Source: Flagellimonas myxillae
GTDB taxonomy: Bacteria; Bacteroidota; Bacteroidia; Flavobacteriales; Flavobacteriaceae
DNA: 64,000 nt
Direction: 5' to 3'
Assembly (NCBI RefSeq): GCF_023502235.1
Contig: NZ_JAMFLY010000002.1
Coordinates: forward strand, 1 to 64,000
Under the pieces are notes generated by a model that was given only the letters and a program-made list of their open reading frames with translations, was not told the origin of the DNA and did no database searches. Positions 1-64,000 of this stretch are shown here, piece by piece. How positions within the stretch are numbered: the first letter of the stretch is position 1; every line of letters starts with the position of its first letter. The translations under genes and the position numbers were made by a program.

Positions 1-72
1 GAGAATACCGGATTCGAACCGGTGGCCTCTTGCCTGCCAGGCAAGCGCTCTAGCCAACTGAGCTAATCCCCC
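1..72 (-). tRNA. tRNA-Ala (anticodon GGC), 3' end cut by the window edge
   Basis: The reverse strand folds as a tRNA: acceptor GGGGGAT, D-arm GCTC/GAGC, anticodon stem CTTGC/GCAAG around loop CTGGCAG (anticodon GGC, reading GCC Ala codons), and T-arm ACCGG/CCGGT around TTCGAAT. The last acceptor base and the discriminator lie outside the window. No terminator is visible inside the window. Confidence 0.95.
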
Positions 73-127
73 GCAGAGGGCAAAGGAAAGACTTTTTATG
101 AAAGTTTCAAAATTGGAAAGCGTATCT

Positions 128-925
128 CTACTCTTTTTTTACGCTCAAAACCAATACGGGAATGGGCACAAAAAATTCAGACTTGGGTACTGTGTTCTTT
201 TCCCATAATTTTTTAAAGAATCCCCGCTTTCTACGGAACACACATAACATATCCGGTTCTTCTTTCTGGAAGTACTCCAATACCCCTAAATAGGTGCTGG
301 CCTGCTCCGTTATGTTTACCTTTTGGCTTAGGTCCAAAAGGGCAGTATTTATTTGAAGGTCGTCTTCCGAATACCCTGGTCTTTTTACTAGAAGTAGCGA
401 AATGTTGGACCTGAATTTATCCTTGATGGCAACCAATGGATTTAAAACCCTACTTCTTTTCAGGATTCCAGAACCAAAGGCGGTCATAATGGTTCCAACG
501 GGTTTGAAAACTGTTCCCTTGGGCACCAACAAAGTTGGAATATTGGTCTGCTTCACAATTCTTCCCGAAGTGTTTCCCAAATAAAGCTCCTCTTTAATAT
601 CATTGCTCCTAGGCGCCATAATAATCAAGTCGATTCCCAATTCTTTATGGATACTCTTCAATCCATCAACAATATCCCCATTATAGGTCGCAATTTTAAT
701 TTCAACCGAGTTCGTATTTACGGAATCTATAATTTCTTTTAATCGCTCTTTACTGCTTTGTGCCACCTTTTGCTCAACATTAGCCAGGCTGCCGGCCGCC
801 GACATCACAGTAAAAACATCCATAACAAATACCTTTGCCCCAAAATTGGAGGCAAAATCAATTGCATATTGAAGCGTATCCGATGAGTTGGGCGATGTGC
901 CAATGGGTACCAGTATATTGTTCAT
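128..925 (-). CDS. Universal stress protein (UspA family, tandem-domain type)
   Basis: A 265-residue cytoplasmic protein. Residues 1-137 form a clear Usp domain: it opens with NILVPIGTS, and the end of the family nucleotide-binding loop is seen as GNTSG before the strand TLLVPKG. Residues 145-262 are a weaker second Usp-like unit ending in PIPVLVLSVKK, with no recognisable nucleotide loop. Tandem Usp proteins of this length are common in Bacteroidota, and the usual inference is a role in stress survival. It is divergent from the acetyltransferase gene at 979 across a 53-bp gap. The family assignment is firm; the ligand is unknown. Confidence 0.88.
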   Translation of the reverse strand: MNNILVPIGTSPNSSDTLQYAIDFASNFGAKVFVMDVFTVMSAAGSLANVEQKVAQSSKERLKEIIDSVNTNSVEIKIATYNGDIVDGLKSIHKELGIDLIIMAPRSNDIKEELYLGNTSGRIVKQTNIPTLLVPKGTVFKPVGTIMTAFGSGILKRSRVLNPLVAIKDKFRSNISLLLVKRPGYSEDDLQINTALLDLSQKVNITEQASTYLGVLEYFQKEEPDMLCVFRRKRGFFKKLWEKNTVPKSEFFVPIPVLVLSVKKE

Positions 926-978
926 AGGTTGGTGGTTATGATTATAGCTTAAATTTACGATTTAATTGAAACGAATCC

Positions 979-1479
979 ATGATAAGACAAGGAAAGATAA
1001 TAGATATTGAACATATCCTCAGTATTGCCAGGGCCTGTGCATTAAAAATGGAAAGTATGGGCATATTCCAATGGAACGAGCATTACCCTTCCGAACAGGC
1101 CTTCCTAAATGATATTGACCGCAATGAGCTGTTTGTTGCCTTAAAAAATGATAAAGTAATTGGGGCGATCGTGGTTTCCACTAAGATGGATGAAGAATAT
1201 GTTCCTGTCAAATGGTTGGTCCCCAACGGTAACAGCACCTATATTCACAGGCTTTGTGTAGCCCCTGAGCTCCAAGGGCAAGGATATGCCCAAAGACTCA
1301 TGGAATTTGCGGAAGCCCATTCCCGAAAAAATGGTTTCACCTCCGTTAGATTGGATACCTTCTCCCAAAACCAACGGAATCAAAGGTTTTATGAACAAAG
1401 AGGATATGAAAAACTTGAAGATATTTTCTATCCCAAACAAAGTAGCCATCCTTTTCATTGTTACGAACTAGTGCTGTAA
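979..1479 (+). CDS. GNAT family N-acetyltransferase
   Basis: A 166-residue protein. The acetyl-CoA-binding motif A is seen as RLCVAPELQGQGYAQRL (Q-x-x-G-x-G/A type), followed by the motif B region with NQRFYEQRGYEKL. This is a complete single GNAT domain with no extra module. The substrate cannot be read from the sequence; related proteins acetylate small amines or protein N-termini. The MATE transporter gene starts 12 bp downstream, so the two are probably co-transcribed. Confidence 0.88.
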   Translation: MIRQGKIIDIEHILSIARACALKMESMGIFQWNEHYPSEQAFLNDIDRNELFVALKNDKVIGAIVVSTKMDEEYVPVKWLVPNGNSTYIHRLCVAPELQGQGYAQRLMEFAEAHSRKNGFTSVRLDTFSQNQRNQRFYEQRGYEKLEDIFYPKQSSHPFHCYELVL

Positions 1480-1491
1480 CTTGCACTGACT

Positions 1492-2826
1492 TTGGCTACA
1501 ATAATCAATTTAAAATCCATAAACCAACTAGCAATTCCCGCTACCATTTCGGGTATTGCAGAACCTATTCTATCCATCACGGATACGGCCATTGTGGGCA
1601 ATATACCTGTGGATGGACTCGAATCTTTGGCCGCGGCAGGTATTGTTGGTTCTTTTTTGTCCATGCTGATATGGGTTTTAGGCCAGACCCGAAGCTCCAT
1701 TTCCGCCATAATTTCCCAATACTTGGGAGCAGGAAGGTTGGACGAGGTTAAAAACCTTCCCGCCCAGGCCATATTCTTCAACATCCTACTGAGTATCGTG
1801 GTCTTGGTTTCCACCATTTTTATTATCGAAGAGATTTTTTCCTTGTTTGAGGCCTCGGGAAAAATCCTAGAATACTGTGTCTCGTATTATTCAATACGGG
1901 TCTGGGGCTTTCCATTGACACTGTTCACCTTTGCCATCTTCGGAATTTTCAGGGGACTTCAAAACACCTTTTATCCCATGATAATTGCCATTATTGGGGC
2001 GGCCTTGAACATCTTGCTTGATTTTGCTTTTGTCTATGGCATAGACGGATTAATCCCGGCCATGTATTTGGATGGCGCTGCCTGGGCCAGTCTAATTTCC
2101 CAAGCCGTGATGGCCTTGTTGGTTTTCATCCTCCTCCTTAAAAAGACGGACATCAGTCTAAAATTGGTATTCCCCTTAAACAAGGAATTGAAACGGTTGA
2201 TTTTCATGAGTCTAAACCTATTTGTCCGGGCCATTGCCCTAAATGTTGCTTTAATGGTGGCCGTGCGGGAGGCAACCGCGTTGGGGGACCGCTATATTGG
2301 GGCGCACACCATTGCTATAAATCTCTGGTTGTTTGCGGCCTTTTTTATTGATGGCTACGGTGCTGCTGGCAACAGTATGGGTGGGAAACTACTGGGAGCA
2401 AAAGATTATTCAGGACTCTGGAAGCTGGCAAAAAAAATTATCAAATATGGGATGGTAGTCAGCTTGGTACTCATGTTGCTTGGCTTCGTATTCTATAATT
2501 CCATTGGGCAAATCTTTTCCAACGATGCTATCGTTCTGCAAACATTTTCAAGCATCTTCTTCATTGTGATCCTAGGGTTGCCCATGAACACGCTGGCATT
2601 TGTTTTTGATGGACTTTTTAAGGGCTTGGGTGAAATGAAATACCTAAGAAACGTCCTGCTTTCTGCCACCTTCTTGGGCTTTATCCCAACACTCTATTTT
2701 GGGAAATTTTTAGGCTGGGAGTTTTATGCCATCTGGATTGCCTTTGTGGTCTGGATGTTCATCCGTGGTCTGGCCCTGGTTTGGAAATTCCGCAGAAAGT
2801 TCAAGCCGTTGGTACAAAACGAGTAA
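1492..2826 (+). CDS. MATE family efflux transporter
   Basis: A 444-residue polytopic inner membrane protein with about 12 hydrophobic segments in two similar halves, which is the MATE fold. The N-terminus (LAIPATISGIAEPILSITDT) fits the conserved start of the DinF-like branch. MATE proteins exchange Na+ or H+ for cationic drugs or metabolites. The start is TTG at 1492, because no earlier start fits and the first helix follows directly. It lies 12 bp behind the acetyltransferase. The substrate is not predictable. Confidence 0.9.
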   Translation: MATIINLKSINQLAIPATISGIAEPILSITDTAIVGNIPVDGLESLAAAGIVGSFLSMLIWVLGQTRSSISAIISQYLGAGRLDEVKNLPAQAIFFNILLSIVVLVSTIFIIEEIFSLFEASGKILEYCVSYYSIRVWGFPLTLFTFAIFGIFRGLQNTFYPMIIAIIGAALNILLDFAFVYGIDGLIPAMYLDGAAWASLISQAVMALLVFILLLKKTDISLKLVFPLNKELKRLIFMSLNLFVRAIALNVALMVAVREATALGDRYIGAHTIAINLWLFAAFFIDGYGAAGNSMGGKLLGAKDYSGLWKLAKKIIKYGMVVSLVLMLLGFVFYNSIGQIFSNDAIVLQTFSSIFFIVILGLPMNTLAFVFDGLFKGLGEMKYLRNVLLSATFLGFIPTLYFGKFLGWEFYAIWIAFVVWMFIRGLALVWKFRRKFKPLVQNE

Positions 2827-2906
2827 ATTAGTGTTGATTAGTTGAAAGTAGGAAGGTCCAAAGTCCTTGAATCAGACAACTGTCAACCGTGAACCCAAAA
2901 TCAGCA

Positions 2907-3674
2907 ATGACAACAACAAGAGCAAACGGAAGTTTATATACCAACATAAAAGATAATGTTGCCTGGGTCGAATTTGGCCATCCGGCAAGCAATTCATTTG
3001 TATCCGAACTTTTGGCCCGGTTAGCTAAGGAATTTGATACGTTATCCCTGAATAAGGAGGTTGCCCTTATCGTGCTCAAATCGGAAGGAGACCGTGCATT
3101 TTGCGCTGGCGCTTCTTTTGACGAATTGGTAGCGATATCCAATTTGGAAGAGGGCAAGGCATTTTTTAGTGGATTTGCCAACGTGATCAACGCTATGCGT
3201 AAATGCACTAAACCCATTTTTGGAAGGGTTCAGGGGAAAGCTGTTGGCGGAGGCGTTGGTTTGGCCGCTGCCTGTGACTATGTTTATGCATCGGAAGCCG
3301 CTTCCATTAAACTTTCGGAGATTTCCATAGGAATTGCTCCCCTGGTCATCGCTCCAGTTGTAGAACGTAAAATGGGAAAATCCGGGCTATCAGAACTCGC
3401 ATTGGCCCCCACCGAATGGAAAAATGCATATTGGGCCAAGGAAAAAGGATTGTATTCCAAGGTTTTTGATTCCATTACCCAATTGGATAAAGAACTGGAG
3501 TTTCATGTGCAAAAATTGGCTGCCTCTAATCCCGAGGCCTTGGCAAAAATGAAGCAGGTACTTTGGGAAGGAACCGAACATTGGGACAAACTGCTTCTGG
3601 AACGGGCGGAGGCTTCCGGTGAATTGGCTTTATCCCCAAACACTAAACAAGCATTGGAAAAGTTTAAAAAATAG
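2907..3674 (+). CDS. Enoyl-CoA hydratase/isomerase family protein
   Basis: A crotonase-fold protein of 255 residues from the ATG at 2907; a GTG 18 bp upstream is in frame but less likely. Both oxyanion-hole segments are present (FCAGASFDEL and VGGGVGLAAACD). KLSEISIGIAP supplies an acidic residue where hydratases carry a catalytic Glu. It probably acts on an unsaturated acyl-CoA in fatty-acid or branched-chain amino-acid degradation. The neighbouring genes do not identify the pathway, so the specific substrate is left open. Confidence 0.86.
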   Translation: MTTTRANGSLYTNIKDNVAWVEFGHPASNSFVSELLARLAKEFDTLSLNKEVALIVLKSEGDRAFCAGASFDELVAISNLEEGKAFFSGFANVINAMRKCTKPIFGRVQGKAVGGGVGLAAACDYVYASEAASIKLSEISIGIAPLVIAPVVERKMGKSGLSELALAPTEWKNAYWAKEKGLYSKVFDSITQLDKELEFHVQKLAASNPEALAKMKQVLWEGTEHWDKLLLERAEASGELALSPNTKQALEKFKK

Positions 3675-3677
3675 AAC

Positions 3678-3791
3678 ATGGATATCCTATCATATTTAAA
3701 TAGCGACTTGGTTTTTCCCATTGTTGCGCTATTGGTAATCGTAGTATATATCGTAACAAGGGTACGCAATAGAAGAAAGTTCAAAAGATAG
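3678..3791 (+). CDS. Small single-span membrane protein (37 aa)
   Basis: A short frame starting MDILSYLNSDLVFPIVALL, with one hydrophobic segment (about residues 12-27) followed by a basic tail ending RNRRKFKR, which is a positive-inside arrangement. It begins 3 bp after the hydratase stop and ends 5 bp before the DUF3592 gene, so it sits tightly within a co-directional run. No family is recognised. The tight packing and membrane-like composition argue that it is real; its shortness limits confidence. Confidence 0.55.
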   Translation: MDILSYLNSDLVFPIVALLVIVVYIVTRVRNRRKFKR

Positions 3792-3796
3792 CCGAC

Positions 3797-4225
3797 ATGG
3801 CAGCCAAAAAATACACTATGTGGTTATGGTTATATGCTTCCTTTCTCTTTATAGGCCTTGCGCTGGCCTATGTTGCCGTGCAGCAATACCAGAAAACGCA
3901 AAAACTGCTCTTGGAAGGTATACGGACAACGGCAGTGGTGACCCAGCTTCTTACCAACTACGATAGCGATGGGGATACCTATACTCCCATTTTTGAGTTC
4001 AAGGATCGCTCCAACAAGGTACAAACCTATAAAAGTCCAATCAGCTCCAGTCCGCCCGCATACCGGGTGGGGGACAAGGTTAAAATCATCTATGACCGTA
4101 AGGATAGTTCTGTCGTAAAAACGGTGACATTCTGGGGGCTATACCGTGTAAGTGTAATCTTGTTGATGGTTGCCTCTCCCCTTTTGGTGCTTGGCGGCAG
4201 CTACCTGCTTTATACGTATCAATAA
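3797..4225 (+). CDS. DUF3592 domain-containing membrane protein
   Basis: A 142-residue protein with an N-terminal membrane helix (about residues 9-29), a central extracytoplasmic beta-rich domain, and a C-terminal helix (about 113-139). The centre carries the DUF3592 pattern: TTAVVTQLL, then PIFEFKD, then YRVGDKVKIIYD. The function of the family is unknown. It follows the 37-aa membrane protein and precedes lpxH, possibly in the same transcript. Confidence 0.8.
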   Translation: MAAKKYTMWLWLYASFLFIGLALAYVAVQQYQKTQKLLLEGIRTTAVVTQLLTNYDSDGDTYTPIFEFKDRSNKVQTYKSPISSSPPAYRVGDKVKIIYDRKDSSVVKTVTFWGLYRVSVILLMVASPLLVLGGSYLLYTYQ

Positions 4226-4260
4226 ATTTCCGTCCACTTATTGGTTATCTTTAAACCCAA

Positions 4261-5028
4261 ATGAAGAACCTAACATTACAAAAAGGAAAGAAGGTCTATT
4301 TTGCCAGTGACAACCACTTGGGCGCCCCTACTTCAAAAGCTAGTCTGCCCAGGGAGAAGAAGTTTGTTGCCTGGTTGGATTCCATCAAACAAGACGCGGG
4401 TGCAATCTTTTTAATGGGTGACCTCTTCGATTTTTGGTTTGAATACAAGACCGTCGTTCCCAAGGGATTCACCCGAACCCTGGGAAAATTGGCAGAACTT
4501 TCAGACATGGGAATCCAAATCACCTATTTTGTGGGCAACCACGATCTATGGATGAACGGATACTTTGAAGAGGAACTGAACATTCCGGTGTACCACAAAC
4601 CCCAACAGTTATTAATCAACGATACTTCATTTTTTATTGGTCATGGTGATGGCCTCGGACCGGACGACAAAGGCTTCAAACGAATGAAAAAAGTGTTTAC
4701 CAACCCTATTGCCAAATGGTTCTTTAAATGGTTACACCCCGACCTTGGGGTTCGATTGGGCCAACATCTATCGGTAAACAATAAAATAATCTCAGGGGAT
4801 GCCGATGCCAAGTTTCTAGGGGAAGACAAAGAATGGTTGGTGCTTTATGCCAAGCGCAAATTGGAGACGGAGCACTATGATCATTTTATTTTTGGACACC
4901 GCCATCTCCCAATGGAAATCCAACTGAATGAAAAGTCCGTTTACACCAACCTTGGGGATTGGATTTCCTATTTCACCTATGCCGTTTTTGATGGCGAGAA
5001 GCTAAGGCTGGAAAAGTTGGAGGAATAA
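4261..5028 (+). CDS. lpxH: UDP-2,3-diacylglucosamine diphosphatase
   Basis: A 255-residue calcineurin-type metallophosphoesterase. LpxH hydrolyses UDP-2,3-diacylglucosamine to lipid X in lipid A synthesis at the cytoplasmic membrane. Metal-site motifs are visible: SDNHLG (D17, H19), GDLFDFWFEY (53-62), GNHD (92-95), GHGDGLG (127-133) and a late FGHRHLP. The GDLFDFWFE form is typical of LpxH rather than of generic phosphoesterases. The stop codon directly abuts the stop of the convergent MFS gene with no spacer. Confidence 0.88.
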   Translation: MKNLTLQKGKKVYFASDNHLGAPTSKASLPREKKFVAWLDSIKQDAGAIFLMGDLFDFWFEYKTVVPKGFTRTLGKLAELSDMGIQITYFVGNHDLWMNGYFEEELNIPVYHKPQQLLINDTSFFIGHGDGLGPDDKGFKRMKKVFTNPIAKWFFKWLHPDLGVRLGQHLSVNNKIISGDADAKFLGEDKEWLVLYAKRKLETEHYDHFIFGHRHLPMEIQLNEKSVYTNLGDWISYFTYAVFDGEKLRLEKLEE

Positions 5029-6285
5029 TCATTCCTTTCCGTGCTCCTCAACATCCCTGGACAAGTCCAACTTTCTAAAACTCGGTGATGCAATGGCGGT
5101 GGTACCCGCAGTTAGTATGGTCATGCAACCGCCAAAAACAACTGCAGTCACTGTGCCCAATACCTTAGCTGCCAATCCACTTTCAAAAGCTCCCAACTCG
5201 TTAGATGATCCCACAAAGATGGAGTTGACGGAAGCTACCCGGCCTCTCATATTGTCCGGTGTTTTCAATTGCAAAATGGTTTGTCTTATGATCATGGAAA
5301 CCCCGTCAACGGCTCCACTTAAAAACAAAGCTGCGACGGACAACCAAAAGGAAGTGGACACCCCAAAAACGATAATACAAATACCAAAGGCAAATACGGC
5401 CCATAGCAATTTACTCCCAGCGTTTTTGTGCAATGGAAACCTTGTGGAGCCCAACATGGTTATAGAGGCTCCAACCGCAGGGGCCGCACGTAGAATTCCA
5501 AAGCCTTCCGAACCTACCTGCAAAATATCCTGGGCGTAAATTGGCAATAAGGCCACGGCTCCACCAAAGAGGACGGCTACCATATCCAAAGTCAAGGCCC
5601 CAAAAATAGCTTTGCTATTGTACACGAACCTTAGCCCATCCTTTAAACTTTGAAGTACAGGCTCCCCAATTTTGGGATTTAAAATCGGCTTTCTACCAAT
5701 CTTGAGCAAAAACGCCAAAGCCATCATGGAAAACCCAAAAATTACGCACATGGACCAATGCACCCCAATCCAGCCAATACTGAACCCTGCAAGGGCTGGA
5801 CCCATTACAGAGGCTAATTGCCAAGTAGAACTGCTCCAGGTTGCAGCGTTTGGATATATTTTCTTGGGAACAATCAATGCTATCAAAGAAAAAACCGTGG
5901 GTCCAATAAAGGCCCGTACCAATCCTCCTAGAAAAACAAGGGCGTAAATACTGTACAAGATTGTATTTGGGGAAAGCGTGGTTTCCAAGGTAGGGTCACT
6001 GATCACAAATAATCCCAAACTGACCACCGAAAATCCGATGATACATTTGATCAAGAGGTTCCTCTTTTCGGATTGGTCCACATAATGCCCCGCAAAGAGT
6101 GCCATGCAAACAGCCGGAATTATCTCCATTAAACCTATGATTCCCAAGGACAATGGGTCCTTGGTCAACGAGTACACTTGCCACTCGATTACTATGAACT
6201 GCATGGACCATGCAAATACCATAGCGAACCGCACCACCAAAAAAATGTTGAATTCTTTAAATCGGAGCGCCGCATATGGGTCCAT
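5029..6285 (-). CDS. MFS transporter (EntS/MFS_3-like exporter)
   Basis: A 418-residue protein with about 12 hydrophobic segments. The N-terminus (FNIFLVVRFAMVFAWSMQFI) and the loop GHYVDQSEKRNLL between helices 2 and 3, the MFS signature loop, fit the branch that includes the enterobactin exporter EntS. It presumably exports a small molecule. It is transcribed toward lpxH, with the two stop codons touching and no terminator between them, so convergent read-through is likely. The substrate is unknown. Confidence 0.85.
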   Translation of the reverse strand: MDPYAALRFKEFNIFLVVRFAMVFAWSMQFIVIEWQVYSLTKDPLSLGIIGLMEIIPAVCMALFAGHYVDQSEKRNLLIKCIIGFSVVSLGLFVISDPTLETTLSPNTILYSIYALVFLGGLVRAFIGPTVFSLIALIVPKKIYPNAATWSSSTWQLASVMGPALAGFSIGWIGVHWSMCVIFGFSMMALAFLLKIGRKPILNPKIGEPVLQSLKDGLRFVYNSKAIFGALTLDMVAVLFGGAVALLPIYAQDILQVGSEGFGILRAAPAVGASITMLGSTRFPLHKNAGSKLLWAVFAFGICIIVFGVSTSFWLSVAALFLSGAVDGVSMIIRQTILQLKTPDNMRGRVASVNSIFVGSSNELGAFESGLAAKVLGTVTAVVFGGCMTILTAGTTAIASPSFRKLDLSRDVEEHGKE

Positions 6286-6363
6286 AAATGGCTTTTAAAA
6301 GTTCAAAGGTACCGTTATGATAGAATCTTTTTATAGATTCATACCATTAAATAAAAATCGCCC

Positions 6364-7236
6364 ATGAAAACACTGATTATTCCTTTTTTCACTATTGTTT
6401 GCGCTGGCTTTTTGTTTTTGAGTTGTGACTCCAAAAAAAATCCTGATGCATCCAACGAGGAATGGATCTCTCTTTTTAATGGTAAAGATTTGAAGGGATG
6501 GACTCCAAAAGTAAAAGGATTTGCCTTGGGAGAAAATCACAATAACACCTTTAGGGTAAGGGATAGCATCCTTATGGTCACCTATCAGGAATATGATTCT
6601 TTTGACAGCAAATTTGCCCATCTATTCTATAAAAAGAAGTTTTCCTATTACAAGCTAAAAGCCAAATATAGAATGGTCGGGGAACAAGTGGAGGGCGGAC
6701 CTGGTTGGGCCTTTGCCAACAACGGATTCATGTTGCACTGCCAAGATCCGAAAACCATGACTTTGGATCAATCTTTTCCAATGTCTTTTGAGTTTCAGCT
6801 TTTGGCGGGAAAAGATGAAGGTGAGCGCCCCACTGGAAATCTATGTACACCAGGTTGTCATGTGCACATGGAAGGAAAACTTGTGGAAAATCACTGTATC
6901 CCAAAAACCAAGGGAGCTACATTTCCCAGGGAAAAATGGGTCAATATCGAAGCTTTAGTGTTAGGAGATTCAATTGTTCATCATATTGTTGAAGGTGATA
7001 CTGTAATCACATACACAAACCCAATAATTGGAGGCCATTTAGATGGTTTAAACAAAGAACTTTTTAAAGACGGCACACCAATTACCGAAGGCTATATTGC
7101 CATTCAAGGAGAAAGTCATGATACCGAATTCAAATCCATCGAGGTTTTGGATTTATGTGGGTGCAAGGATGAAAAGGCCAAAAATTATAAATCGTACTAT
7201 ATAAAGAACGACCCAAAAGCTTGCATCTACGAATAG
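6364..7236 (+). CDS. DUF1080 (3-keto-disaccharide hydrolase family) lipoprotein
   Basis: A 290-residue protein with a lipoprotein signal peptide: a hydrophobic stretch ending FLFLSC, with Cys21 as the lipidated residue. The mature part is a concanavalin-like beta-sandwich domain of the DUF1080 type, recognised by WISLFNGKDLKGWTPK and later AIQGESHDTEFKSIEV. Some members hydrolyse 3-keto-glycosides, others are uncharacterised. No sugar oxidoreductase or SusCD pair is beside it, so this appears to be a stand-alone surface or periplasmic enzyme. Confidence 0.85.
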   Translation: MKTLIIPFFTIVCAGFLFLSCDSKKNPDASNEEWISLFNGKDLKGWTPKVKGFALGENHNNTFRVRDSILMVTYQEYDSFDSKFAHLFYKKKFSYYKLKAKYRMVGEQVEGGPGWAFANNGFMLHCQDPKTMTLDQSFPMSFEFQLLAGKDEGERPTGNLCTPGCHVHMEGKLVENHCIPKTKGATFPREKWVNIEALVLGDSIVHHIVEGDTVITYTNPIIGGHLDGLNKELFKDGTPITEGYIAIQGESHDTEFKSIEVLDLCGCKDEKAKNYKSYYIKNDPKACIYE

Positions 7237-7261
7237 CCTTTCTTCAGCTACAAGAGAACCG

Positions 7262-8950
7262 TTATTTTATATCCCTAAGCTTCAATTGCAAGTTGATTTG
7301 TCCGTTCCATTCATTTTCATCCAAGGAAAAAACGGCATCAAAAGTGTTTTGGGCTTTGATCTTATCCCATTTGGGGCCCAGATTGAAACCAATGGCACCA
7401 ATAGGTTTTACTCCCCTTTGTGCAATGGAGAGTTTAAGGTGTTTTTCTCCTTCGCCCACCCCTCGGCCATAACCCGTATCCTTCAGCTTTTCGGACATAA
7501 AAATCGGTGTCATATTTCCCGGCCCAAACGGGGCAAATTGTTTAAGAATACGCATCAATTTTGGGTTGATTTGTTCTAGTTTCATTGGGGCATCAATGGA
7601 GATTTCCGGAGTTAACAGGCTTGGATTTATTGAGCTTGCCACCACCTGTTCAAATTGCTCCTTAAATGCTTCGTACTGATCCTCGAGCAAAGTGAGACCA
7701 GCCGCATATTTGTGGCCCCCAAACTGCTCCAAATGGTCTGAGCATGCTTCGAGGGCATTGTACACATCAAATCCTTTAACGGAACGGGCCGAAGCTGCCA
7801 ATTTATCCCCACTTTTGGTAAATACCAGGGTAGGTCTATAGTAGGTCTCTGTTAGGCGGGAGGCAACAATCCCAATCACGCCCTTATGCCAATTCTCTTT
7901 GTACACCACAGAGGTAAACCTATCTTCCTCTCCCTTCTCCTGAATTTGGGCCAAGGCTTCTTCCGTAATCAGTTTATCCATACTCTTTCGGTCCGCATTG
8001 TACTGCTCAATTTCTTGGGCAAACGCCTGCGCGGTACCCAAATCGGATTCCATTAAAAGGTTTACGGCATGTTGTCCGTGTTTCATCCTTCCGGCAGCAT
8101 TGATCCTAGGGGCTATAATAAAAACGACATCCGTAATCGTGAGATTTTTCTTTTTGACATGTTCAATAATGGCCTTAAAACCAATTCTAGGATTTTGATT
8201 GATCACTTGGAGCCCATAGTAAGCCAACACCCTGTTTTCTCCTGTTATGGGAACAATGTCCGCCCCGATGGCCGTGGCAACCAAATCCAAATAAGGAACC
8301 AAGGTTTCAATGCCCAACCCTTGTTTTGATGCCAAAGCCTGAATGAGCTTAAATCCCACTCCACAACCGCAAAGTTCCTTATAAGGGTATTCGCAATCCT
8401 CTCGTTTTGGATCCAAAATTGCAACAGCTTCGGGAAGCACTTCTCCCGGACGGTGATGATCACAAATAATAAAGTCGATGCCTTTACCTGTTGCATATAC
8501 AACCTGGTCAACTGCCTTCACGCCACAATCCAAAGCAATGATTAAAGAAAACTCGTTGTCCGAGGCAAAATCTATCCCTTCAATTGACACTCCATAGCCT
8601 TCAGAATATCTATCAGGAATATAGGTGGCAACATTGGTATAAGATTCCAATAGATAGGAAGCCACAAGGGCCACCGATGTCGTGCCGTCCACATCGTAAT
8701 CACCATAGACAAGGATGTTCTCATTATTGTCCATTGCGGTTTCAATGCGTTCCACAGCTTTTTCCATATCCTTCATAAGAAAAGGGTTATGTATATGGGA
8801 TAACTCCGGACGGAAAAATGCCTTGGCCTCGTTGTAGGTGGTAATGCCTCTTTGTGCCAGAAGGTGTGCCACCAATGGTTCTACCTTTAGGTCATTGGAA
8901 AGGCGTTCGATGGTTTCGGGATCAGGTGTAGGTTTTAGGGTCCAGCGCAT
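7262..8950 (-). CDS. recJ: Single-stranded-DNA-specific exonuclease RecJ
   Basis: A 562-residue protein of normal RecJ length. It degrades single-stranded DNA 5' to 3' in recombination and mismatch repair. The DHH phosphoesterase motifs are visible: YGDYDVDGTTS (82-92), DCG (141-143) and DHH (164-166). The DHHA1 part shows QFGGHKYAAGL. It is convergent with the DUF1080 gene (25-bp gap, no obvious terminator). Upstream of its start lies the left repeat of the four-helix-bundle insertion. Confidence 0.95.
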   Translation of the reverse strand: MRWTLKPTPDPETIERLSNDLKVEPLVAHLLAQRGITTYNEAKAFFRPELSHIHNPFLMKDMEKAVERIETAMDNNENILVYGDYDVDGTTSVALVASYLLESYTNVATYIPDRYSEGYGVSIEGIDFASDNEFSLIIALDCGVKAVDQVVYATGKGIDFIICDHHRPGEVLPEAVAILDPKREDCEYPYKELCGCGVGFKLIQALASKQGLGIETLVPYLDLVATAIGADIVPITGENRVLAYYGLQVINQNPRIGFKAIIEHVKKKNLTITDVVFIIAPRINAAGRMKHGQHAVNLLMESDLGTAQAFAQEIEQYNADRKSMDKLITEEALAQIQEKGEEDRFTSVVYKENWHKGVIGIVASRLTETYYRPTLVFTKSGDKLAASARSVKGFDVYNALEACSDHLEQFGGHKYAAGLTLLEDQYEAFKEQFEQVVASSINPSLLTPEISIDAPMKLEQINPKLMRILKQFAPFGPGNMTPIFMSEKLKDTGYGRGVGEGEKHLKLSIAQRGVKPIGAIGFNLGPKWDKIKAQNTFDAVFSLDENEWNGQINLQLKLRDIK

Positions 8951-8958
8951 ATTTGGGT

Positions 8959-8975
8959 AAGTTCAAGTTCAAAAA
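8959..8975. repeat. Left arm of a 17-bp perfect inverted repeat
   Basis: AAGTTCAAGTTCAAAAA here is the exact reverse complement of 9396-9412. The two arms enclose the four-helix-bundle gene. A looser copy of the same unit (AAGTTCAAGCTCAA) follows at about 8978. Confidence 0.8.
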
Positions 8976-8987
8976 TTAAGTTCAAGC

Positions 8988-9341
8988 TCAAGGTGTCTTA
9001 TTACGAATAAGGGTGGAGGTAATTTTTATCAACTGTTCGATTTCATCCAAGAGAGAACTCTTAACAGACATCGAACCATAATTTATTCTTTTCAAGATTT
9101 TTAGGTTAACCCTGGACTCTTTTAGCTCTTTCAAAATCAACGATGCCTTATAGCAATAATCCCTATTTGTGTAAGTTCCTTGAGCTTCCCCAAAATTCAA
9201 TGCAGCACTTCCTCCCGAACGAAGTAATTGATTGCCATAATACTGGCCAGTAAAATCCGAAGGTAAATCTTTGCAAAAAAGGGCAATGTTCGCTGCTAGG
9301 CTAACAAATCTTTCCTCTAAATCAAATTTTCCGTGAACCAT
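8988..9341 (-). CDS. Four helix bundle protein (S23/Avd-like family)
   Basis: A 117-residue helical protein. The pattern FDLEERFVSLAANIALFCKDLP, then NQLLRSGGSAALNFGEAQG, then KASLILKELKESRVNLKIL matches the four-helix-bundle family that includes 23S rRNA intervening-sequence proteins and phage Avd. The molecular role of stand-alone members is unknown. It lies between recJ and osmC and is enclosed by a perfect 17-bp inverted repeat, suggesting insertion as a unit. No RNA gene or reverse transcriptase is adjacent. Confidence 0.85.
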   Translation of the reverse strand: MVHGKFDLEERFVSLAANIALFCKDLPSDFTGQYYGNQLLRSGGSAALNFGEAQGTYTNRDYCYKASLILKELKESRVNLKILKRINYGSMSVKSSLLDEIEQLIKITSTLIRNKTP

Positions 9342-9395
9342 AATTCCATAGATTCAATTTTGAGGTTGACTTTATGAAATTAAATGTAAAACAAT

Positions 9396-9412
9396 TTTTT
9401 GAACTTGAACTT
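9396..9412. repeat. Right arm of the 17-bp perfect inverted repeat
   Basis: TTTTTGAACTTGAACTT, the exact reverse complement of 8959-8975. It is followed by another related unit, GAGGTTTGAACTTGA, before the osmC stop. Confidence 0.8.
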
Positions 9413-9429
9413 GAGGTTTGAACTTGATC

Positions 9430-9852
9430 TTATTTATGGTGATACACCGGCTTAATCTCCAACTTTGCAAATTGCCTGAACATCTCCATAACGCCACAAT
9501 ACTTCTCAATGGACAGATCAATGGCCCTTTGCAATTTTTTCTCGTTCAAATTGCCTCCATGAAAATGATATTCAATGACCACTTTGTCATAGTACTTGGG
9601 ATGCTCATCTGTTAGATTGGCAATGGTCTCAATTTGAAAATCATCCACCTCCAATTTCATTTTTTTGATTAAGGAGGCTACATCCAATCCGGAGCAACCA
9701 GCTAAAGAGGATAACATCAGCGCTTTGGGTCTAAAACCCTCTCCTTGTCCGCCATCATCCGGCCCTGCATCAATTTTAAAAGTATGGCCTGATGGATTGT
9801 TACTTTCGAAGGCCATTTCGCCCAACCATTTGGTAGTGATATGATTTGTCAT
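9430..9852 (-). CDS. OsmC family peroxiredoxin-like protein
   Basis: A 140-residue protein from the ATG at 9852. The frame stays open further upstream, but that part only overlaps the start of the divergent gene. OsmC/Ohr proteins detoxify organic hydroperoxides with two cysteines, seen here as C53 (in SLAGCSGLDV) and C119 (in EKYCGVME). The spacing fits the OsmC/YhfA branch. It is divergent from an AhpD-like gene across 55 bp, so the two probably form a redox-stress pair sharing a promoter region. Confidence 0.88.
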   Translation of the reverse strand: MTNHITTKWLGEMAFESNNPSGHTFKIDAGPDDGGQGEGFRPKALMLSSLAGCSGLDVASLIKKMKLEVDDFQIETIANLTDEHPKYYDKVVIEYHFHGGNLNEKKLQRAIDLSIEKYCGVMEMFRQFAKLEIKPVYHHK

Positions 9853-9907
9853 GAAGTCATTTTTTTGTTTCTTGTAGCCTTCAAAAATACGATTAAAAAC
9901 CGCACTT

Positions 9908-10510
9908 ATGGCATTAGTAACCCCCCTTGACCCGAACCACGACGCAGAAACCAAAAAGCTTGCAGAATTCTTTAATGAAACCTTGGGTTTTTGCCCCAAT
10001 TCGGTATTGACCATGCAGCACAGACCGGCTATTTCTAAGGCCTTTATCAACTTGAATAAAGCGGTTATGGCCAATGAGGGTAGGGTGACTTCGGCATTGA
10101 AACGGATGATTGCCTGGGTAAGCAGCAACGCCACAGGGTGTAGATACTGCCAAGCCCATGCCATTAGAGCTGCGGAACGTTATGGTGCTGAACAAGAACA
10201 GTTGGACAATATTTGGGAATACCGCTCCCATCCCGCTTTTTCGGATGCAGAACGGGCCGCTTTGGACTTTTCCTTGGCAGCTTCGCAAGTGCCCAATACC
10301 GTGAATGCTGATATCAAAGAACGTTTGTACGAGCATTGGAATGAAGGGGAAATTGTGGAAATGTTGGGAGTCATCTCGCTCTTCGGATACCTCAACCGTT
10401 GGAACGATTCCATGGGTACTTCCATAGAGGACGGCGCCGTGGAAAGTGCGGAACAATATTTAGGAGGAATTGGATGGGAAAAAGGGAAGCACGACGGGTC
10501 GCGATACTAG
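9908..10510 (+). CDS. Carboxymuconolactone decarboxylase/AhpD-like peroxidase-related protein
   Basis: A 200-residue helical protein. The redox motif CRYCQAH (C78, C81, H84) is the AhpD-type C-x-x-C-x-x-H site, within the sequence of the peroxidase-related (alkylhydroperoxidase) subfamily. Members reduce peroxides or act as thiol partners. It is divergent from osmC, supporting an antioxidant role by context. The 3' end runs directly into a 21-bp tandem repeat. Confidence 0.87.
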   Translation: MALVTPLDPNHDAETKKLAEFFNETLGFCPNSVLTMQHRPAISKAFINLNKAVMANEGRVTSALKRMIAWVSSNATGCRYCQAHAIRAAERYGAEQEQLDNIWEYRSHPAFSDAERAALDFSLAASQVPNTVNADIKERLYEHWNEGEIVEMLGVISLFGYLNRWNDSMGTSIEDGAVESAEQYLGGIGWEKGKHDGSRY

Positions 10511-10554
10511 ACGTTAGACTTGAGATACTAGACGTTAGATTTTAGATACCAGAC
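10503..10554. repeat. 21-bp tandem repeat, about 2.5 copies
   Basis: Units beginning GATACTAGACGTTAGA start at 10503 and 10524, and a shorter degenerate unit (GATACCAGAC) starts at 10545. The first unit overlaps the last codons of the AhpD-like gene, so the repeat supplies that protein's extreme C-terminus. Confidence 0.75.
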
Positions 10555-10600
10555 CGCTTCGCTTTTTGATATTACAGCTCCTGTCTAGTTTAATGAAATT

Positions 10601-10802
10601 CGTCAGTTTGAGTGTCCCGAACGGATGCTGAACGTACGCGTATCGCTGAAGCTTTAGCGTAAGCATAGTCGAAGCATGTTCCGGGATGTATCGAAAACAA
10701 GAATTTCAATTCAACCACAGTTCTCGATAACTGCCGATCCGATGGGCGGGCATTTTTTTGACTTCGACTTCGCTCAGCCAACAAAAATCACTCGAACTGA
10801 CG
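10601..10802. repeat. Palindromic intergenic repeat element, long copy
   Basis: The ends are inverted: CGTCAGTTTGAGTG (10601-10614) against CACTCGAACTGACG (10789-10802), with one mismatch. The left half (10601-10713) is shared with 14715-14784, but this copy has an extra internal block of about 30 bp (around 10630-10665) ending in the common GTCGAAGCATGTTCCGGG. No reading frame in it looks real. The bases from 10803 to 10915 show nothing I can name. Confidence 0.75.
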
Positions 10803-10932
10803 TTTTGGGTTAGAATGCAATGCTGGTACTGGAATCTGACCTCAGATTTCTAAAAGCGCTATTTCTTGATTTGCATCAACATTTATTGGCCCAACTTGCC
10901 TGAACTTTGTTGATATCAAAAAACGAACAGTT

Positions 10933-11499
10933 ATGGCAAGCTTGCTAATCACTTCCGAAAACCAGATTCAGCGTTTAAACCATATGGTCAGCAAGGTAAA
11001 AGAGCTCCAAGCATTGGATGTTGCCGAATTGACCTCTCCGCCCCATTCAAAATCATGGAATGTGGTTGAGGTCATTGAACATTTGAACATCGCATATGGC
11101 ATTTATATGCCCAAACTGGATGAAGTTTTTTCCAAAATACCCGCCTTGGATGCTGCCCCAAACGAATTTAAGGCCAGAACATGGCAGAAAATTGTGATTG
11201 CGGGGCAACGACCCAAAAATGGAAAGCGAAAATGGAAAATGAAGACCTTAAAGCGTTTTGAACCTTTGTTGGACAACCCATTGGCCCAAGAAAAAATAGA
11301 TGCTGTTTTTGAAACCTTTTTTACGCGTCACGCGCATTTAAAAGAGGCCATTCTTAAAAGTAGAAACAAGGATGTGACCCAAGTAAAGATGAACTCGGCC
11401 ATTGGCCCTATTGTGAATTTTTATTTGCCTGAGTGCTTTGAGTTTTTACTCTGCCATTTGGAACGGCATATGGTACAGATTGAGGAGATTTTGGGGTGA
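10933..11499 (+). CDS. DinB superfamily protein
   Basis: A 188-residue protein with the four-helix DinB/YfiT-like pattern: SKSWNVVEVIEHLN near the N-terminus and HLERHMVQIEEIL at the end. H50, H175 and H179 are in place for the usual three-histidine metal site. Family members include thiol transferases and many proteins of unknown role. Its leader (ATCAAAAAACGAACAGTT before ATG) is the same A-rich leader found before most of the permease genes at 34-49 kb. Confidence 0.78.
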   Translation: MASLLITSENQIQRLNHMVSKVKELQALDVAELTSPPHSKSWNVVEVIEHLNIAYGIYMPKLDEVFSKIPALDAAPNEFKARTWQKIVIAGQRPKNGKRKWKMKTLKRFEPLLDNPLAQEKIDAVFETFFTRHAHLKEAILKSRNKDVTQVKMNSAIGPIVNFYLPECFEFLLCHLERHMVQIEEILG

Positions 11500-11570
11500 T
11501 CCCCTAAAAAAGTTAGTGCATTTTTTAGTTACACTTATCGGCTCAAATATGCGTAGTGCGGGATTTCAAG

Positions 11571-11665
11571 GCACTTCACTGTCAAACCGCTATGTTGTTT
11601 ATTAAAAGTATTAACGTTCAAATTTACTAAATCGCCCCGCATTACGTATATTTATTGTTGGCAGC
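11571..11665. repeat. Left inverted-repeat region of an AT-rich gene cassette
   Basis: GTTGGCAGC at 11657-11665 is the reverse complement of 12375-12383. Outside it, ACACTTATCGGCTC (about 11531) and CACTTCACT (11572-11580) loosely mirror GAGCTATATCGACCTATAAGTGAAGT at 12409-12434 in parts. The nested imperfect arms enclose the gene at 11671-12324. Confidence 0.5.
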
Positions 11666-11670
11666 TGCCT

Positions 11671-12324
11671 TTATTCCTCTAATTTGTTTTTTGTTCCACT
11701 AATAATTTTCTTAAATCCGTTTAATTTATCAGGTGACAATAAAACAAACATAACACATTCTGGCTGGGTCAGTATCACGACTTTTAAATCACTTTTCTGT
11801 CTTTGTATTACATCATTCAAGATGTCTTTGAAAGAGTTCAAATAGGCATACATTACTTTTCCTAATAAATCACGACTTACCGCACCTGAATAAATAATAT
11901 ATTCTTTCTCATTAACTGTAATTCTGTGATGAATTCGTTCTGTTGTGTTTTCATCAAAAATCTCATCTTTCCATTCAAGCTTTAGTCCATTTTTTTGGAA
12001 AACAACACTTGCTGACTTTAAGTAATCTTGAAATTCTCCTTGAAAAAGACTGCTACCCCATACCTCAAATGCTCTAAAATCTGAAGTTGACGAACCATTA
12101 TTGTTCTCTTCCAAGTCATTAACACTTGATATATAATAATCATTTGGTATTATTAACCATTCTTTTCCGATATAAGGATTGTCATCATTATCGAATTCGA
12201 GGTCAATTTTTTTCTTAATCAGCTCTTTTTTTATAGTATCTGTAATCAAATCAAAATATCCAATCTTGTCAAGCTTTCCTGAAATTGTAGTTTCTTGTGA
12301 GAATAGATTTGAAAGAATACTCAT
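11671..12324 (-). CDS. Hypothetical protein, AT-rich orphan gene
   Basis: A 217-residue acidic protein with no signal peptide or membrane segment. I do not recognise a family. It starts MSILSNLFSQETTISGKLDK and contains a strand-rich middle (ERIHHRITVNEKEYIIYSG) and a helical part (AYLNSFKDILNDVIQRQKSD). The base composition is visibly more AT-rich than the neighbouring genes. Inverted repeats lie on both sides. Together these suggest acquisition by transfer; small proteins in such cassettes are sometimes immunity or defence components, but nothing here shows that. Confidence 0.7.
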   Translation of the reverse strand: MSILSNLFSQETTISGKLDKIGYFDLITDTIKKELIKKKIDLEFDNDDNPYIGKEWLIIPNDYYISSVNDLEENNNGSSTSDFRAFEVWGSSLFQGEFQDYLKSASVVFQKNGLKLEWKDEIFDENTTERIHHRITVNEKEYIIYSGAVSRDLLGKVMYAYLNSFKDILNDVIQRQKSDLKVVILTQPECVMFVLLSPDKLNGFKKIISGTKNKLEE

Positions 12325-12374
12325 TAGTCCAATTATTAATATGCTTATTTATATTTATGCGGTCTATCTAGGTT

Positions 12375-12434
12375 GCTGCCAACGTTTAAGATTTTGCTCG
12401 TTTTAATGAGCTATATCGACCTATAAGTGAAGTT
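12375..12434. repeat. Right inverted-repeat region of the AT-rich gene cassette
   Basis: GCTGCCAAC (12375-12383) pairs with 11657-11665, and ATAAGTGAAGT (12423-12433) loosely mirrors parts of 11531-11580. The short arms do not match the classic 7-bp attC core rules. Confidence 0.5.
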
Positions 12435-12564
12435 CGGGAATTTTTTGGTGAATTTCCAATACAAATTGATGGACGCTCTTTTTGAATTGATCAATATCTC
12501 CATTGCACTGCATCCACCATTCTATTTTAAGTCCTATCTTTAAACTGCGAAACACATCTTTATT
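12421..12564 (-). pseudogene. Possible remnant of an interrupted gene (C-terminal fragment)
   Basis: The reverse strand is open for 47 codons before its stop and reads like real protein: KIGLKIEWWMQCNGDID, then QFKKSVHQFVLEIHQKIPEL. No ATG precedes this part; a stop lies just upstream of it (12565-12567), and only a GTG at 12555 could start it. It lies between the AT-rich cassette and the structured element and may be the tail of a gene broken by one of them. I do not recognise the family. Confidence 0.35.
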
Positions 12565-12716
12565 CTAACGCCTGCAACCTCTCGTGTCGTAACAGATAAA
12601 ATAGGATAGGCAAATGGGTGCAAGTCCCTAGACCAATCAAGGCGTAGCTTTGATGTGTTTCGCGGTGACCTATCCTCATTTATTCACTTTTTTATCACTT
12701 TCTTATGCGAAACACA
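12547..12716 (+). other. Structured element with alternative pairings reaching the next start codon
   Basis: GCGAAACACATC (12547-12558) is the exact reverse complement of 12652-12663. The latter can instead pair with GCGAAACACA at 12707-12716, which begins inside the ATG of the next gene. AGGATAGG (12603-12610) pairs with CCTATCCT (12669-12676) and would enclose a GGG/CCC hairpin (12616-12628) and an 8-bp hairpin ATCAAGGC/GCTTTGAT (12636-12654). The pairings are mutually exclusive, as in a switch or a folded mobile element. It matches no RNA family that I can confirm. Confidence 0.45.
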
Positions 12717-12983
12717 GAAGGTTACAAATCTTGCCCGCATTGTAATGCGCCCATGACAACGGATGATGCACAACACGCATCAAAACTTACCCCCGCACAA
12801 GCAAAACTATTACAGTATGTAGACGCCCTGGATGGGCCCAACAGGGTTAAAGCCCTAAAATGGGTTCACGATGTGGTGGTCTACGACTCCAACGAACCCT
12901 TGTACTGCAAAGAAAAAGAGGCGCTGTACCAAGTAAAGGTGCTTTGGCAACTAATCGAAGAGACATTGAACAATGAGCAATGA
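12705..12983 (+). CDS. Small hypothetical protein with a CPHC motif
   Basis: A 92-residue protein. The N-terminus has a knuckle-like SCPHCNAPM, but only one such pair; a second Cys pair for a complete zinc ribbon is missing (a lone Cys occurs in PLYCKEK). The rest is predicted helical (LTPAQAKLLQYVDAL, QVKVLWQLIEETLN). I do not recognise the family. The first codons overlap the pairing segment of the upstream structured element, so translation could be controlled by folding. It ends in repeat-like DNA (ATGAGCAATGAGCAA). Confidence 0.55.
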   Translation: MRNTEGYKSCPHCNAPMTTDDAQHASKLTPAQAKLLQYVDALDGPNRVKALKWVHDVVVYDSNEPLYCKEKEALYQVKVLWQLIEETLNNEQ

Positions 12984-13040
12984 GCAACGTTCAATGAAAA
13001 ATGAGTGAAGGGAAGGGGGCTTTCAACCCAAGGTTGGGAG

Positions 13041-13082
13041 GCGGAAGGGATAGTTTTACCCTTTCCGTCCACTAAAGTGGAC
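13041..13082. terminator. Terminator-like hairpins between convergent genes
   Basis: Two stems in the 117-bp convergent gap: CGGAAGGG against CCCTTTCCG (13042-13067, one bulge), then a perfect GTCCAC-TAAA-GTGGAC (13067-13082). A further small hairpin, CAACC-CAA-GGTTG, precedes them. They probably end transcripts from one or both sides, although a strong T-run is lacking. Confidence 0.5.
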
Positions 13083-13100
13083 ACCTTTCCCTAATAGATT

Positions 13101-13865
13101 TCATTGTTTCATGTATTCCACGGTGGACTTATCCTGTTCAAGGAGCAAATAACTGCTATTGTCGGTGCGAAATACAATTTTTCCCGAAAATTCAGGCGTA
13201 GTGGTGAGGAGATCAAAATGCATCTCGCCATCAATCTCTTGGCCTGCAGACACATTGATGTCTGTGGTCAATCCATTTTCGTTGAATCGCACAATGTTCT
13301 TGCCATCTATTTTTAAAAGGATCAATACCCCAATGGCTTCCTCACTCTTTGTGCCCCCATCCGAAAGTGTGGCCACTTTATAATTAAAAGGATGCACTCC
13401 AGACCAATTGGCAACATCAATGGTACTATCGGAGTTAACGTACAAAGGGGCGGTTCTAGGTTTTTCAGCATTTGGATCCGGAGGAGAAAGGGCATATTCC
13501 GTGGCTTTTTGCGGAGAAACCAAAACCAGGGTATTATCATTCAAATCACGAATGGTAAGATCCACAACTTTTTCATTCCCTTGCAAATTTGGAGTAACCT
13601 TAAGTGCTTCAGATTCTTTAAGATATTCCCAATTCGCACTTATATCAAAACCACTATCGCTGATATTCATTGTTCCATCCGCGTTAATCGTTAATATTTC
13701 TTTGTTTTTGGTGGGAAACATCTCGCCTCCTTCCGGCTCTCCAACTTTTACCGCATACCATGTTTTAAGAAGTTTGGCTGGAGCATTCCCATCTTGAGCA
13801 AACGCTTGGAAATTGATACATAAAACAAAACTGAAAGCAAGGAGTAATCTTGACTGTAATTTCAT
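13101..13865 (-). CDS. Secreted hypothetical protein, lipocalin-like N-terminal half
   Basis: A 254-residue protein with a clear signal peptide ending FQAFAQ, cleaved near residue 24. The first half has the pattern seen in lipocalin-like Bacteroidota proteins (KLLKTWYAVKV, then ILTINADGTMNISDSG, then WEYLKESEALKVT). The second half (about residues 140-254) is another beta-rich unit ending LLLEQDKSTVEYMKQ. It probably acts in the periplasm or at the outer membrane; the role is unknown. A 10-bp inverted repeat lies 27 bp upstream of the start. Confidence 0.65.
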   Translation of the reverse strand: MKLQSRLLLAFSFVLCINFQAFAQDGNAPAKLLKTWYAVKVGEPEGGEMFPTKNKEILTINADGTMNISDSGFDISANWEYLKESEALKVTPNLQGNEKVVDLTIRDLNDNTLVLVSPQKATEYALSPPDPNAEKPRTAPLYVNSDSTIDVANWSGVHPFNYKVATLSDGGTKSEEAIGVLILLKIDGKNIVRFNENGLTTDINVSAGQEIDGEMHFDLLTTTPEFSGKIVFRTDNSSYLLLEQDKSTVEYMKQ

Positions 13866-13891
13866 AAGGCTATTTTTTGGTTATCGAGTTT

Positions 13892-13921
13892 TCAGTGGTT
13901 GGCAATTGGCTCAACCACTGA
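13892..13921. promoter_or_regulatory. 10-bp inverted repeat in a divergent intergenic region
   Basis: TCAGTGGTTG (13892-13901) and CAACCACTGA (13912-13921) are perfectly inverted around a 10-bp spacer, lying between the secreted protein gene and the Crp-type regulator. This could be an operator or a leader hairpin of the leftward gene; nothing decides between them. Confidence 0.45.
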
Positions 13922-14067
13922 CATTTAAGTTATAGGTTTGGGGTTGAAAAAGCCAACACTAACTTATGGATGGATCCATTGGGTTTATAAATGGTCAATC
14001 CTGACTAGTTTCAAAGAGGAAGGACAAGAAATATTTTGGATTATTTTTAACGTAAATTTCTTCTTGT

Positions 14068-14652
14068 ATGGATGATGAAACTTTTCTTCGCCTAAAGGCA
14101 TTTTTCCCACAGGTCACGCTGACCGAGCAAGAAGAAAATCAGTTTAAATCCCTCTGGTCGGAAAAGACGTTTAACCAATACGACCTCATCACCGAAGCTG
14201 GTAATATTGAGCGCTATTTCTATTTTGTTTTGGAAGGGGTACAAGCCATCTACATTTTGAACGAAAAAGGAGAAAAGGTGGTTTTGGGCTTTTCATATTC
14301 GGGAAGTCCGTCGGGAGCGTTTGATTCGTTTATCAAAAAACAAGCATCGGATACGTTTCTGGAAGCCTTGAAACCTTCAAAAATGTTGGCCATTTCCTAT
14401 GAAGATTACCAATGCTTGTTTGAAAAACATCAGGAGTTTTACATTTGGGGACATCAGTTTTTTCAAAATATTCTGTTTGGGCGATTGCATCGGGAAGTGG
14501 AACTTTTGACACTTTCGGCGGAGCAGCGTTATAAAACCTTTATGCAACGCTGTCCGGATGAGTTGAAGGTGATTCCACAAAAATATTTGGCCTCCTACCT
14601 CAACATGAAACCGGAGACTTTTAGTCGGTTGCGGTCGTGTACTTCCTATTGA
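14068..14652 (+). CDS. Crp/Fnr family transcriptional regulator
   Basis: A 194-residue protein: a cyclic-nucleotide-binding-like beta-barrel (about residues 20-130, with FVLEGVQAIYILNEKGEKVV) and a C-terminal winged helix whose recognition helix is YLNMKPETFSRLR. Flavobacterial proteins of this type usually lack cAMP contacts, and their signal is unknown. After the recognition helix the protein ends in SCTSY, exactly where intergenic repeat DNA begins, instead of the usual basic tail. The end may therefore have been altered by the repeat. Confidence 0.82.
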   Translation: MDDETFLRLKAFFPQVTLTEQEENQFKSLWSEKTFNQYDLITEAGNIERYFYFVLEGVQAIYILNEKGEKVVLGFSYSGSPSGAFDSFIKKQASDTFLEALKPSKMLAISYEDYQCLFEKHQEFYIWGHQFFQNILFGRLHREVELLTLSAEQRYKTFMQRCPDELKVIPQKYLASYLNMKPETFSRLRSCTSY

Positions 14653-14876
14653 ACTTCTCGATACTTCCCGAACTTGCTTCGGGAAACTCGAAGTGACGAC
14701 CTAAAGAAAGCTTCCGTCAGTTTGAGTGTCACGAACGGATGCTGAGCGAAGTCGAAGCATGTTCCGGGATGTATCGAAAACAAGGAAGTTGTTGACTCAA
14801 ATGACTTCTCGATACTAAATTCTTGTTACTTCGGCTTCGCTCAGTAGCCAAGAATTTAACTCGAAGTGACGACCTA
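14651..14876. repeat. Cluster of intergenic repeat units, short copy of the palindromic element
   Basis: Two direct copies of ACTCGAAGTGACGACCT lie at 14686-14702 and 14860-14876, each preceded by a TTCTCGATACT unit. Inside the first is a perfect hairpin TTCCCGAA-CTTGC-TTCGGGAA. Between the two lies CGTCAGTTTGAGTGTCACG (14715-14733), continuing to 14784 as the short form of the 10601 element. The right copy reaches into the last codon of the UDG-like gene. Confidence 0.7.
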
Positions 14877-15449
14877 TGAATTTAGCTGCTTTGCTATCTG
14901 TTCCTGAAATTTTGGGATAACCTCCGATTCAAACCAAGGGTTCTTGCTCAACCAAAATCGGTTTCTGGGAGATGGATGTGGCAATACAAAATATTCAGGT
15001 GCGTAGTTGTTATAATTTCTAACGGTTTCGGTCAAATTTTTTTCCATCCGGTTACCCAAATAATACCGTTGGGAGTGTTGCCCGATTAAAATGGTCAACT
15101 TTAAGTTGGGCATCTTATCCAAAAGCTGTTGGTGCCATTGAGGAGCACATTCGAGTCGTGGGGGTAAGTCCCCTGATTTTCCCTTTCCGGGATAACAGAA
15201 GCCCATGGGCATTTGGGCTATTTGGGTTGCATCATAAAAAGTTTCATCGGTAACACCCATCCATTTTCGAAGTTGTTTGCCACTTGGATCATCCCAGGGA
15301 ATTCCCGTTGCATGCACTTTGGTACCCGGGGCATGGCCAATAATCAATATTTTGGCATTGGGGTGCGCAGCAACAATGGGCCTCGGCCCCAAAGGGAGGT
15401 GGGATTTACAGATTTCGCAGTTTCTAATGTCCTGTAGCAATGCTTTCAT
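14874..15449 (-). CDS. Uracil-DNA glycosylase superfamily protein, probable Fe-S type
   Basis: A 191-residue protein from the ATG at 15449; the frame is open 33 bp further, but the start MKALLQDIRNCEIC fits best. UDG-fold motifs are seen as IGHAPGTK (37-44, in place of the GEAPG form) and HPSPRN (158-163). Four cysteines (C11, C14, C85, C101) in the order C-x2-C...C-x15-C match the iron-sulfur cluster ligands of family 4/5 enzymes. It probably removes uracil or another damaged base from DNA; His instead of Glu in motif 1 leaves the exact activity open. Confidence 0.78.
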   Translation of the reverse strand: MKALLQDIRNCEICKSHLPLGPRPIVAAHPNAKILIIGHAPGTKVHATGIPWDDPSGKQLRKWMGVTDETFYDATQIAQMPMGFCYPGKGKSGDLPPRLECAPQWHQQLLDKMPNLKLTILIGQHSQRYYLGNRMEKNLTETVRNYNNYAPEYFVLPHPSPRNRFWLSKNPWFESEVIPKFQEQIAKQLNS

Positions 15450-15528
15450 AAGTCTCCAAAATTTACCAAAAAAGAGAAACACCCCAACAATTTTGTCAGG
15501 GTATTTCCCATCAACACATCATGAAAAA

Positions 15529-16002
15529 CTAGTTGTACGTACTCTTTAGTTTGTTCCAGTTTGCATTGGCCTTATTTACCAATTTGCCATGGTTGTTTTC
15601 GGCAAGCCACAATTGTTGGGCATCCAACTCAATATTGTAGAGGTACAAAAAGTACTTCCCATCCTTTACAATAAACTTGTTGGGGTCTGGTCTAAACTTG
15701 GCACCTGCATATACTCCAAAGGCGCAGTACCCTCCGTATTGTGGCAAATATTTGCTTGGGTTGCTATCGAACTTCTTTTTCTGATCCGCCGTGGTGAAGT
15801 AATAAACCACCTTTTCGTGTTCCGACTTAAACTCTTTAAGTCCCTTTTGCGCGATCCCCAAATCCAAATAGGAGACCGGACTGTACCCTTGAAGGGCGAT
15901 GTTGCTGTTGTCAATGTTGTTTGATTTTTTGTCTTGTGCAACGGCCGTGTTAACCGTAACCATTGCAAGCATTAGTAATGAGATGTTTTTTAGAATTTTC
16001 AT
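15529..16002 (-). CDS. Secreted YHS domain-containing protein
   Basis: A 157-residue protein with a signal peptide ending NTAVAQ. The YHS domain (about residues 40-120) is seen in ALQGYSPVSYLD and FDSNPSKYLPQYGGYCAFGV. YHS domains are short metal-associated modules; periplasmic versions of this kind are often found in metal or oxidative stress loci. It is the last gene of a leftward run with an SPW-repeat protein, a SnoaL-like protein and an AraC regulator. Confidence 0.82.
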   Translation of the reverse strand: MKILKNISLLMLAMVTVNTAVAQDKKSNNIDNSNIALQGYSPVSYLDLGIAQKGLKEFKSEHEKVVYYFTTADQKKKFDSNPSKYLPQYGGYCAFGVYAGAKFRPDPNKFIVKDGKYFLYLYNIELDAQQLWLAENNHGKLVNKANANWNKLKSTYN

Positions 16003-16028
16003 TGTTTTTGTTTTTGAATTGTTTTGAA

Positions 16029-16379
16029 TTAATTGCTCGCACTAAGCGAGACCACTAAAAAGACCACTGTTGCGTTGAACCAATAATAGGCAGCATCCAA
16101 GCCGGAAAAACCGAACATAAAGGGTGCCAGCATAAAGGTCACGGCCACCACAAGGTCTATCGCCAAATGCCCTTGAAAAGGGATAAGTCTATAGGCACTC
16201 AGTTTGTAATCGGTCAGCAAGCTGGCAGCAAATACGGCTACTCCAGTAAGTACTGAAAACCAGACTGCAATTTCCGAAGAGGCGCCCAAACCAATGATAA
16301 ACGGAACTACCATCAATCCCAATCCGGCCGTATAATCGGCCACACCATGAAGCGTGGGCGTGATAAACCTGAGATTCAT
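16029..16379 (-). CDS. SPW-repeat-like four-helix membrane protein
   Basis: A 116-residue polytopic protein with four hydrophobic segments, starting MNLRFITPTLHGVADYTAGL. The spacing and the pattern of polar residues between helices resemble SPW repeat-containing proteins of unknown function. It lies 26 bp upstream of the YHS gene and 9 bp downstream of the SnoaL-like gene, so it is probably co-transcribed with both. Confidence 0.7.
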   Translation of the reverse strand: MNLRFITPTLHGVADYTAGLGLMVVPFIIGLGASSEIAVWFSVLTGVAVFAASLLTDYKLSAYRLIPFQGHLAIDLVVAVTFMLAPFMFGFSGLDAAYYWFNATVVFLVVSLSASN

Positions 16380-16388
16380 AATGGTGAT

Positions 16389-16739
16389 TTAAGCGTTAAA
16401 GTATTCTTCCTCGATTACCTGGCCTTCGTCATTCCAAATTCTTCGAATGATCTCATGCCAGTAAATTGAGCTGTCGTCCTTCATCAAAAAGTCAAAAGTA
16501 AATTCTGATGCAGTAACGTTTCCGTCTACGATGGTCCTGTGGTGCGTTATGCCATTAACTTGGGCAATAGCATCCGCAAAACCCTTCATCTTCTCCACCA
16601 TTTGTGCTTTGCCGGTGGTGGTCACCTGATTGTAGTCCGAAGTATTTGCATCATCCGCAAAGAACTTCTCCACAGCTTCAACAATTGCACCTTGTGCAAC
16701 AATGCTGTCCATTTCGGCAGCTAAGGTTTTAATATCCAT
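16389..16739 (-). CDS. SnoaL-like/NTF2-fold protein
   Basis: A 116-residue single-domain protein with the NTF2-like pattern: helix MDSIVAQGAIVEAVEKFFAD, then a strand-rich part ending HEIIRRIWNDEGQVIEEEYF. Such folds serve as small-molecule isomerases or binding proteins; no catalytic set can be assigned here. It is the first gene of the short run with the SPW and YHS genes, 77 bp downstream of the AraC-type regulator. Confidence 0.75.
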   Translation of the reverse strand: MDIKTLAAEMDSIVAQGAIVEAVEKFFADDANTSDYNQVTTTGKAQMVEKMKGFADAIAQVNGITHHRTIVDGNVTASEFTFDFLMKDDSSIYWHEIIRRIWNDEGQVIEEEYFNA

Positions 16740-16816
16740 TTGCTATGTTTTAGTATTAAACAAAATTTTAAGTTGTAATTACATGGCAAATGTCTGGCGA
16801 TAAACGTCCCTAGGAG

Positions 16817-17884
16817 CTACAAAAAAGGCGCATTTACTTGTACTTTTTGGTTTTTGAATTCGGATGGATTGAGTCCGGTGTGAAGTTTAAAGAAGGTGGA
16901 GAAGTGGTTGGGTTCCTCAAAGCCCAGTTGAAGTGAAACTTCCTTTATGGATTCTCCTTCGACCAGCAATTTTTTGGAACTGTTGATCAGTTCATTTCGA
17001 ATTAATCTCCCCAAGGAATCGTTCATTTTGTCCCTTGTCTTTTTGGAAAGGGCCTTGACGGAAAGGTGCATCTTGTCCGCGTAAAACCCTAAAGACCTTT
17101 CTTCTTTGTGGTGAAGGTGCAAGAGGTGGGTAAGGTCTTCTATGAACGTATCTTTTCTGTAGTAATCAAACTGTTCCCTAAAGTCGGATGGGCTTTGACC
17201 GGTATTTTTTTTGAATACACGATTAAAGTAAGCAGGATCCTTGAACCCCATATCATAGGAGACCTCTTGAATGCTCTTTTCGGTGAAGGCAATGTCTTTT
17301 TTACTCTCGGTAAGTCTTTTGTTACCCAAGAGTGTTTTAATGGTGATACCCAGTTTATCCCGGACCAAAGATTGAGCATTGAAACCATTATCTTGAATTA
17401 GAGCCACCAAATCCTGATTGGTTAGATGGTTCTGAAATTCCTGATCCACGACCTCTTTAATGTCAAAAATAACCTGGTATTCATTCTGGCTGGCGTTAAA
17501 CGGATTTTGCCAGTACCATTGCTTTAACGAAACATCTATGATTCCTTTGGTGTTTTCCGCAAAAACGGTATTGGAAAGATACTTTTGACATTCGGCACAT
17601 TCATCAAAGTTGATATATCCCAAGGAGATGAGATGTTTAAAGAGCACCCTTACATCCTGGTTCGCAAAAATTTCTTGATTGGGGAATTCTATGGTTCTCA
17701 CTACAAAATCCCCAGAAAGAAATTTTATGTATTGGCCTTTTTCCAGATAGATGGCTTTGTCCTGCCAGTTGGTATAGTTTTTAAAGTCAACCTGAATGCT
17801 ACCGGAACCGGATAAAATATGGAATAGGGTATACTGGTTGGTAAAATATACCTTGTTTATTTCGGGAATTAGTTTTTGGACCAT
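16817..17884 (-). CDS. AraC-type regulator with two tandem AraC-like DNA-binding domains
   Basis: A 355-residue protein. An N-terminal cupin-like sensor (residues 5-70, LFHILSGSGSIQVDF) is followed by two AraC-type units: residues 158-238, with SIQEVSYDMGFKDPAYFNRVFKK, and residues 262-345, with SIKEVSLQLGFEEPNHFSTFFK. Usual AraC proteins carry one such two-helix unit near residue 290. The second copy looks complete, so both may bind DNA. It probably controls the SnoaL/SPW/YHS genes directly downstream. The inducer is unknown. Confidence 0.85.
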   Translation of the reverse strand: MVQKLIPEINKVYFTNQYTLFHILSGSGSIQVDFKNYTNWQDKAIYLEKGQYIKFLSGDFVVRTIEFPNQEIFANQDVRVLFKHLISLGYINFDECAECQKYLSNTVFAENTKGIIDVSLKQWYWQNPFNASQNEYQVIFDIKEVVDQEFQNHLTNQDLVALIQDNGFNAQSLVRDKLGITIKTLLGNKRLTESKKDIAFTEKSIQEVSYDMGFKDPAYFNRVFKKNTGQSPSDFREQFDYYRKDTFIEDLTHLLHLHHKEERSLGFYADKMHLSVKALSKKTRDKMNDSLGRLIRNELINSSKKLLVEGESIKEVSLQLGFEEPNHFSTFFKLHTGLNPSEFKNQKVQVNAPFL

Positions 17885-17935
17885 GTTGGCTAGTTGTCGC
17901 CCACTTTTGGTCGCAAAAAAACACTAACCCTTTCC

Positions 17936-18607
17936 TTATTTCTTTCCGCCCACAACCACAACCAGCTCACCTTTAGGGGGCTTGGCAGTGAAGTGCTCCA
18001 ACACCTCTTCAAGACTTCCGCGGATAGTTTCTTCGTACATTTTGGTCAGCTCTCGAGAAACTGAAACAGGTCTTTCACTTCCGAAGTATTCAAGGAAGTG
18101 GGTCAATGTCTTTACCAGTTTATGGGGGGATTCGTAAAATACCATGGTCCTCGATTCTTCTGCCAAGAGTTTCAATCGGGTTTGCCTACCCTTTTTTACA
18201 GGGAGGAAGCCTTCAAAAACAAATCGGTCGTTGGGCAAACCGCTGTTCACCAAAGCGGGAACAAAGGCCGTAGCACCTGGCAAACATTCTACCTCAATTT
18301 CATTTTCAACACAGGCCCGTGTCAACAAAAATCCAGGATCGGAAATAGCTGGGGTACCCGCATCCGAAATCAACGCCATTTGGGTTTCACCCTTTAGTTT
18401 TGTAACCAAGGATTCTACCTGTTTATGCTCATTGTGCATATGATGACTCTGCAATGGGGTATTAATTTCATAATGCTTGAGTAACTTCCCGCTGGTTCGG
18501 GTGTCCTCAGCCAGAATCACATCTACCTCTTTCAACACCTTGATGGCCCTGAGGGTGATGTCATCCAAATTTCCAATAGGGGTAGGAACCAAAAATAATT
18601 TTCCCAT
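17936..18607 (-). CDS. rsmI: 16S rRNA (cytidine(1402)-2'-O)-methyltransferase
   Basis: A 223-residue SAM-dependent enzyme of the tetrapyrrole-methylase fold that methylates C1402 of 16S rRNA. The diagnostic N-terminus LFLVPTPIGNLDDITLRA, the motif ILAEDTRTSGKLL, the SAM-site segment SDAGTPAISDPG and LPGATAFVPALVNSGLP are all present. The length is at the short end of the family, as is common in Bacteroidota. It lies 9 bp downstream of the DoxX-like gene on the same strand. Confidence 0.95.
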   Translation of the reverse strand: MGKLFLVPTPIGNLDDITLRAIKVLKEVDVILAEDTRTSGKLLKHYEINTPLQSHHMHNEHKQVESLVTKLKGETQMALISDAGTPAISDPGFLLTRACVENEIEVECLPGATAFVPALVNSGLPNDRFVFEGFLPVKKGRQTRLKLLAEESRTMVFYESPHKLVKTLTHFLEYFGSERPVSVSRELTKMYEETIRGSLEEVLEHFTAKPPKGELVVVVGGKK

Positions 18608-18616
18608 AGGCCAAAG

Positions 18617-18973
18617 TTAAGGCCTTACTTGCTTTCCGGTGAAATAAGATATTAAAAGAAAAATCAGTGCCATGGCAGCTCCCATCTGTTGTCCATCACT
18701 TATCATGTAATGTGCAAAAAAGGCTAGGGTAAAGTTGAAGAAAAATCCAGCATAAGCCCATTCTTTCAACCACTTCGAGAAGTTGCCCCAGATAGCCAAA
18801 AGACCCAACAGCTTGGCAATGGCTAATGGATAAATTACGTAAGTAGGATATCCCATGGCCTCAAAAAATCCGGCAATGGTTTCATGATTGAAAAAATAAT
18901 TGTAAACCGAAAAAAGCATGAACGCTGTCAACAAAGCAGTTGACAACCAAAAGGCAATCTTTTTAAATTTCAT
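18617..18973 (-). CDS. DoxX-like membrane protein
   Basis: A 118-residue protein with four hydrophobic segments; FFEAMGYPTYVIYPLAIAK and the late ALIFLLISYFTGK fit the DoxX/DUF417-like group common in this phylum. No function is established for this branch. It shares direction and close spacing with rsmI. Some DoxX proteins act with thiosulfate or redox enzymes, but none is adjacent. Confidence 0.75.
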   Translation of the reverse strand: MKFKKIAFWLSTALLTAFMLFSVYNYFFNHETIAGFFEAMGYPTYVIYPLAIAKLLGLLAIWGNFSKWLKEWAYAGFFFNFTLAFFAHYMISDGQQMGAAMALIFLLISYFTGKQVRP

Positions 18974-19034
18974 AGGAGGATTTTTAGGATTGAAGTCTTC
19001 CTAAAAATAAAAAAAGTAATTGGAAAATGGATTT

Positions 19035-19709
19035 TTATGCGAACCTTCGCTCAATCAACGCTATAAACCGGGCCTCGTAATCTTCCTTGCCCTCCCAGTT
19101 GTTGTACTCCGGCTTTACCATATTGTTGATGAACGAAATAGATCTTTCTTCGGTATTAATGGTATTAAGTTGGGAAAGCACACGTTTGTAATCTTCCATA
19201 TTGTCATTGAACAAATGCTTTACAAAAGCTAGTTTGTCGTTCAGTCCAATTTGTAATTCTTTCACGAAGGAATCGTTCAGTGATTTTTTACCATTTCCTT
19301 CTTGGTCCTTTGCAGTCAGGATTTCCTTCTCCTCCTTCATCAGCTCAGGCTTGGCAACAAACTCTGTAAACACGTGTTCCACCGCTGTATCCGAGGGCAT
19401 TTCTGAAACCATGCCCTTAATGGTCTCCATCCCTCTGGTTATAATGTCCTCCTCATGTGGATTGCTTTCCGGTACTGCAATATTCCCGCTGAGCACCATG
19501 TTAGCCATTTTCTCGAAGCGGGTGGCAATTACATTTTTAGAGGCGTCAACCTCAATATCGCTTAGCTTTTCATCTATAAAGCGCAATACCGCCAACTTCT
19601 CGTAAATTTCCTTGGCTTTATCATACAACTCGGTAAGCTCCTTATCCTCTCTTGAGGTGATGATGTCCGTGGACAACTTTATCAAATCTTCCCTTAATTT
19701 CCTTATCAT
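19035..19709 (-). CDS. Conserved hypothetical protein, helical
   Basis: A 224-residue soluble protein, mostly charged helices with coiled-coil-like stretches (IRKLREDLIKLSTDIITSRE and YDKAKEIYEKLAVLRFIDEK at the N-terminus). The C-terminal half (ELQIGLNDKLAFVKHLFNDN, then ISFINNMVKPEYNNWEGKEDY) is of a type I associate with conserved flavobacterial proteins encoded beside tdk. No function is known. It is divergent from tdk across 159 bp. Confidence 0.75.
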   Translation of the reverse strand: MIRKLREDLIKLSTDIITSREDKELTELYDKAKEIYEKLAVLRFIDEKLSDIEVDASKNVIATRFEKMANMVLSGNIAVPESNPHEEDIITRGMETIKGMVSEMPSDTAVEHVFTEFVAKPELMKEEKEILTAKDQEGNGKKSLNDSFVKELQIGLNDKLAFVKHLFNDNMEDYKRVLSQLNTINTEERSISFINNMVKPEYNNWEGKEDYEARFIALIERRFA

Positions 19710-19789
19710 CGCTACAAATCTTTACTATAAATTTAATCTGATTTTATTTATGTCCTTACGAACAAAAGGTTAAAATTTTTCCTCAGCAC

Positions 19790-19816
19790 TTGGGCATATT
19801 TTAATAAGTACTTTTG
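19790..19816 (+). promoter_or_regulatory. Possible Bacteroidota promoter for tdk
   Basis: A -7 element TACTTTTG (19809-19816, consensus TAnnTTTG) with a TTG at 19790-19792, spaced 16 bp, slightly shorter than usual. The predicted start lies about 45 bp before the tdk ATG. Confidence 0.4.
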
Positions 19817-19868
19817 TGTTTCCTTGAATAAAACGAAAAAACTTCCCAATTTCGTTTAAAAGTACGGT

Positions 19869-20513
19869 ATGTTTCTCGAAAATACGGTCAACCCTAAAGA
19901 ACAATTTGGATGGATAGAAGTCATCTGCGGTTCCATGTTTTCTGGAAAGACCGAAGAACTCATCCGTCGCTTACGCCGTGCCCAATTTGCAAAGCAAAAG
20001 GTAGAAATCTTCAAGCCAATTGTGGACACCCGATATGATGAAGACATGGTGGTCTCTCACGACGCCAATGAAATCCGCTCTACCCCTGTGCCCGCTGCCG
20101 CGAACATCCGCTTATTGGCCGATGGTTGCGATGTTGTGGGAATTGACGAGGCCCAATTTTTTGATGATGAAATCGTGACCGTATGCAACGATTTGGCCAA
20201 CCGGGGAATCCGTGTGGTGGTGGCCGGCCTGGACATGGACTTTAAAGGCAATCCATTTGGACCCATGCCCGCGCTAATGGCAACGGCAGAATACGTGACC
20301 AAGGTACACGCCGTATGCACCCGAACCGGAAATTTGGCCAACTATAGCTTTAGAAAAACCAATGATGAAAATCTGGTTTTGTTGGGGGAGACCGGGGAAT
20401 ATGAGCCTTTGAGCAGAGCGGCTTTTTACAAGGCCATGCTCAAAGAAAAAGTGAGCCAAATGGACGTGGAAGCCGAGGAGGTGAATCCCAAAAAGAAGAC
20501 CGCCAATGGGTAA
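19869..20513 (+). CDS. tdk: Thymidine kinase
   Basis: A 214-residue type II thymidine kinase that phosphorylates thymidine in nucleotide salvage. The P-loop is GSMFSGKT (21-28), followed by [11 protein letters not shown] and [16 protein letters not shown]. The usual C-terminal zinc lasso needs four cysteines; here only one remains ([12 protein letters not shown]), and the second pair is replaced in [11 protein letters not shown], a form common in Bacteroidota. The coding end overlaps alr by 8 bp, so translation is probably coupled. Confidence 0.93.
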
Positions 20514-21615
20514 AGTTGGTGAAACCACCTTGGAAATAGACCTGGGCGCACTAGAGCATAATTTCAGGTTTTTAAAATCCAAAATAGCTGCCGAAACCAA
20601 ATTTTTGGGTGTTGTAAAGGCATTTGCCTACGGAAGTGACATAGTCACTATTGCCAAAAAACTGGAAAGTTTGGGCGCAGATTATTTAGCAGTGGCCTAT
20701 GTAAATGAAGGGGTGCTGTTAAGGGATGCCGGGATTTCGATTCCCATTTTGGTATTTCATCCACAGCCCATAAATTTTGATCGCTTGATCAAGCACCACC
20801 TGGAACCAAGTATATATTCCCCAAGAATCCTAAAGGATTTTTTAAAGTTTGCTGAAAGTGCAGGAATCCGGGAATATCCCATTCATATCAAATTTAATAC
20901 GGGGTTGAATCGATTGGGGTTTTGGGAGAACGATGTGGATTTTATAGTGGAGCAGCTTAAGAAGCTAAACGAAATAAAAGTGGTCTCGGTTTTTTCACAT
21001 TTGGCGGCCTCGGAGGACCCTAAAGAAAAGGAGTTTAGCCAAAGGCAGATTCAAACGTTCCAAAAAATTTGCGAGAACCTTAACGGCAAATTGGGATATA
21101 CTCCATTTAGACATATGCTCAACACTTCGGGAATCGTAAACTATCCGGAAGCTCAGTTTGAGATGGTTCGAAGTGGTATTGGTTTGTACGGATATGGCAA
21201 TGAAGAAAAAGTGGATCAAAACCTGAAACCTGTTGCTAGTCTAAAAACCGTTATTTCCCAAATTCATCGTATTGAACCCAACGAAAGCGTAGGGTACAAT
21301 CGGGCATTTAAATCCGAAGGATTTATAACAACAGCTACCCTACCCTTAGGCCATGCGGATGGGATTGGACGACACTACGGAAATGGAAAATCACATGTGC
21401 TGATCAAAGGTGAAAAAGCGCCCATTATTGGTAATGTGTGTATGGACATGATCATGGTTGACATTTCAGGGATTGATTGCAAGGAAGGAGATGAGGTGTT
21501 GGTTTTTGGCCCTAACCGTTCTGCGGAAGCATTCGCTTCTTCTGCCCAAACCATTTCCTATGAAATATTGACAGCCATTTCGCCTAGGGTTAAACGGGTC
21601 ATTATCAACCCCTAA
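20506..21615 (+). CDS. alr: Alanine racemase
   Basis: A 369-residue PLP-dependent enzyme making D-alanine for peptidoglycan. The lysine that binds PLP is K38 in [12 protein letters not shown], and the catalytic tyrosine is in [10 protein letters not shown]. The fold-type III barrel start ([18 protein letters not shown]) is clear. Many Bacteroidota carry alr fused to murF; this copy stands alone. It overlaps the tdk end by 8 bp. Confidence 0.93.
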
Positions 21616-21692
21616 ATCTTGCGTTCTAAATTGGCAGAAACCCTCTTTTTTGGTTACATTGTAACTTAATTAACCTCTTAAACTATAAAATT

Positions 21693-22094
21693 ATGTTGAA
21701 AGAATTTAAGGATTTTGCCATGAAAGGAAACCTGGTGGATATTGCCGTAGGTTTCGTTATGGGTGCCGCCTTTAACAAAGTAGTGGCCTCTTTTACAGGC
21801 GGAATTGTATCACCATTGATCGGTTTGCTGTTCAATGCAGACTTTAAGGATGTAAAATGGATAATCCAAGAAGGTACAGCTAATGATGCAGGTGAAGTTG
21901 TTGGAGAAGTTGCAATTCTTATTGGAGAGTTTGCTACCAATGTAATCGACTTTATCATTGTGGCTTTTGTGATGTTTATGATTGTAAAGGGCGTCAACAA
22001 GATGAAGAAGAAAGAAGAACCGGCTCCGGAGGCACCAAAAGGCCCAACCACGGAAGAACTGCTCATCGAAATCCGGGATGCGCTGAAGAAATAA
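21693..22094 (+). CDS. mscL: Large-conductance mechanosensitive channel
   Basis: A 133-residue inner membrane channel that opens on osmotic downshock. It has the characteristic start KEFKDFAMKGNLVDIAVGFV, the first pore helix, then the second helix NVIDFIIVAFVMFMIVKGVN and the amphipathic C-terminal helix (TTEELLIEIRDALKK). It is complete at normal length. A strong terminator hairpin follows 57 bp downstream. Confidence 0.95.
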   Translation: MLKEFKDFAMKGNLVDIAVGFVMGAAFNKVVASFTGGIVSPLIGLLFNADFKDVKWIIQEGTANDAGEVVGEVAILIGEFATNVIDFIIVAFVMFMIVKGVNKMKKKEEPAPEAPKGPTTEELLIEIRDALKK

Positions 22095-22150
22095 AAAATC
22101 GTTGTCTGGAATTTCCGGACGACCGCTACACCACTGTTGTAATCATTAAG

Positions 22151-22190
22151 CCGTCAAGTTGAATCGCAAACAGCTTGACGGTTGTTTTAT
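22151..22190 (+). terminator. Rho-independent terminator after mscL
   Basis: CCGTCAAGTTG (22151-22161) pairs with CAGCTTGACGG (22171-22181), 11 bp with one G-T pair, and is followed by TTGTTTTATTT. Confidence 0.85.
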
Positions 22191-22233
22191 TTACAACATT
22201 TTGTTATTTTTTAATTGGTCTTTGCCAAAATGC

Positions 22234-22263
22234 TTGTTTAGAACGGATTCTGTCCTAAATTTG
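22234..22263 (+). promoter_or_regulatory. Promoter of asd, Bacteroidota consensus
   Basis: TTG at 22234-22236 and TAAATTTG at 22256-22263 are separated by exactly 19 bp, matching the -33/-7 consensus of the main Bacteroidota sigma factor. The predicted start leaves a leader of about 15 nt before the asd ATG. Confidence 0.75.
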
Positions 22264-22284
22264 TTCCTTAAAATTTTATCAAAA

Positions 22285-23298
22285 ATGAAAGTAGCAGTTG
22301 TGGGAGCCACCGGAATGGTCGGCGAAGTAATGTTGAAAGTATTGGCCGAGCGCAATTTCCCTATTTCGGAATTATTGTTGGTAGCCTCTGAGCGTTCTGT
22401 AGGCAAAAAATTGAGCTATAAGGGCGAGGAGTATACCGTGATCGGTTTGGATGATGCTGTGGCCGCCCAACCTGATATCGCCATCTTCTCGGCTGGAGGT
22501 GGAACTTCCCTGGAATGGGCTCCAAAATTTGCTCAAGTAGGTACCACGGTCATCGACAATTCCTCGGCTTGGCGTATGGATCCTGACAAAAAATTGGTGG
22601 TTCCGGAAATCAATGCCAACGAGCTTACCGCAGAGGACAAAATCATAGCCAATCCCAACTGCTCTACCATTCAAATGGTGATGGCTTTGAACCCATTGCA
22701 CAAAAAATATAAAATGAAACGGGTGGTCGTGTCCACCTATCAATCTGTTTCAGGAACTGGTGTTAAAGCTGTTCAGCAATTGGAAAACGAAATCAATGGA
22801 GTGGAAGGCGAGATGGCCTACCCATATCCCATCAGTAGAAACGCCCTTCCACATTGCGATGTTTTCTTGGAAAACGGATATACCAAAGAAGAGATGAAGT
22901 TGGCCCGGGAACCTCAAAAAATAATGGACGATAGAACCTTTTCCGTTACCGCTACTGCCGTGCGTATTCCAACTGCAGGGGGACATTCGGAATCGGTAAA
23001 CGTGGAGTTTCATGAGGATTTTGACCTATCCGAAGTAAGAAAACTACTCAGCGAAACCCCAGGCATTGTGGTCCAAGATAACCCAGAAACCAATTCCTAT
23101 CCCATGCCCATCTACGCGCACGACAAAGACGATGTGTTTGTGGGCAGGATCAGACGGGATGAAACGCAGCGCAACACCCTAAATATGTGGATTGTCTCCG
23201 ACAACCTTAGAAAAGGGGCTGCGACCAATGCGGTTCAAATTGCGGAATATTTGGTACAAAACAATTTGGTGGCCAATACCTCTGAGGCTGTTTCCTAA
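22285..23298 (+). CDS. asd: Aspartate-semialdehyde dehydrogenase
   Basis: A 337-residue NADPH-dependent enzyme that reduces aspartyl phosphate to aspartate semialdehyde for lysine, methionine, threonine and diaminopimelate synthesis. The nucleotide loop GATGMVG (7-13) and catalytic C126 in IANPNCSTIQMV are present. The frame is open 126 bp further upstream, but that part overlaps the mscL terminator and the promoter; MKVAVVGATGM is the true start. Confidence 0.95.
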   Translation: MKVAVVGATGMVGEVMLKVLAERNFPISELLLVASERSVGKKLSYKGEEYTVIGLDDAVAAQPDIAIFSAGGGTSLEWAPKFAQVGTTVIDNSSAWRMDPDKKLVVPEINANELTAEDKIIANPNCSTIQMVMALNPLHKKYKMKRVVVSTYQSVSGTGVKAVQQLENEINGVEGEMAYPYPISRNALPHCDVFLENGYTKEEMKLAREPQKIMDDRTFSVTATAVRIPTAGGHSESVNVEFHEDFDLSEVRKLLSETPGIVVQDNPETNSYPMPIYAHDKDDVFVGRIRRDETQRNTLNMWIVSDNLRKGAATNAVQIAEYLVQNNLVANTSEAVS

Positions 23299-23380
23299 AA
23301 CTTGGGTTTAGGCCCTTTATGGCATTCTTTTAAGGGAAGTACGGATTTGCGTATTTTTATCGTCATCAATCTGATAAAAA

Positions 23381-25534
23381 ATGAAAAAAATCTGTCTATT
23401 AACTGTTGTAATCGCAATGGCAGCATGTCAAAACACACCCCAAAGAGAACCTATCGCCGTGACCTATCCGAACACCAAAAAAGTGGATACTGTGGACACC
23501 TATTTTGGAACACAGATCCAAGATCCCTATCGTTGGCTTGAAGATGACCGAAGCCAGGAAACAGAGGCCTGGGTAAAGAAGCAGAATGCCGTAACCTTCG
23601 GTTATTTGGATAAGATACCGTTCCGGGAAGACCTTAAAAACCGTCTCGAAAAGTTGTGGAACTATGAAAAAGTGGGCTCCCCATTTAAGGAGGGCAGCTA
23701 TACCTATTTTTACAAAAACAATGGGCTTCAAGACCAAAGTGTAGTCTACAGAAAAAAGGAGGGCGAAGAAGAAGAAGTGTTTTTGGATCCCAATAGGTTC
23801 TCCGAGGATGGGACTACCTCCCTAACCTCGCTTAGTTTTACGAAAGATGGTTCCAAAGCGGCTTACCTAATTTCTGAAGCGGGCAGCGACTGGAGAAAGG
23901 GTATCGTTATTGATCCTGAACACAAGGAAATCGTAGAAGACACCTTGGTGGATATTAAATTCAGCGGAATTTCCTGGAAAGGGAACGAAGGATTTTTCTA
24001 TTCCAGTTATGACAAACCCAAAGGCAGCGAACTTTCTGCAAAAACAGATCAGCACAAATTATATTACCACCAACTGGGCACCCCCCAGTCGGAGGACAAG
24101 GTTGTTTTCGGTGGAACAGCTGAAGAAAAACACCGGTACGTATATGGCTATGTTTCGGAAGATGGGAAGTACCTGATCATAACCGCCTCCACCTCGACCT
24201 CGGGGAACAAGCTTTATATAAAAGACCTTTCATCATTGGAGAATCCTTTGGTGACTATTTTGGATGACACAGAATCCGATACCTACGTGATAGATAATGA
24301 AGGGTCCAAACTGTTCTTGGTCACCAATAGGAATGCGCCCAACAAAAAAGTGGTGGTCGTGGATGCCGCGAACCCTACACCTGAGCATTGGACCGACCTA
24401 ATCCCTGAAACCAAAAATGTGTTGACTGCTGGCACTGGAGGAGGATATTTCTTCGCCGAATACATGGTGGATGCCATTTCCAAGGTGCTTCAGTACGATT
24501 ATGAGGGCAAGCTGATCAGGGAGGTTAAACTCCCTGGCGTGGGAAGTGCCAATGGTTTTGGCGGAAAAAAAGAAGAAAAGGAATTTTATTTTTCCTTCAC
24601 CAATTACAACACTCCCAGTTCTTCTTTTCGCTACAATGTTGAAACCGGGGAATATACCCAGTATTGGGAGCCTGAAATTGATTTTGATCCCAATGATTAC
24701 GAATCCACCCAAGTTTTTTATACGTCCAAAGATGGCACAAAAGTGCCCATGATCATTACCTATAAGAAAGGTCTGGAGCTCAATGGCAAAAATCCTACGA
24801 TATTATACGGCTATGGTGGATTCAATGTGAGCCTTACCCCCTACTTTAGTATTGGCAACGCCATTTGGATGGAACAAGGAGGGGTATATGCCGTACCCAA
24901 CCTTAGAGGTGGTGGTGAATATGGGAAAGAATGGCATATTGCCGGAACGAAACAACAAAAACAAAATGTGTTCGACGATTTTATTGCCGCAGCAGAATAT
25001 CTCATTACCGAGCAATATACTTCCAAGGAATACCTTGCCATTCGAGGCGGCTCCAATGGTGGGCTTTTGGTAGGTGCTACCATGACCCAACGACCCGACC
25101 TGATGCAAGTGGCACTTCCAGCAGTTGGCGTTTTGGATATGCTCCGCTACCATACATTTACCGCCGGTGCTGGATGGGCCTATGATTATGGTACTTCCGA
25201 AGAAAGTGAGGCAATGTTCAGCTACCTTAAAAACTATTCACCCTTACACAATATTAAGGAAGGAACAGCATACCCGGCCACTTTGGTAACCACGGCCGAT
25301 CATGATGACCGCGTGGTTCCCGCACATAGTTTTAAGTTTGCAGCAGAGCTTCAGGAAAAACAAAATGGGGATAATCCAACCTTGATCAGAATTGAAGAGA
25401 ATGCTGGCCATGGCGCTGGCACACCTGTTAGTAAAACCATAGAGCAATATGCAGATATCTTTGGATTTACCCTTTTCAATATGGGATATGACGAGCTCCC
25501 CAACCAGGCCGTGCTAAAAGAATTTAAAGATTAG
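23381..25534 (+). CDS. Prolyl oligopeptidase (S9A family), lipoprotein
   Basis: A 717-residue peptidase with a lipoprotein signal peptide (lipobox MAAC, Cys16), so it is probably anchored on the periplasmic side or at the cell surface. An N-terminal seven-bladed propeller (about residues 70-430) gates the C-terminal alpha/beta-hydrolase. The catalytic Ser558 is in RGGSNGG, the Asp in the 640-643 cluster (DHDDRVVP), and His677 in ENAGHGAG. It cleaves short proline-containing peptides. A terminator hairpin follows directly. Confidence 0.93.
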
Positions 25535-25552
25535 AATACCGTAACAAGGCAT

Positions 25553-25582
25553 AAATCCGTTTCTATAGAGACGGATTTTTAC
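25553..25582 (+). terminator. Terminator after the prolyl oligopeptidase
   Basis: AAATCCGTTTC pairs with GAGACGGATTT (25553-25578) with one G-T pair and a short loop, followed by a T-rich stretch. Confidence 0.75.
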
Positions 25583-25592
25583 TTTTATCCCC

Positions 25593-26606
25593 ATGCTCAA
25601 CGTCCAAATAGATACTTTCAGCTATCAAAACCAAGCCATTTTGGAGGGTATCTCGTTCCAGGTGGAAAAGGGGGAACATTTGGCCTTGATGGGTGAGAGC
25701 GGGTCCGGAAAAAGCACGCTTCTAAAAATTGTCTACGGAATCCTTCATGTGGAACAAGGTTCCGTTTTTTGGGGAAAGCAGGAGGCATTGGGTCCCAATT
25801 TCAATTTAGTGCCGGGTGAACCTTATATGAAGTACCTCTCCCAGGATTTTGACCTAATGCCCTACACCACAGTAGAAGAAAATGTGGGGCAGTATCTGTC
25901 CGTTTTTGAACAGGAAACCCATGCCCAGCGCATTCTTGAACTGTTGATGTTGATAGAATTGGAGGATTATGCAAACGTAAAAGTGAAAAATCTAAGCGGC
26001 GGACAGCAACAGCGCGTTGCCCTTGCCCGTGTTTTGGCCCAAGAACCCGAACTGTTGTTATTGGATGAACCCTTTGGGCACATTGACAACTTTAAACGCA
26101 ACTCCCTGCGCCGAAACCTATTTTCTTATTTAAGGGAAAAGGGCATCACGGTTATTACTGCCAGTCATGATCCCAATGATGTGCTTCCCTTTGCGGACAA
26201 CACCTTAATTCTGGAAAACGGGCGAATGCTTTCCCATCAGCGTACAAAAAAGATGTTCCGAAATCCGCCCAACTATTATACCGCCTCCCTTTTTGGTGAA
26301 GTCAATGAAGTCCCTATTAGATTATTGAAGTCCTATGCCGAAATAAACAGATCGGTCCTCGTTTATCCACATGAATTTCAAATGTCCAAGAAGTCTGGAT
26401 TGGAGGTAACGGTCAAAAATTCCTTTTTTAAGGGAAGCCATTACCTTATTGAAAGTGAGGAGGTACAGGAAGGGAACATGCTGTACTTTAATGCCCCAAA
26501 AAAACTCAAACCAGGGGACACAGTTTTCCTTAATGTATCTTTGGAAACCATCAATAACAGATTACAGGTTGAACAAGGAGCAGATAAGAAGGGAACTTCA
26601 ATTTAA
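25593..26606 (+). CDS. ABC transporter ATP-binding protein with long C-terminal extension
   Basis: A 337-residue ATPase. Walker A is GESGSGKST (34-42), the signature LSGGQQQR (134-141) and Walker B LLLLDEP (154-160); the H-loop is in ITASHDPND. Residues 230-337 form a beta-rich extension like the TOBE-type regulatory domains of iron and polyamine importers. No permease or binding protein gene is nearby, so it is an orphan here. Its end overlaps the arfB start by 38 bp. Confidence 0.85.
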   Translation: MLNVQIDTFSYQNQAILEGISFQVEKGEHLALMGESGSGKSTLLKIVYGILHVEQGSVFWGKQEALGPNFNLVPGEPYMKYLSQDFDLMPYTTVEENVGQYLSVFEQETHAQRILELLMLIELEDYANVKVKNLSGGQQQRVALARVLAQEPELLLLDEPFGHIDNFKRNSLRRNLFSYLREKGITVITASHDPNDVLPFADNTLILENGRMLSHQRTKKMFRNPPNYYTASLFGEVNEVPIRLLKSYAEINRSVLVYPHEFQMSKKSGLEVTVKNSFFKGSHYLIESEEVQEGNMLYFNAPKKLKPGDTVFLNVSLETINNRLQVEQGADKKGTSI

Positions 26607-26973
26607 GGCCATACGCAGTAGCGGAGCCGGAGGCCAACATGTAAACAAGGTGTCCTCCAAAGTTGAGCTTGTCTTTTCTATTAAGGATTCCGTTGCGCTT
26701 ACCGAACATGAAAAAGAACGGTTGTTGACCAAATTAGGGTCGAGGTTGACCAAGGAGGGAATGTTGGTTTTGCAATGCGGCGAGAGCAGGAGTCAACACA
26801 AAAACAAGGCCTTGGTTGTAGAACGATTCTTTGCCCTACTGAAGAACGGACTTCACGTTCCTAAAAAAAGAAGACCGACCAAACCGTCAAAATCATCCGT
26901 GGAAAAAAGATTGAAATCCAAAAAATTGGATTCGCGTAAAAAAACAGATCGGCAGAAGCCCAAATGGGATTAA
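26569..26973 (+). CDS. arfB: Alternative ribosome-rescue factor ArfB (peptidyl-tRNA hydrolase)
   Basis: A 134-residue protein from a TTG at 26569, giving MNKEQIRRELQFKAIRSSGA, the family's usual start; no ATG fits. It carries the release-factor catalytic motif GGQ (in SSGAGGQHVNK), which hydrolyses peptidyl-tRNA on stalled ribosomes, and a basic C-terminal tail (KKRRPTKPSKSSVEKRLKSK) that reaches into the empty mRNA channel. It overlaps the end of the ABC ATPase by 38 bp, suggesting translational coupling. Confidence 0.9.
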   Translation: MNKEQIRRELQFKAIRSSGAGGQHVNKVSSKVELVFSIKDSVALTEHEKERLLTKLGSRLTKEGMLVLQCGESRSQHKNKALVVERFFALLKNGLHVPKKRRPTKPSKSSVEKRLKSKKLDSRKKTDRQKPKWD

Positions 26974-27019
26974 GCTGAAAGCTTTTCATTTACTAAACAT
27001 GTACAGGGACTGTCAAATT

Positions 27020-27472
27020 TCACAGCACTTGAAGAATGTCATGTTCCTTTCCCTTGAACAGAAAAGTATCTCCTTGGGATTTGCCCAACAGTAGTTTTGC
27101 TATGGGGGTACCGGCTGAGATACAGTATACGGGGCCAAAACCATCGGTTTTGCCAACTCCCGCAGAAATGGCTATAAAATAACTGGCCGAAGAGGTCTGT
27201 ACCAAGTTTCCCAAACCGACCTTCGACGTTGGAGCATCCAAATTTACCTGCTGCAGAACCTTTTGCATCTTATCAAGCTCCATTTGCTGTTGTCCCAATT
27301 TTTCTTGTTCCAACTGGACCATTGCCCTTCCGGTCTCATGTTTGTCACCAGCACTGCTTTTGGATTCAGAATCCAACGACTCTTGCAAGAGTGCTCTTCT
27401 TTTACTGAGCGTTTCCTTTTTTTGTTGGATGAAACCCCAACAAAATTTGAGCAATAGTTCCTTTGGTTCCAT
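27020..27472 (-). CDS. GreA/GreB-like transcription elongation factor family protein
   Basis: A 150-residue protein: an N-terminal charged helical hairpin (about residues 15-80, SKRRALLQESLDSESKSSAG) and a C-terminal FKBP-like domain of Gre type (VYCISAGTPIAKLLLGKSQGDTF). Related entries are often misnamed 3-oxoacyl-ACP synthase. Whether it binds the RNA polymerase secondary channel is inferred from the fold only. It lies 10 bp downstream of the sensor kinase gene on the same strand, so it may belong to that operon. Confidence 0.7.
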   Translation of the reverse strand: MEPKELLLKFCWGFIQQKKETLSKRRALLQESLDSESKSSAGDKHETGRAMVQLEQEKLGQQQMELDKMQKVLQQVNLDAPTSKVGLGNLVQTSSASYFIAISAGVGKTDGFGPVYCISAGTPIAKLLLGKSQGDTFLFKGKEHDILQVL

Positions 27473-27482
27473 AGGTTATAAC

Positions 27483-28832
27483 TTAGGCAAAAGTCAATCG
27501 AAAAACAGTCTTTTGGTTGGGAACGGAAAGCACCTTCAAACTACCTCCGTGCAGTTGCATCACCCTTTTTGAAAGACTTAATCCTATTCCGGTGCCCTCG
27601 GATTTCGTGGTGAAAAAAGGAACAAATATCTCGTCGATCAAATCCGGGGGTATACCCGGGCCATTATCCACAACTTCAATGAATTTGGTTTTTTCTTCCT
27701 GCCCAGCAATCAATAAAACCTTGCCATCAGTATTGCCCTTGACGGACTGAAGGGCGTTTTTGCACAAATTGATCAAAACTTGGGAGATTTGTTTTTCATC
27801 GATAAACAATTCCAGTTCGCTTGGCTCGCAAATTATTTTGAAACTCCCTGGACTGTCTTCCGTTCTGCTTGCCATCAACACATTGATTTTCTCCAAGAGG
27901 TCCATGGCTCTTACGATGGCCCTATTGGGCTCTGGCACGTTCAACAGACTTCTATAGGACTGGACAAATTCCATAAGATTGCCACCCTGTTCTTTAATGA
28001 CTTCCAAACCTTTCAGCGTATTTTTAATCTGGGTTTGGTCCAAATCTTCCAAGGCTACCATCTGCCCTCCTTTCCTATAGTACTTACTAATGGAATCGGA
28101 GATTGAAGCGATAGGGGTTATGGTATTCATGATCTCGTGCGTGAGCACTCTTATCAAACGCACCCAGGACTCCGTTTCCTTTTCATCCAATTCCTGCCTA
28201 ATATCTTGCACCACAACCAGCAATAAGGACTGACCATCCAAGTTGAGCGGAGTGGATTTAAGGGCCAACTGGTATTGCTCACGCTCATTGCTCAACTGAA
28301 ACAAACGCCTTTCAAAAGGTTTAAAGGCCTTTATGACCTCATAGAGGTTTTCATCAATCTGTGCCAGTTGTTTAATATGATTCAACGGTTTGTAGTTTAG
28401 TAAGTTTTCCAAGGTAGGATTGGAAAAAAGGATATGTCCTTTTTCATTAAAGGTCATGATCCCTATGCTGGCCTGTTTCAAAATTTCTTGATAGTACTGT
28501 TCCCTAATCTGCAATTGCAGATGGACTTCCTGAATTAGACCGTTGACCCTATTCAAGCTTTGGTTGAGTTCCTTAAAAGACTTTATGTTGACCCGTTCCG
28601 GGAATCTAAGTGTAAAATCCTCGTTGCGAATGGCGTCAAAAAAATAGGCAATCTTACGATTTGTCCGATTTACAAACCGAATCAAGGCATAGACCTGTGA
28701 CACTAAAAGAACCAGGGATATTCCAAAGGTAAAATACCATTCCTGTACCACGGACCATGCCATCAACAGGGCAGTCAATGCAATCAGCAGCACGTTGAAG
28801 ATCAATTGAATGTAAAAGTTACGACTGGCCAT
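27483..28832 (-). CDS. Sensor histidine kinase (NtrY/NtrB-like)
   Basis: A 449-residue membrane kinase. Two N-terminal helices (about residues 8-28 and 34-52) leave almost no periplasmic loop, so the signal is probably sensed in or at the membrane or by the PAS-like part (115-210). The phospho-acceptor is H232 in RVLTHEIMNTITP. The ATPase domain shows INLCKNALQS, VVDNGPGIPP, FFTTKSEGTGIGLSLSK. It overlaps the response regulator stop by one base (TAATG), so the pair is translationally coupled. It probably phosphorylates the sigma-54 activator encoded upstream. Confidence 0.92.
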   Translation of the reverse strand: MASRNFYIQLIFNVLLIALTALLMAWSVVQEWYFTFGISLVLLVSQVYALIRFVNRTNRKIAYFFDAIRNEDFTLRFPERVNIKSFKELNQSLNRVNGLIQEVHLQLQIREQYYQEILKQASIGIMTFNEKGHILFSNPTLENLLNYKPLNHIKQLAQIDENLYEVIKAFKPFERRLFQLSNEREQYQLALKSTPLNLDGQSLLLVVVQDIRQELDEKETESWVRLIRVLTHEIMNTITPIASISDSISKYYRKGGQMVALEDLDQTQIKNTLKGLEVIKEQGGNLMEFVQSYRSLLNVPEPNRAIVRAMDLLEKINVLMASRTEDSPGSFKIICEPSELELFIDEKQISQVLINLCKNALQSVKGNTDGKVLLIAGQEEKTKFIEVVDNGPGIPPDLIDEIFVPFFTTKSEGTGIGLSLSKRVMQLHGGSLKVLSVPNQKTVFRLTFA

Positions 28833-30196
28833 TATTTGTTCTTTTTCTTGATTTTGTTGTACAACGTCTGCCGGGAAACTCCCAATTGTTCTGCTGCTGC
28901 GCTATAATTACCGTCATGCTGCTCCAAGGCCTTTGCGATCATTTGTTGCTCCATCTCATCCAAAGTTGCCGGGCTATTCTCAAAGGATTGGGAAGTTTTG
29001 GAGTGGAGCAAAAAGTCTGTGGGTTTCAGGACGTTTCCTTCGGACAGAATTACGGCCCGTTCCATGGTGTGCTGCAATTCCCTCACATTTCCGGGCCAAG
29101 GATAATCCATCAATTTCTCTTGCGCCAAATTGTTCATTCGGAGTCCTGGCTTATCATATTTTGATGCAAATTTTTTGAGAAAGAAATCCGCTAGTACCAA
29201 AATATCGCCTTCGCGTTCCCGAAGGGGTGGAACCTCTATGTTAATGGTATTTATACGATAGAGCAAATCTTCCCGAAACAGACCTTCTTCCACCATTTGC
29301 TCCAGATTACAATTGGTTGCGCTAATCAACCGAATATCCACGGCAATGGTTCGGTTACTTCCCAATCGAACCACAGACTTATTCTGGATGGCAGACAATA
29401 GCTTAGCCTGCATTTGGAGGGAAAGGTTTCCCATTTCATCAAGAAAAAGAGTGCCCTTATGGGCAGCTTCAAATTTACCGGCCCGATCCTCCTTGGCATC
29501 GGTGAAGGAGCCTTTGGTATGGCCAAAGAGTTCGCTTTCGAACAAATTTTCTGCAATGGAACCCATATCCACTCCAATAAAAAGTTCATTTTTTCTGACT
29601 GAAAGTCTATGCAACTCTCTAGCTATTAGTTCTTTTCCGGTACCATTTTCCCCTGTAATCAGCACATTTACATCGGTCTTGGCCACTTTGCGAACCAAAT
29701 TCAAAACTTCGTTCAAGGCCTTCGAATTGCCAATTATAAAATTCTTGTCCTCGTTGATAACCTGCTTAAGCTTGTTCTCTTTTTGTTTAAGTTGATGGAT
29801 TTCCAATTTGGACTTTCGCAATTCGTAGGCAGACTTTACCGTAGTCAACAAGCGTTCATTGTTCCAAGGTTTCAATACAAAGTCGGAGGCTCCTTGCTTT
29901 AATGCTTTAACAGCAAGATCAACCGCGCCATAGGCGGTCATCATGATCACGGAAGTGTCTGGGGATTTCTTTTTTATTTCATTGAGCCAGTACAGCCCTT
30001 CATTTCCGGTGTTTACCCCAGCGGAAAAATTCATGTCCAAAAGAACAATGTCTAGCTGTTCCATATTGGGATAGGACGAAATTTGATTGGGATTAAAAAG
30101 CGTCTCCACACTCTTATATTCAAACTGTAAGAGTATCTCCAGTGCGCTCAATACACTTTTGTTATCGTCAATCACTAAGATTTTGGCATCTACCAT
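28832..30196 (-). CDS. Sigma-54-dependent response regulator (NtrC family)
   Basis: A 454-residue activator. Receiver: VIDD (8-11), phospho-Asp D54 in LLDMNF, K109 in VLKPW. AAA+ domain (about 152-380): Walker A GENGTGKE (182-189), Walker B GTLFLDEMGN (248-257), and a sigma-54 loop written GSFTDA (229-234) where the consensus is GAFTGA; the Phe-Thr contact pair is kept. A Fis-type helix-turn-helix ends the protein (AAEQLGVSRQTLYNKIKK). It is divergent from the export locus that has a sigma-54 promoter, which makes that locus its most likely target. Confidence 0.93.
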   Translation of the reverse strand: MVDAKILVIDDNKSVLSALEILLQFEYKSVETLFNPNQISSYPNMEQLDIVLLDMNFSAGVNTGNEGLYWLNEIKKKSPDTSVIMMTAYGAVDLAVKALKQGASDFVLKPWNNERLLTTVKSAYELRKSKLEIHQLKQKENKLKQVINEDKNFIIGNSKALNEVLNLVRKVAKTDVNVLITGENGTGKELIARELHRLSVRKNELFIGVDMGSIAENLFESELFGHTKGSFTDAKEDRAGKFEAAHKGTLFLDEMGNLSLQMQAKLLSAIQNKSVVRLGSNRTIAVDIRLISATNCNLEQMVEEGLFREDLLYRINTINIEVPPLREREGDILVLADFFLKKFASKYDKPGLRMNNLAQEKLMDYPWPGNVRELQHTMERAVILSEGNVLKPTDFLLHSKTSQSFENSPATLDEMEQQMIAKALEQHDGNYSAAAEQLGVSRQTLYNKIKKKNK

Positions 30197-30254
30197 GAGT
30201 TGGATTTATGGCTTTGGTACTAAACTACAATTTGACAACGGGAAATTCCAATGA

Positions 30255-30295
30255 GTGTAAAATATTTGGACAAATTTTGTACAAAAATTTTACAC
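30255..30295 (+). promoter_or_regulatory. 41-bp near-perfect palindrome, predicted activator binding site (enhancer)
   Basis: The left arm GTGTAAAATATTTGGACAAA and right arm TTTGTACAAAAATTTTACAC (after one central T at 30275) match as inverted copies at 18 of 20 positions. The centre lies about 109 bp before the start predicted from the sigma-54 promoter, the usual distance for NtrC-type enhancer sites. It is the only long palindrome in this intergenic region. Confidence 0.7.
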
Positions 30296-30357
30296 CTTTA
30301 TATAAATCAATAATTAAAAAATTGTCTATACCGTTGATTTTCAAATCATTGCTGTTT

Positions 30358-30373
30358 TGGCACAAGAATAGCA
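30358..30373 (+). promoter_or_regulatory. Sigma-54 promoter of the tolC-type export operon
   Basis: TGGCACAAGAATAGCA matches the -24/-12 consensus TGGCAC-N5-TTGCA except for one base in the -12 box. The GG and GC pairs have the required spacing. The predicted start is near 30384, leaving a leader of about 15 nt before the ATG at 30399. Confidence 0.75.
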
Positions 30374-30398
30374 ACCATTTTGGCACAGTATATTAAAA

Positions 30399-31742
30399 AT
30401 GACCATAAAATTCCATATTATCCTTCTTTTTCTTCTGGTTTCAGCAACCGGTCTTAGCCAAAATGTTTGGTCTTTGGACGAATGTGTTTCCTATGCCATA
30501 GAGCATAACCTTCAAGTACGGAACACATCCTATACAGAAAGTTCCAGTCGCGAGAGCTATCGTCAATCCGTTAGGGACCTTTTGCCAAACGTCAATGGTT
30601 TTGCCGACTATAGAATCCAATTTGGTAGATCGGAAGATCCAAACACCAACGACTTTGTAAATACAGAGTTTTTTAGAAACAATTATGCCCTCAATGCCAA
30701 CTTGGATGTGTTCCGTGGTTTTCAAAAATTGAATGCCATCAAAGCCAGCAAGTTTATTTACAAGGCAGCCCAGGAAGATGTCCAACAACAAAAATTTCTT
30801 TTGGCATTCAGGGTCATGCGGGCCTATTACGACATAAAGTTCTTCGAAGGGTTGGTGGCCAATTCGTTGGAACAACAGGAGATTTCCCAATCGAACTACG
30901 ATTTGGTCAACAAACAAGTGGATCTCGGCCTAATGGCCGGGGCCGACCTGTACGAAGCAGAATCCAATTTGTTGGGCGATAAGTTGTTGGTAACTCAAAA
31001 TCAAAACTTGTTGGCCAATGCCAAACTCGTTTTAATTCAGGAAATGAACTATGCCGAAACAGAAGAAATAGTGTTGGAGCCTACCATTGACCCCCTGATT
31101 GAAAACGCTTTGACCGAGGAGGTTTTGGTGGATTCCCTATATACCTCTGCCAGAGGTTTTGTTCCCCTGGTAAAATCACAGGAATTTAGAATGCAGGCGG
31201 CCAAAAAGCAATTGCAATCCACCCGTGGGTTTCTGTTTCCCTCCCTTTCCTTGTTGGCGGGATACGGAACCAGTTATTTTGAAACCAATGTGGACAACGA
31301 TGGTAACCTTATTCCTTTTAGAACGCAGATCAAGGACAACACTTCAAAATTTGTCGGGGCTGAACTTAGTATTCCGATAAGTAATGGTTGGTCCAACCGA
31401 TCTCGGGTAAAGCAACAGAAGATTGCCTACCTACAAGCCAAGAACAATTTGAAAATACAAGAGCAGGAGCTGTTTCAGCTCATTCAACAATTGGTTCAAA
31501 CGCACAATGCCCTATTGGCGGAGTTTGAACAAAGCAATAAACGGGTACAGGCACAAGAATTGGCCTTTGCCATTGCACAAAAACGCTATGAAAAAGGATT
31601 GATCAATGCGCTAGACCTTTTTCAGGCGAAGAATTTATTCGGTGTGGCGCAAAATGAAAACCTACAGGTAGGCCTTCGGTTAAAAGTGAACAAAAGCACG
31701 ATTGACTTTTACAACGGCCTTCCCATATTTAACATCAATTAA
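30399..31742 (+). CDS. TolC family outer membrane efflux protein
   Basis: A 447-residue protein with a signal peptide ending TGLSQ. TolC-type repeats: SLDECVSYAIEHNLQVR at the start of the first half and SKFVGAELSIPISNGWSNRS and QKRYEKGLINALDLFQAKN in the second, with long heptad-rich helices between. It forms the trimeric outer membrane tunnel of tripartite export systems. It is the first gene of the operon with adaptor, ATPase and permeases, behind a sigma-54 promoter. Confidence 0.92.
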   Translation: MTIKFHIILLFLLVSATGLSQNVWSLDECVSYAIEHNLQVRNTSYTESSSRESYRQSVRDLLPNVNGFADYRIQFGRSEDPNTNDFVNTEFFRNNYALNANLDVFRGFQKLNAIKASKFIYKAAQEDVQQQKFLLAFRVMRAYYDIKFFEGLVANSLEQQEISQSNYDLVNKQVDLGLMAGADLYEAESNLLGDKLLVTQNQNLLANAKLVLIQEMNYAETEEIVLEPTIDPLIENALTEEVLVDSLYTSARGFVPLVKSQEFRMQAAKKQLQSTRGFLFPSLSLLAGYGTSYFETNVDNDGNLIPFRTQIKDNTSKFVGAELSIPISNGWSNRSRVKQQKIAYLQAKNNLKIQEQELFQLIQQLVQTHNALLAEFEQSNKRVQAQELAFAIAQKRYEKGLINALDLFQAKNLFGVAQNENLQVGLRLKVNKSTIDFYNGLPIFNIN

Positions 31743-31750
31743 AAAGGAAC

Positions 31751-33001
31751 ATGGATATACAACTTGAAAAAAAGAAAGGACTTCGACCAAAACACTATGG
31801 CTACATTGGCATAGGTCTCTTGCTCTTATTTGTTTTGTGGAAGTTGGTTTTCTCCAATTCCGTTTCCACATATCGAACAGAAAAGGAACGGCTCACCATA
31901 GCCCAAGTGAACGAAGGCAAATTTGACGATTATATTACCATTAATGGCAACGTAGCTCCCATCGCTACCATATATATGGATGCCTACGAAGGCGGGAGGG
32001 TTTCCGAAAAGCTGATTGAGGAAGGAACGATGGTGAAAAAGGGGGACATTATCCTAAAACTGGAGAACACCAACCTTTACGAGCAGATTCTTTCCAGCGA
32101 AAGCAATATGGCGTTAAAGGAAAATAACCTGCGCCAGACACGCCTTGATTTCGATTCACGCCAGTATGATGGCCGCAGAGCTTTAGCTACGGCGTCCAAT
32201 GAGCTGCAGCGGCTAAAACGGAACTACGAACAGAACGAAGCGCTCTATCAAGATGAACTCATTTCCAGGGAGGTATATCTTACCTCCAAAGAAAATTATG
32301 AGCTTTCTCAAAAACAATACGAAATCGTGAAGATCCAAACGGAAAATGATGATAAAATGCGAACGACTTCCTTAACCGGCTTGGACGCAGATCTTACTCG
32401 AATGAAAAAAACCCTTTCCATGGTATACGAGCGATTGGATCACCTTAATGTGAGGGCGCCTGCAGATGGCCAACTCGGATTCTTGGATGCCGAAATTGGA
32501 CAGAACATTTCCCAAGGGCAGCGTATAGGGCAAGTGAATGTACTCACAGACTTTAAAATTGAAGCCGAAATAGACGAACATTATATCGACCGGGTAAAAC
32601 GCGAATTGTCCGCCTCCTTGGAACGAAACGGAAAGGAATTCGGGTTGCGGTTACGAAAGGTTTATCCGGAAGTACGCAATGGCCGGTTCAATGTAGATCT
32701 TGTTTTCACCGGGGAAAAACCGGAAACCATCCGAGCGGGGCAGAGTTATAATATCCGATTACAGTTAGGGGCCTCCAGCGATGCCCTGTTACTCCCAAAA
32801 GGAGGCTTTTTCCAAAGTACCGGTGGACAATGGGTGTTTGTGGTAAACAACAATGGCGATGAAGCCTTGAAGCGCGATATAAGAATAGGAAAACAAAATT
32901 CAAGATATTTTGAGGTGTTGGATGGGCTTCAACCGGGGGACCAGGTTATTACGAGCAACTATGACAGTTTTGGAACCGCGGAAAGAATAGTCCTAAAATA
33001 G
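31751..33001 (+). CDS. HlyD/MacA family periplasmic adaptor
   Basis: A 416-residue adaptor with one N-terminal membrane anchor (about residues 17-34). A biotinyl-lipoyl-like half-motif (AYEGGRVSEKLIEEGTMVKK, then GDIILKLENTN) is followed by a long coiled-coil hairpin (about 110-225), the second half-motif (VRAPADGQLGFLDAEIGQNI), a beta-barrel part and a membrane-proximal end (LDGLQPGDQVITSNYD). It bridges the permease and the TolC-type tunnel. It starts 8 bp after the tolC-type gene. Confidence 0.92.
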   Translation: MDIQLEKKKGLRPKHYGYIGIGLLLLFVLWKLVFSNSVSTYRTEKERLTIAQVNEGKFDDYITINGNVAPIATIYMDAYEGGRVSEKLIEEGTMVKKGDIILKLENTNLYEQILSSESNMALKENNLRQTRLDFDSRQYDGRRALATASNELQRLKRNYEQNEALYQDELISREVYLTSKENYELSQKQYEIVKIQTENDDKMRTTSLTGLDADLTRMKKTLSMVYERLDHLNVRAPADGQLGFLDAEIGQNISQGQRIGQVNVLTDFKIEAEIDEHYIDRVKRELSASLERNGKEFGLRLRKVYPEVRNGRFNVDLVFTGEKPETIRAGQSYNIRLQLGASSDALLLPKGGFFQSTGGQWVFVVNNNGDEALKRDIRIGKQNSRYFEVLDGLQPGDQVITSNYDSFGTAERIVLK

Positions 33002-33106
33002 ATTCCTTCCGCTAAGGTGAGGAGCAAAAAAGAAAACAATAAAGTGTCACATCATATACAGCACAGATGTCTTTAAACAAATGGAAAAACAGATAACAAT
33101 CAAAAA

Positions 33107-33802
33107 ATGATACAGATAGAGAACCTTAAAAAAAGTTTTAGAACCGAAGAAGTGGAAACCTTGGCTCTTAATGGCGTGAATCTCAACGTAGCTGAGGGGG
33201 AATTTGTTGCCATCATGGGGCCTTCCGGATGTGGAAAATCAACCCTGCTAAATATCATTGGCATGTTGGATAATCCCTCCGAGGGCAACTATCAATTTGC
33301 CGGCCATCAAGTGGGAGGGTTACGGGAAAGTCAACGCACCCAGTTGCGCAAAGGCAACTTAGGTTTTGTCTTCCAGAGTTTTAATCTGATCGACGAGCTA
33401 ACCGTTTATGAAAATGTGGAGCTTCCCCTTATCTATTTAAAAATGAGTAAGGCTGAGCGCAGACAAAAAGTAAAAGCGGTACTGGAGCGCATGAAAATTG
33501 CACATAGGGAAAAGCATTTTCCGCAGCAATTGTCCGGAGGGCAGCAACAAAGGGTGGCCATAGCCCGTGCCGTGGTCACAAATCCCAAATTGATCTTGGC
33601 GGATGAGCCAACAGGTAATCTTGATTCCAAAAACGGGATTGAGGTTATGAGCCTACTTACTGAACTGAACCAAGAGGGAACCACCATTGTGATGGTAACC
33701 CACTCGGACCGCGATTCGCACTACGCCCACAGGATCATCAACCTGTTCGACGGGCAAATTGTCACCCAAAGTCAAAATAAACCTATGGGTGCCATGGCAT
33801 AG
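33107..33802 (+). CDS. ABC transporter ATP-binding protein (LolD/MacB-type), ATPase 1
   Basis: A 231-residue stand-alone ATPase. Walker A is GPSGCGKST (38-46), the Q-loop in FVFQSFNL, the signature LSGGQQQRVAIARA (142-155), Walker B LILADEP (162-168), D-loop NLDS and H199. All catalytic positions are canonical. This subfamily powers mechanotransmission-type FtsX/MacB permeases rather than substrate channels. It directly precedes the seven permease genes and is probably their common motor. Confidence 0.93.
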   Translation: MIQIENLKKSFRTEEVETLALNGVNLNVAEGEFVAIMGPSGCGKSTLLNIIGMLDNPSEGNYQFAGHQVGGLRESQRTQLRKGNLGFVFQSFNLIDELTVYENVELPLIYLKMSKAERRQKVKAVLERMKIAHREKHFPQQLSGGQQQRVAIARAVVTNPKLILADEPTGNLDSKNGIEVMSLLTELNQEGTTIVMVTHSDRDSHYAHRIINLFDGQIVTQSQNKPMGAMA

Positions 33803-33826
33803 CGAAAGGAGTTTATTCATCAATCT

Positions 33827-33847
33827 ATGCTGAACTTGATTCAGTAT
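33827..33847. repeat. Short palindromic repeat (CTGAA-CTTGA-TTCAG)
   Basis: A hairpin in the 94-bp gap between ATPase 1 and the first permease gene, of the type seen in the repeat units at 14.6 kb (a stem around a CTTG-like loop). Related fragments occur in the gaps at 43.6 and 46.0 kb. Confidence 0.55.
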
Positions 33848-33896
33848 CAAAACTTGCCCCGAGCGTAAGCCCAGGGAAAATCAAAAAACGAGAACT

Positions 33897-36281
33897 ATGT
33901 TTAAGAACCATTTAAAAATTGCTTGGAGAAATCTTGTAAAACGCAAGGTGTTTACAGCCATCAATGTCCTTGGTCTGGCCATAGGATTTGGCAGTAGTGT
34001 TTTAATTTATCTGTTCTTAAACCATCATCTTTCTTTCGATAATTTTCATGCCAGCCCGGAGCGCATTTATCGATTTGTAACTGAGGAACACCGGGATTAT
34101 GTCGAATTTGAGGCGACAGTTCCTCCGGCTTTTGCGAACGAGTTTAGGGAAAACTATGGGTATGCGGAAAAAGTTGCCAAAATAGCCCACTGGGAAAACA
34201 TCCAGTTGAACGTTGGACTATCAGATAATGAGGTCCAAGTAAAGGAAGACCTTCTATTTGCAGAAGCGGATTTCTTCGAAATTTTCAACTATCCCTTGCA
34301 AGAGCAATTGGGTGCCAGGACATTGGCTGAGCCCAATACGGCCTATTTGACCCAAGAGATGGCCAATAAGTTGTTTGGCGATGCAAACGCACTTGGGGAA
34401 ACCATGCTTTTTGATAATCAGGAAACCTTGGAGGTCATCGGTATTTTGGAGAATCTTCCCAAGGCCACCATGATCAAGGAAGGTATTTTTGTCTCTTTTG
34501 AGACCTTAAAGAAGTTGGATGATTTTGCAGGTTTGGAGGTCTGGTCCGGAATGACCAGTAGCCTGGAGTGTTTTGCCCTTCTACATCCTAATCAAGATGT
34601 AAGTGCCATTGAAACTGCACTCTTGGAACTTCCCAAAAAGCATAGGCCAAATAGTAAAAATAGGCATGAATACAAATTGCAACCCTTGTCCGACATCCAT
34701 TTTAATCCCAACTATGGGGGACTGGACCCAACCCTTTTATGGGCCTTTGGCATTATCGGCTTGTTCCTTATTTCCATTGCCTGCATCAATTTCATCAACA
34801 TCTCCACGGCCCAGGCATTTTATCGTTCCAAGGAAATCGGGATTCGAAAAGTGCTGGGAAGTTTCAAAAATCATCTGTTCTGGCAATTTCTTTCCGAAAC
34901 TTTTGTGATCAGCATTTTTGCCCTGGCCATAGGCGTGGTTTTCGCATCAATTTCGCTGCCTGCCTTCAATGACCTTTTTAAAACCGAGCTGTCCTTGGAC
35001 AGCCTTTTGTCCCTTCGGTTTTTTGCATTTGTGGGCCTGCTTTTAATGCTGATTTCCTTTCTGTCTGGAAGTTACCCTGGAATATTGATGTCGCGCATCG
35101 TCCCGGTTCTGGCCTTAAAGGGAAAACTCAATCATAACGATACCGGTGGTTCATCGACTCGGAAGGTTTTGGTTGTGGCCCAATTTGCCATATCCATCAT
35201 CCTTATTGCAGCCACCTTGATTATCTCTAGACAAATAGACTATGCCATCAACACGGATCTTGGTTTCGACAAAGAGTCCATCGTAATGGTAAACATTCCC
35301 AAGGAATTGGACAAGGTGCAATTGGAATCGCTTACCCAAAGGATGGGGCGAATCCCTGGGGTACAGAATGTAAGCGCCTGTTTGAGCAGTCCGGGAGGTT
35401 CCGAAAACAGATGGGGCACCGGGGTGAAGTACCACAACAGGCCAGAATACGAAGAATTTGGTATCCAAGTTAAATTGGCGGACCTCAATTACATAAACAC
35501 CTTTGACCTTAACTTGGTTGCGGGTCGAAACTATTTTGAAAATGATTCTATTGCCGAGGTACTGGTCAACGAACAGTTTGGGAAAAAAGTAGGGGTAATA
35601 GATCCTGAGGAACTGCTCGGCAAGAAATTTGAGGCCAACGGTGGATATATCAAAGCAACGATTGTAGGTGTGGTCCAAGATTTCCACGATGGGGATTTCA
35701 CCCACGAAATCAGTCCAATATTTTTTGCTCAAAATAGTGATTGGTATGACGAAATTGCCTTAAAAATAAACGTCAAGGAGGTCTCAGCGACCTTAGCACA
35801 AATAGAGGACACATGGTTGGATACCTTTAAAGGTTACATCTATGAATACAACTTTTTGGATGATCGTGTGGCCGAACAATATGAGGAAGAACAACGCTAT
35901 CTCTCCCTTTCCAAAGTTTTCTCTGGCCTTGCCATTTTAATAGGGTGCCTTGGTATTTATGGCCTTATCCTGTTTTATGTAGGTCAGCGAACCAAAGAAA
36001 TTGGTATTCGCAAGGTTTTGGGCAGCGGTGTTGCCCACATTTTGGCCTTGTTTACCGTAGATTTTTTCAGGCTGATCCTAATTGCAGGTTTGTTGGCAAC
36101 CCCCATCTCATGGTACTTGATGGAACAATGGCTCCAGGGCTATACCTATAGAACCGAAATACATTGGTGGATTTTTGCCTTGGCCATCCTGTCCATTATG
36201 ATCATCACCTTGATTACGATAAGTTACCAGACCTTAAAAGCTGCCGTGGCCAATCCGATCAAGAGTTTAAGAACGGAGTAA
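33897..36281 (+). CDS. ABC permease 1 of 7, double MacB/FtsX-module type
   Basis: A 794-residue inner membrane permease. Helix 1 (about 19-41) is followed by a periplasmic MacB_PCD-like domain, helices 2-4 (about 288-398), helix 5 (about 422-440), a second periplasmic domain, and helices 6-8 (about 673-778). Each half has the coupling segment KEIGIRKVLGS (near residues 312 and 700) that should contact the ATPase. One chain therefore equals two MacB/LolC-like halves. The first 34 bases and a 41-base block at the end are identical to permease 2. It ends with SLRTE, like all seven. Confidence 0.92.
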   Translation: MFKNHLKIAWRNLVKRKVFTAINVLGLAIGFGSSVLIYLFLNHHLSFDNFHASPERIYRFVTEEHRDYVEFEATVPPAFANEFRENYGYAEKVAKIAHWENIQLNVGLSDNEVQVKEDLLFAEADFFEIFNYPLQEQLGARTLAEPNTAYLTQEMANKLFGDANALGETMLFDNQETLEVIGILENLPKATMIKEGIFVSFETLKKLDDFAGLEVWSGMTSSLECFALLHPNQDVSAIETALLELPKKHRPNSKNRHEYKLQPLSDIHFNPNYGGLDPTLLWAFGIIGLFLISIACINFINISTAQAFYRSKEIGIRKVLGSFKNHLFWQFLSETFVISIFALAIGVVFASISLPAFNDLFKTELSLDSLLSLRFFAFVGLLLMLISFLSGSYPGILMSRIVPVLALKGKLNHNDTGGSSTRKVLVVAQFAISIILIAATLIISRQIDYAINTDLGFDKESIVMVNIPKELDKVQLESLTQRMGRIPGVQNVSACLSSPGGSENRWGTGVKYHNRPEYEEFGIQVKLADLNYINTFDLNLVAGRNYFENDSIAEVLVNEQFGKKVGVIDPEELLGKKFEANGGYIKATIVGVVQDFHDGDFTHEISPIFFAQNSDWYDEIALKINVKEVSATLAQIEDTWLDTFKGYIYEYNFLDDRVAEQYEEEQRYLSLSKVFSGLAILIGCLGIYGLILFYVGQRTKEIGIRKVLGSGVAHILALFTVDFFRLILIAGLLATPISWYLMEQWLQGYTYRTEIHWWIFALAILSIMIITLITISYQTLKAAVANPIKSLRTE

Positions 36282-36304
36282 CACCAATAAAAAAATGAGA
36301 AGCC

Positions 36305-38704
36305 ATGTTTAAGAACCATTTAAAAATTGCTTGGAGAAGTATCCTTAAGAACAGGGGCATTTCTTCTATTAATATTATTGGTCTCTCATTTGGTATCGCT
36401 TCGTGCCTACTCATTGCACTTTTTGTAATCGATGAAATCAGCTATGATAAATTCAATGAAAATGCCGATCGAATTGTTCGGATTGTTTTCAGGGCCGAAA
36501 TAGGGGATGAAGTCATAAAAGAAGGTGGTGTCATGGCGCCTGTAGCGCAGACATTAATACAGGATTTCCCTGAAGTATTGGATGCCACTCGAATCAGAGA
36601 TTTGGGAGCCCAAAAAATCAGTGTTGAACATAACACGTACAGGGAAAATAGATTCGCCTTTGTGGATGCCAATTTTTTTGATGTCTTTACCCTACCCATT
36701 ATTGAAGGTAATTCCAAATCTCCCTTGGAAAAGCCTGATACCGCAGTTATTACCAAGGCGGAAGCCCTAAAGTTCTTCGGGTCTACAAATGCAATCGGTA
36801 GAATCTTTTATGTCGAAGGACATGAAGAACCGATAACAGTTACCGGAATCATTGAAGAAGTGCCAAAAAACTCGCATTTCCATTTCGATATTTTTTTGTC
36901 CATGAACGGGTTTGAAGAAGCTAAAAGCGACTCATGGTTCAGGGGAGATTTCTTCACATATCTTCTTTTGCAAGAAGGAAGCAACTATAAGGGTTTACAA
37001 GCAAAATTGCCACAGGTTATTGAGAAATATATGGGACCCGGGATGCAAGAAGAAATGGGTGTGCCTTTTGAGGAATTTACCAAAGACAATGAACTAGGCT
37101 TCGCGCTACAGCCCCTTACGGATATCCATCTGCATTCGGACAACTCCTCCTATAGTGAACTAGAGCAAGGGGGGGATATTAAATATGTTTACATTTTTAG
37201 TGTTGTTGCACTCTTTATGTTGTTGATTGCCTGCACCAATTTTGTGAACCTTGCAACTGCTGCAGCTAGCAAAAGAGCAAAGGAAGTTGGCATCCGCAAG
37301 GTTATGGGGTCCAACAAAAATCAATTGTTATATCAATTCTTGGCGGAATCTTTCATAGCTACTCTTTTGGCGATGCTGCTAGCTGTTATATTGGTAGTTC
37401 TGTTCTTGCCTGTTTACAATGAACTATCTGGTAAGGAATTACAATTTACATACCTATTGCAACCTTCCTTCTTGTCTTCGCTACTCTTGTTGACCTTCAT
37501 TATTAGTCTTTTAGCCGGAGGATATCCTGCATTTTTTCTTTCATCCTTTAAACCCATTTCCGCATTAAAAACTAAGTTTCTTGGGAGTGGCGACAATAAA
37601 AATATCCGCAATGGCCTGGTGGTGTTCCAGTTTGTAATTTCCTCGGGGTTGATCCTATCCACCCTGATTGTAAACCAACAAATGGATTATATCCAGAATA
37701 AAAACCTGGGCTATGAAAAAGATCAGATTTTGGTCATAAGGGATTCCTATCTTTTGGGCTCCAACCAAACTGCTTTTAAAAATGAATTGCTTAAAAATCC
37801 TAAAGTAGCTAACCTCACCCAATCTGCCTTTGTGCCAGCTGGACCTTCCGATAAAAACCAGGCATTGATTTACCTCAACGGAGAAGTAAACAGAAGAATG
37901 CCGGAATATAATATTGATGAAAACTATTTGTCCACCATGGGTATGAAGTTGGTCGCAGGACGTAATTTTTCAAAGGAATTTGGTGCTGATTCAACAAACG
38001 TTATCATTAATCAAACATATGCCAAAATATTCGGTTTTGGTAATGATGCTGTTGGAAGGACAATAAATGACGGACATAATAAGCTTACCGTAATTGGTGT
38101 TGTCAAGGATTTTCATTTTAACACATTTCATCAATCCATCGAGCCTTTGTTGATCCGATATCGAACCTATGGCGGACTTATTGTGCGATCTAAAACGAGT
38201 GATATGGCAGGCTTGATCGCCGATACCCAAAGGCTATGGAATAGTTTCAATTCCAAAGAAACCTTCGGATACACACTTCTCAATGAATCTTATGATCAAA
38301 CCTATATCACCGAACAGAAAATGGGAACAGTGCTCAACATTTTTGCATTACTTACTGTTTTGGTTGCCTGTCTGGGGCTTTTTGGTCTGGTCACCTTTTC
38401 CACCGAACAGAGGTTCAAGGAAATCGGTATACGAAAGGTATTAGGTTCTACAGTTTCGCAGATTGTGGCCATGCTCTCGAAAGATTTTTTAAAACTCATT
38501 GGTATTTCATTTCTATTGGCATTCCCCCTAGGATATTATTTCATGGGAAAATGGCTCAATAGCTTTGCGTATAAGACCACTATTAGCTGGCAGGTATTTT
38601 TATCTGCTGGAGCATTCACTTTAATTATAGCATTACTAACGGTCAGCTGGCATAGCTATAAAGCTGCCGTGGCCAATCCGATCAAGAGTTTAAGAACGGA
38701 ATAA
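36305..38704 (+). CDS. ABC permease 2 of 7, double MacB/FtsX-module type
   Basis: A 799-residue member with the same eight-helix, two-periplasmic-domain plan. Coupling segments are KEVGIRKVMGS (near 326) and KEIGIRKVLGS (near 704). The N-terminus MFKNHLKIAWRS and C-terminus AAVANPIKSLRTE repeat those of permease 1. The middle is clearly divergent, so substrate-facing domains have changed while the ends stay constant. The coding sequence is somewhat more AT-rich than permease 1. The gap to the previous gene is 23 bp, so it is co-transcribed. Confidence 0.92.
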   Translation: MFKNHLKIAWRSILKNRGISSINIIGLSFGIASCLLIALFVIDEISYDKFNENADRIVRIVFRAEIGDEVIKEGGVMAPVAQTLIQDFPEVLDATRIRDLGAQKISVEHNTYRENRFAFVDANFFDVFTLPIIEGNSKSPLEKPDTAVITKAEALKFFGSTNAIGRIFYVEGHEEPITVTGIIEEVPKNSHFHFDIFLSMNGFEEAKSDSWFRGDFFTYLLLQEGSNYKGLQAKLPQVIEKYMGPGMQEEMGVPFEEFTKDNELGFALQPLTDIHLHSDNSSYSELEQGGDIKYVYIFSVVALFMLLIACTNFVNLATAAASKRAKEVGIRKVMGSNKNQLLYQFLAESFIATLLAMLLAVILVVLFLPVYNELSGKELQFTYLLQPSFLSSLLLLTFIISLLAGGYPAFFLSSFKPISALKTKFLGSGDNKNIRNGLVVFQFVISSGLILSTLIVNQQMDYIQNKNLGYEKDQILVIRDSYLLGSNQTAFKNELLKNPKVANLTQSAFVPAGPSDKNQALIYLNGEVNRRMPEYNIDENYLSTMGMKLVAGRNFSKEFGADSTNVIINQTYAKIFGFGNDAVGRTINDGHNKLTVIGVVKDFHFNTFHQSIEPLLIRYRTYGGLIVRSKTSDMAGLIADTQRLWNSFNSKETFGYTLLNESYDQTYITEQKMGTVLNIFALLTVLVACLGLFGLVTFSTEQRFKEIGIRKVLGSTVSQIVAMLSKDFLKLIGISFLLAFPLGYYFMGKWLNSFAYKTTISWQVFLSAGAFTLIIALLTVSWHSYKAAVANPIKSLRTE

Positions 38705-38725
38705 CCCATCAAAAAACGAATAGTC

Positions 38726-41161
38726 ATGTTCAAAAATCATATCAAAATTGCCTGGAGAAGTTTGAAAAAGCAACCCTTTTTCACCTTTCTAAACTTGTTC
38801 GGACTCGCCATTGGAATTGCAGGTGCTCTCCTAATTGCCCTTTACATTCAAGATGAACTGAGCTACGATGCCACATTTGCCGATGCCGATCGCATTCATC
38901 GCATAAATGCAGATATCAAATTTGGTGGCGAAGATCGCAAGTTTGCCGTGGCCCCTGCACCTTTGGCAGAGGCGCTGGACAACGACTTTGCCGAAGTAGA
39001 ACTGACCACAAGATTTCGGACAAGGGGAAGCTTACTGATCAAGCGCACGGGGACGGAAGTGAATGTGAAGGAACAACAAGCCACATTTGTAGATTCCACC
39101 TTTCTTAAAATGTTTGGGCTAAAACTATTGGCGGGTGATCCCAATACCGCCTTAAAATTGCCCAATACCTTGTTATTGACCAAAACCGCTGCCGAAAAGC
39201 ACTTTAAAATTAAGGAAGCCGTGGGGCAGACCTTGGAACTGAACAACACCCAAACCTTTACCGTGGTCGGTGTGGTTGAGGACATGCCAAAAAACTCTTT
39301 CCTAAGGGATCATTCCGTGTTTATGGCCATGTCGGGCTACGAGGATTCCCGGGTGGTAAACTGGGGAAGCAACAATTATCAGACCTTTTTTAAACTGATT
39401 CCTTCAGCCAAGGCTTCTGATTTGGAGGCACCCCTTCGTGGATTTTTGGGCAAATATGTTATCCCTGGGGTCCAACAATTTATGCCGGGAATTACGGAAG
39501 AACAGTTCTTGGCCGCTGGCAATCATCTGTTCTATCATTCCATTCCCTTGACAGATATTCATTTGAATTCGGACCGGGTTGCAGAAATAAGTCCTAACAA
39601 CGATATCCAGAGTATTTATATCCTATCCTTTATAGCCATTTTCCTTTTGGTTTTGGCCTGTGTGAATTTTATGAATCTATCCACCGCACAATCTCTAAAA
39701 AGAGCTAAAGAGGTGGGTGTTCGAAAAACTTTGGGGTCCAACAAGCTAGATCTAGTCCGTCAATTTTTGGTCGAATCTGGACTGGTTTCATTTGGAGCAT
39801 TGCTATTGGCCATTTTGCTGGCCATTTTTGCCTTGCCCTTTTTCAATGATTTGGCAGACAAGGCCATTGCGTTCCCATACGATAGCCCTGTTTTTTGGTT
39901 GGGGCTTGTGGCTGCTGGTGTTTTGCTTGGTATTTTCTCAGGAAGTTACCCGGCATTCTTTATGTCCAAATTTGTTCCTGTAAAAGTGCTAAAAGGATCC
40001 AACAGTAACAGCTTGGGCGGAAGTAAAGTGCGCAATGGGCTGGTAATTTTCCAGTTTGCGATATCCGTCTTCCTGATTATTGGAACCCTTGTGGTATATC
40101 AGCAGTTGGAATACATACAAAACAAAGATCTGGGTTTCTCCAAAGAACAGGTGCTCATCGTAAACGATGTGTATACAATAAGTAGTCAAGCAGAGTCCTT
40201 CAAGGAAGAGGTGAAAAAGTTGGGGTTTGTAAAGAATGCCACCATAACCGGTTTTTTTCCCACTCCCTCTTCCCGTAGTGATAGCACTTTTGCCCCTGAA
40301 GATGGGGTTACCGACCAGGAACGTGCCGTAAGCATGCAAACCTGGTATGTGGACCAAGACTACGTCAACACCATGGGATTTGAATTGATCGCAGGTCGGG
40401 ATTTTGACAGACGATTTAAAAATGATTCCACCAGTATTATCATAAATGAATCTGCATTGGCCACTATGGATCTTTCCCCTCAAGAAGTTTTAGGGAAGCG
40501 TTTCACAAGTGATTGGGGATTGGAAAATCCAAAGTTCTATTCCGTCATTGGAGTGGTTAAGGATTTTCATTTCTCCCCATTCCGTGAGGACATTGAAGCT
40601 TTAAGCCTTTTTCTGGGCGACGATAGGGGTTCCATGGCCATAAAGTTGGAAACCACAGATTTTCAGAGGGCATTGGCCAGCGTAAAGGATATCTGGAACA
40701 GATTGGCTCCAGGTCAGCCATTTGACTATTATTTTATGGAAGATTCCTTTAATAATACGTATAAGGCAGAGCAGCGTTTGGGTCGCATCTTTTTCATATT
40801 TACCACCCTATCTATTTTAATTGCCTGTTTGGGACTCTTCGGTTTGGCCGCCTTCAATGCCGAAAAACGTACCAAGGAAATTGGGGTAAGAAAGGTGTTG
40901 GGTGCCAGTGTTGGCCAAATCACCTACAAATTGTCCGCAGACTTTTTGAAGCTTGTCGGGGTTGCCATTTTTATTTCCCTGCCCATTGGTTGGTATGCGA
41001 TGAACAAGTGGCTCGAGGACTTCTCGTACCGTATTGAGGTAAAATGGTGGGTGCTGCTGCTTGCAGCTGTGGTTGCCGTGGTAATTTCACTGCTCACCGT
41101 AAGCTATCAGAGCATCAAGGCAGCTATTGTAAATCCGGTTAAAAGCTTGCGGACGGAATAA
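38726..41161 (+). CDS. ABC permease 3 of 7, double MacB/FtsX-module type
   Basis: An 811-residue member, the longest of the seven. Start MFKNHIKIAWRSLKKQPFF; coupling segments KEVGVRKTLGS (near 327) and KEIGVRKVLGA (near 716). The first periplasmic domain has its own sequence (LLIKRTGTEVNVKEQQATFV). Its C-terminus is AIVNPVKSLRTE. It is preceded by the leader ATCAAAAAACGAATAGTC directly before the ATG and lies 21 bp behind permease 2. Confidence 0.92.
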   Translation: MFKNHIKIAWRSLKKQPFFTFLNLFGLAIGIAGALLIALYIQDELSYDATFADADRIHRINADIKFGGEDRKFAVAPAPLAEALDNDFAEVELTTRFRTRGSLLIKRTGTEVNVKEQQATFVDSTFLKMFGLKLLAGDPNTALKLPNTLLLTKTAAEKHFKIKEAVGQTLELNNTQTFTVVGVVEDMPKNSFLRDHSVFMAMSGYEDSRVVNWGSNNYQTFFKLIPSAKASDLEAPLRGFLGKYVIPGVQQFMPGITEEQFLAAGNHLFYHSIPLTDIHLNSDRVAEISPNNDIQSIYILSFIAIFLLVLACVNFMNLSTAQSLKRAKEVGVRKTLGSNKLDLVRQFLVESGLVSFGALLLAILLAIFALPFFNDLADKAIAFPYDSPVFWLGLVAAGVLLGIFSGSYPAFFMSKFVPVKVLKGSNSNSLGGSKVRNGLVIFQFAISVFLIIGTLVVYQQLEYIQNKDLGFSKEQVLIVNDVYTISSQAESFKEEVKKLGFVKNATITGFFPTPSSRSDSTFAPEDGVTDQERAVSMQTWYVDQDYVNTMGFELIAGRDFDRRFKNDSTSIIINESALATMDLSPQEVLGKRFTSDWGLENPKFYSVIGVVKDFHFSPFREDIEALSLFLGDDRGSMAIKLETTDFQRALASVKDIWNRLAPGQPFDYYFMEDSFNNTYKAEQRLGRIFFIFTTLSILIACLGLFGLAAFNAEKRTKEIGVRKVLGASVGQITYKLSADFLKLVGVAIFISLPIGWYAMNKWLEDFSYRIEVKWWVLLLAAVVAVVISLLTVSYQSIKAAIVNPVKSLRTE

Positions 41162-41196
41162 ATGAAGAGAAAAAATAGCAATCAAAAAACGAGAAC

Positions 41197-43569
41197 ATGT
41201 TTAAGAACTATCTAAAAACCGCCTGGCGGACCCTCTTAAAAAATAAGGTCTACTTTCTTATCAATACCATTGGCCTATCCATTGCCATTGCGGTTTCCTT
41301 GTTGATGTTGTTATGGGTTTTTGATGAATACAACATAAACAAATACCACGAAAAGGACGATCAGCTTTATCTGGTTAAAAGAACCGTTCCATTGGAACAT
41401 GAAGTTCTGGATGTGTACGAGGGTGTTTCCTATCCCTTATTGGATGAAGCCAAAAAACAATTTGCCGAAATTGAGGATTACATCACTTTGGGAGCCACTT
41501 TTGAAGATAACCTTAGAATAGGGGACACGGATTTTAGGGCTCCCGGAGCCTTCACCAACTCCGCATTTTTCAAGAGTTTTACCGTTCCGGTGCTCTTGGG
41601 CAATGTTGAAGATCTCGACAATAAACCGGAGGCATTAGCCATCTCTGAAAGTTTGGCCCAAAGATTTTGGGGAGAGGATTGGGCCTCTAAAGCCTTGGGC
41701 AGCCCAGTGCATATTTACGACAATGGCGATTTTGCCGTATCCCTGGTCTATGCTGATTTTCCCTCGCAATCCTCCATTCAAAATGATTTCTACTACGGAT
41801 TCCAAAGGCATTTAAGCCAGAACGACTGGATGTTGGAATGGGGCAACAACGGTATGCAGGGGGCTTTTTTACTTCGCGAGGATGCCAACGTTTCACAACT
41901 GTCCCAAAAAGTGGAGGCCCTGTTTCATGAAAACATCACAGGAGAATTTAAAGAGGGTATTTTGTTTCAAAAATTCTCCGATAATTACCTATATAATCAA
42001 TTTGACGAACGCGCAGAAGTTTCTGGAGGGCGAATAGAATACGTTCGAATTTTTGCGCTAGCGGCCATTTTTCTCTTGGTAATTTCCTGTATCAATTTCA
42101 TTAACCTTTCCACCGCCTATGCAACCAAACGGGCAAGCGAAATAGGGGTGCGAAAGGCCATTGGTGCCCAAAAGAACACCCTGGTTGGGCAGTTTTTTAC
42201 CGAAACTTCCTTGATTACTTCCTTGTCATTCTTGGTGGGAATAGGTCTTACTTTATTACTCCTGCCGTTTGTAAACACCCTCACAAATAAAAATCTAGGG
42301 TTGGATATATCCCAATCCTCCCTGTGGTTTATGCTGTTGGGCGTTTTTGTGCTTACAACCTTGTTATCCGGAGCCTATCCTTCATTCGTAATCTCGTCCT
42401 TCAAACCTGTTACTGCTCTAAAAGGCTTGGGCAAGGAACAAAAAAGTACGGGTACACTTCGCAAAGGTTTGGTGGTACTCCAATTTTCCTTGGCATTGTT
42501 ACTGATCATTTCTGCATTTGTTATCCAAAAACAGATAGACTATGTAAATCAGAAGGACCTTGGAATAGCCAAAAACCATATCATATCCATTCACCAAGAC
42601 CAGGTGCTCACCCAAAAGTATGAGGCATTGCGCAACGAGCTATTGGTTTCAGAGGGCATAGAAGGTGTAACCTTGGTGGGGCCCTCGCCGTTATCAACCC
42701 CTGCATCCAGTAGTGGTGTAAGTTGGCCAGGGAAAACCCAAGAACAGGAAAACATCGAATTTGCCCTGTTATGGACTGCGCATAACTTTCCGGAAACCTT
42801 CGAGATTCCACTAGAACACGGCAACTATTATAGGGAGGGGACCCAAGACACCTTGAATTTGGTAATCAACAAAACTGCGGCTAACATTATGGGCTTGGGT
42901 GATGACCCTGTGGGCAAAGCTGTGGACTTTTGGGGTGGCAAACGGGAAATTATTGGGGTGCTAAAGGATTTTCATAACCGTTCCCTGTACGAACCCATCC
43001 AGCCCACCGTGTTTTTATTGGAACCCAATAATGCCGGGGCCATGATCGTAAAACTAAATGGAAACCAAACCAAGGCCGCCTTGGCCTCCGTACAGGCCGT
43101 TTTTGATAAAGTGTTGCCAAACCATCCGTTGCATTATGACTTTGTAGATCAAGAGTATGCGGCCAATTACAGTGCGGAGCTGCTCACCGGAGCCCTTGCC
43201 CGATACTTTGCCATAATCTCTGTTTTGCTATCCTGTCTTGGCCTTTTTGGCTTGGCAACTTTTACCGCCAAGGAACGGACCAAGGAAATTGGGATTCGAA
43301 AGGTATTGGGAGCCTCTGTACAAAATATTACCGTATTGGTCTCGAAGGATTTTTTCAAACTGATCGGGATTGCCATCCTTATTGCTTCGCCTTTGGCTTA
43401 TTATTTTATGGGCAATTGGCTTGGAGATTTTGCGTACAGAATCAACATTCCGGTGCTTGCATTTGTTCTCGCTGGTGCACTCACCTTGTTGGTGTCCCTG
43501 ATTACGATAAGTTTTCAGGCTATTAAATCAGCAACATCAAATCCCGTGGACAGTCTTAGAACAGAATAA
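41197..43569 (+). CDS. ABC permease 4 of 7, double MacB/FtsX-module type
   Basis: A 790-residue member. Start MFKNYLKTAWRTLLKNKVYF; coupling segments SEIGVRKAIGA (near 313) and KEIGIRKVLGA (near 695); C-terminus SNPVDSLRTE, with Asp where the others have Lys. It is one of the more divergent members: the first periplasmic domain is built differently (LYLVKRTVPLEHEVLDVYEG). It lies 35 bp behind permease 3 with the leader ATCAAAAAACGAGAAC before the ATG. Confidence 0.92.
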   Translation: MFKNYLKTAWRTLLKNKVYFLINTIGLSIAIAVSLLMLLWVFDEYNINKYHEKDDQLYLVKRTVPLEHEVLDVYEGVSYPLLDEAKKQFAEIEDYITLGATFEDNLRIGDTDFRAPGAFTNSAFFKSFTVPVLLGNVEDLDNKPEALAISESLAQRFWGEDWASKALGSPVHIYDNGDFAVSLVYADFPSQSSIQNDFYYGFQRHLSQNDWMLEWGNNGMQGAFLLREDANVSQLSQKVEALFHENITGEFKEGILFQKFSDNYLYNQFDERAEVSGGRIEYVRIFALAAIFLLVISCINFINLSTAYATKRASEIGVRKAIGAQKNTLVGQFFTETSLITSLSFLVGIGLTLLLLPFVNTLTNKNLGLDISQSSLWFMLLGVFVLTTLLSGAYPSFVISSFKPVTALKGLGKEQKSTGTLRKGLVVLQFSLALLLIISAFVIQKQIDYVNQKDLGIAKNHIISIHQDQVLTQKYEALRNELLVSEGIEGVTLVGPSPLSTPASSSGVSWPGKTQEQENIEFALLWTAHNFPETFEIPLEHGNYYREGTQDTLNLVINKTAANIMGLGDDPVGKAVDFWGGKREIIGVLKDFHNRSLYEPIQPTVFLLEPNNAGAMIVKLNGNQTKAALASVQAVFDKVLPNHPLHYDFVDQEYAANYSAELLTGALARYFAIISVLLSCLGLFGLATFTAKERTKEIGIRKVLGASVQNITVLVSKDFFKLIGIAILIASPLAYYFMGNWLGDFAYRINIPVLAFVLAGALTLLVSLITISFQAIKSATSNPVDSLRTE

Positions 43570-43583
43570 ACAAATAAACCCTA

Positions 43584-43607
43584 GTCTAGTTTATGCTGAG
43601 CCTAGAC
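43584..43607. repeat. Short inverted repeat in the permease 4-5 gap
   Basis: GTCTAG (43584-43589) and CTAGAC (43602-43607) surround TTTATGCTGAGC. The sequence ATGCTGAGCCTAGACGAAGT resembles part of the larger repeat units at 14.7 kb. Confidence 0.45.
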
Positions 43608-43635
43608 GAAGTAAAGGGGTCAAAAAACGAATATC

Positions 43636-46035
43636 ATGATAAAGAATTATTTAAAAATCGCCTGGAGAAACCTTGTAAAGAACAAGGCCTATTCGATAAT
43701 CAACGTTGGTGGATTGGCTCTTGGAATGGCGGTTACCTTGATTATTGGCCTCTGGTTGGCGGATGAGCTCTCACACGACAACTATTTCTCCCAAAAAGAT
43801 AGGATGGCCCAGGTGCTCCAATCCCAGACCTTTAATCAAAATGTGGGAACGGGGCCTGCTATTCCGCGTCCATTGGAAAAAGCGCTGCGCGATGGTTACA
43901 TGGACAATTTCAAATACTTGATTATGTCCTCTTGGACCAACGATCTATATCTAAAGTTCAATGAGACCAGTATTTCTAGACCAGGGAATTTTATGCAACG
44001 TGAAGCCCCGGAATATTTGGAACTGGAAATCTTGAAGGGTGAAAAGGATGGTCTTCGGGAGATAAATTCCATCATGCTTTCCGAATCAACCGCTGAAGCC
44101 CTTTTTGGCAAGCAAGACCCCATTGGTAAAGTGGTTAAAGCAAGTAATCAGTACGATTTAATGGTCACTGGGGTCTTCAAGGACCTTCCGTATAACAACT
44201 CGTTTAGGGATATTGACTATCTAATCCCATGGGACAAATACGTTTCCATTCAGGAATGGGTCAAAAATGCTGAGGATAACTGGGGAAACAACTCTTTTCA
44301 GATGTTTGTTCAACTGGCCGATAATGTAAGCATGGACCAAGTGTCCAGCATCATCAAAGATGTAAAGAAGGACTTGAATGAGGATACCGCTGAGTTTAAC
44401 CCACAACTCTTTTTGTTGCCGATGAAGGATTGGTACCTGAGGAGCAATTTTGAAAATGGCAAACAAGTAGGCGGCAGGATCAAGTATGTTTGGTTGTTTG
44501 GTGTCATCGGGGCCTTCGTGCTCCTGTTGGCTTGTATAAACTTTATGAACCTCAGCACCGCCAGATCGGAAAAACGGGCCAAGGAAGTAGGGATACGAAA
44601 ATCTATCGGCTCGCAGCGCAACCAATTGATCAATCAATTTTTGAGCGAATCTTTCCTAGTGGTCCTTTTTGCCTTTCTAATGGCCATATTCATTGTGGTT
44701 TTGTCGCTCACCGGGTTTAACGAATTGGCTCGTAAGGAAATTGACTTCCCATGGGCGTCAACAAAATTCTGGTTGGTCTCCTTGGGCTTTGTACTATTCA
44801 CATCGCTTTTGGCGGGCAGTTATCCAGCCCTGTACCTATCATCCTTCAGGCCTGTTGATGTATTAAAGGGCACCTATCAGTCTGGCAAATATTCCGGTTT
44901 GCCAAGAAAAATATTGGTGGTACTTCAATTTACCGTCTCTGTGGCCTTTATCATTGGAACCGTAATTGTAATGCAGCAAATCAACTTTGCCAAAAACAGA
45001 CCTGTGGGTTATGATCGGGAAGGATTGATCCAAATTCCAACATTTAGTCAAGATTTCTCGGGAAAAACAGATTTAATGCGAACCGAATTTCTAAACTCTG
45101 GTGCAATCGTAGAAATGTCAACCTCCAGTAGTCCCACAACAAGAATTTGGTCCAACAGAAGCGGATATACCTGGGAGGGCAAACCTGAAGGTTTTCAAGA
45201 AGATCTTGCCTGGACCGAGGTATCGCCCGAATATGCAAAATCCCTCAATCTTAAAATTGTCGAGGGCAGGGATTTCTCAAGGGAATTTGCCTCTGATTCA
45301 ATGGCGGTCCTGATCAATGAAACCGCAAAAAGATACTTGGGTATGGAAAACCCCGTAGGTATGCTTTTAAAAGACGATGACACAGAAGATCCCGACCCAC
45401 CATTAAAAATTATTGGGGTGGTGGAAGATATGATTGCCCAATCTCCGTATGAGCCTGTAAAGCAAGGCATGTATGTATTTGATCGCTTTGACAATTTCAG
45501 CTATTACAATATGCGATTGAATCCTAACCAGAGTGCTAGCCGGAATATTGCGGTAATAGAACAAGTATTCAAGGAGCATTTTCCAGATATCCCGTTCGAA
45601 TATGATTTTGTTGATGCGGAATATGCAGAAAAATTTGCCGCCGAAGAACGCGTGGGTACCCTATCGGGTATTTTTACTGCCTTGGCGATTCTGATAAGCT
45701 GTCTTGGCTTGTTTGGACTCACCTCCTTCGTGGCTGAACAGCGTACCAAGGAAATTGGAGTGCGAAAGGTGTTGGGTGCCTCGGTCTTTAATGTTTGGAA
45801 TATGCTTTCCAAAGACTTTTTAAAACTGGTCACCATATCCTGTTTTATAGCCGTGCCCATATCCTACTATGTAATGAACGGGTGGCTGCAGGAGTACCCC
45901 TATCGGGTCATCCTCAAATGGTGGATATTCGCCTTGGCCATGATCGGTGCCCTTGGTATCACCATGCTAACAGTTAGTTTTCAAGCCATAAAAGCTGCAC
46001 GTTCCAACCCTATTAAAAGTTTGAGAACGGAATAA
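43636..46035 (+). CDS. ABC permease 5 of 7, double MacB/FtsX-module type
   Basis: A 799-residue member, closest to permease 6. The two share the first helix (INVGGLALGMAVTLIIGLW against INIGGLALGMAVTLMIALW), the GNFMQR and GEKDGLR motifs in the first domain, STSSSPTT in the second and the C-terminus AARSNPIKSLRTE. Coupling segments are KEVGIRKSIGS (near 315) and KEIGVRKVLGA (near 704). It is preceded by a 66-bp gap with a small inverted repeat and the A-rich leader. Confidence 0.92.
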   Translation: MIKNYLKIAWRNLVKNKAYSIINVGGLALGMAVTLIIGLWLADELSHDNYFSQKDRMAQVLQSQTFNQNVGTGPAIPRPLEKALRDGYMDNFKYLIMSSWTNDLYLKFNETSISRPGNFMQREAPEYLELEILKGEKDGLREINSIMLSESTAEALFGKQDPIGKVVKASNQYDLMVTGVFKDLPYNNSFRDIDYLIPWDKYVSIQEWVKNAEDNWGNNSFQMFVQLADNVSMDQVSSIIKDVKKDLNEDTAEFNPQLFLLPMKDWYLRSNFENGKQVGGRIKYVWLFGVIGAFVLLLACINFMNLSTARSEKRAKEVGIRKSIGSQRNQLINQFLSESFLVVLFAFLMAIFIVVLSLTGFNELARKEIDFPWASTKFWLVSLGFVLFTSLLAGSYPALYLSSFRPVDVLKGTYQSGKYSGLPRKILVVLQFTVSVAFIIGTVIVMQQINFAKNRPVGYDREGLIQIPTFSQDFSGKTDLMRTEFLNSGAIVEMSTSSSPTTRIWSNRSGYTWEGKPEGFQEDLAWTEVSPEYAKSLNLKIVEGRDFSREFASDSMAVLINETAKRYLGMENPVGMLLKDDDTEDPDPPLKIIGVVEDMIAQSPYEPVKQGMYVFDRFDNFSYYNMRLNPNQSASRNIAVIEQVFKEHFPDIPFEYDFVDAEYAEKFAAEERVGTLSGIFTALAILISCLGLFGLTSFVAEQRTKEIGVRKVLGASVFNVWNMLSKDFLKLVTISCFIAVPISYYVMNGWLQEYPYRVILKWWIFALAMIGALGITMLTVSFQAIKAARSNPIKSLRTE

Positions 46036-46094
46036 AAACTTGCCTTGAGCTTCTTGCTTCCGAAGTCGAAGGGTCAATCAAAAAATGACGAACC

Positions 46095-48491
46095 ATGTTA
46101 AGGAGTTATTTAAAAATCGCTTGGCGGAACCTCTCAAAAAACAAATCCTTTACGATTATCAATATCGGAGGTTTGGCTTTGGGTATGGCTGTGACCCTAA
46201 TGATAGCCCTTTGGATTGAGGATGAGCTTACCTTCAACGATGGTTTTGAGCATTCGGATAGAATCGCCCAGGTGTTGGCAAACAGGACCTTTAATGGTCA
46301 AACCGATACAAATTGGACCATGGCCAGGCCGCTGGAATTTGTTTTGCGAGATCAATACTCCGACAACTTCGATCATATCGTCATGTGCAAAAACTGGGTC
46401 CCCCAATACTTGGAATACAACGGAAAGAAAATTTCCAAAACGGGAAATTTCATGCAAAGGGGAGCGCCTGAAATGCTCAGCCTAACAATGGTTGGGGGAG
46501 AAAAAGATGGATTGCGCGATATGAACTCCATAATGCTCGATGAATCTACGGCACATGCGCTTTTTGGGTCGGAAAATCCAATTGGCAAAACCATAGAGAT
46601 CAATGGAGAATTCGGTGTTAGGGTTTCCGGGGTTTATTCGGATTTGCCCTATAACAGTTCCTTTCATGGCATGCGTTTTTTAATGCCTTTGGAACGGTTT
46701 ATTGCCTCTAGGGAGTGGGCGCGGAACGTTATTAGCGATTGGGGAAATCATTCTTTTAGTCTCTTTGTGCAGATTGCGGACAATACCACATTTTCCAACG
46801 TGTCATCCAAGATTAAGAATGTTGAAAAGGACCAACACACCGAAGCGCAGTTCAACCCTGAATTGTTCCTGTTTCCGATGAAGGACTGGCATTTGCGCAG
46901 TCAATTTAAAGGGGGAAAGCAGGCCGGAGGCAGAATAACCTATGTATGGCTTTTTGGGATTATCGGAGTTTTTGTATTGCTTTTGGCCTGTATCAATTTC
47001 ATGAACCTCAGCACGGCACGCTCCGAAAAGCGATCCAAAGAAGTGGGTATACGAAAATCCATTGGCTCCCATCGTAGCCAGCTCATTAAACAGTTTTTGG
47101 GGGAATCCTTTTTGGTGGTCATGTTCGCATTTGCGAGTGCATTGTTGCTTGTACATCTTTCGTTGGACAGCTTTAACGACCTGGCCCAAAAGGAAATATC
47201 ATTCCCATGGCACGAACCGCTATTTTGGGTTGCCTCATCAATGTTCATTTTACTGACAGCCTTGTTGGCCGGAAGTTATCCCGCAATGTACTTGTCGTCG
47301 TTTAAGCCAGTCGAGGTCCTTAAAGGCACCTTCAGGGCCGGGAAAAATGCTACCACCCCAAGAAAGGTGTTGGTGGTATTTCAATTTTCTGTATCCATGG
47401 CTTTCATCATTGGAACGGTTATCGTCGCACAACAAATAAACCACGCCAAAAACCGACCCTCTGGGTATGACAAGAAGGGATTGGTTCAATTACCGGTAAT
47501 GAGCAAAGAGTTTGCTGGAAAACAAGATTTGTTTCGGGATGAACTACTCGCTTCAGGAGGTATAACCGAGATGTCAACTTCAAGTAGTCCCACTACAGGG
47601 GTTTGGTCCACCTGGGGAGGTTTTGTTTGGGAAGGGCAACCGGATAATTTCCAAGTGGATATGGCTTGGACCTGGGTTTCCCCTGAATATGTGGAATCCC
47701 TAAATCTGGATATCGTCCATGGGCGGGATTTTTCCAGGACAATGGCCACGGATTCCATGACAATCTTGATCAATAGGACTGCCATGGATTATATGGGCCT
47801 TCCCGATCCCGTGGGCAAGCATATTTGGTTTCCTACGGACAACGGTCCACAATTTAAAATGAAAATCATCGGGGTGGTGGAAGATGTCATAGCGCAATCT
47901 CCGTATGAACCAGTGAAACAGAGCATTTATGCTTATGATCGGGCCAATAATGCGAGTTTTTACAATCTTAGGCTTAATCCAGCCCATAGCACTGCTGAGA
48001 ATTTGGCCAGTATTGAAATGGTTTTCAAACAACATTTTCCTCAACTGCCCTTTGAATATCAATTCGTTGATGAGGAATATGGGAAAAAATTTGCGTCCGA
48101 AGAACGCATCGGGATGCTATCTGGAGTTTTTACCGGATTGGCCATTTTAATAAGCTGCCTCGGATTATTTGGCCTAGCTTCCTATGTAGCGGAACAGCGC
48201 ACCAAGGAAATCGGCATTAGAAAAGTATTGGGGGCATCAGTATTCAATGTATGGAAAATGCTCTCAAATGGCTTTCTAAAACTAATCGTTTTGTCCAGCC
48301 TAATTGCAATTCCCATTTCGTATTACATTATGGATGGATGGCTACAGGAATTTACCTATCGCATTATCCTGAAATGGTGGATTTTTGCCTTAGCGATGCT
48401 CGGCGCCATAGTGATTACTATACTCACCATTAGTTTTCAGGCCATAAAGGCGGCAAGATCTAATCCCATAAAAAGTTTAAGAACCGAATAG
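46095..48491 (+). CDS. ABC permease 6 of 7, double MacB/FtsX-module type
   Basis: A 798-residue member and the sister of permease 5, with collinear similarity along the whole length, indicating the most recent duplication in the array. Start MLRSYLKIAWRNLSKNKSF; coupling segments KEVGIRKSIGS (near 314) and KEIGIRKVLGA (near 703). The differences from permease 5 lie mainly in the first periplasmic domain. The 59-bp gap before it holds repeat-like sequence and the leader ATCAAAAAATGACGAACC. Confidence 0.92.
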   Translation: MLRSYLKIAWRNLSKNKSFTIINIGGLALGMAVTLMIALWIEDELTFNDGFEHSDRIAQVLANRTFNGQTDTNWTMARPLEFVLRDQYSDNFDHIVMCKNWVPQYLEYNGKKISKTGNFMQRGAPEMLSLTMVGGEKDGLRDMNSIMLDESTAHALFGSENPIGKTIEINGEFGVRVSGVYSDLPYNSSFHGMRFLMPLERFIASREWARNVISDWGNHSFSLFVQIADNTTFSNVSSKIKNVEKDQHTEAQFNPELFLFPMKDWHLRSQFKGGKQAGGRITYVWLFGIIGVFVLLLACINFMNLSTARSEKRSKEVGIRKSIGSHRSQLIKQFLGESFLVVMFAFASALLLVHLSLDSFNDLAQKEISFPWHEPLFWVASSMFILLTALLAGSYPAMYLSSFKPVEVLKGTFRAGKNATTPRKVLVVFQFSVSMAFIIGTVIVAQQINHAKNRPSGYDKKGLVQLPVMSKEFAGKQDLFRDELLASGGITEMSTSSSPTTGVWSTWGGFVWEGQPDNFQVDMAWTWVSPEYVESLNLDIVHGRDFSRTMATDSMTILINRTAMDYMGLPDPVGKHIWFPTDNGPQFKMKIIGVVEDVIAQSPYEPVKQSIYAYDRANNASFYNLRLNPAHSTAENLASIEMVFKQHFPQLPFEYQFVDEEYGKKFASEERIGMLSGVFTGLAILISCLGLFGLASYVAEQRTKEIGIRKVLGASVFNVWKMLSNGFLKLIVLSSLIAIPISYYIMDGWLQEFTYRIILKWWIFALAMLGAIVITILTISFQAIKAARSNPIKSLRTE

Positions 48492-48542
48492 CTACCAATG
48501 CCGTGATATAACTCATCATTAATCAAAAAAAGAACACTCATC

Positions 48543-50912
48543 ATGATTAAGAACTATGTGAAAATCGCCTGGAGGAACTTTGTCCAGCACAAGTGGTACT
48601 CCTTTTTGAACATTGGTGGCCTGGCCACGGGTATGGCCTGTAGCATTCTTATCCTATTATGGGTCCAGAATGAATCCAGCTATGATTCCTTTCACGCCAA
48701 TGCCAACGAAATATTCCGGCTCACCGCAAAGGCCAACGAGGACTTTCACGCTGCTGTGAGTCCAGCAGGTATGATCTTGGAACTTCCAGAGGAAATGCCT
48801 GAAATAGAATCCGGCCTTTTGATGACGAAGCCCTTTGACGCCCTGGTGGAGGTTAACGGTCAAAAATTCAAAGAAGGCGCCTTTTATTTCGCGGAGGAAA
48901 ATTTCTTGGATTTCTTCACCTTTCCATTAATCGCCGGGGACTCCAAAACGGCCATGGAACAACCTAATGGGATCTTGATAACAGAGACCATGGCAAAAAA
49001 GTACTTTGGCAACGATCAAGCTTTGGGCAAAACCATGAAGATCAACAACGAAGAGACTTTTCAGGTTACGGGAGTATTGGCAGACGTTCCATCCAACTCA
49101 CACTTGCAGTTTAAGGCTATCTTACCGATCGGCCACATTGCCAAAACAGACCAAGACCTGATCAACAAGGTGTGGGATAGTTTTGATTATTATGGCTATT
49201 TCCATTTTGAAAAAGATGCCGTTGCATCCGTAGAGGCCCTAGCGAACACCGAAGACAAAATCAATAATATTTATGCTGAGCGCATGCCAGAATTTGAAAT
49301 TGATTTCAGTTTGCAGGCGTTAACGGATATCCATTTACATTCCTCCAATTTGCAAATCGATATCCCAGGGCATGGGAACAGTCAGTACGTGAGTATCTTT
49401 CTTCTCGTGGCCTTTATTATTTTGGTCGTTGCCTGCATTAATTATATGAATTTGGCTACGGCCCGATCCTCTAGAAGGGCCAGGGAAGTGGGGCTCCGTA
49501 AAGTAATTGGGGCCGATCGTCGGCAGCTGGTCTTTCAGTTTTTGAGCGAGTCCCTTATCGTTTCCTTTTTTTCCTTGATCCTTGCCGTTGGATTGGTTTA
49601 TGTATTGCTGCCCTTGTTCAATGATCTTGCTCAAAAGGAGTTGGTCTTTCGGATAGGAAACCCCATGGTTTGGACAACCCTGATTGCCATTGCACTTGCC
49701 AGTGGGCTTGTTTCGGGCAGTTATCCTGCCCTGTTTTTATCGGGCTTCAAGCCGGTAAAAGTTTTAAAGGGCCGCTTAAAGCTCTCTAAACACAATCTCT
49801 ACTTCCGAAATGGCTTGGTTGTTTCACAGTTTGCAGTTTCTGTGCTCCTCTTGGTTGGGACCATTGTAATTTTTAAACAATTGAACTTTATTAAGGACAA
49901 GAATCTTGGTTATAACAAATCCAACCTTATTTACATCCCAATGGAGGGAGAAATGTGGGGCAAGCAAGAGGCCTTACAAGCTGCCTTGGCCGAAAATAGG
50001 TTCACGAACGATTTTTCCATAGTATCGGATCTTCCAGCGAGTTTGGTCACGGGTGATTTCGACATAAGCTGGGAGGGTAAGGATCCCGAACAGCAAGTCC
50101 TATTTCCAAATATTGCCACCGATGAAAATTTCTTGGATGTTTTTCAAATGACACTAAAAAATGGAAGGGGTTTTTCCAAAAATTCATTTGAAAACAATGA
50201 CTATCTGGTAAACGAAACCGCTGCGAAGCTCATGGGAATGGATCTTAGGAACATTGTGGGACAAAAACTCTCCTTCCGGGGCAAAAGTGGAACTGTAATT
50301 GGGGTTATTCAGGACTTTAATTTTAAGCCCTTGCAATATGCCATTGAGCCATTAATTGTTTGGCATAGCGAAAGAGGCGCCATTACAGTGGTAAGGACCA
50401 CTCCCCAAGACACCGAACAAACCATAGCGGCCCTAGAGGAAATTTATAGCACCTTGAACCCGGCCTATCCCTTGGTCTATAATTTTATGGATGCCAATTT
50501 GGATGCCCAATATAGGGGGGAACAGCAAATGGGGGCCATTTTCAATGTATTTGCCTTATTGGCAATTTTTATTTCGTGTATGGGTCTTTATGGGCTGTCG
50601 GCTTTTATGGCGGAACAGCGTTTTAAGGAAATTGGAATCCGAAAAGTCTTGGGCGCAAGTGCCCTAAGAATGGTGAACATGCTTTCCAAGGATTTTCTTA
50701 AGCTTGTTTTCATCGCGTTTATTGTCGCCATTCCACTAGCTTGGTATGGAATGGACCGCTGGCTCCAAGAATTCGCCTTTCATATTGAGATACAATGGTG
50801 GATGTTTGTGGCCGCTGGGATGATCGTGCTGGTCGTGGCCTTGTCCACGGTGAGCTATCAAAGTCTAAGAGCCTCTTTATCCAGTCCGATAAAAAGTTTA
50901 CGAACAGAATAG
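48543..50912 (+). CDS. ABC permease 7 of 7, double MacB/FtsX-module type
   Basis: A 789-residue member. Start MIKNYVKIAWRNFVQHKWYS; coupling segments REVGLRKVIGA (near 313) and KEIGIRKVLGA (near 694); C-terminus SSPIKSLRTE. The first domain (FRLTAKANEDFHAAVSPAGM) is its own variant. It ends 17 bp before ATPase 2, with which it is certainly co-transcribed. It resembles permeases 2 and 3 more than 5 and 6 in the membrane region (ARSSRRAREVG). Confidence 0.92.
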   Translation: MIKNYVKIAWRNFVQHKWYSFLNIGGLATGMACSILILLWVQNESSYDSFHANANEIFRLTAKANEDFHAAVSPAGMILELPEEMPEIESGLLMTKPFDALVEVNGQKFKEGAFYFAEENFLDFFTFPLIAGDSKTAMEQPNGILITETMAKKYFGNDQALGKTMKINNEETFQVTGVLADVPSNSHLQFKAILPIGHIAKTDQDLINKVWDSFDYYGYFHFEKDAVASVEALANTEDKINNIYAERMPEFEIDFSLQALTDIHLHSSNLQIDIPGHGNSQYVSIFLLVAFIILVVACINYMNLATARSSRRAREVGLRKVIGADRRQLVFQFLSESLIVSFFSLILAVGLVYVLLPLFNDLAQKELVFRIGNPMVWTTLIAIALASGLVSGSYPALFLSGFKPVKVLKGRLKLSKHNLYFRNGLVVSQFAVSVLLLVGTIVIFKQLNFIKDKNLGYNKSNLIYIPMEGEMWGKQEALQAALAENRFTNDFSIVSDLPASLVTGDFDISWEGKDPEQQVLFPNIATDENFLDVFQMTLKNGRGFSKNSFENNDYLVNETAAKLMGMDLRNIVGQKLSFRGKSGTVIGVIQDFNFKPLQYAIEPLIVWHSERGAITVVRTTPQDTEQTIAALEEIYSTLNPAYPLVYNFMDANLDAQYRGEQQMGAIFNVFALLAIFISCMGLYGLSAFMAEQRFKEIGIRKVLGASALRMVNMLSKDFLKLVFIAFIVAIPLAWYGMDRWLQEFAFHIEIQWWMFVAAGMIVLVVALSTVSYQSLRASLSSPIKSLRTE

Positions 50913-50929
50913 AAATTAAAAACAAAGAC

Positions 50930-51592
50930 ATGCTTTTACAACTCAACAATATTTTTAAATGGGTCAACTCGGGAGGCCAGCGGATTTTTTTGTTAAAGGA
51001 CATTAATCTTGAGGTCCAGGAGGGTGAATTTATCTCGGTGATGGGGCCCTCAGGCTCTGGTAAATCCACCTTGCTCAACGTTATTGGCATGTTGGATGGT
51101 TTTGAGGAGGGCGAATATACCTTCTTGGATGAACCTGTTCACAGCCTAAAAGAAAAGCATCGGGCCAATCTGTACAAGGAATACATTGGGTTTGTGTTCC
51201 AACAATACCATTTATTGGATGATCTAACCGTCCAGGAAAATTTGGAAATGCCCTTATTGTATAAAAAAATCAAGGGTACGGAACGAAAAGCTATGGTGGC
51301 CGATATGCTAGATCGCTTTAATATTGTTGGGAAAAAGGATTTATTCCCAGCACAATTGAGCGGAGGTCAACAACAGCTGGTGGGTATTGCCCGGGCACTT
51401 ATTTCAAGTCCTAAACTGATCTTGGCCGATGAGCCAACCGGAAATTTGAACTCTTCACAAGGGGAGGAAATCATGGCATTGTTCAAACAATTGAATGACG
51501 AGGGCGTTACGATAATTCAGGTGACACATTCCGAGAAAAATGCAGCTTATGGTTCCAGAATCATCAACTTATTGGATGGCCGGATGATTTGA
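50930..51592 (+). CDS. ABC transporter ATP-binding protein (LolD/MacB-type), ATPase 2
   Basis: A 220-residue ATPase from the ATG at 50930; the frame is open upstream only because it overlaps permease 7. Walker A GPSGSGKST (39-47), signature LSGGQ (143-147), Walker B LILADEP (163-169) and H200 are intact. Two positions differ from ATPase 1 and the family norm: LSGGQQQLV has Leu for Arg, and the D-loop is NLNS rather than NLDS. It closes the permease array, so it may pair with ATPase 1 or serve only some permeases. Confidence 0.92.
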   Translation: MLLQLNNIFKWVNSGGQRIFLLKDINLEVQEGEFISVMGPSGSGKSTLLNVIGMLDGFEEGEYTFLDEPVHSLKEKHRANLYKEYIGFVFQQYHLLDDLTVQENLEMPLLYKKIKGTERKAMVADMLDRFNIVGKKDLFPAQLSGGQQQLVGIARALISSPKLILADEPTGNLNSSQGEEIMALFKQLNDEGVTIIQVTHSEKNAAYGSRIINLLDGRMI

Positions 51593-51651
51593 AAATAGAA
51601 ACAGGCAGAATACACTTATCTATCTGGGAAAGCACGGAAAAAACAAGAGTC

Positions 51652-52767
51652 CTATGCCAATTCCGCAAGATCTTTTCCGACCAAGCTACCCAAAGCAACG
51701 CCCATTCCGCCTAATCGAACTCCACAATAGATATTGTTGGAAACTGGTTTAACAATGGGGGATTTCTGCTTCCCTACGCCCATGATACCGCTCCACCGTT
51801 GTGCAATTTCCACTTTTTTATCCGGGAGAATAACTGTGGTGAGCAGTTTCTCAAGTTGGTCTTGTATGTTTTTGGTTTGACCAAATGCAGTGGTTTCTTC
51901 AGCCTTCACGTCCAAGTTTCTGCCTCCCCCAAAAAGTATGCGGTCATCGATATTTCTAAAATAGTAGTACCCCTCGTCAAAATGAAATGTCCCTTGGATG
52001 TTAAGGTTTTTTATGGGCTTCGTAATCAGTACTTGGGCGCGGGCCGGAGTTACTTTTTCTTCAGGTAAGAGTTTTGAGGCAAAGCCATTGGTGGCCACAA
52101 AAACTTTGTTGCTGCTGAACTCAAAATCTGCTGTTTTAATGGCTACTCCCGAAATCTGTTCCGATAATCCTTCAACGGCAATCCCGTTTAAAACGTGAAT
52201 GCTTTTTTTCAGGCACTTTTGCAGCAGGGCGTTCATCATTTTCCCAGTATCCAACTGCCCTTCAAAACGGTGCGAAATGTACTCTGATTTAATTTGCCCA
52301 AAACCAAATGTATTGTTCGTCCTAACGAATGGTTCCTGGCCAAAAATAGGCGCTAGCAGTTCGTTCATGCTTTTCATGGCATCCACACAGTTCTGGAACA
52401 AGGGAAGATTGTTTTCCAAAAAAAGCTCGTGCCCCCCATGAATTTCAAATCCAAGGGCGTCGTCCCCAATGGTTTTACGAAGTAACTGAATGCCCTGATA
52501 TCTCTTTTTAACCAAGGCAAAGACTTCGTCCTCGGTATGTGATTTTAGATCGGACAGCACTTCGGAAATGCTACCAAAACATGCAAATCCAGCATTTTTT
52601 GTGCTAGCTCCCTGGGGCAATGTTCCTTTTTCCAAAACCAAGATTTTACTTTTGGGATATTTTTCCCTTAGGGACAGGGCACAATTAAGTCCCACAATCC
52701 CACTCCCCACAATGGTAAAATCCACCTTGGAAAACCACGATTTATATTCCCAATAACTAAGTTGCAC
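51652..52767 (-). CDS. FAD-dependent oxidoreductase (DAO/DadA-like)
   Basis: A 371-residue flavoprotein. The FAD-binding loop is GSGIVG in FTIVGSGIVGLNCALSLREK, followed by KGTLPQGASTKNAGFACFG, the DAO-type substrate-side segment, and the C-terminal YCGVRLGGMGVALGS. Relatives oxidise amino acids or amines. It converges on the ATPase 2 gene with a 59-bp gap and no clear terminator. No dehydrogenase partner or amino-acid transporter is near, so the substrate is open. Confidence 0.85.
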   Translation of the reverse strand: MQLSYWEYKSWFSKVDFTIVGSGIVGLNCALSLREKYPKSKILVLEKGTLPQGASTKNAGFACFGSISEVLSDLKSHTEDEVFALVKKRYQGIQLLRKTIGDDALGFEIHGGHELFLENNLPLFQNCVDAMKSMNELLAPIFGQEPFVRTNNTFGFGQIKSEYISHRFEGQLDTGKMMNALLQKCLKKSIHVLNGIAVEGLSEQISGVAIKTADFEFSSNKVFVATNGFASKLLPEEKVTPARAQVLITKPIKNLNIQGTFHFDEGYYYFRNIDDRILFGGGRNLDVKAEETTAFGQTKNIQDQLEKLLTTVILPDKKVEIAQRWSGIMGVGKQKSPIVKPVSNNIYCGVRLGGMGVALGSLVGKDLAELA

Positions 52768-52866
52768 GGCCCCTACTGTTTGATGCGAATTTCACAAATT
52801 TTCTCGAATCGTTTCTATCTGTTTTTCTGGGTTAATCGGAAAAACACCAAACCTTGATGTAAATAA

Positions 52867-52892
52867 TAAACCCCGATGTACATCGGGGTTTA
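52867..52892 (-). terminator. Terminator of the fabH-accB-accC operon
   Basis: A perfect 24-bp palindrome, AAACCCCGATG-TA-CATCGGGGTTT, between accC and the oxidoreductase gene. On the reverse strand it is followed by ATTATTTACATC, which is T-rich. Confidence 0.8.
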
Positions 52893-52894
52893 TC

Positions 52895-54247
52895 TTAATC
52901 TTGATATTTTGGGTCTATCTCAAAATCCTCCATGAACTTGGTGGTGTAATTCCCCGCCAAGTAATCTGGATGCTCCATAAGCTGTCTATGGAATGGGATT
53001 GTGGTCTTTACTCCCTCTATCACAAATTCGTCCAATGCCCTTCGCATTTTGTTAATGGCCTCTTCCCTAGTTTGGGCCGTGGTTATCAACTTTGCGATCA
53101 TGGAATCGTAATTCGGCGGAATTTTATAACCACTGTATACATGGGTGTCCAAACGAATTCCATGGCCTCCCGGAGTGTGTAAGGTGGTAATAACCCCCGG
53201 TGATGGTCTAAAGTCGTTATATGGATCTTCTGCATTGATCCTACACTCGATGGAATGCAATTTTGGAAAGTAGTTCTTTCCCGAAATTGGAACCCCACCA
53301 GCAACCAAAATCTGCTCCCTGATCAAATCGTAATCGACAACTTGTTCGGTAATGGGATGCTCCACCTGGATACGGGTGTTCATTTCCATGAAGTAAAAAT
53401 TTCGGTGCTTATCCACCAAAAATTCCACGGTTCCCGCGCCCTCATATTTGATGAACTCAGCGGCTTTAACTGCTGCTTTCCCCATTTCTTCCCGAAGGGA
53501 GTCTGTCATAAATGGAGATGGTGTCTCTTCCGTCAACTTTTGGTGTCGACGTTGCACGGAACAGTCCCGCTCAGATAGGTGACAGGCTTTGCCAAATTGG
53601 TCTCCGACTACCTGAATTTCGATATGGCGAGGCTCCTCGATAAGCTTCTCCATGTACATTCCGCCATTACCAAAAGCTGCTGTTGCCTCTTGTACCGCAC
53701 TTTCAAAGTTGGGCTCCATTTCTTCTTCGGACCAAATGGCACGCATTCCCTTACCTCCACCACCAGCGGTGGCTTTGATCATTACCGGATACCCCATTTT
53801 CTTGGCAATCTTCTTGGCCTCATCCACATCTTTCAACAGACCCTCCGAACCTGGAATGGTGGGTACTCCCGCTTTTTTCATGGTTTCCTTGGCCGTGGCC
53901 TTGTCCCCCATTCTATCAATTTGGTCTCCAGAAGCACCGATAAATTTAATCTCGTGCTCTGCACAAATCTTTGAGAACTTGGAGTTTTCTGAAAGGAATC
54001 CGTAACCTGGATGAATCGCATCGGCATTGGTAATCTCCGCAGCAGCAATAATGTTTGGGATTTTCAAATATGATTCATGGCTGGGTGCCGGACCTATACA
54101 AACGGCCTCATCTGCAAACCGAACGTGGAGGCTTTCCTCATCTGCCTTAGAATAGACTGCTACGGTCTTAATCCCCATTTCCTTGCAGGTTCGTATAATT
54201 CGAAGGGCAATTTCTCCCCTATTTGCAATCAATACCTTTTTAAACAT
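52895..54247 (-). CDS. accC: Acetyl-CoA carboxylase, biotin carboxylase subunit
   Basis: A 450-residue ATP-grasp enzyme that carboxylates biotin on AccB, the first half of malonyl-CoA formation. Start [20 protein letters not shown] at 54247; an upstream in-frame ATG would add six residues that do not fit the family. Motifs: [11 protein letters not shown] (ATP lid), [15 protein letters not shown], and [13 protein letters not shown]. It is full length. It follows accB after an 80-bp gap that holds an imperfect hairpin. Confidence 0.96.
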
Positions 54248-54327
54248 AATACCTTGAATTTTCAATGCTCAAATTCCAAATGCCAAAGCGTTTATTGGTA
54301 TTTGGAGCTTGGGTATTGTGATTTAAA

Positions 54328-54819
54328 CTAAGATGGGTCGACCAAGAACAAAGGCTGGTCAAATTCGACAGGTGAAGAATCTTCCACCAATACCTTGACA
54401 ATTTTACCGGATACTTCAGATTCAATATCATTGAATAGCTTCATAGCCTCGATCACACATAGTACATCGCCTTGGCTAATGGTACTACCCACCTCAACAA
54501 AGGCAGGTTTGTCCGGAGCAGGTTTTCTATAGAATGTTCCAATAATTGGAGACTTTATGGTGATGTACTTCGAATCGTCAGCTGCAGACTCTGGTGAACT
54601 AGCTGCCGGAGCCGGAGCTTCGGGTGCTGCTGGTGCAGGGGCCACAGGCATGGCAGGGGCCTGCGCCATAGGTATCTGTTGAACAATGGTGGTCTCTGGT
54701 GTAGCACTGCTGCTTCCGGTCCTGATGGTGATTTTTACGTCTTCCATCTCCAACTTTACTTCGCTGGCGCCGGACTTGGCTACGAACTTGATTAAACTTT
54801 GAATTTCCTTAATGTCCAT
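54328..54819 (-). CDS. accB: Acetyl-CoA carboxylase, biotin carboxyl carrier protein
   Basis: A 163-residue carrier. The N-terminal helix-rich region (1-38) is followed by a Pro/Ala linker (40-78, APAMPVAPAPAAPEAPAPAA) and the biotinyl domain (84-163) with the biotinylated K127 in VIEAMKLF. It carries carboxybiotin between AccC and the transferase. The order fabH-accB-accC on this strand is the usual one in the phylum. Confidence 0.96.
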   Translation of the reverse strand: MDIKEIQSLIKFVAKSGASEVKLEMEDVKITIRTGSSSATPETTIVQQIPMAQAPAMPVAPAPAAPEAPAPAASSPESAADDSKYITIKSPIIGTFYRKPAPDKPAFVEVGSTISQGDVLCVIEAMKLFNDIESEVSGKIVKVLVEDSSPVEFDQPLFLVDPS

Positions 54820-54847
54820 GGAATATGATTTAGTTAGTTGTGCTATT

Positions 54848-55843
54848 TTATGAATTATACGCCCATTTTAGGTAAATGGACCCCCAGGTAAACCCGCCTC
54901 CAAAAGCGGCAAATATCAAATTGTCGCCTTTCTTCAATTGCTTTTCGTAATCGTGTAACAAGAGTGGTAAGGTGGCTGAGGTGGTATTACCGTATTTATG
55001 AATGTTGATCATTACTTTGTCCCGTTCCAAGCCCATTCTATTGGCCGTCGCGTCAATAATCCGCTTGTTGGCCTGATGGGGCACCAACCAGTTCACGTCC
55101 TCATGGGTAAGCCCGTTGCGATCCATGATCAGGGCCGAAACATCGGCCATGTTAGATACTGCAAACTTGAATACGGATTTCCCATCTTGGAACACAAAAT
55201 GTTGTTTGTTCTTGACGGTTTCTTCCGATGCGGGCAAAATAGAGCCCCCTGCTTCAATTTTCAAAAACTGACGCCCAACCCCGTCTGTTCGTAGGTATTC
55301 ATCTTGTAGTCCAAGACCATCTTCGTTGGGCTCAAACAGCACCGCTCCGGCTCCATCGCCAAAAATTATACAGGTTGTTCGGTCGGTATAGTCAATAATA
55401 GAGGACATTTTATCCGCCCCTATCAACAGAACTTTTTTATATTTCCCAGACTCTATATAGCTGGATGCTGTGGACATCCCATAAAGAAAACTGGAACAGG
55501 CCGCCTGAAGGTCGTAGGAGAAAGCGTTGGTTGCACCAATCTCGGAAGCCACGAAAGCTGCAGTGGCCGCTACAGGTAGATCCGGGGTGGCAGTGGCGAC
55601 CAAGACAAAATCTATTTCCTTGGGGTCCAAACCACTTTTATTCATCAAATCCTGAGCTGCTTTTATGGCCATGAATGAAGTGCCTTGGTTCTCCTCTTTT
55701 AGAATCCTGCGCTCTTTGATACCTGTTCTGGTGGTAATCCATTCGTCGTTGGTGTCCACCATGGTTTCCAACACCTTGTTGGACAAAACAAAATCGGGAA
55801 CATATCCTCCCACAGCTGTGATGGCAGCTCTTGTTTTTTTCAT
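54848..55843 (-). CDS. fabH: 3-oxoacyl-ACP synthase III
   Basis: A 331-residue condensing enzyme that starts fatty-acid synthesis by joining acetyl-CoA to malonyl-ACP. The catalytic triad is visible: C116 in LQAACSSFLYG, H256 in VPHQANKRI and N286 in HKYGNTTSA. The start is MKKTRAAITAVGGYVPD at 55843; an ATG 21 bp upstream is in frame but less likely. The accB gene lies 28 bp downstream. The rpmF terminator lies upstream, so fabH should have its own promoter between 55844 and 55960. Confidence 0.95.
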   Translation of the reverse strand: MKKTRAAITAVGGYVPDFVLSNKVLETMVDTNDEWITTRTGIKERRILKEENQGTSFMAIKAAQDLMNKSGLDPKEIDFVLVATATPDLPVAATAAFVASEIGATNAFSYDLQAACSSFLYGMSTASSYIESGKYKKVLLIGADKMSSIIDYTDRTTCIIFGDGAGAVLFEPNEDGLGLQDEYLRTDGVGRQFLKIEAGGSILPASEETVKNKQHFVFQDGKSVFKFAVSNMADVSALIMDRNGLTHEDVNWLVPHQANKRIIDATANRMGLERDKVMINIHKYGNTTSATLPLLLHDYEKQLKKGDNLIFAAFGGGFTWGSIYLKWAYNS

Positions 55844-55961
55844 ATTAGTGTCTTTTTTTGTCAAAAACGTTCAAATTTGACCCAAAAGCTGTGAAAATTA
55901 GTCATTTTATATGACTTATTGGGTAAAATTGAGTTTTTTTGGATTTAACCTGCATCCATAA

Positions 55962-55992
55962 AAAAACTCCCGTTGAATAGCACAACGGGAGT
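55962..55992 (-). terminator. Rho-independent terminator after rpmF
   Basis: ACTCCCGTTG (55966-55975) pairs perfectly with CAACGGGAGT (55983-55992). On the reverse strand the stem is followed by a run of T (TTTTTTTA), as expected for the rpmF transcript. Confidence 0.88.
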
Positions 55993-56019
55993 CGTAGTTT
56001 TATTAGAAAATGTCCGCCA

Positions 56020-56220
56020 TTAAGCAGCAGTTTCCTCTTCAGTTTTGTCAATCAATACCTGACCACGGTAGTACAATTTACCTTCATGCCAGTGTGCCCT
56101 GTGATACAGGTGCATTTCTCCGGTTACGGAATCCTTGGCAATTGTAGGTGCGGTGGCCTTATAGTGGGTTCTTCTTTTGTCCCTTCTGGTTCTTGATATT
56201 TTTCTTTTAGGATGTGCCAT
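56020..56220 (-). CDS. rpmF: 50S ribosomal protein L32
   Basis: A 66-residue ribosomal protein: [20 protein letters not shown] and the later [20 protein letters not shown] match L32. No zinc-binding cysteines are present, as in other cysteine-less L32 forms. The DUF177 gene is 8 bp upstream on the same strand, a widely conserved pair in bacteria. Confidence 0.95.
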
Positions 56221-56228
56221 TATATAAC

Positions 56229-56762
56229 CTATTTATCCGTTAGTAACTTCTTTAAATCGTCCCATCTGGGATCTGTATTTTCTGATTCTTCCTTGATTTC
56301 TTTTGGCTGTAATTCTTCCAGCTTATCCAAGATCTCTGATTTTAACGACCCATCCTGTACGCCAGGGTGAACCCGTTTGGGCGGAACAGCAAGCGCCAAC
56401 ATTTCATACACATACTGTGCTATGTTGATGCGGTACTCACCATGGGGAATGATCAAAATCTCATCGTTTTCATCATTGAATTCATCCCCAAACTTGATAA
56501 CAAGCTTTAAATCGGACGCTATGGGCAAATCAAAAGGTTCGCCTGTTAGGTCACAATCCACGTTTACCGTTCCTGATGCTGTCAGTTCAAGTTCCATCAT
56601 ATTGTTCAGCTTGTCCAAAATGGCGGTCAGCTGCACTGCTGCATCATTAAATTCTTGGTATTCAAAAGACTCAAAGAACGTGTTGTCAATCTTGTACTCA
56701 AACGTGTGCTTTCCCAACTTCAATCCCGAAAAAGGAATAAAAAACTCCTTTAGCTCCATCAT
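56229..56762 (-). CDS. DUF177 (YceD-type) domain protein
   Basis: A 177-residue protein with the conserved core [20 protein letters not shown] and the following strand-rich segment ending [20 protein letters not shown]. In other bacteria YceD-type proteins accompany rpmF and are linked to 23S rRNA accumulation. Here the spacing to rpmF is 8 bp, which supports one transcript. The usual Cys pair is reduced to a single Cys (VDCDL). Confidence 0.87.
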
Positions 56763-56871
56763 TTATACACTTAAGGTTTGTGTACCAGCCCCATAAAGGC
56801 GGGGGCAAAGATACTACTTATTTGTAAATCTACAATTCCAAAACCATATTTATGACCCTGTTCTGTAAAAT

Positions 56872-57924
56872 TTAACTTGCCTTCTTTGTTTTTTGTTTTT
56901 GCAGCGGGTTCTTATTCAGTTCCTCATACTCCGATCTGTTGCGCAAAACCTGCATTGCCGTAAACACTGCCTCTTTGAAAGAGCTTTCGTCCGCTTCTCC
57001 TTTACCTGCTATTTCGTACGCGGTTCCATGGTCCGGTGAGGTTCGTACTTTGGCCAGGCCTGCGGTATAGTTCACTCCTTTTCCAAAGGAAAGCGTCTTG
57101 AATGGAATCAATCCTTGGTCGTGGTATGCCGCAAGGACCGCATCGAAATTCTGATGTGAGTTGGAACCAAAAAAACTATCGGCCGAATAAGGGCCATAAG
57201 CCAAAATTCCCTTGTTAAATAGTTCTTGTACTGTCGGTTTAAGGATTTTGTCATCCTCCTCCCCAATTGTGCCGTTATCGCCACTATGCGGGTTTATTCC
57301 CAGTAAAGCAATTTTCGGTCGCCTGATACCAAAATCCATTTTCAGGGATTTTACCATGGTCTCAACCTTGTCCCGAACGAGTTTTGGGGTAATGGCTTCG
57401 GCCACATCCTTTACTGCAATATGATCTGTTAGCAAACCAACCCTTAGCGAATTCGCGACCATAAACATTAGGCTTTCTCCCTGTAACTCCTGGGCCAGAA
57501 AATCGGTATGGCCCGGAAACTTGAAATCGTCCGCTTGTATGTTGTTCTTGTTGATGGGTGCAGTGACCAAGACATCTATTTTATCGGTCTTAAGTGCGTT
57601 TACGGCTGCCCGGAGGGATTTGATGGCATATTTGCCCCCTTCTTCGGTTGCTTTCCCAAATTCAATCTTCGGAACCTCCTTCCAGACATTTACAATATTG
57701 ACTTTGCCTTCAACCGCTTGGGCAGCATCCCTTATTCCATGAAAGCTAATATTCAAACCCAAATCGTTTTTCTGTTGCGAGACGGTCTTGTTGGATGCGA
57801 AAATTACCGGAGTGCAAAACTCCATCATTCGGGAGTCCAAAAAAGTCTTTAAGGCCACTTCACAGCCAATTCCGTTTAGATCGCCAATGGAAATCCCCAA
57901 TTTTATTTTTCCCTTTTCCTTCAT
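56872..57924 (-). CDS. pdxA: 4-hydroxythreonine-4-phosphate dehydrogenase
   Basis: A 350-residue metal- and NAD-dependent enzyme of pyridoxal phosphate synthesis. Family motifs: LGISIGDLNGIGCEVALK at the start, FPGHTDFLAQ, LGINPHSGDNG, AAYHDQGLIPFK and TSPDHGTAYEIAGKG; the histidines in the second and fourth bind the metal. It is full length. Upstream it is divergent from ribE (59-bp gap), and 109 bp separate it from the DUF177 gene. Confidence 0.95.
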   Translation of the reverse strand: MKEKGKIKLGISIGDLNGIGCEVALKTFLDSRMMEFCTPVIFASNKTVSQQKNDLGLNISFHGIRDAAQAVEGKVNIVNVWKEVPKIEFGKATEEGGKYAIKSLRAAVNALKTDKIDVLVTAPINKNNIQADDFKFPGHTDFLAQELQGESLMFMVANSLRVGLLTDHIAVKDVAEAITPKLVRDKVETMVKSLKMDFGIRRPKIALLGINPHSGDNGTIGEEDDKILKPTVQELFNKGILAYGPYSADSFFGSNSHQNFDAVLAAYHDQGLIPFKTLSFGKGVNYTAGLAKVRTSPDHGTAYEIAGKGEADESSFKEAVFTAMQVLRNRSEYEELNKNPLQKQKTKKAS

Positions 57925-57983
57925 ATAATCTATACCGATATAGCGTACATTTACACTACAAAACTACTCAATTAAAAAGATTC

Positions 57984-58574
57984 ATGTTTACTGGAATTAT
58001 TGAGACTTTAGGAAGGGTTGAAAAATTAGAAAAAGAAGGTGAAAATCTTCATTTGACCCTTTCTTCGGAAATAACTTCTGAACTAAAAATAGACCAAAGT
58101 GTGGCCCATAACGGGGTATGCCTTACCGTAGTCGCCATTGAAGGGAACAACTATACGGTTACTGCCATCGAGGAAACCCTACTAAAGACCAATCTCAGGG
58201 ATTTGAAGGAGGGGCAGCATGTAAATCTGGAACGCGCCATGGTGCTCGGGGCCCGGTTGGATGGACATATTGTGCAAGGACATGTGGATCAAACTGCTTC
58301 TTGCATATCTATTGAAGAAAAGGACGGTAGTTGGATTTTTAGTTTCGCATACGATTCTAGTTTAAACAATGTGACCATTGAGAAAGGCTCCATTACCGTT
58401 GATGGGGTAAGTTTAACCGTAGTGGATTCCAAAAAAGATGGTTTTAGTGTGGCGATCATACCCTATACCTATGAGCATACCCGCTTTTATTCTTATAAGT
58501 TAGGGACAACGGTCAATTTGGAATTTGATGTAATCGGGAAATACGTGGCCCGCTTGATGGAAAATAGAAGTTAA
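57984..58574 (+). CDS. ribE: Riboflavin synthase, alpha chain
   Basis: A 196-residue protein from MFTGIIETLGRVEKLEKEG; the longer upstream frame overlaps pdxA and is not coding. It has two lumazine-binding repeats (about residues 1-88 and 98-185), each with a lumazine-site segment (VAHNGVCLTVVAIEG and ITVDGVSLTVVDSK). It dismutates two 6,7-dimethyl-8-ribityllumazine molecules to riboflavin. A CCCCAA-TAC-TTGGGG hairpin follows before the convergent gene. Confidence 0.96.
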   Translation: MFTGIIETLGRVEKLEKEGENLHLTLSSEITSELKIDQSVAHNGVCLTVVAIEGNNYTVTAIEETLLKTNLRDLKEGQHVNLERAMVLGARLDGHIVQGHVDQTASCISIEEKDGSWIFSFAYDSSLNNVTIEKGSITVDGVSLTVVDSKKDGFSVAIIPYTYEHTRFYSYKLGTTVNLEFDVIGKYVARLMENRS

Positions 58575-58617
58575 GCGGGAGGCACTAGATGTTGGGTCTT
58601 GGGTCTAAAAGCAAACT

Positions 58618-58632
58618 CCCCAATACTTGGGG
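58618..58632. terminator. Hairpin between ribE and the convergent acyltransferase gene
   Basis: CCCCAA-TAC-TTGGGG at 58618-58632, directly before the stop codon of the leftward gene. It could end transcripts from either side; there is no clear T-run. Confidence 0.5.
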
Positions 58633-59721
58633 CTATACCTTAATGAATATCTTCCGCTTGTACATGATGTACGCCAACAGGCAATAAAACGCGGCCACGG
58701 ACAATCCATAGAGCATGGACGAGAGTTTCATGGACATAAAATCGTGGACATAGACCGTATTGAAAAGCCAGCCATGAATGGAGTTTTCCCCATCCACCTT
58801 GATCAAATAAAACAGTTTGGTGATAAAACTGGACAAGAAGTACACGGCGATGGCATTGGCTCCAGCATATCTGAAAATACTGCCAAACTGAATTTTCTTT
58901 TCATCGGTTATAAAATAAATCAAAGCCAACACCAAATTGGCCCAACCTGCGGTTACCAATACAAAGCTGCTGGTCCAAAGCGCCTTGTTGATTGGGAAAA
59001 CCAAATCCCAAATATGCCCAAGTACCACAAAAGCTACACCCAAAACCACCATCAGTTTTAGTTTGTCCTTGCGGTCGGAGGCCAAAACTAATCCTGTGAA
59101 GATTCCCAAGAGCGAACTAACAATAGCCGGAAGAGTACTCAACAATCCTTCTGGGTCATAGTCCGGTTTATAATTATGCGAGCCGAAGATTTTCACATCC
59201 AAATAGTTGGCAAAATTGTTTGGTGCCCTTTCCAGGGTAGATGCCACTCCCTCAACAGGAATTAAGGTCATAAGGGCCCAGTATCCCAATAAAAGGGCGG
59301 CGGCAATAGCAATCAGTTTTTTCCAATCAAAATTCAAAAATAGAATCGACGCAAAGAAAAATACGACCCCGATACGTTGTAAAACTCCGGGAAAACGTAT
59401 CGCAGAAAACTCTTTAATAAATGGGAAGCTTATGGTAAACGCACCTAGGAACAATCCCAAACCAATAAGTTTGAGACTTCTGATTGAAATTTTCTTATAC
59501 GTGGCCGCTTCGGCCGTCTTGTTTTTATAAGCAAACACTATGGAGGTACCCACAATAAAAAGGAAAAATGGGAATACTAAATCTGTAGGGGTATAGCCGT
59601 GCCATGAGGCATGCAATAGGGGAGCATATACATTGGACCATGTGCCCGGGGTATTTACCAAAATCATCAAGACTATGGTCAAGCCTCTAAAAATGTCTAC
59701 GGCTACAATCCTATTCTTCAT
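58633..59721 (-). CDS. HGSNAT-like membrane acyltransferase (DUF5009/COG4299 type), copy 1
   Basis: A 362-residue protein with about ten hydrophobic segments. The start AVDIFRGLTIVLMILVNTPG and the following HGYTPTDLVFPFFLFIVGTS match the family named after heparan-alpha-glucosaminide N-acetyltransferase. Bacterial members are presumed to move acyl groups across the inner membrane to sugars, without direct proof. The symporter gene is 6 bp upstream on the same strand, so the two work together or are at least co-expressed. Confidence 0.85.
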   Translation of the reverse strand: MKNRIVAVDIFRGLTIVLMILVNTPGTWSNVYAPLLHASWHGYTPTDLVFPFFLFIVGTSIVFAYKNKTAEAATYKKISIRSLKLIGLGLFLGAFTISFPFIKEFSAIRFPGVLQRIGVVFFFASILFLNFDWKKLIAIAAALLLGYWALMTLIPVEGVASTLERAPNNFANYLDVKIFGSHNYKPDYDPEGLLSTLPAIVSSLLGIFTGLVLASDRKDKLKLMVVLGVAFVVLGHIWDLVFPINKALWTSSFVLVTAGWANLVLALIYFITDEKKIQFGSIFRYAGANAIAVYFLSSFITKLFYLIKVDGENSIHGWLFNTVYVHDFMSMKLSSMLYGLSVAAFYCLLAYIMYKRKIFIKV

Positions 59722-59727
59722 GGCTTC

Positions 59728-61536
59728 CTATAGAATATCGTCTTTCATTTTGCCCCAAGCTCTTATGAGTAAGATTCCGGAAACCAATGCAATTGCGGTC
59801 ATGATCAGCGCAGAGGTGGTTTTGCCGTAAATCCAATGTCCTGTTGAGAACATGAGTGAGTAAATCAAAACCACACCCAGAAGCATGGCTGCTATTCCTG
59901 AAGGAACGCTCCACTTTTCCCCGTTATCAATTTCAATCCCTGAAGCTTTGGCTTCGTTGACCACCTTGCCCCATCCAGGACCTCCAGGCTGTATTTTTTT
60001 GTAAAAAGACTGTAGCACATCACTGGATTCTGGCTGTGTGACAAAGGTCGCCACTAACCAGATGATGCTTGTAACTATCATCACAAATGGTATTTCCCCC
60101 CAATCAGGGAAAACCCCACCATCGGTGGCAAATAACATTGGGCCCAACGGAGTTGCCTTTAGCAATATGGACAAAATACCGGATGCAAACATGGCCGAAA
60201 TTTCGGTCCAGGCGTTAATACGCCACCAGAACCACCGAAGAATAAAAATAAGCCCCGTTCCCGCACCGAAAAGCAAGAGCATATCAAAAATTTGCATTGC
60301 ATTCTGCATGGCCAAGGCCAAAAATGCACTTAAAACCATTAGTACAACTGTGGACAAACGACCTACATTAACCATTTGTTTTTCTGTTGCATCGGGATTG
60401 ACCTGCTTTTTATAAAAGTCAAAAACAATATAAGAAGACCCCCAATTCAATTGGGTGGAAATTGTACTCATATAAGCCGCGACCAAGGAGGCCAAAACAA
60501 TGCCGAGCAATCCACTTGGCAATTTGGTCAGCATGGCGGAATAGGCCAAATCATGACCCAGTTTATCCGCACCAACATTTGGAAAGGCTTCTGAAATACT
60601 TGCTATATCCGGATAAACCACCAAGGACGCTAAAGCAACCAAGATCCAAGGCCATGGTCTTAGGGCATAATGCATAATGTTAAAAAAGAAGGTCGCTGCA
60701 ATGGCATGATTTTCGTTTTTTGCAGCCAACATTCGTTGCGCAATATATCCTCCACCCCCAGGCTCCCCACCTGGATACCAAGAGCTCCACCATTGTACCG
60801 CCAATGGAATAACCAAAAGGGTAATAACCGCTTTGGTATCGCTCATATCGGGTATAATGCTGAGTTTGTCCCTTACGTTTTCATTTTCAACAATCGCTTG
60901 AATACCGCCCACTTCTGGAAGATTCACCAAATAGAATGCGGCGCCGATGGCTCCCGCCATGGCCACGAAAAAGAGTAAGAAATCGCTATAGACAACCCCC
61001 TTAAATCCTCCCAAGGCACTGAAGACTACCGTAATCAATCCGGCCCCAACCACGGTAACCCATGGTTCCAGGTCCAGCATCACCCCGCCAATCTTGATGG
61101 CGGCGAGTGTCACTGCCGACATGGTGATTACATTGAAGATCAGACCAAGATAGACCGCTCTGAATTTTCGAAGAAAGCTTGCGGGCTTTCCGCCATAACG
61201 CAGTTCATAAAACTCAAGGTCTGTTTTAACATTGGATTTACGCCAAAGTTTGGCATAAACAAATACCGTTAACATTCCAGTTATCAAGAAACACCACCAG
61301 CCCCAGTTACCTGAAACACCCTTGTCACGGACCAAATCCGTCACCAAGTTGGGGGTGTCGGTAGAAAAGGTGGTAGCTACCATAGACATTCCCAACAACC
61401 ACCAAGGCATACTACGGCCCGATAAAAAGTATTCTGTTGAGTCTTTCCCAGATTTTTTGGATACGTAAATCCCAATGAAAAGTACGATTGCGAAGAATCC
61501 GAAGATTATGAAATAATCTAAAGTTTGAATGTCCAT
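59728..61536 (-). CDS. Sodium:solute symporter (SSS family)
   Basis: A 602-residue transporter with about 14-15 hydrophobic segments. SSS signatures: KSGKDSTEYFLSGRSMPWWL near the start, GGFKGVVYSDFLLFFVAMAG, and ASLVAAYMSTISTQLNWGSS in helix 8, where the sodium-site Ser/Thr residues lie. Length and sequence fit the branch that takes up sugars or related solutes. It is followed within 6 bp by the HGSNAT-like acyltransferase gene, so a sugar such as an amino sugar is a reasonable guess. Confidence 0.9.
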   Translation of the reverse strand: MDIQTLDYFIIFGFFAIVLFIGIYVSKKSGKDSTEYFLSGRSMPWWLLGMSMVATTFSTDTPNLVTDLVRDKGVSGNWGWWCFLITGMLTVFVYAKLWRKSNVKTDLEFYELRYGGKPASFLRKFRAVYLGLIFNVITMSAVTLAAIKIGGVMLDLEPWVTVVGAGLITVVFSALGGFKGVVYSDFLLFFVAMAGAIGAAFYLVNLPEVGGIQAIVENENVRDKLSIIPDMSDTKAVITLLVIPLAVQWWSSWYPGGEPGGGGYIAQRMLAAKNENHAIAATFFFNIMHYALRPWPWILVALASLVVYPDIASISEAFPNVGADKLGHDLAYSAMLTKLPSGLLGIVLASLVAAYMSTISTQLNWGSSYIVFDFYKKQVNPDATEKQMVNVGRLSTVVLMVLSAFLALAMQNAMQIFDMLLLFGAGTGLIFILRWFWWRINAWTEISAMFASGILSILLKATPLGPMLFATDGGVFPDWGEIPFVMIVTSIIWLVATFVTQPESSDVLQSFYKKIQPGGPGWGKVVNEAKASGIEIDNGEKWSVPSGIAAMLLGVVLIYSLMFSTGHWIYGKTTSALIMTAIALVSGILLIRAWGKMKDDIL

Positions 61537-61611
61537 TTGGTTATCGTTGGTTAACTGCTAAAGGTATAATTTTTTGGGATACCTTTGCCCTTTGTTCGCT
61601 AAACACCCGAT

Positions 61612-62367
61612 TTGACCCTATCGACAACATTGGAGCCTTCTTTAATGGCCTGGGGGCTAGCGTTTACCGCTACTTTTCTAATGGGAACCTCCAAAGCCGG
61701 TCTCAAGGGACTCGCCACTTTTAACGTCACTTTACTTGCGTTGGCATTTGGCGCAAGGCAATCCACCGGCTTGATCATGCCCCTACTTATTGTTGGGGAC
61801 ATTTTTGCGGTAATCTACTATAATCGGCATGCTCAATGGAAGTATATTTTGCGGTTTTTGCCCTGGATGTTGGGCGGAATCCTTATCGGTGTCGTTACAG
61901 GTAAAGATTTGCCGGAAGAAGAGTTTAAGCTTGGAATGGTTGCCGTTATCTTTATTAGTTTGGGATTGTTGATTTGGTGGGACAAACGCAAATCAAGCCA
62001 TATCCCCACGCATTGGCTCTTTGCCGGACCGATTGGGATCATGGCGGGAATCTGTACCATGATCGGCAATCTTGCCGGGGCATTTACCAACATTTTCTTT
62101 TTGGCAATGCGATTGCCAAAAAATGAATTTGTTGGCACAGCGGCCTGGTTGTTCTTTATTACCAATCTGTTTAAACTTCCCTTCCACATTTTTGTTTGGA
62201 AGACCATTACTTGGGAAACCCTGCTCATTGATGTTAAATTGCTGCCGGCCATAGCTCTTGGATTGGTCTGTGGTGTGGCCATAGTAAAAATGATCAACGA
62301 GAAAAACTATAAACGATTCATTTTGGTGGTCACGGCCTTTGGGGCCATAGTCATGTTGTTCAGGTGA
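61612..62367 (+). CDS. TauE/SafE family sulfite exporter-like permease
   Basis: A 251-residue protein with about eight hydrophobic segments. LAFTATFLMGTSKAGLKGLA and the second-half GNLAGAFTNIFFLAMRLPKNEF give the two TauE/SafE repeats. The start is taken as TTG at 61612; an ATG at 61645 (MAWGLAFTATF) is the alternative and would begin just before the first helix. Relatives export sulfite, sulfoacetate or similar anions. The -7-like TACCTTTG at 61580 would serve either start. The substrate is not known. Confidence 0.83.
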   Translation: MTLSTTLEPSLMAWGLAFTATFLMGTSKAGLKGLATFNVTLLALAFGARQSTGLIMPLLIVGDIFAVIYYNRHAQWKYILRFLPWMLGGILIGVVTGKDLPEEEFKLGMVAVIFISLGLLIWWDKRKSSHIPTHWLFAGPIGIMAGICTMIGNLAGAFTNIFFLAMRLPKNEFVGTAAWLFFITNLFKLPFHIFVWKTITWETLLIDVKLLPAIALGLVCGVAIVKMINEKNYKRFILVVTAFGAIVMLFR

Positions 62368-62467
62368 TGGAATACCCGTTTTTATCCCATTGATCAAAAT
62401 CCTATCTTAAGGCGCTGAAACTTAGCGCTCCGCAATTGGGCAGTCGCTTTTGTGCAAATCAACCTTT

Positions 62468-63643
62468 ATGGGAAATCGAATTCAAACCATCGACGTTTTA
62501 AGGGCGCTGACCATGTTCCTTATGATTTTTGTGAACGACCTTTGGTCCTTGACCGGGGTGCCCGACTGGCTAAAACATACAGCGGCCGATGAAGATGGAA
62601 TGGGGTTTTCCGATATCATTTTTCCTTTGTTCCTATTTATCGTGGGACTTTCGATTCCTCTTGCCATAAACATCAGATTTCAAAAAAAGGAGACCGTTGC
62701 CAAAATATCTTGGCATGTCCTGGTTAGAACCTTGGCGTTGTTGGTCATGGGCGTTTTCATGGTCAATTTTGAATCCATTTACGATAAGGCCATGATCATG
62801 AATAAAAGTATTTGGGAGATCATCATGGCATTGGCCATCTTTTTAATCTGGATGCATTACAAACGAAATCCGAAAATCAGTAAGGTTCATGAAAACGTGT
62901 TGAAAGGGGTCGGGGTCTTACTGCTCATCTTTTTAGCATGGATCTACAAAGGCGGTTCGGCAGAGGAAACCATTTGGATGAGAACCCATTGGTGGGGAAT
63001 TCTTGGGTTGATCGGGTGGGCCTATTTGCTCAATAGTTTCTTGTACCTATTCCTGCGGAAAAGGGGGGTGCTCTTACTCGTGGCTTTTGTGATTTTGCTA
63101 TTTATGAACGTTCAGGAAAGCGGCTATTTTGAGATGCTTCCTTCTTTTAAGATCGTTATCAGCGCCTCAAACCATGTATTGGTGATGGGCGGTGTTTTGT
63201 GTACCGTGCTTTACCTAAAATTCAAGGAACAAGGAAGGGGAATCATTTCGTTTCTGGGCATAATTTCAGTGATGGGAATGGTCTTTCTGGCATACGGATT
63301 TCTTATCCGGCCCGAATTTCCAATCTCAAAAATCCTAGCCACACCTTCTTGGACCGCTATTTGCATCGGCATAGGGCTTTTGAGCTATGTGCTGCTATAC
63401 CTATTGGTGGACATTCTTGGCTACAGCAAATGGGCAAAACCCATAAAACCTGCAGGCACCAGCACCTTGACCTGTTATTTAATGCCCTATTTTATTTATC
63501 CGGTAATTATCTTGATTGGTTTTCAATGGCCAGAATTCCTTTCCCATGGAATCGTTGGCATTGTAAAATCGCTGTTGTTTTCCTTCTTGATTATCCTTTT
63601 TGTCGGGTTCTTGGAGAAAAGAAACCTCACCCTAAAAATTTAA
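62468..63643 (+). CDS. HGSNAT-like membrane acyltransferase (DUF5009 type), copy 2
   Basis: A 391-residue protein from MGNRIQTIDVLRALTMFLMI; an in-frame GTG lies 18 bp upstream. It has about ten hydrophobic segments and the family's DGMGFSDIIFPLFLFIVGLS segment in place of the HGYTPTDLVFPF form of copy 1. It is a clear paralogue of 58633-59721, but with an inserted acidic loop (KHTAADEDGMGF). A small GCGCT-GAAACTT-AGCGC hairpin lies in the 100-bp gap before it. Confidence 0.85.
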   Translation: MGNRIQTIDVLRALTMFLMIFVNDLWSLTGVPDWLKHTAADEDGMGFSDIIFPLFLFIVGLSIPLAINIRFQKKETVAKISWHVLVRTLALLVMGVFMVNFESIYDKAMIMNKSIWEIIMALAIFLIWMHYKRNPKISKVHENVLKGVGVLLLIFLAWIYKGGSAEETIWMRTHWWGILGLIGWAYLLNSFLYLFLRKRGVLLLVAFVILLFMNVQESGYFEMLPSFKIVISASNHVLVMGGVLCTVLYLKFKEQGRGIISFLGIISVMGMVFLAYGFLIRPEFPISKILATPSWTAICIGIGLLSYVLLYLLVDILGYSKWAKPIKPAGTSTLTCYLMPYFIYPVIILIGFQWPEFLSHGIVGIVKSLLFSFLIILFVGFLEKRNLTLKI

Positions 63644-63655
63644 GGGTTTACTGGA

Positions 63656-64000
63656 TTAATCCACCCAAAAGGAGGGTGCTACATTGCTTCCCAATACCCT
63701 ACAATCCCCGCAGGCCCGTTCAATGGCAATAAACTCGGGTTCTTCCCCATAAGCGCTGGGATCGTTATACGTGACATGGCCAAGGCGAACACTTTCCATT
63801 AAAGTAAGTGGCTTAATGGGCTTACAAGGGATGGCATAGGAAGGTTTGCGTTCATTGTGGAAGAAGTCTTCATAGTCGAAGAAAATTCGTTTTTCAGAAA
63901 TGGAGGAGACATCAAAATAACCAAGAACATGTTCTGCCTGGCTTAAATCCGAAAACACATTGCCTTCGAAATACCCTGGCTGATTTTCAGAAAAAACACT
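63656..64000 (-). CDS. DUF4249-like protein, C-terminal part only
   Basis: 115 codons up to the right edge, with the reading frame running off the window. The segment GYFEGNVFSDLSQAEHVLGY followed by FDVSSISEKRIFFDYEDFF matches the C-terminal region of the DUF4249 lipoprotein family, usually encoded next to TonB-dependent receptors in Bacteroidota. Two cysteines near the end (GDCRVLG) are typical. The gene is convergent with copy 2 of the acyltransferase, separated by 12 bp. Confidence 0.72.
   Translation of the reverse strand, partial: SVFSENQPGYFEGNVFSDLSQAEHVLGYFDVSSISEKRIFFDYEDFFHNERKPSYAIPCKPIKPLTLMESVRLGHVTYNDPSAYGEEPEFIAIERACGDCRVLGSNVAPSFWVD

Follow-up and report, generated by a model that had tools for sequence, protein, structure and literature searches.

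The window analysed here, a 64,000-nucleotide stretch of a Flagellimonas myxillae contig, carries a two-component gene pair and an export operon in divergent orientation. On the minus strand lie the genes for a sensor histidine kinase (27483..28832; 449 aa, with a HATPase_c domain) and an NtrC-type response regulator (28832..30196; 454 aa, with Pfam domains Response_reg, Sigma54_activat and HTH_8), and on the plus strand those for a TolC-family outer-membrane protein (30399..31742; OEP domain), which is the first gene of the operon, a HlyD-type periplasmic adaptor (31751..33001) and an ABC ATPase (33107..33802). These flanking genes are as a preliminary description of the locus had claimed, but the operon is larger than was given there. 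The ATPase gene is followed by seven consecutive genes for duplicated MacB/FtsX permeases (plus strand, 33897..50912; open reading frames starting at 33897, 36305, 38726, 41197, 43636, 46095 and 48543, each coding for approximately 790-811 aa), and then by a second ABC ATPase (plus strand, 50927..51592), an open reading frame with ABC motifs and with homologues in related operons. MacB_PCD and FtsX domains were matched in the first three permeases, the other four being assigned by open reading frame sequence, and comparison with NCBIfam indicates that the first permease is ADOP-like. One TolC protein, one HlyD protein and two ATPases are common to the seven ADOP-type permeases (33897-50912), and related operons differ in the number and kind of their permeases. 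The regulator and the export operon are divergent neighbours across approximately 40 genera, also in more distant Bacteroidota. At the 3' side of the kinase gene is a gene for a small protein resembling the C-terminal part of GreA/GreB (27020-27472; a weak match, below the Pfam cutoff), and its position beside the kinase gene is conserved in the genus.

Between the two divergent transcription units, a sigma-54 promoter of the form TGGCAC-N5-TAGCA (TGGCACAAGAATAGCA) is present on the plus strand at 30358..30373, as previously stated. The GG of the -24 box (30359-30360) and the GC of the -12 box (30371-30372, the G at 30371) are separated by 10 bp, the arrangement by which sigma-54 promoters are recognised. 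The exact motif occurs a single time in the 3.94-Mb genome, which encodes one sigma-54. Strong sigma-54 activators number only four in this genome, and one or more of these lack a helix-turn-helix domain (HTH); a response-regulator sigma-54 activator of 387 aa (L128, G000:C1:404800) ends without a recognisable DNA-binding domain. All of 55 nonredundant loci share the GG, C and A in the -24 box, as well as the T and G in the -12 box (100%), and the base after the G of the -12 box is C in 29%, T in 54% and A in 16%. The -12 GC originally described is thus present in the window, and its G holds throughout, but its C is found in only 29% of loci; the TAGCA of the window, which deviates from TTGC, is therefore best seen as one of the forms that a relaxed T-N-G-(T/C/A) box can take. 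Transcription would start at about 30384, which gives a predicted tolC leader, from +1 to the start codon, of approximately 15 nt in the window, and the median across loci is likewise 15 nt.

Upstream of the promoter is a 41-bp palindrome, located where it had been reported (30255-30295, centre 30275, about -109 relative to the predicted +1), with 18 of its 20 arm positions complementary (GTGTAAAATATTTGGACAAA and TTTGTACAAAAATTTTACAC). When the 202-bp intergenic region was shuffled 3000 times with its dinucleotides preserved, this degree of symmetry was reached once, and no other palindrome with 20-bp arms in the 64-kb window exceeds 16/20. Comparison across genera nevertheless leads us to reject the palindrome as a single unit: its symmetry decays to a mean of approximately 13/20, and what persists is a pair of 17-bp sites of the form TGT-N11-ACA, namely operator 1 (TGTAAAATATTTGGACA, 30256..30272, centred at about -120) and operator 2 (TGTACAAAAATTTTACA, 30278..30294, centred at about -98), which with a 5-bp spacer account for the palindrome (30255..30295). 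The half-site bases TGT and ACA are 96-100% conserved in the 55 nonredundant loci, and in many genera each 17-bp unit is itself a good palindrome, as in TGTCCAAAAATTGGACA followed by TGTAAAATAATTTTACA at locus L160. The suggestion that the palindrome is the activator's own binding site accordingly survives as regards the sites, which occur at orthologous loci, though they are to be read as a pair of 17-bp operators and not as one 41-bp element. That an inverted repeat lies in an intergenic region might also suggest that it terminates transcription or folds as an RNA hairpin between the divergent genes; this one, however, separates the 5' ends of two divergent units, a place where transcripts are not expected to terminate, and it is the two 17-bp units and their 5-bp spacer, not complementarity over 41 bp (mean 13/20), that have been conserved. 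We give this explanation next to no credence.

The two operators are 22 bp apart, centre to centre, and would thus lie on one face of the helix. From the start of operator 2 to the GG of the -24 box, the distance is 80-83 bp, a geometry that persists across approximately 40 Flavobacteriaceae genera and at a Bacteroidales locus. Of 48 Flavobacteriaceae loci, 46 combine an operator pair at exactly 22 bp with a promoter at 80-83 bp, compared with none of 4800 shuffles, each motif, here and below, having been defined on the same loci in which it was counted. One of the two exceptions has CGGCAT in place of TGGCAT, and the other has two changed operator bases. In an alignment of 30 loci from the genus, the palindrome, the -24 box and an element on the regulator side are kept, the remaining intergenic sequence being variable, and all 30 loci retain the sites. 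A scan of related genomes had been proposed in the preliminary description, and practically every orthologous locus has the sites, at fixed spacing; no module was found at loci L148, L180 and L181, where there is a contig end or another gene order.

The module also occurs away from its usual position. A genus-wide scan, with a pattern that required one operator only plus the promoter, gave matches in 36 of 36 good-quality genomes, nearly always at the orthologous locus, and the reversed pattern gave a single match in 41 genomes. One genome (G025) has three further, distant matches (L288, L289 and L290), and in all three another operator-like site lies 22 bp upstream; the matches precede two orphan FtsX permeases and one PF00144 (beta-lactamase-fold) gene. 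Moreover, in seven related operons the complete module recurs within the operon, in six of the seven directly before a permease gene. Within the 683 kb searched for such internal copies, all seven were in forward orientation, with none in reverse and none at six other spacings.

A different function for the operators is suggested by the opposite side of the intergenic region. A candidate sigma-A -7 element for the regulator-kinase operon (TTGTAGTTTAG, minus strand, 30221..30236), picked out by eye, sits in an AAACTA.AATTG block that is conserved in the genus alignment. The presence of a conserved minus-strand element of this type near the start of the regulator gene, from which the operators would sit at roughly -40 to -80, could mean that the site serves mainly in autoregulation of the regulator-kinase operon, with a secondary part in control of the export operon. 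Yet it is the distance from operator to sigma-54 promoter that is rigid (80-83 bp), whereas that from operator to regulator start ranges from approximately 21 to more than 300 bp, and modules exist with no regulator nearby. As the main role of the site, we therefore find autoregulation very improbable, though it may take place in addition to control of the export operon.

Which protein would bind the operators? The regulator consists of a receiver, a sigma-54-activating AAA+ domain and a Fis-type HTH, the domain set of the NtrC family, and the solved chain closest to it is the NtrC-family 4l4u. Its loop reads GSFTDA instead of GAFTGA, and GSFTDA or GAFTDA is found at 54 of the 55 nonredundant loci; GAFTDA and GSFTGA loops are known from Desulfovibrio activators, among variants thought to be functional (PMC4641369). 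The recognition helix of the window regulator, SRQTLYNK (type A), goes with operators of the form TGT-N11-ACA (type A), and a second helix, TRASLYRR (type B), goes with TGTnCGn4CGnACA (type B; for example, TGTTCGATATCGAACA). Loci with a type-A helix have the A operator in 58 of 61 cases and the B operator in none of 61 (at L184 and L203 the helix is type A, but the A operator was not found), and loci with a type-B helix have the B operator in 27 of 38 cases and the A operator in 2 of 38 (chance about 4%), counts that rest mainly on two clades and not on independent events, so that the covariation is consistent with a recognition code rather than proof of one. At type-B loci the commonest distance between partner operators is 21 bp, the gap again being 5 bp. 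Some independent support for the match between helix and operator comes from divergent type-A loci (L065, L183 and L186; 53-58% identity), of which L065, from Bacteroidales, keeps a pair of A operators at the 22-bp distance despite an identity of 58%.

The covariation bears directly on the possibility that some other dimeric regulator, a repressor for instance, binds the palindrome, and that a different enhancer-binding protein of the genome activates the sigma-54 promoter. The genome does encode three other strong sigma-54 activators, and one without an HTH could act without a site of its own. However, operator type varies with the neighbouring regulator's recognition helix, and the distance between operator and promoter is fixed even where the regulator gene is elsewhere, and we consider a different regulator improbable. 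Because of the synteny, the covariation between helix and operator and the transplanted copies of the module, we instead assign both operators to the adjacent NtrC-type regulator, which would be expected to bind them.

The interval between operators and promoter contains one further conserved feature, a nearly symmetric, IHF-like element (30327..30351; family consensus YAAn4YTGATWATCARn4TTR). Whichever strand is read, the columns conserved in the family fall on those of the IHF consensus WATCARNNNNTTR. Scored against WATCARN4TTR, the window copy agrees at 8 of 9 positions, and the family mean at a fixed offset from the -24 box is 7.2/9 (7.6/9 on the reverse strand), the mean for shuffled sequences being 3.8. 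There are two HU/IHF-family genes in the genome, and a protein of this family may bind the element. Elsewhere in the genome (L127, about 4847; G000:C1:713848), a conserved sigma-54 promoter and an IHF-like element, the latter recognised by eye, precede an OsmC-family gene that adjoins a cNMP/PAS-type sigma-54 activator, an arrangement seen in about nine other genera. The similarity of the elements at two unrelated promoters favours a general host factor over a regulator specific to the export operon.

In known systems, phosphorylated NtrC-type activators assemble from dimers into a hexamer that remodels the sigma-54 polymerase through a DNA loop. Comparison of loci brings out conserved parts, a fixed geometry, covariation between regulator and operator, and the same module before other permease genes, and we think it highly probable that the region is a sigma-54 control region for the export operon, made up of twin operators for the product of the adjacent kinase/regulator pair, a bend and a promoter. 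On this model, the membrane kinase would phosphorylate the NtrC-type regulator, which would bind as two dimers at the two 17-bp operators, about 98 and 120 bp before the start and facing the same side of the helix. The two bound dimers would seed an ATPase hexamer, a bend at the IHF-like site would bring this hexamer to the RNA polymerase-sigma-54 complex waiting at TGGCAC-N5-TAGCA, and ATP hydrolysis would open the promoter of the tolC-hlyD-ABC-permease operon. The original proposal, in which the divergently encoded kinase and activator turn on the tolC-hlyD-ABC operon, is likewise supported, as far as sequences can tell, by the conservation of the sites and by the covariation of helix and operator.

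Enhancers of the NtrC type are well known from sigma-54 promoters (glnA/NtrC, ZraR and GlrR). The motifs of Desulfovibrio enhancer-binding proteins have TGT/ACA half-sites 9, 11 or 12 bp apart (PMC4641369). The module in the window resembles both in having two 17-bp dimer sites at approximately -100 to -120, a -24/-12 promoter and a neighbouring regulator gene, but differs from them in its rigid spacing (22 bp, and 80-83 bp to the -24 box), its relaxed -12 C, its ADOP-type exporter target and its occurrence in Bacteroidota. As regards the target, the best named NCBIfam models are those of the DarBCD/ADOP group (DarC for the adaptor, DarD for the ATPase, and DarBCD/ADOP for the permease), though all of these matches fall below the curated cutoffs (201/450, 299/375 and 127/700 bits against the equivalog cutoffs for DarBCD); unlike the DarBCD darobactin exporter, the present operon combines seven permeases with a TolC protein. 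Excerpts of a 2025 survey report that sigma-54 promoters are enriched before COG0577 (MacB/FtsX) permeases in Bacteroidia, a link termed a previously unrecognized regulatory axis (PMC12316311). According to the same excerpts, only activators with an exact GAFTGA were retained, so proteins with GSFTDA or GAFTDA, like the window regulator, would be excluded; the permease family is shared with our system, but in these excerpts no regulator, operator or geometry is named for the COG0577 permeases (PMC12316311). Our literature search among open-licence papers found no description of this regulator-exporter system. The results provide a concrete operator sequence, a geometry and a target class for a widespread and apparently uncharacterised family of Bacteroidota two-component systems, and they link large exporters with many permeases, of the antimicrobial-peptide type, to control by sigma-54. 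If the correspondence between helix and operator holds, it would make regulons predictable from sequence in genomes where sigma-54 control has hardly been studied.

What might the kinase respond to? Judged by hydropathy alone, it is of the intramembrane-sensing kind (two transmembrane helices, loop shorter than approximately 25 residues): two helices are predicted (Kyte-Doolittle peaks for windows starting at 5-14 and 33-37), joined by a connector of approximately 8 residues, with no sizeable periplasmic domain. In the BceRS-BceAB envelope-stress modules, a short-looped kinase with two transmembrane helices is found beside an FtsX-family ABC transporter, and the window shows the same pairing, but with an NtrC-type sigma-54 activator in place of the OmpR-type regulator. 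By analogy, our guess is that the kinase senses envelope stress or damage, or transporter activity, perhaps together with the permeases.

Finally, a second TTGGCA box (TTGGCACAG, plus strand, 30380..30388) spans the predicted +1 (30384), its GG falling exactly 23 bp after that of the -24 box. It is present at 37 of the 55 loci, all of which have regulators at least 69% identical to that of the window. We rejected it as a second promoter because there is no conserved G at the corresponding -12 position. The box could give sigma-54 itself a second place to dock, so that RNA polymerase is held as soon as it has left the promoter, a reading we regard as unlikely; if true, it would be the sigma-54 counterpart of sigma-70-dependent promoter-proximal pausing and a second control step for the operon. 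Nor is the box a general feature of flavobacterial sigma-54 promoters, most OsmC-family orthologues being without it; the OsmC-family promoter does carry it in the window genome and at one other locus.
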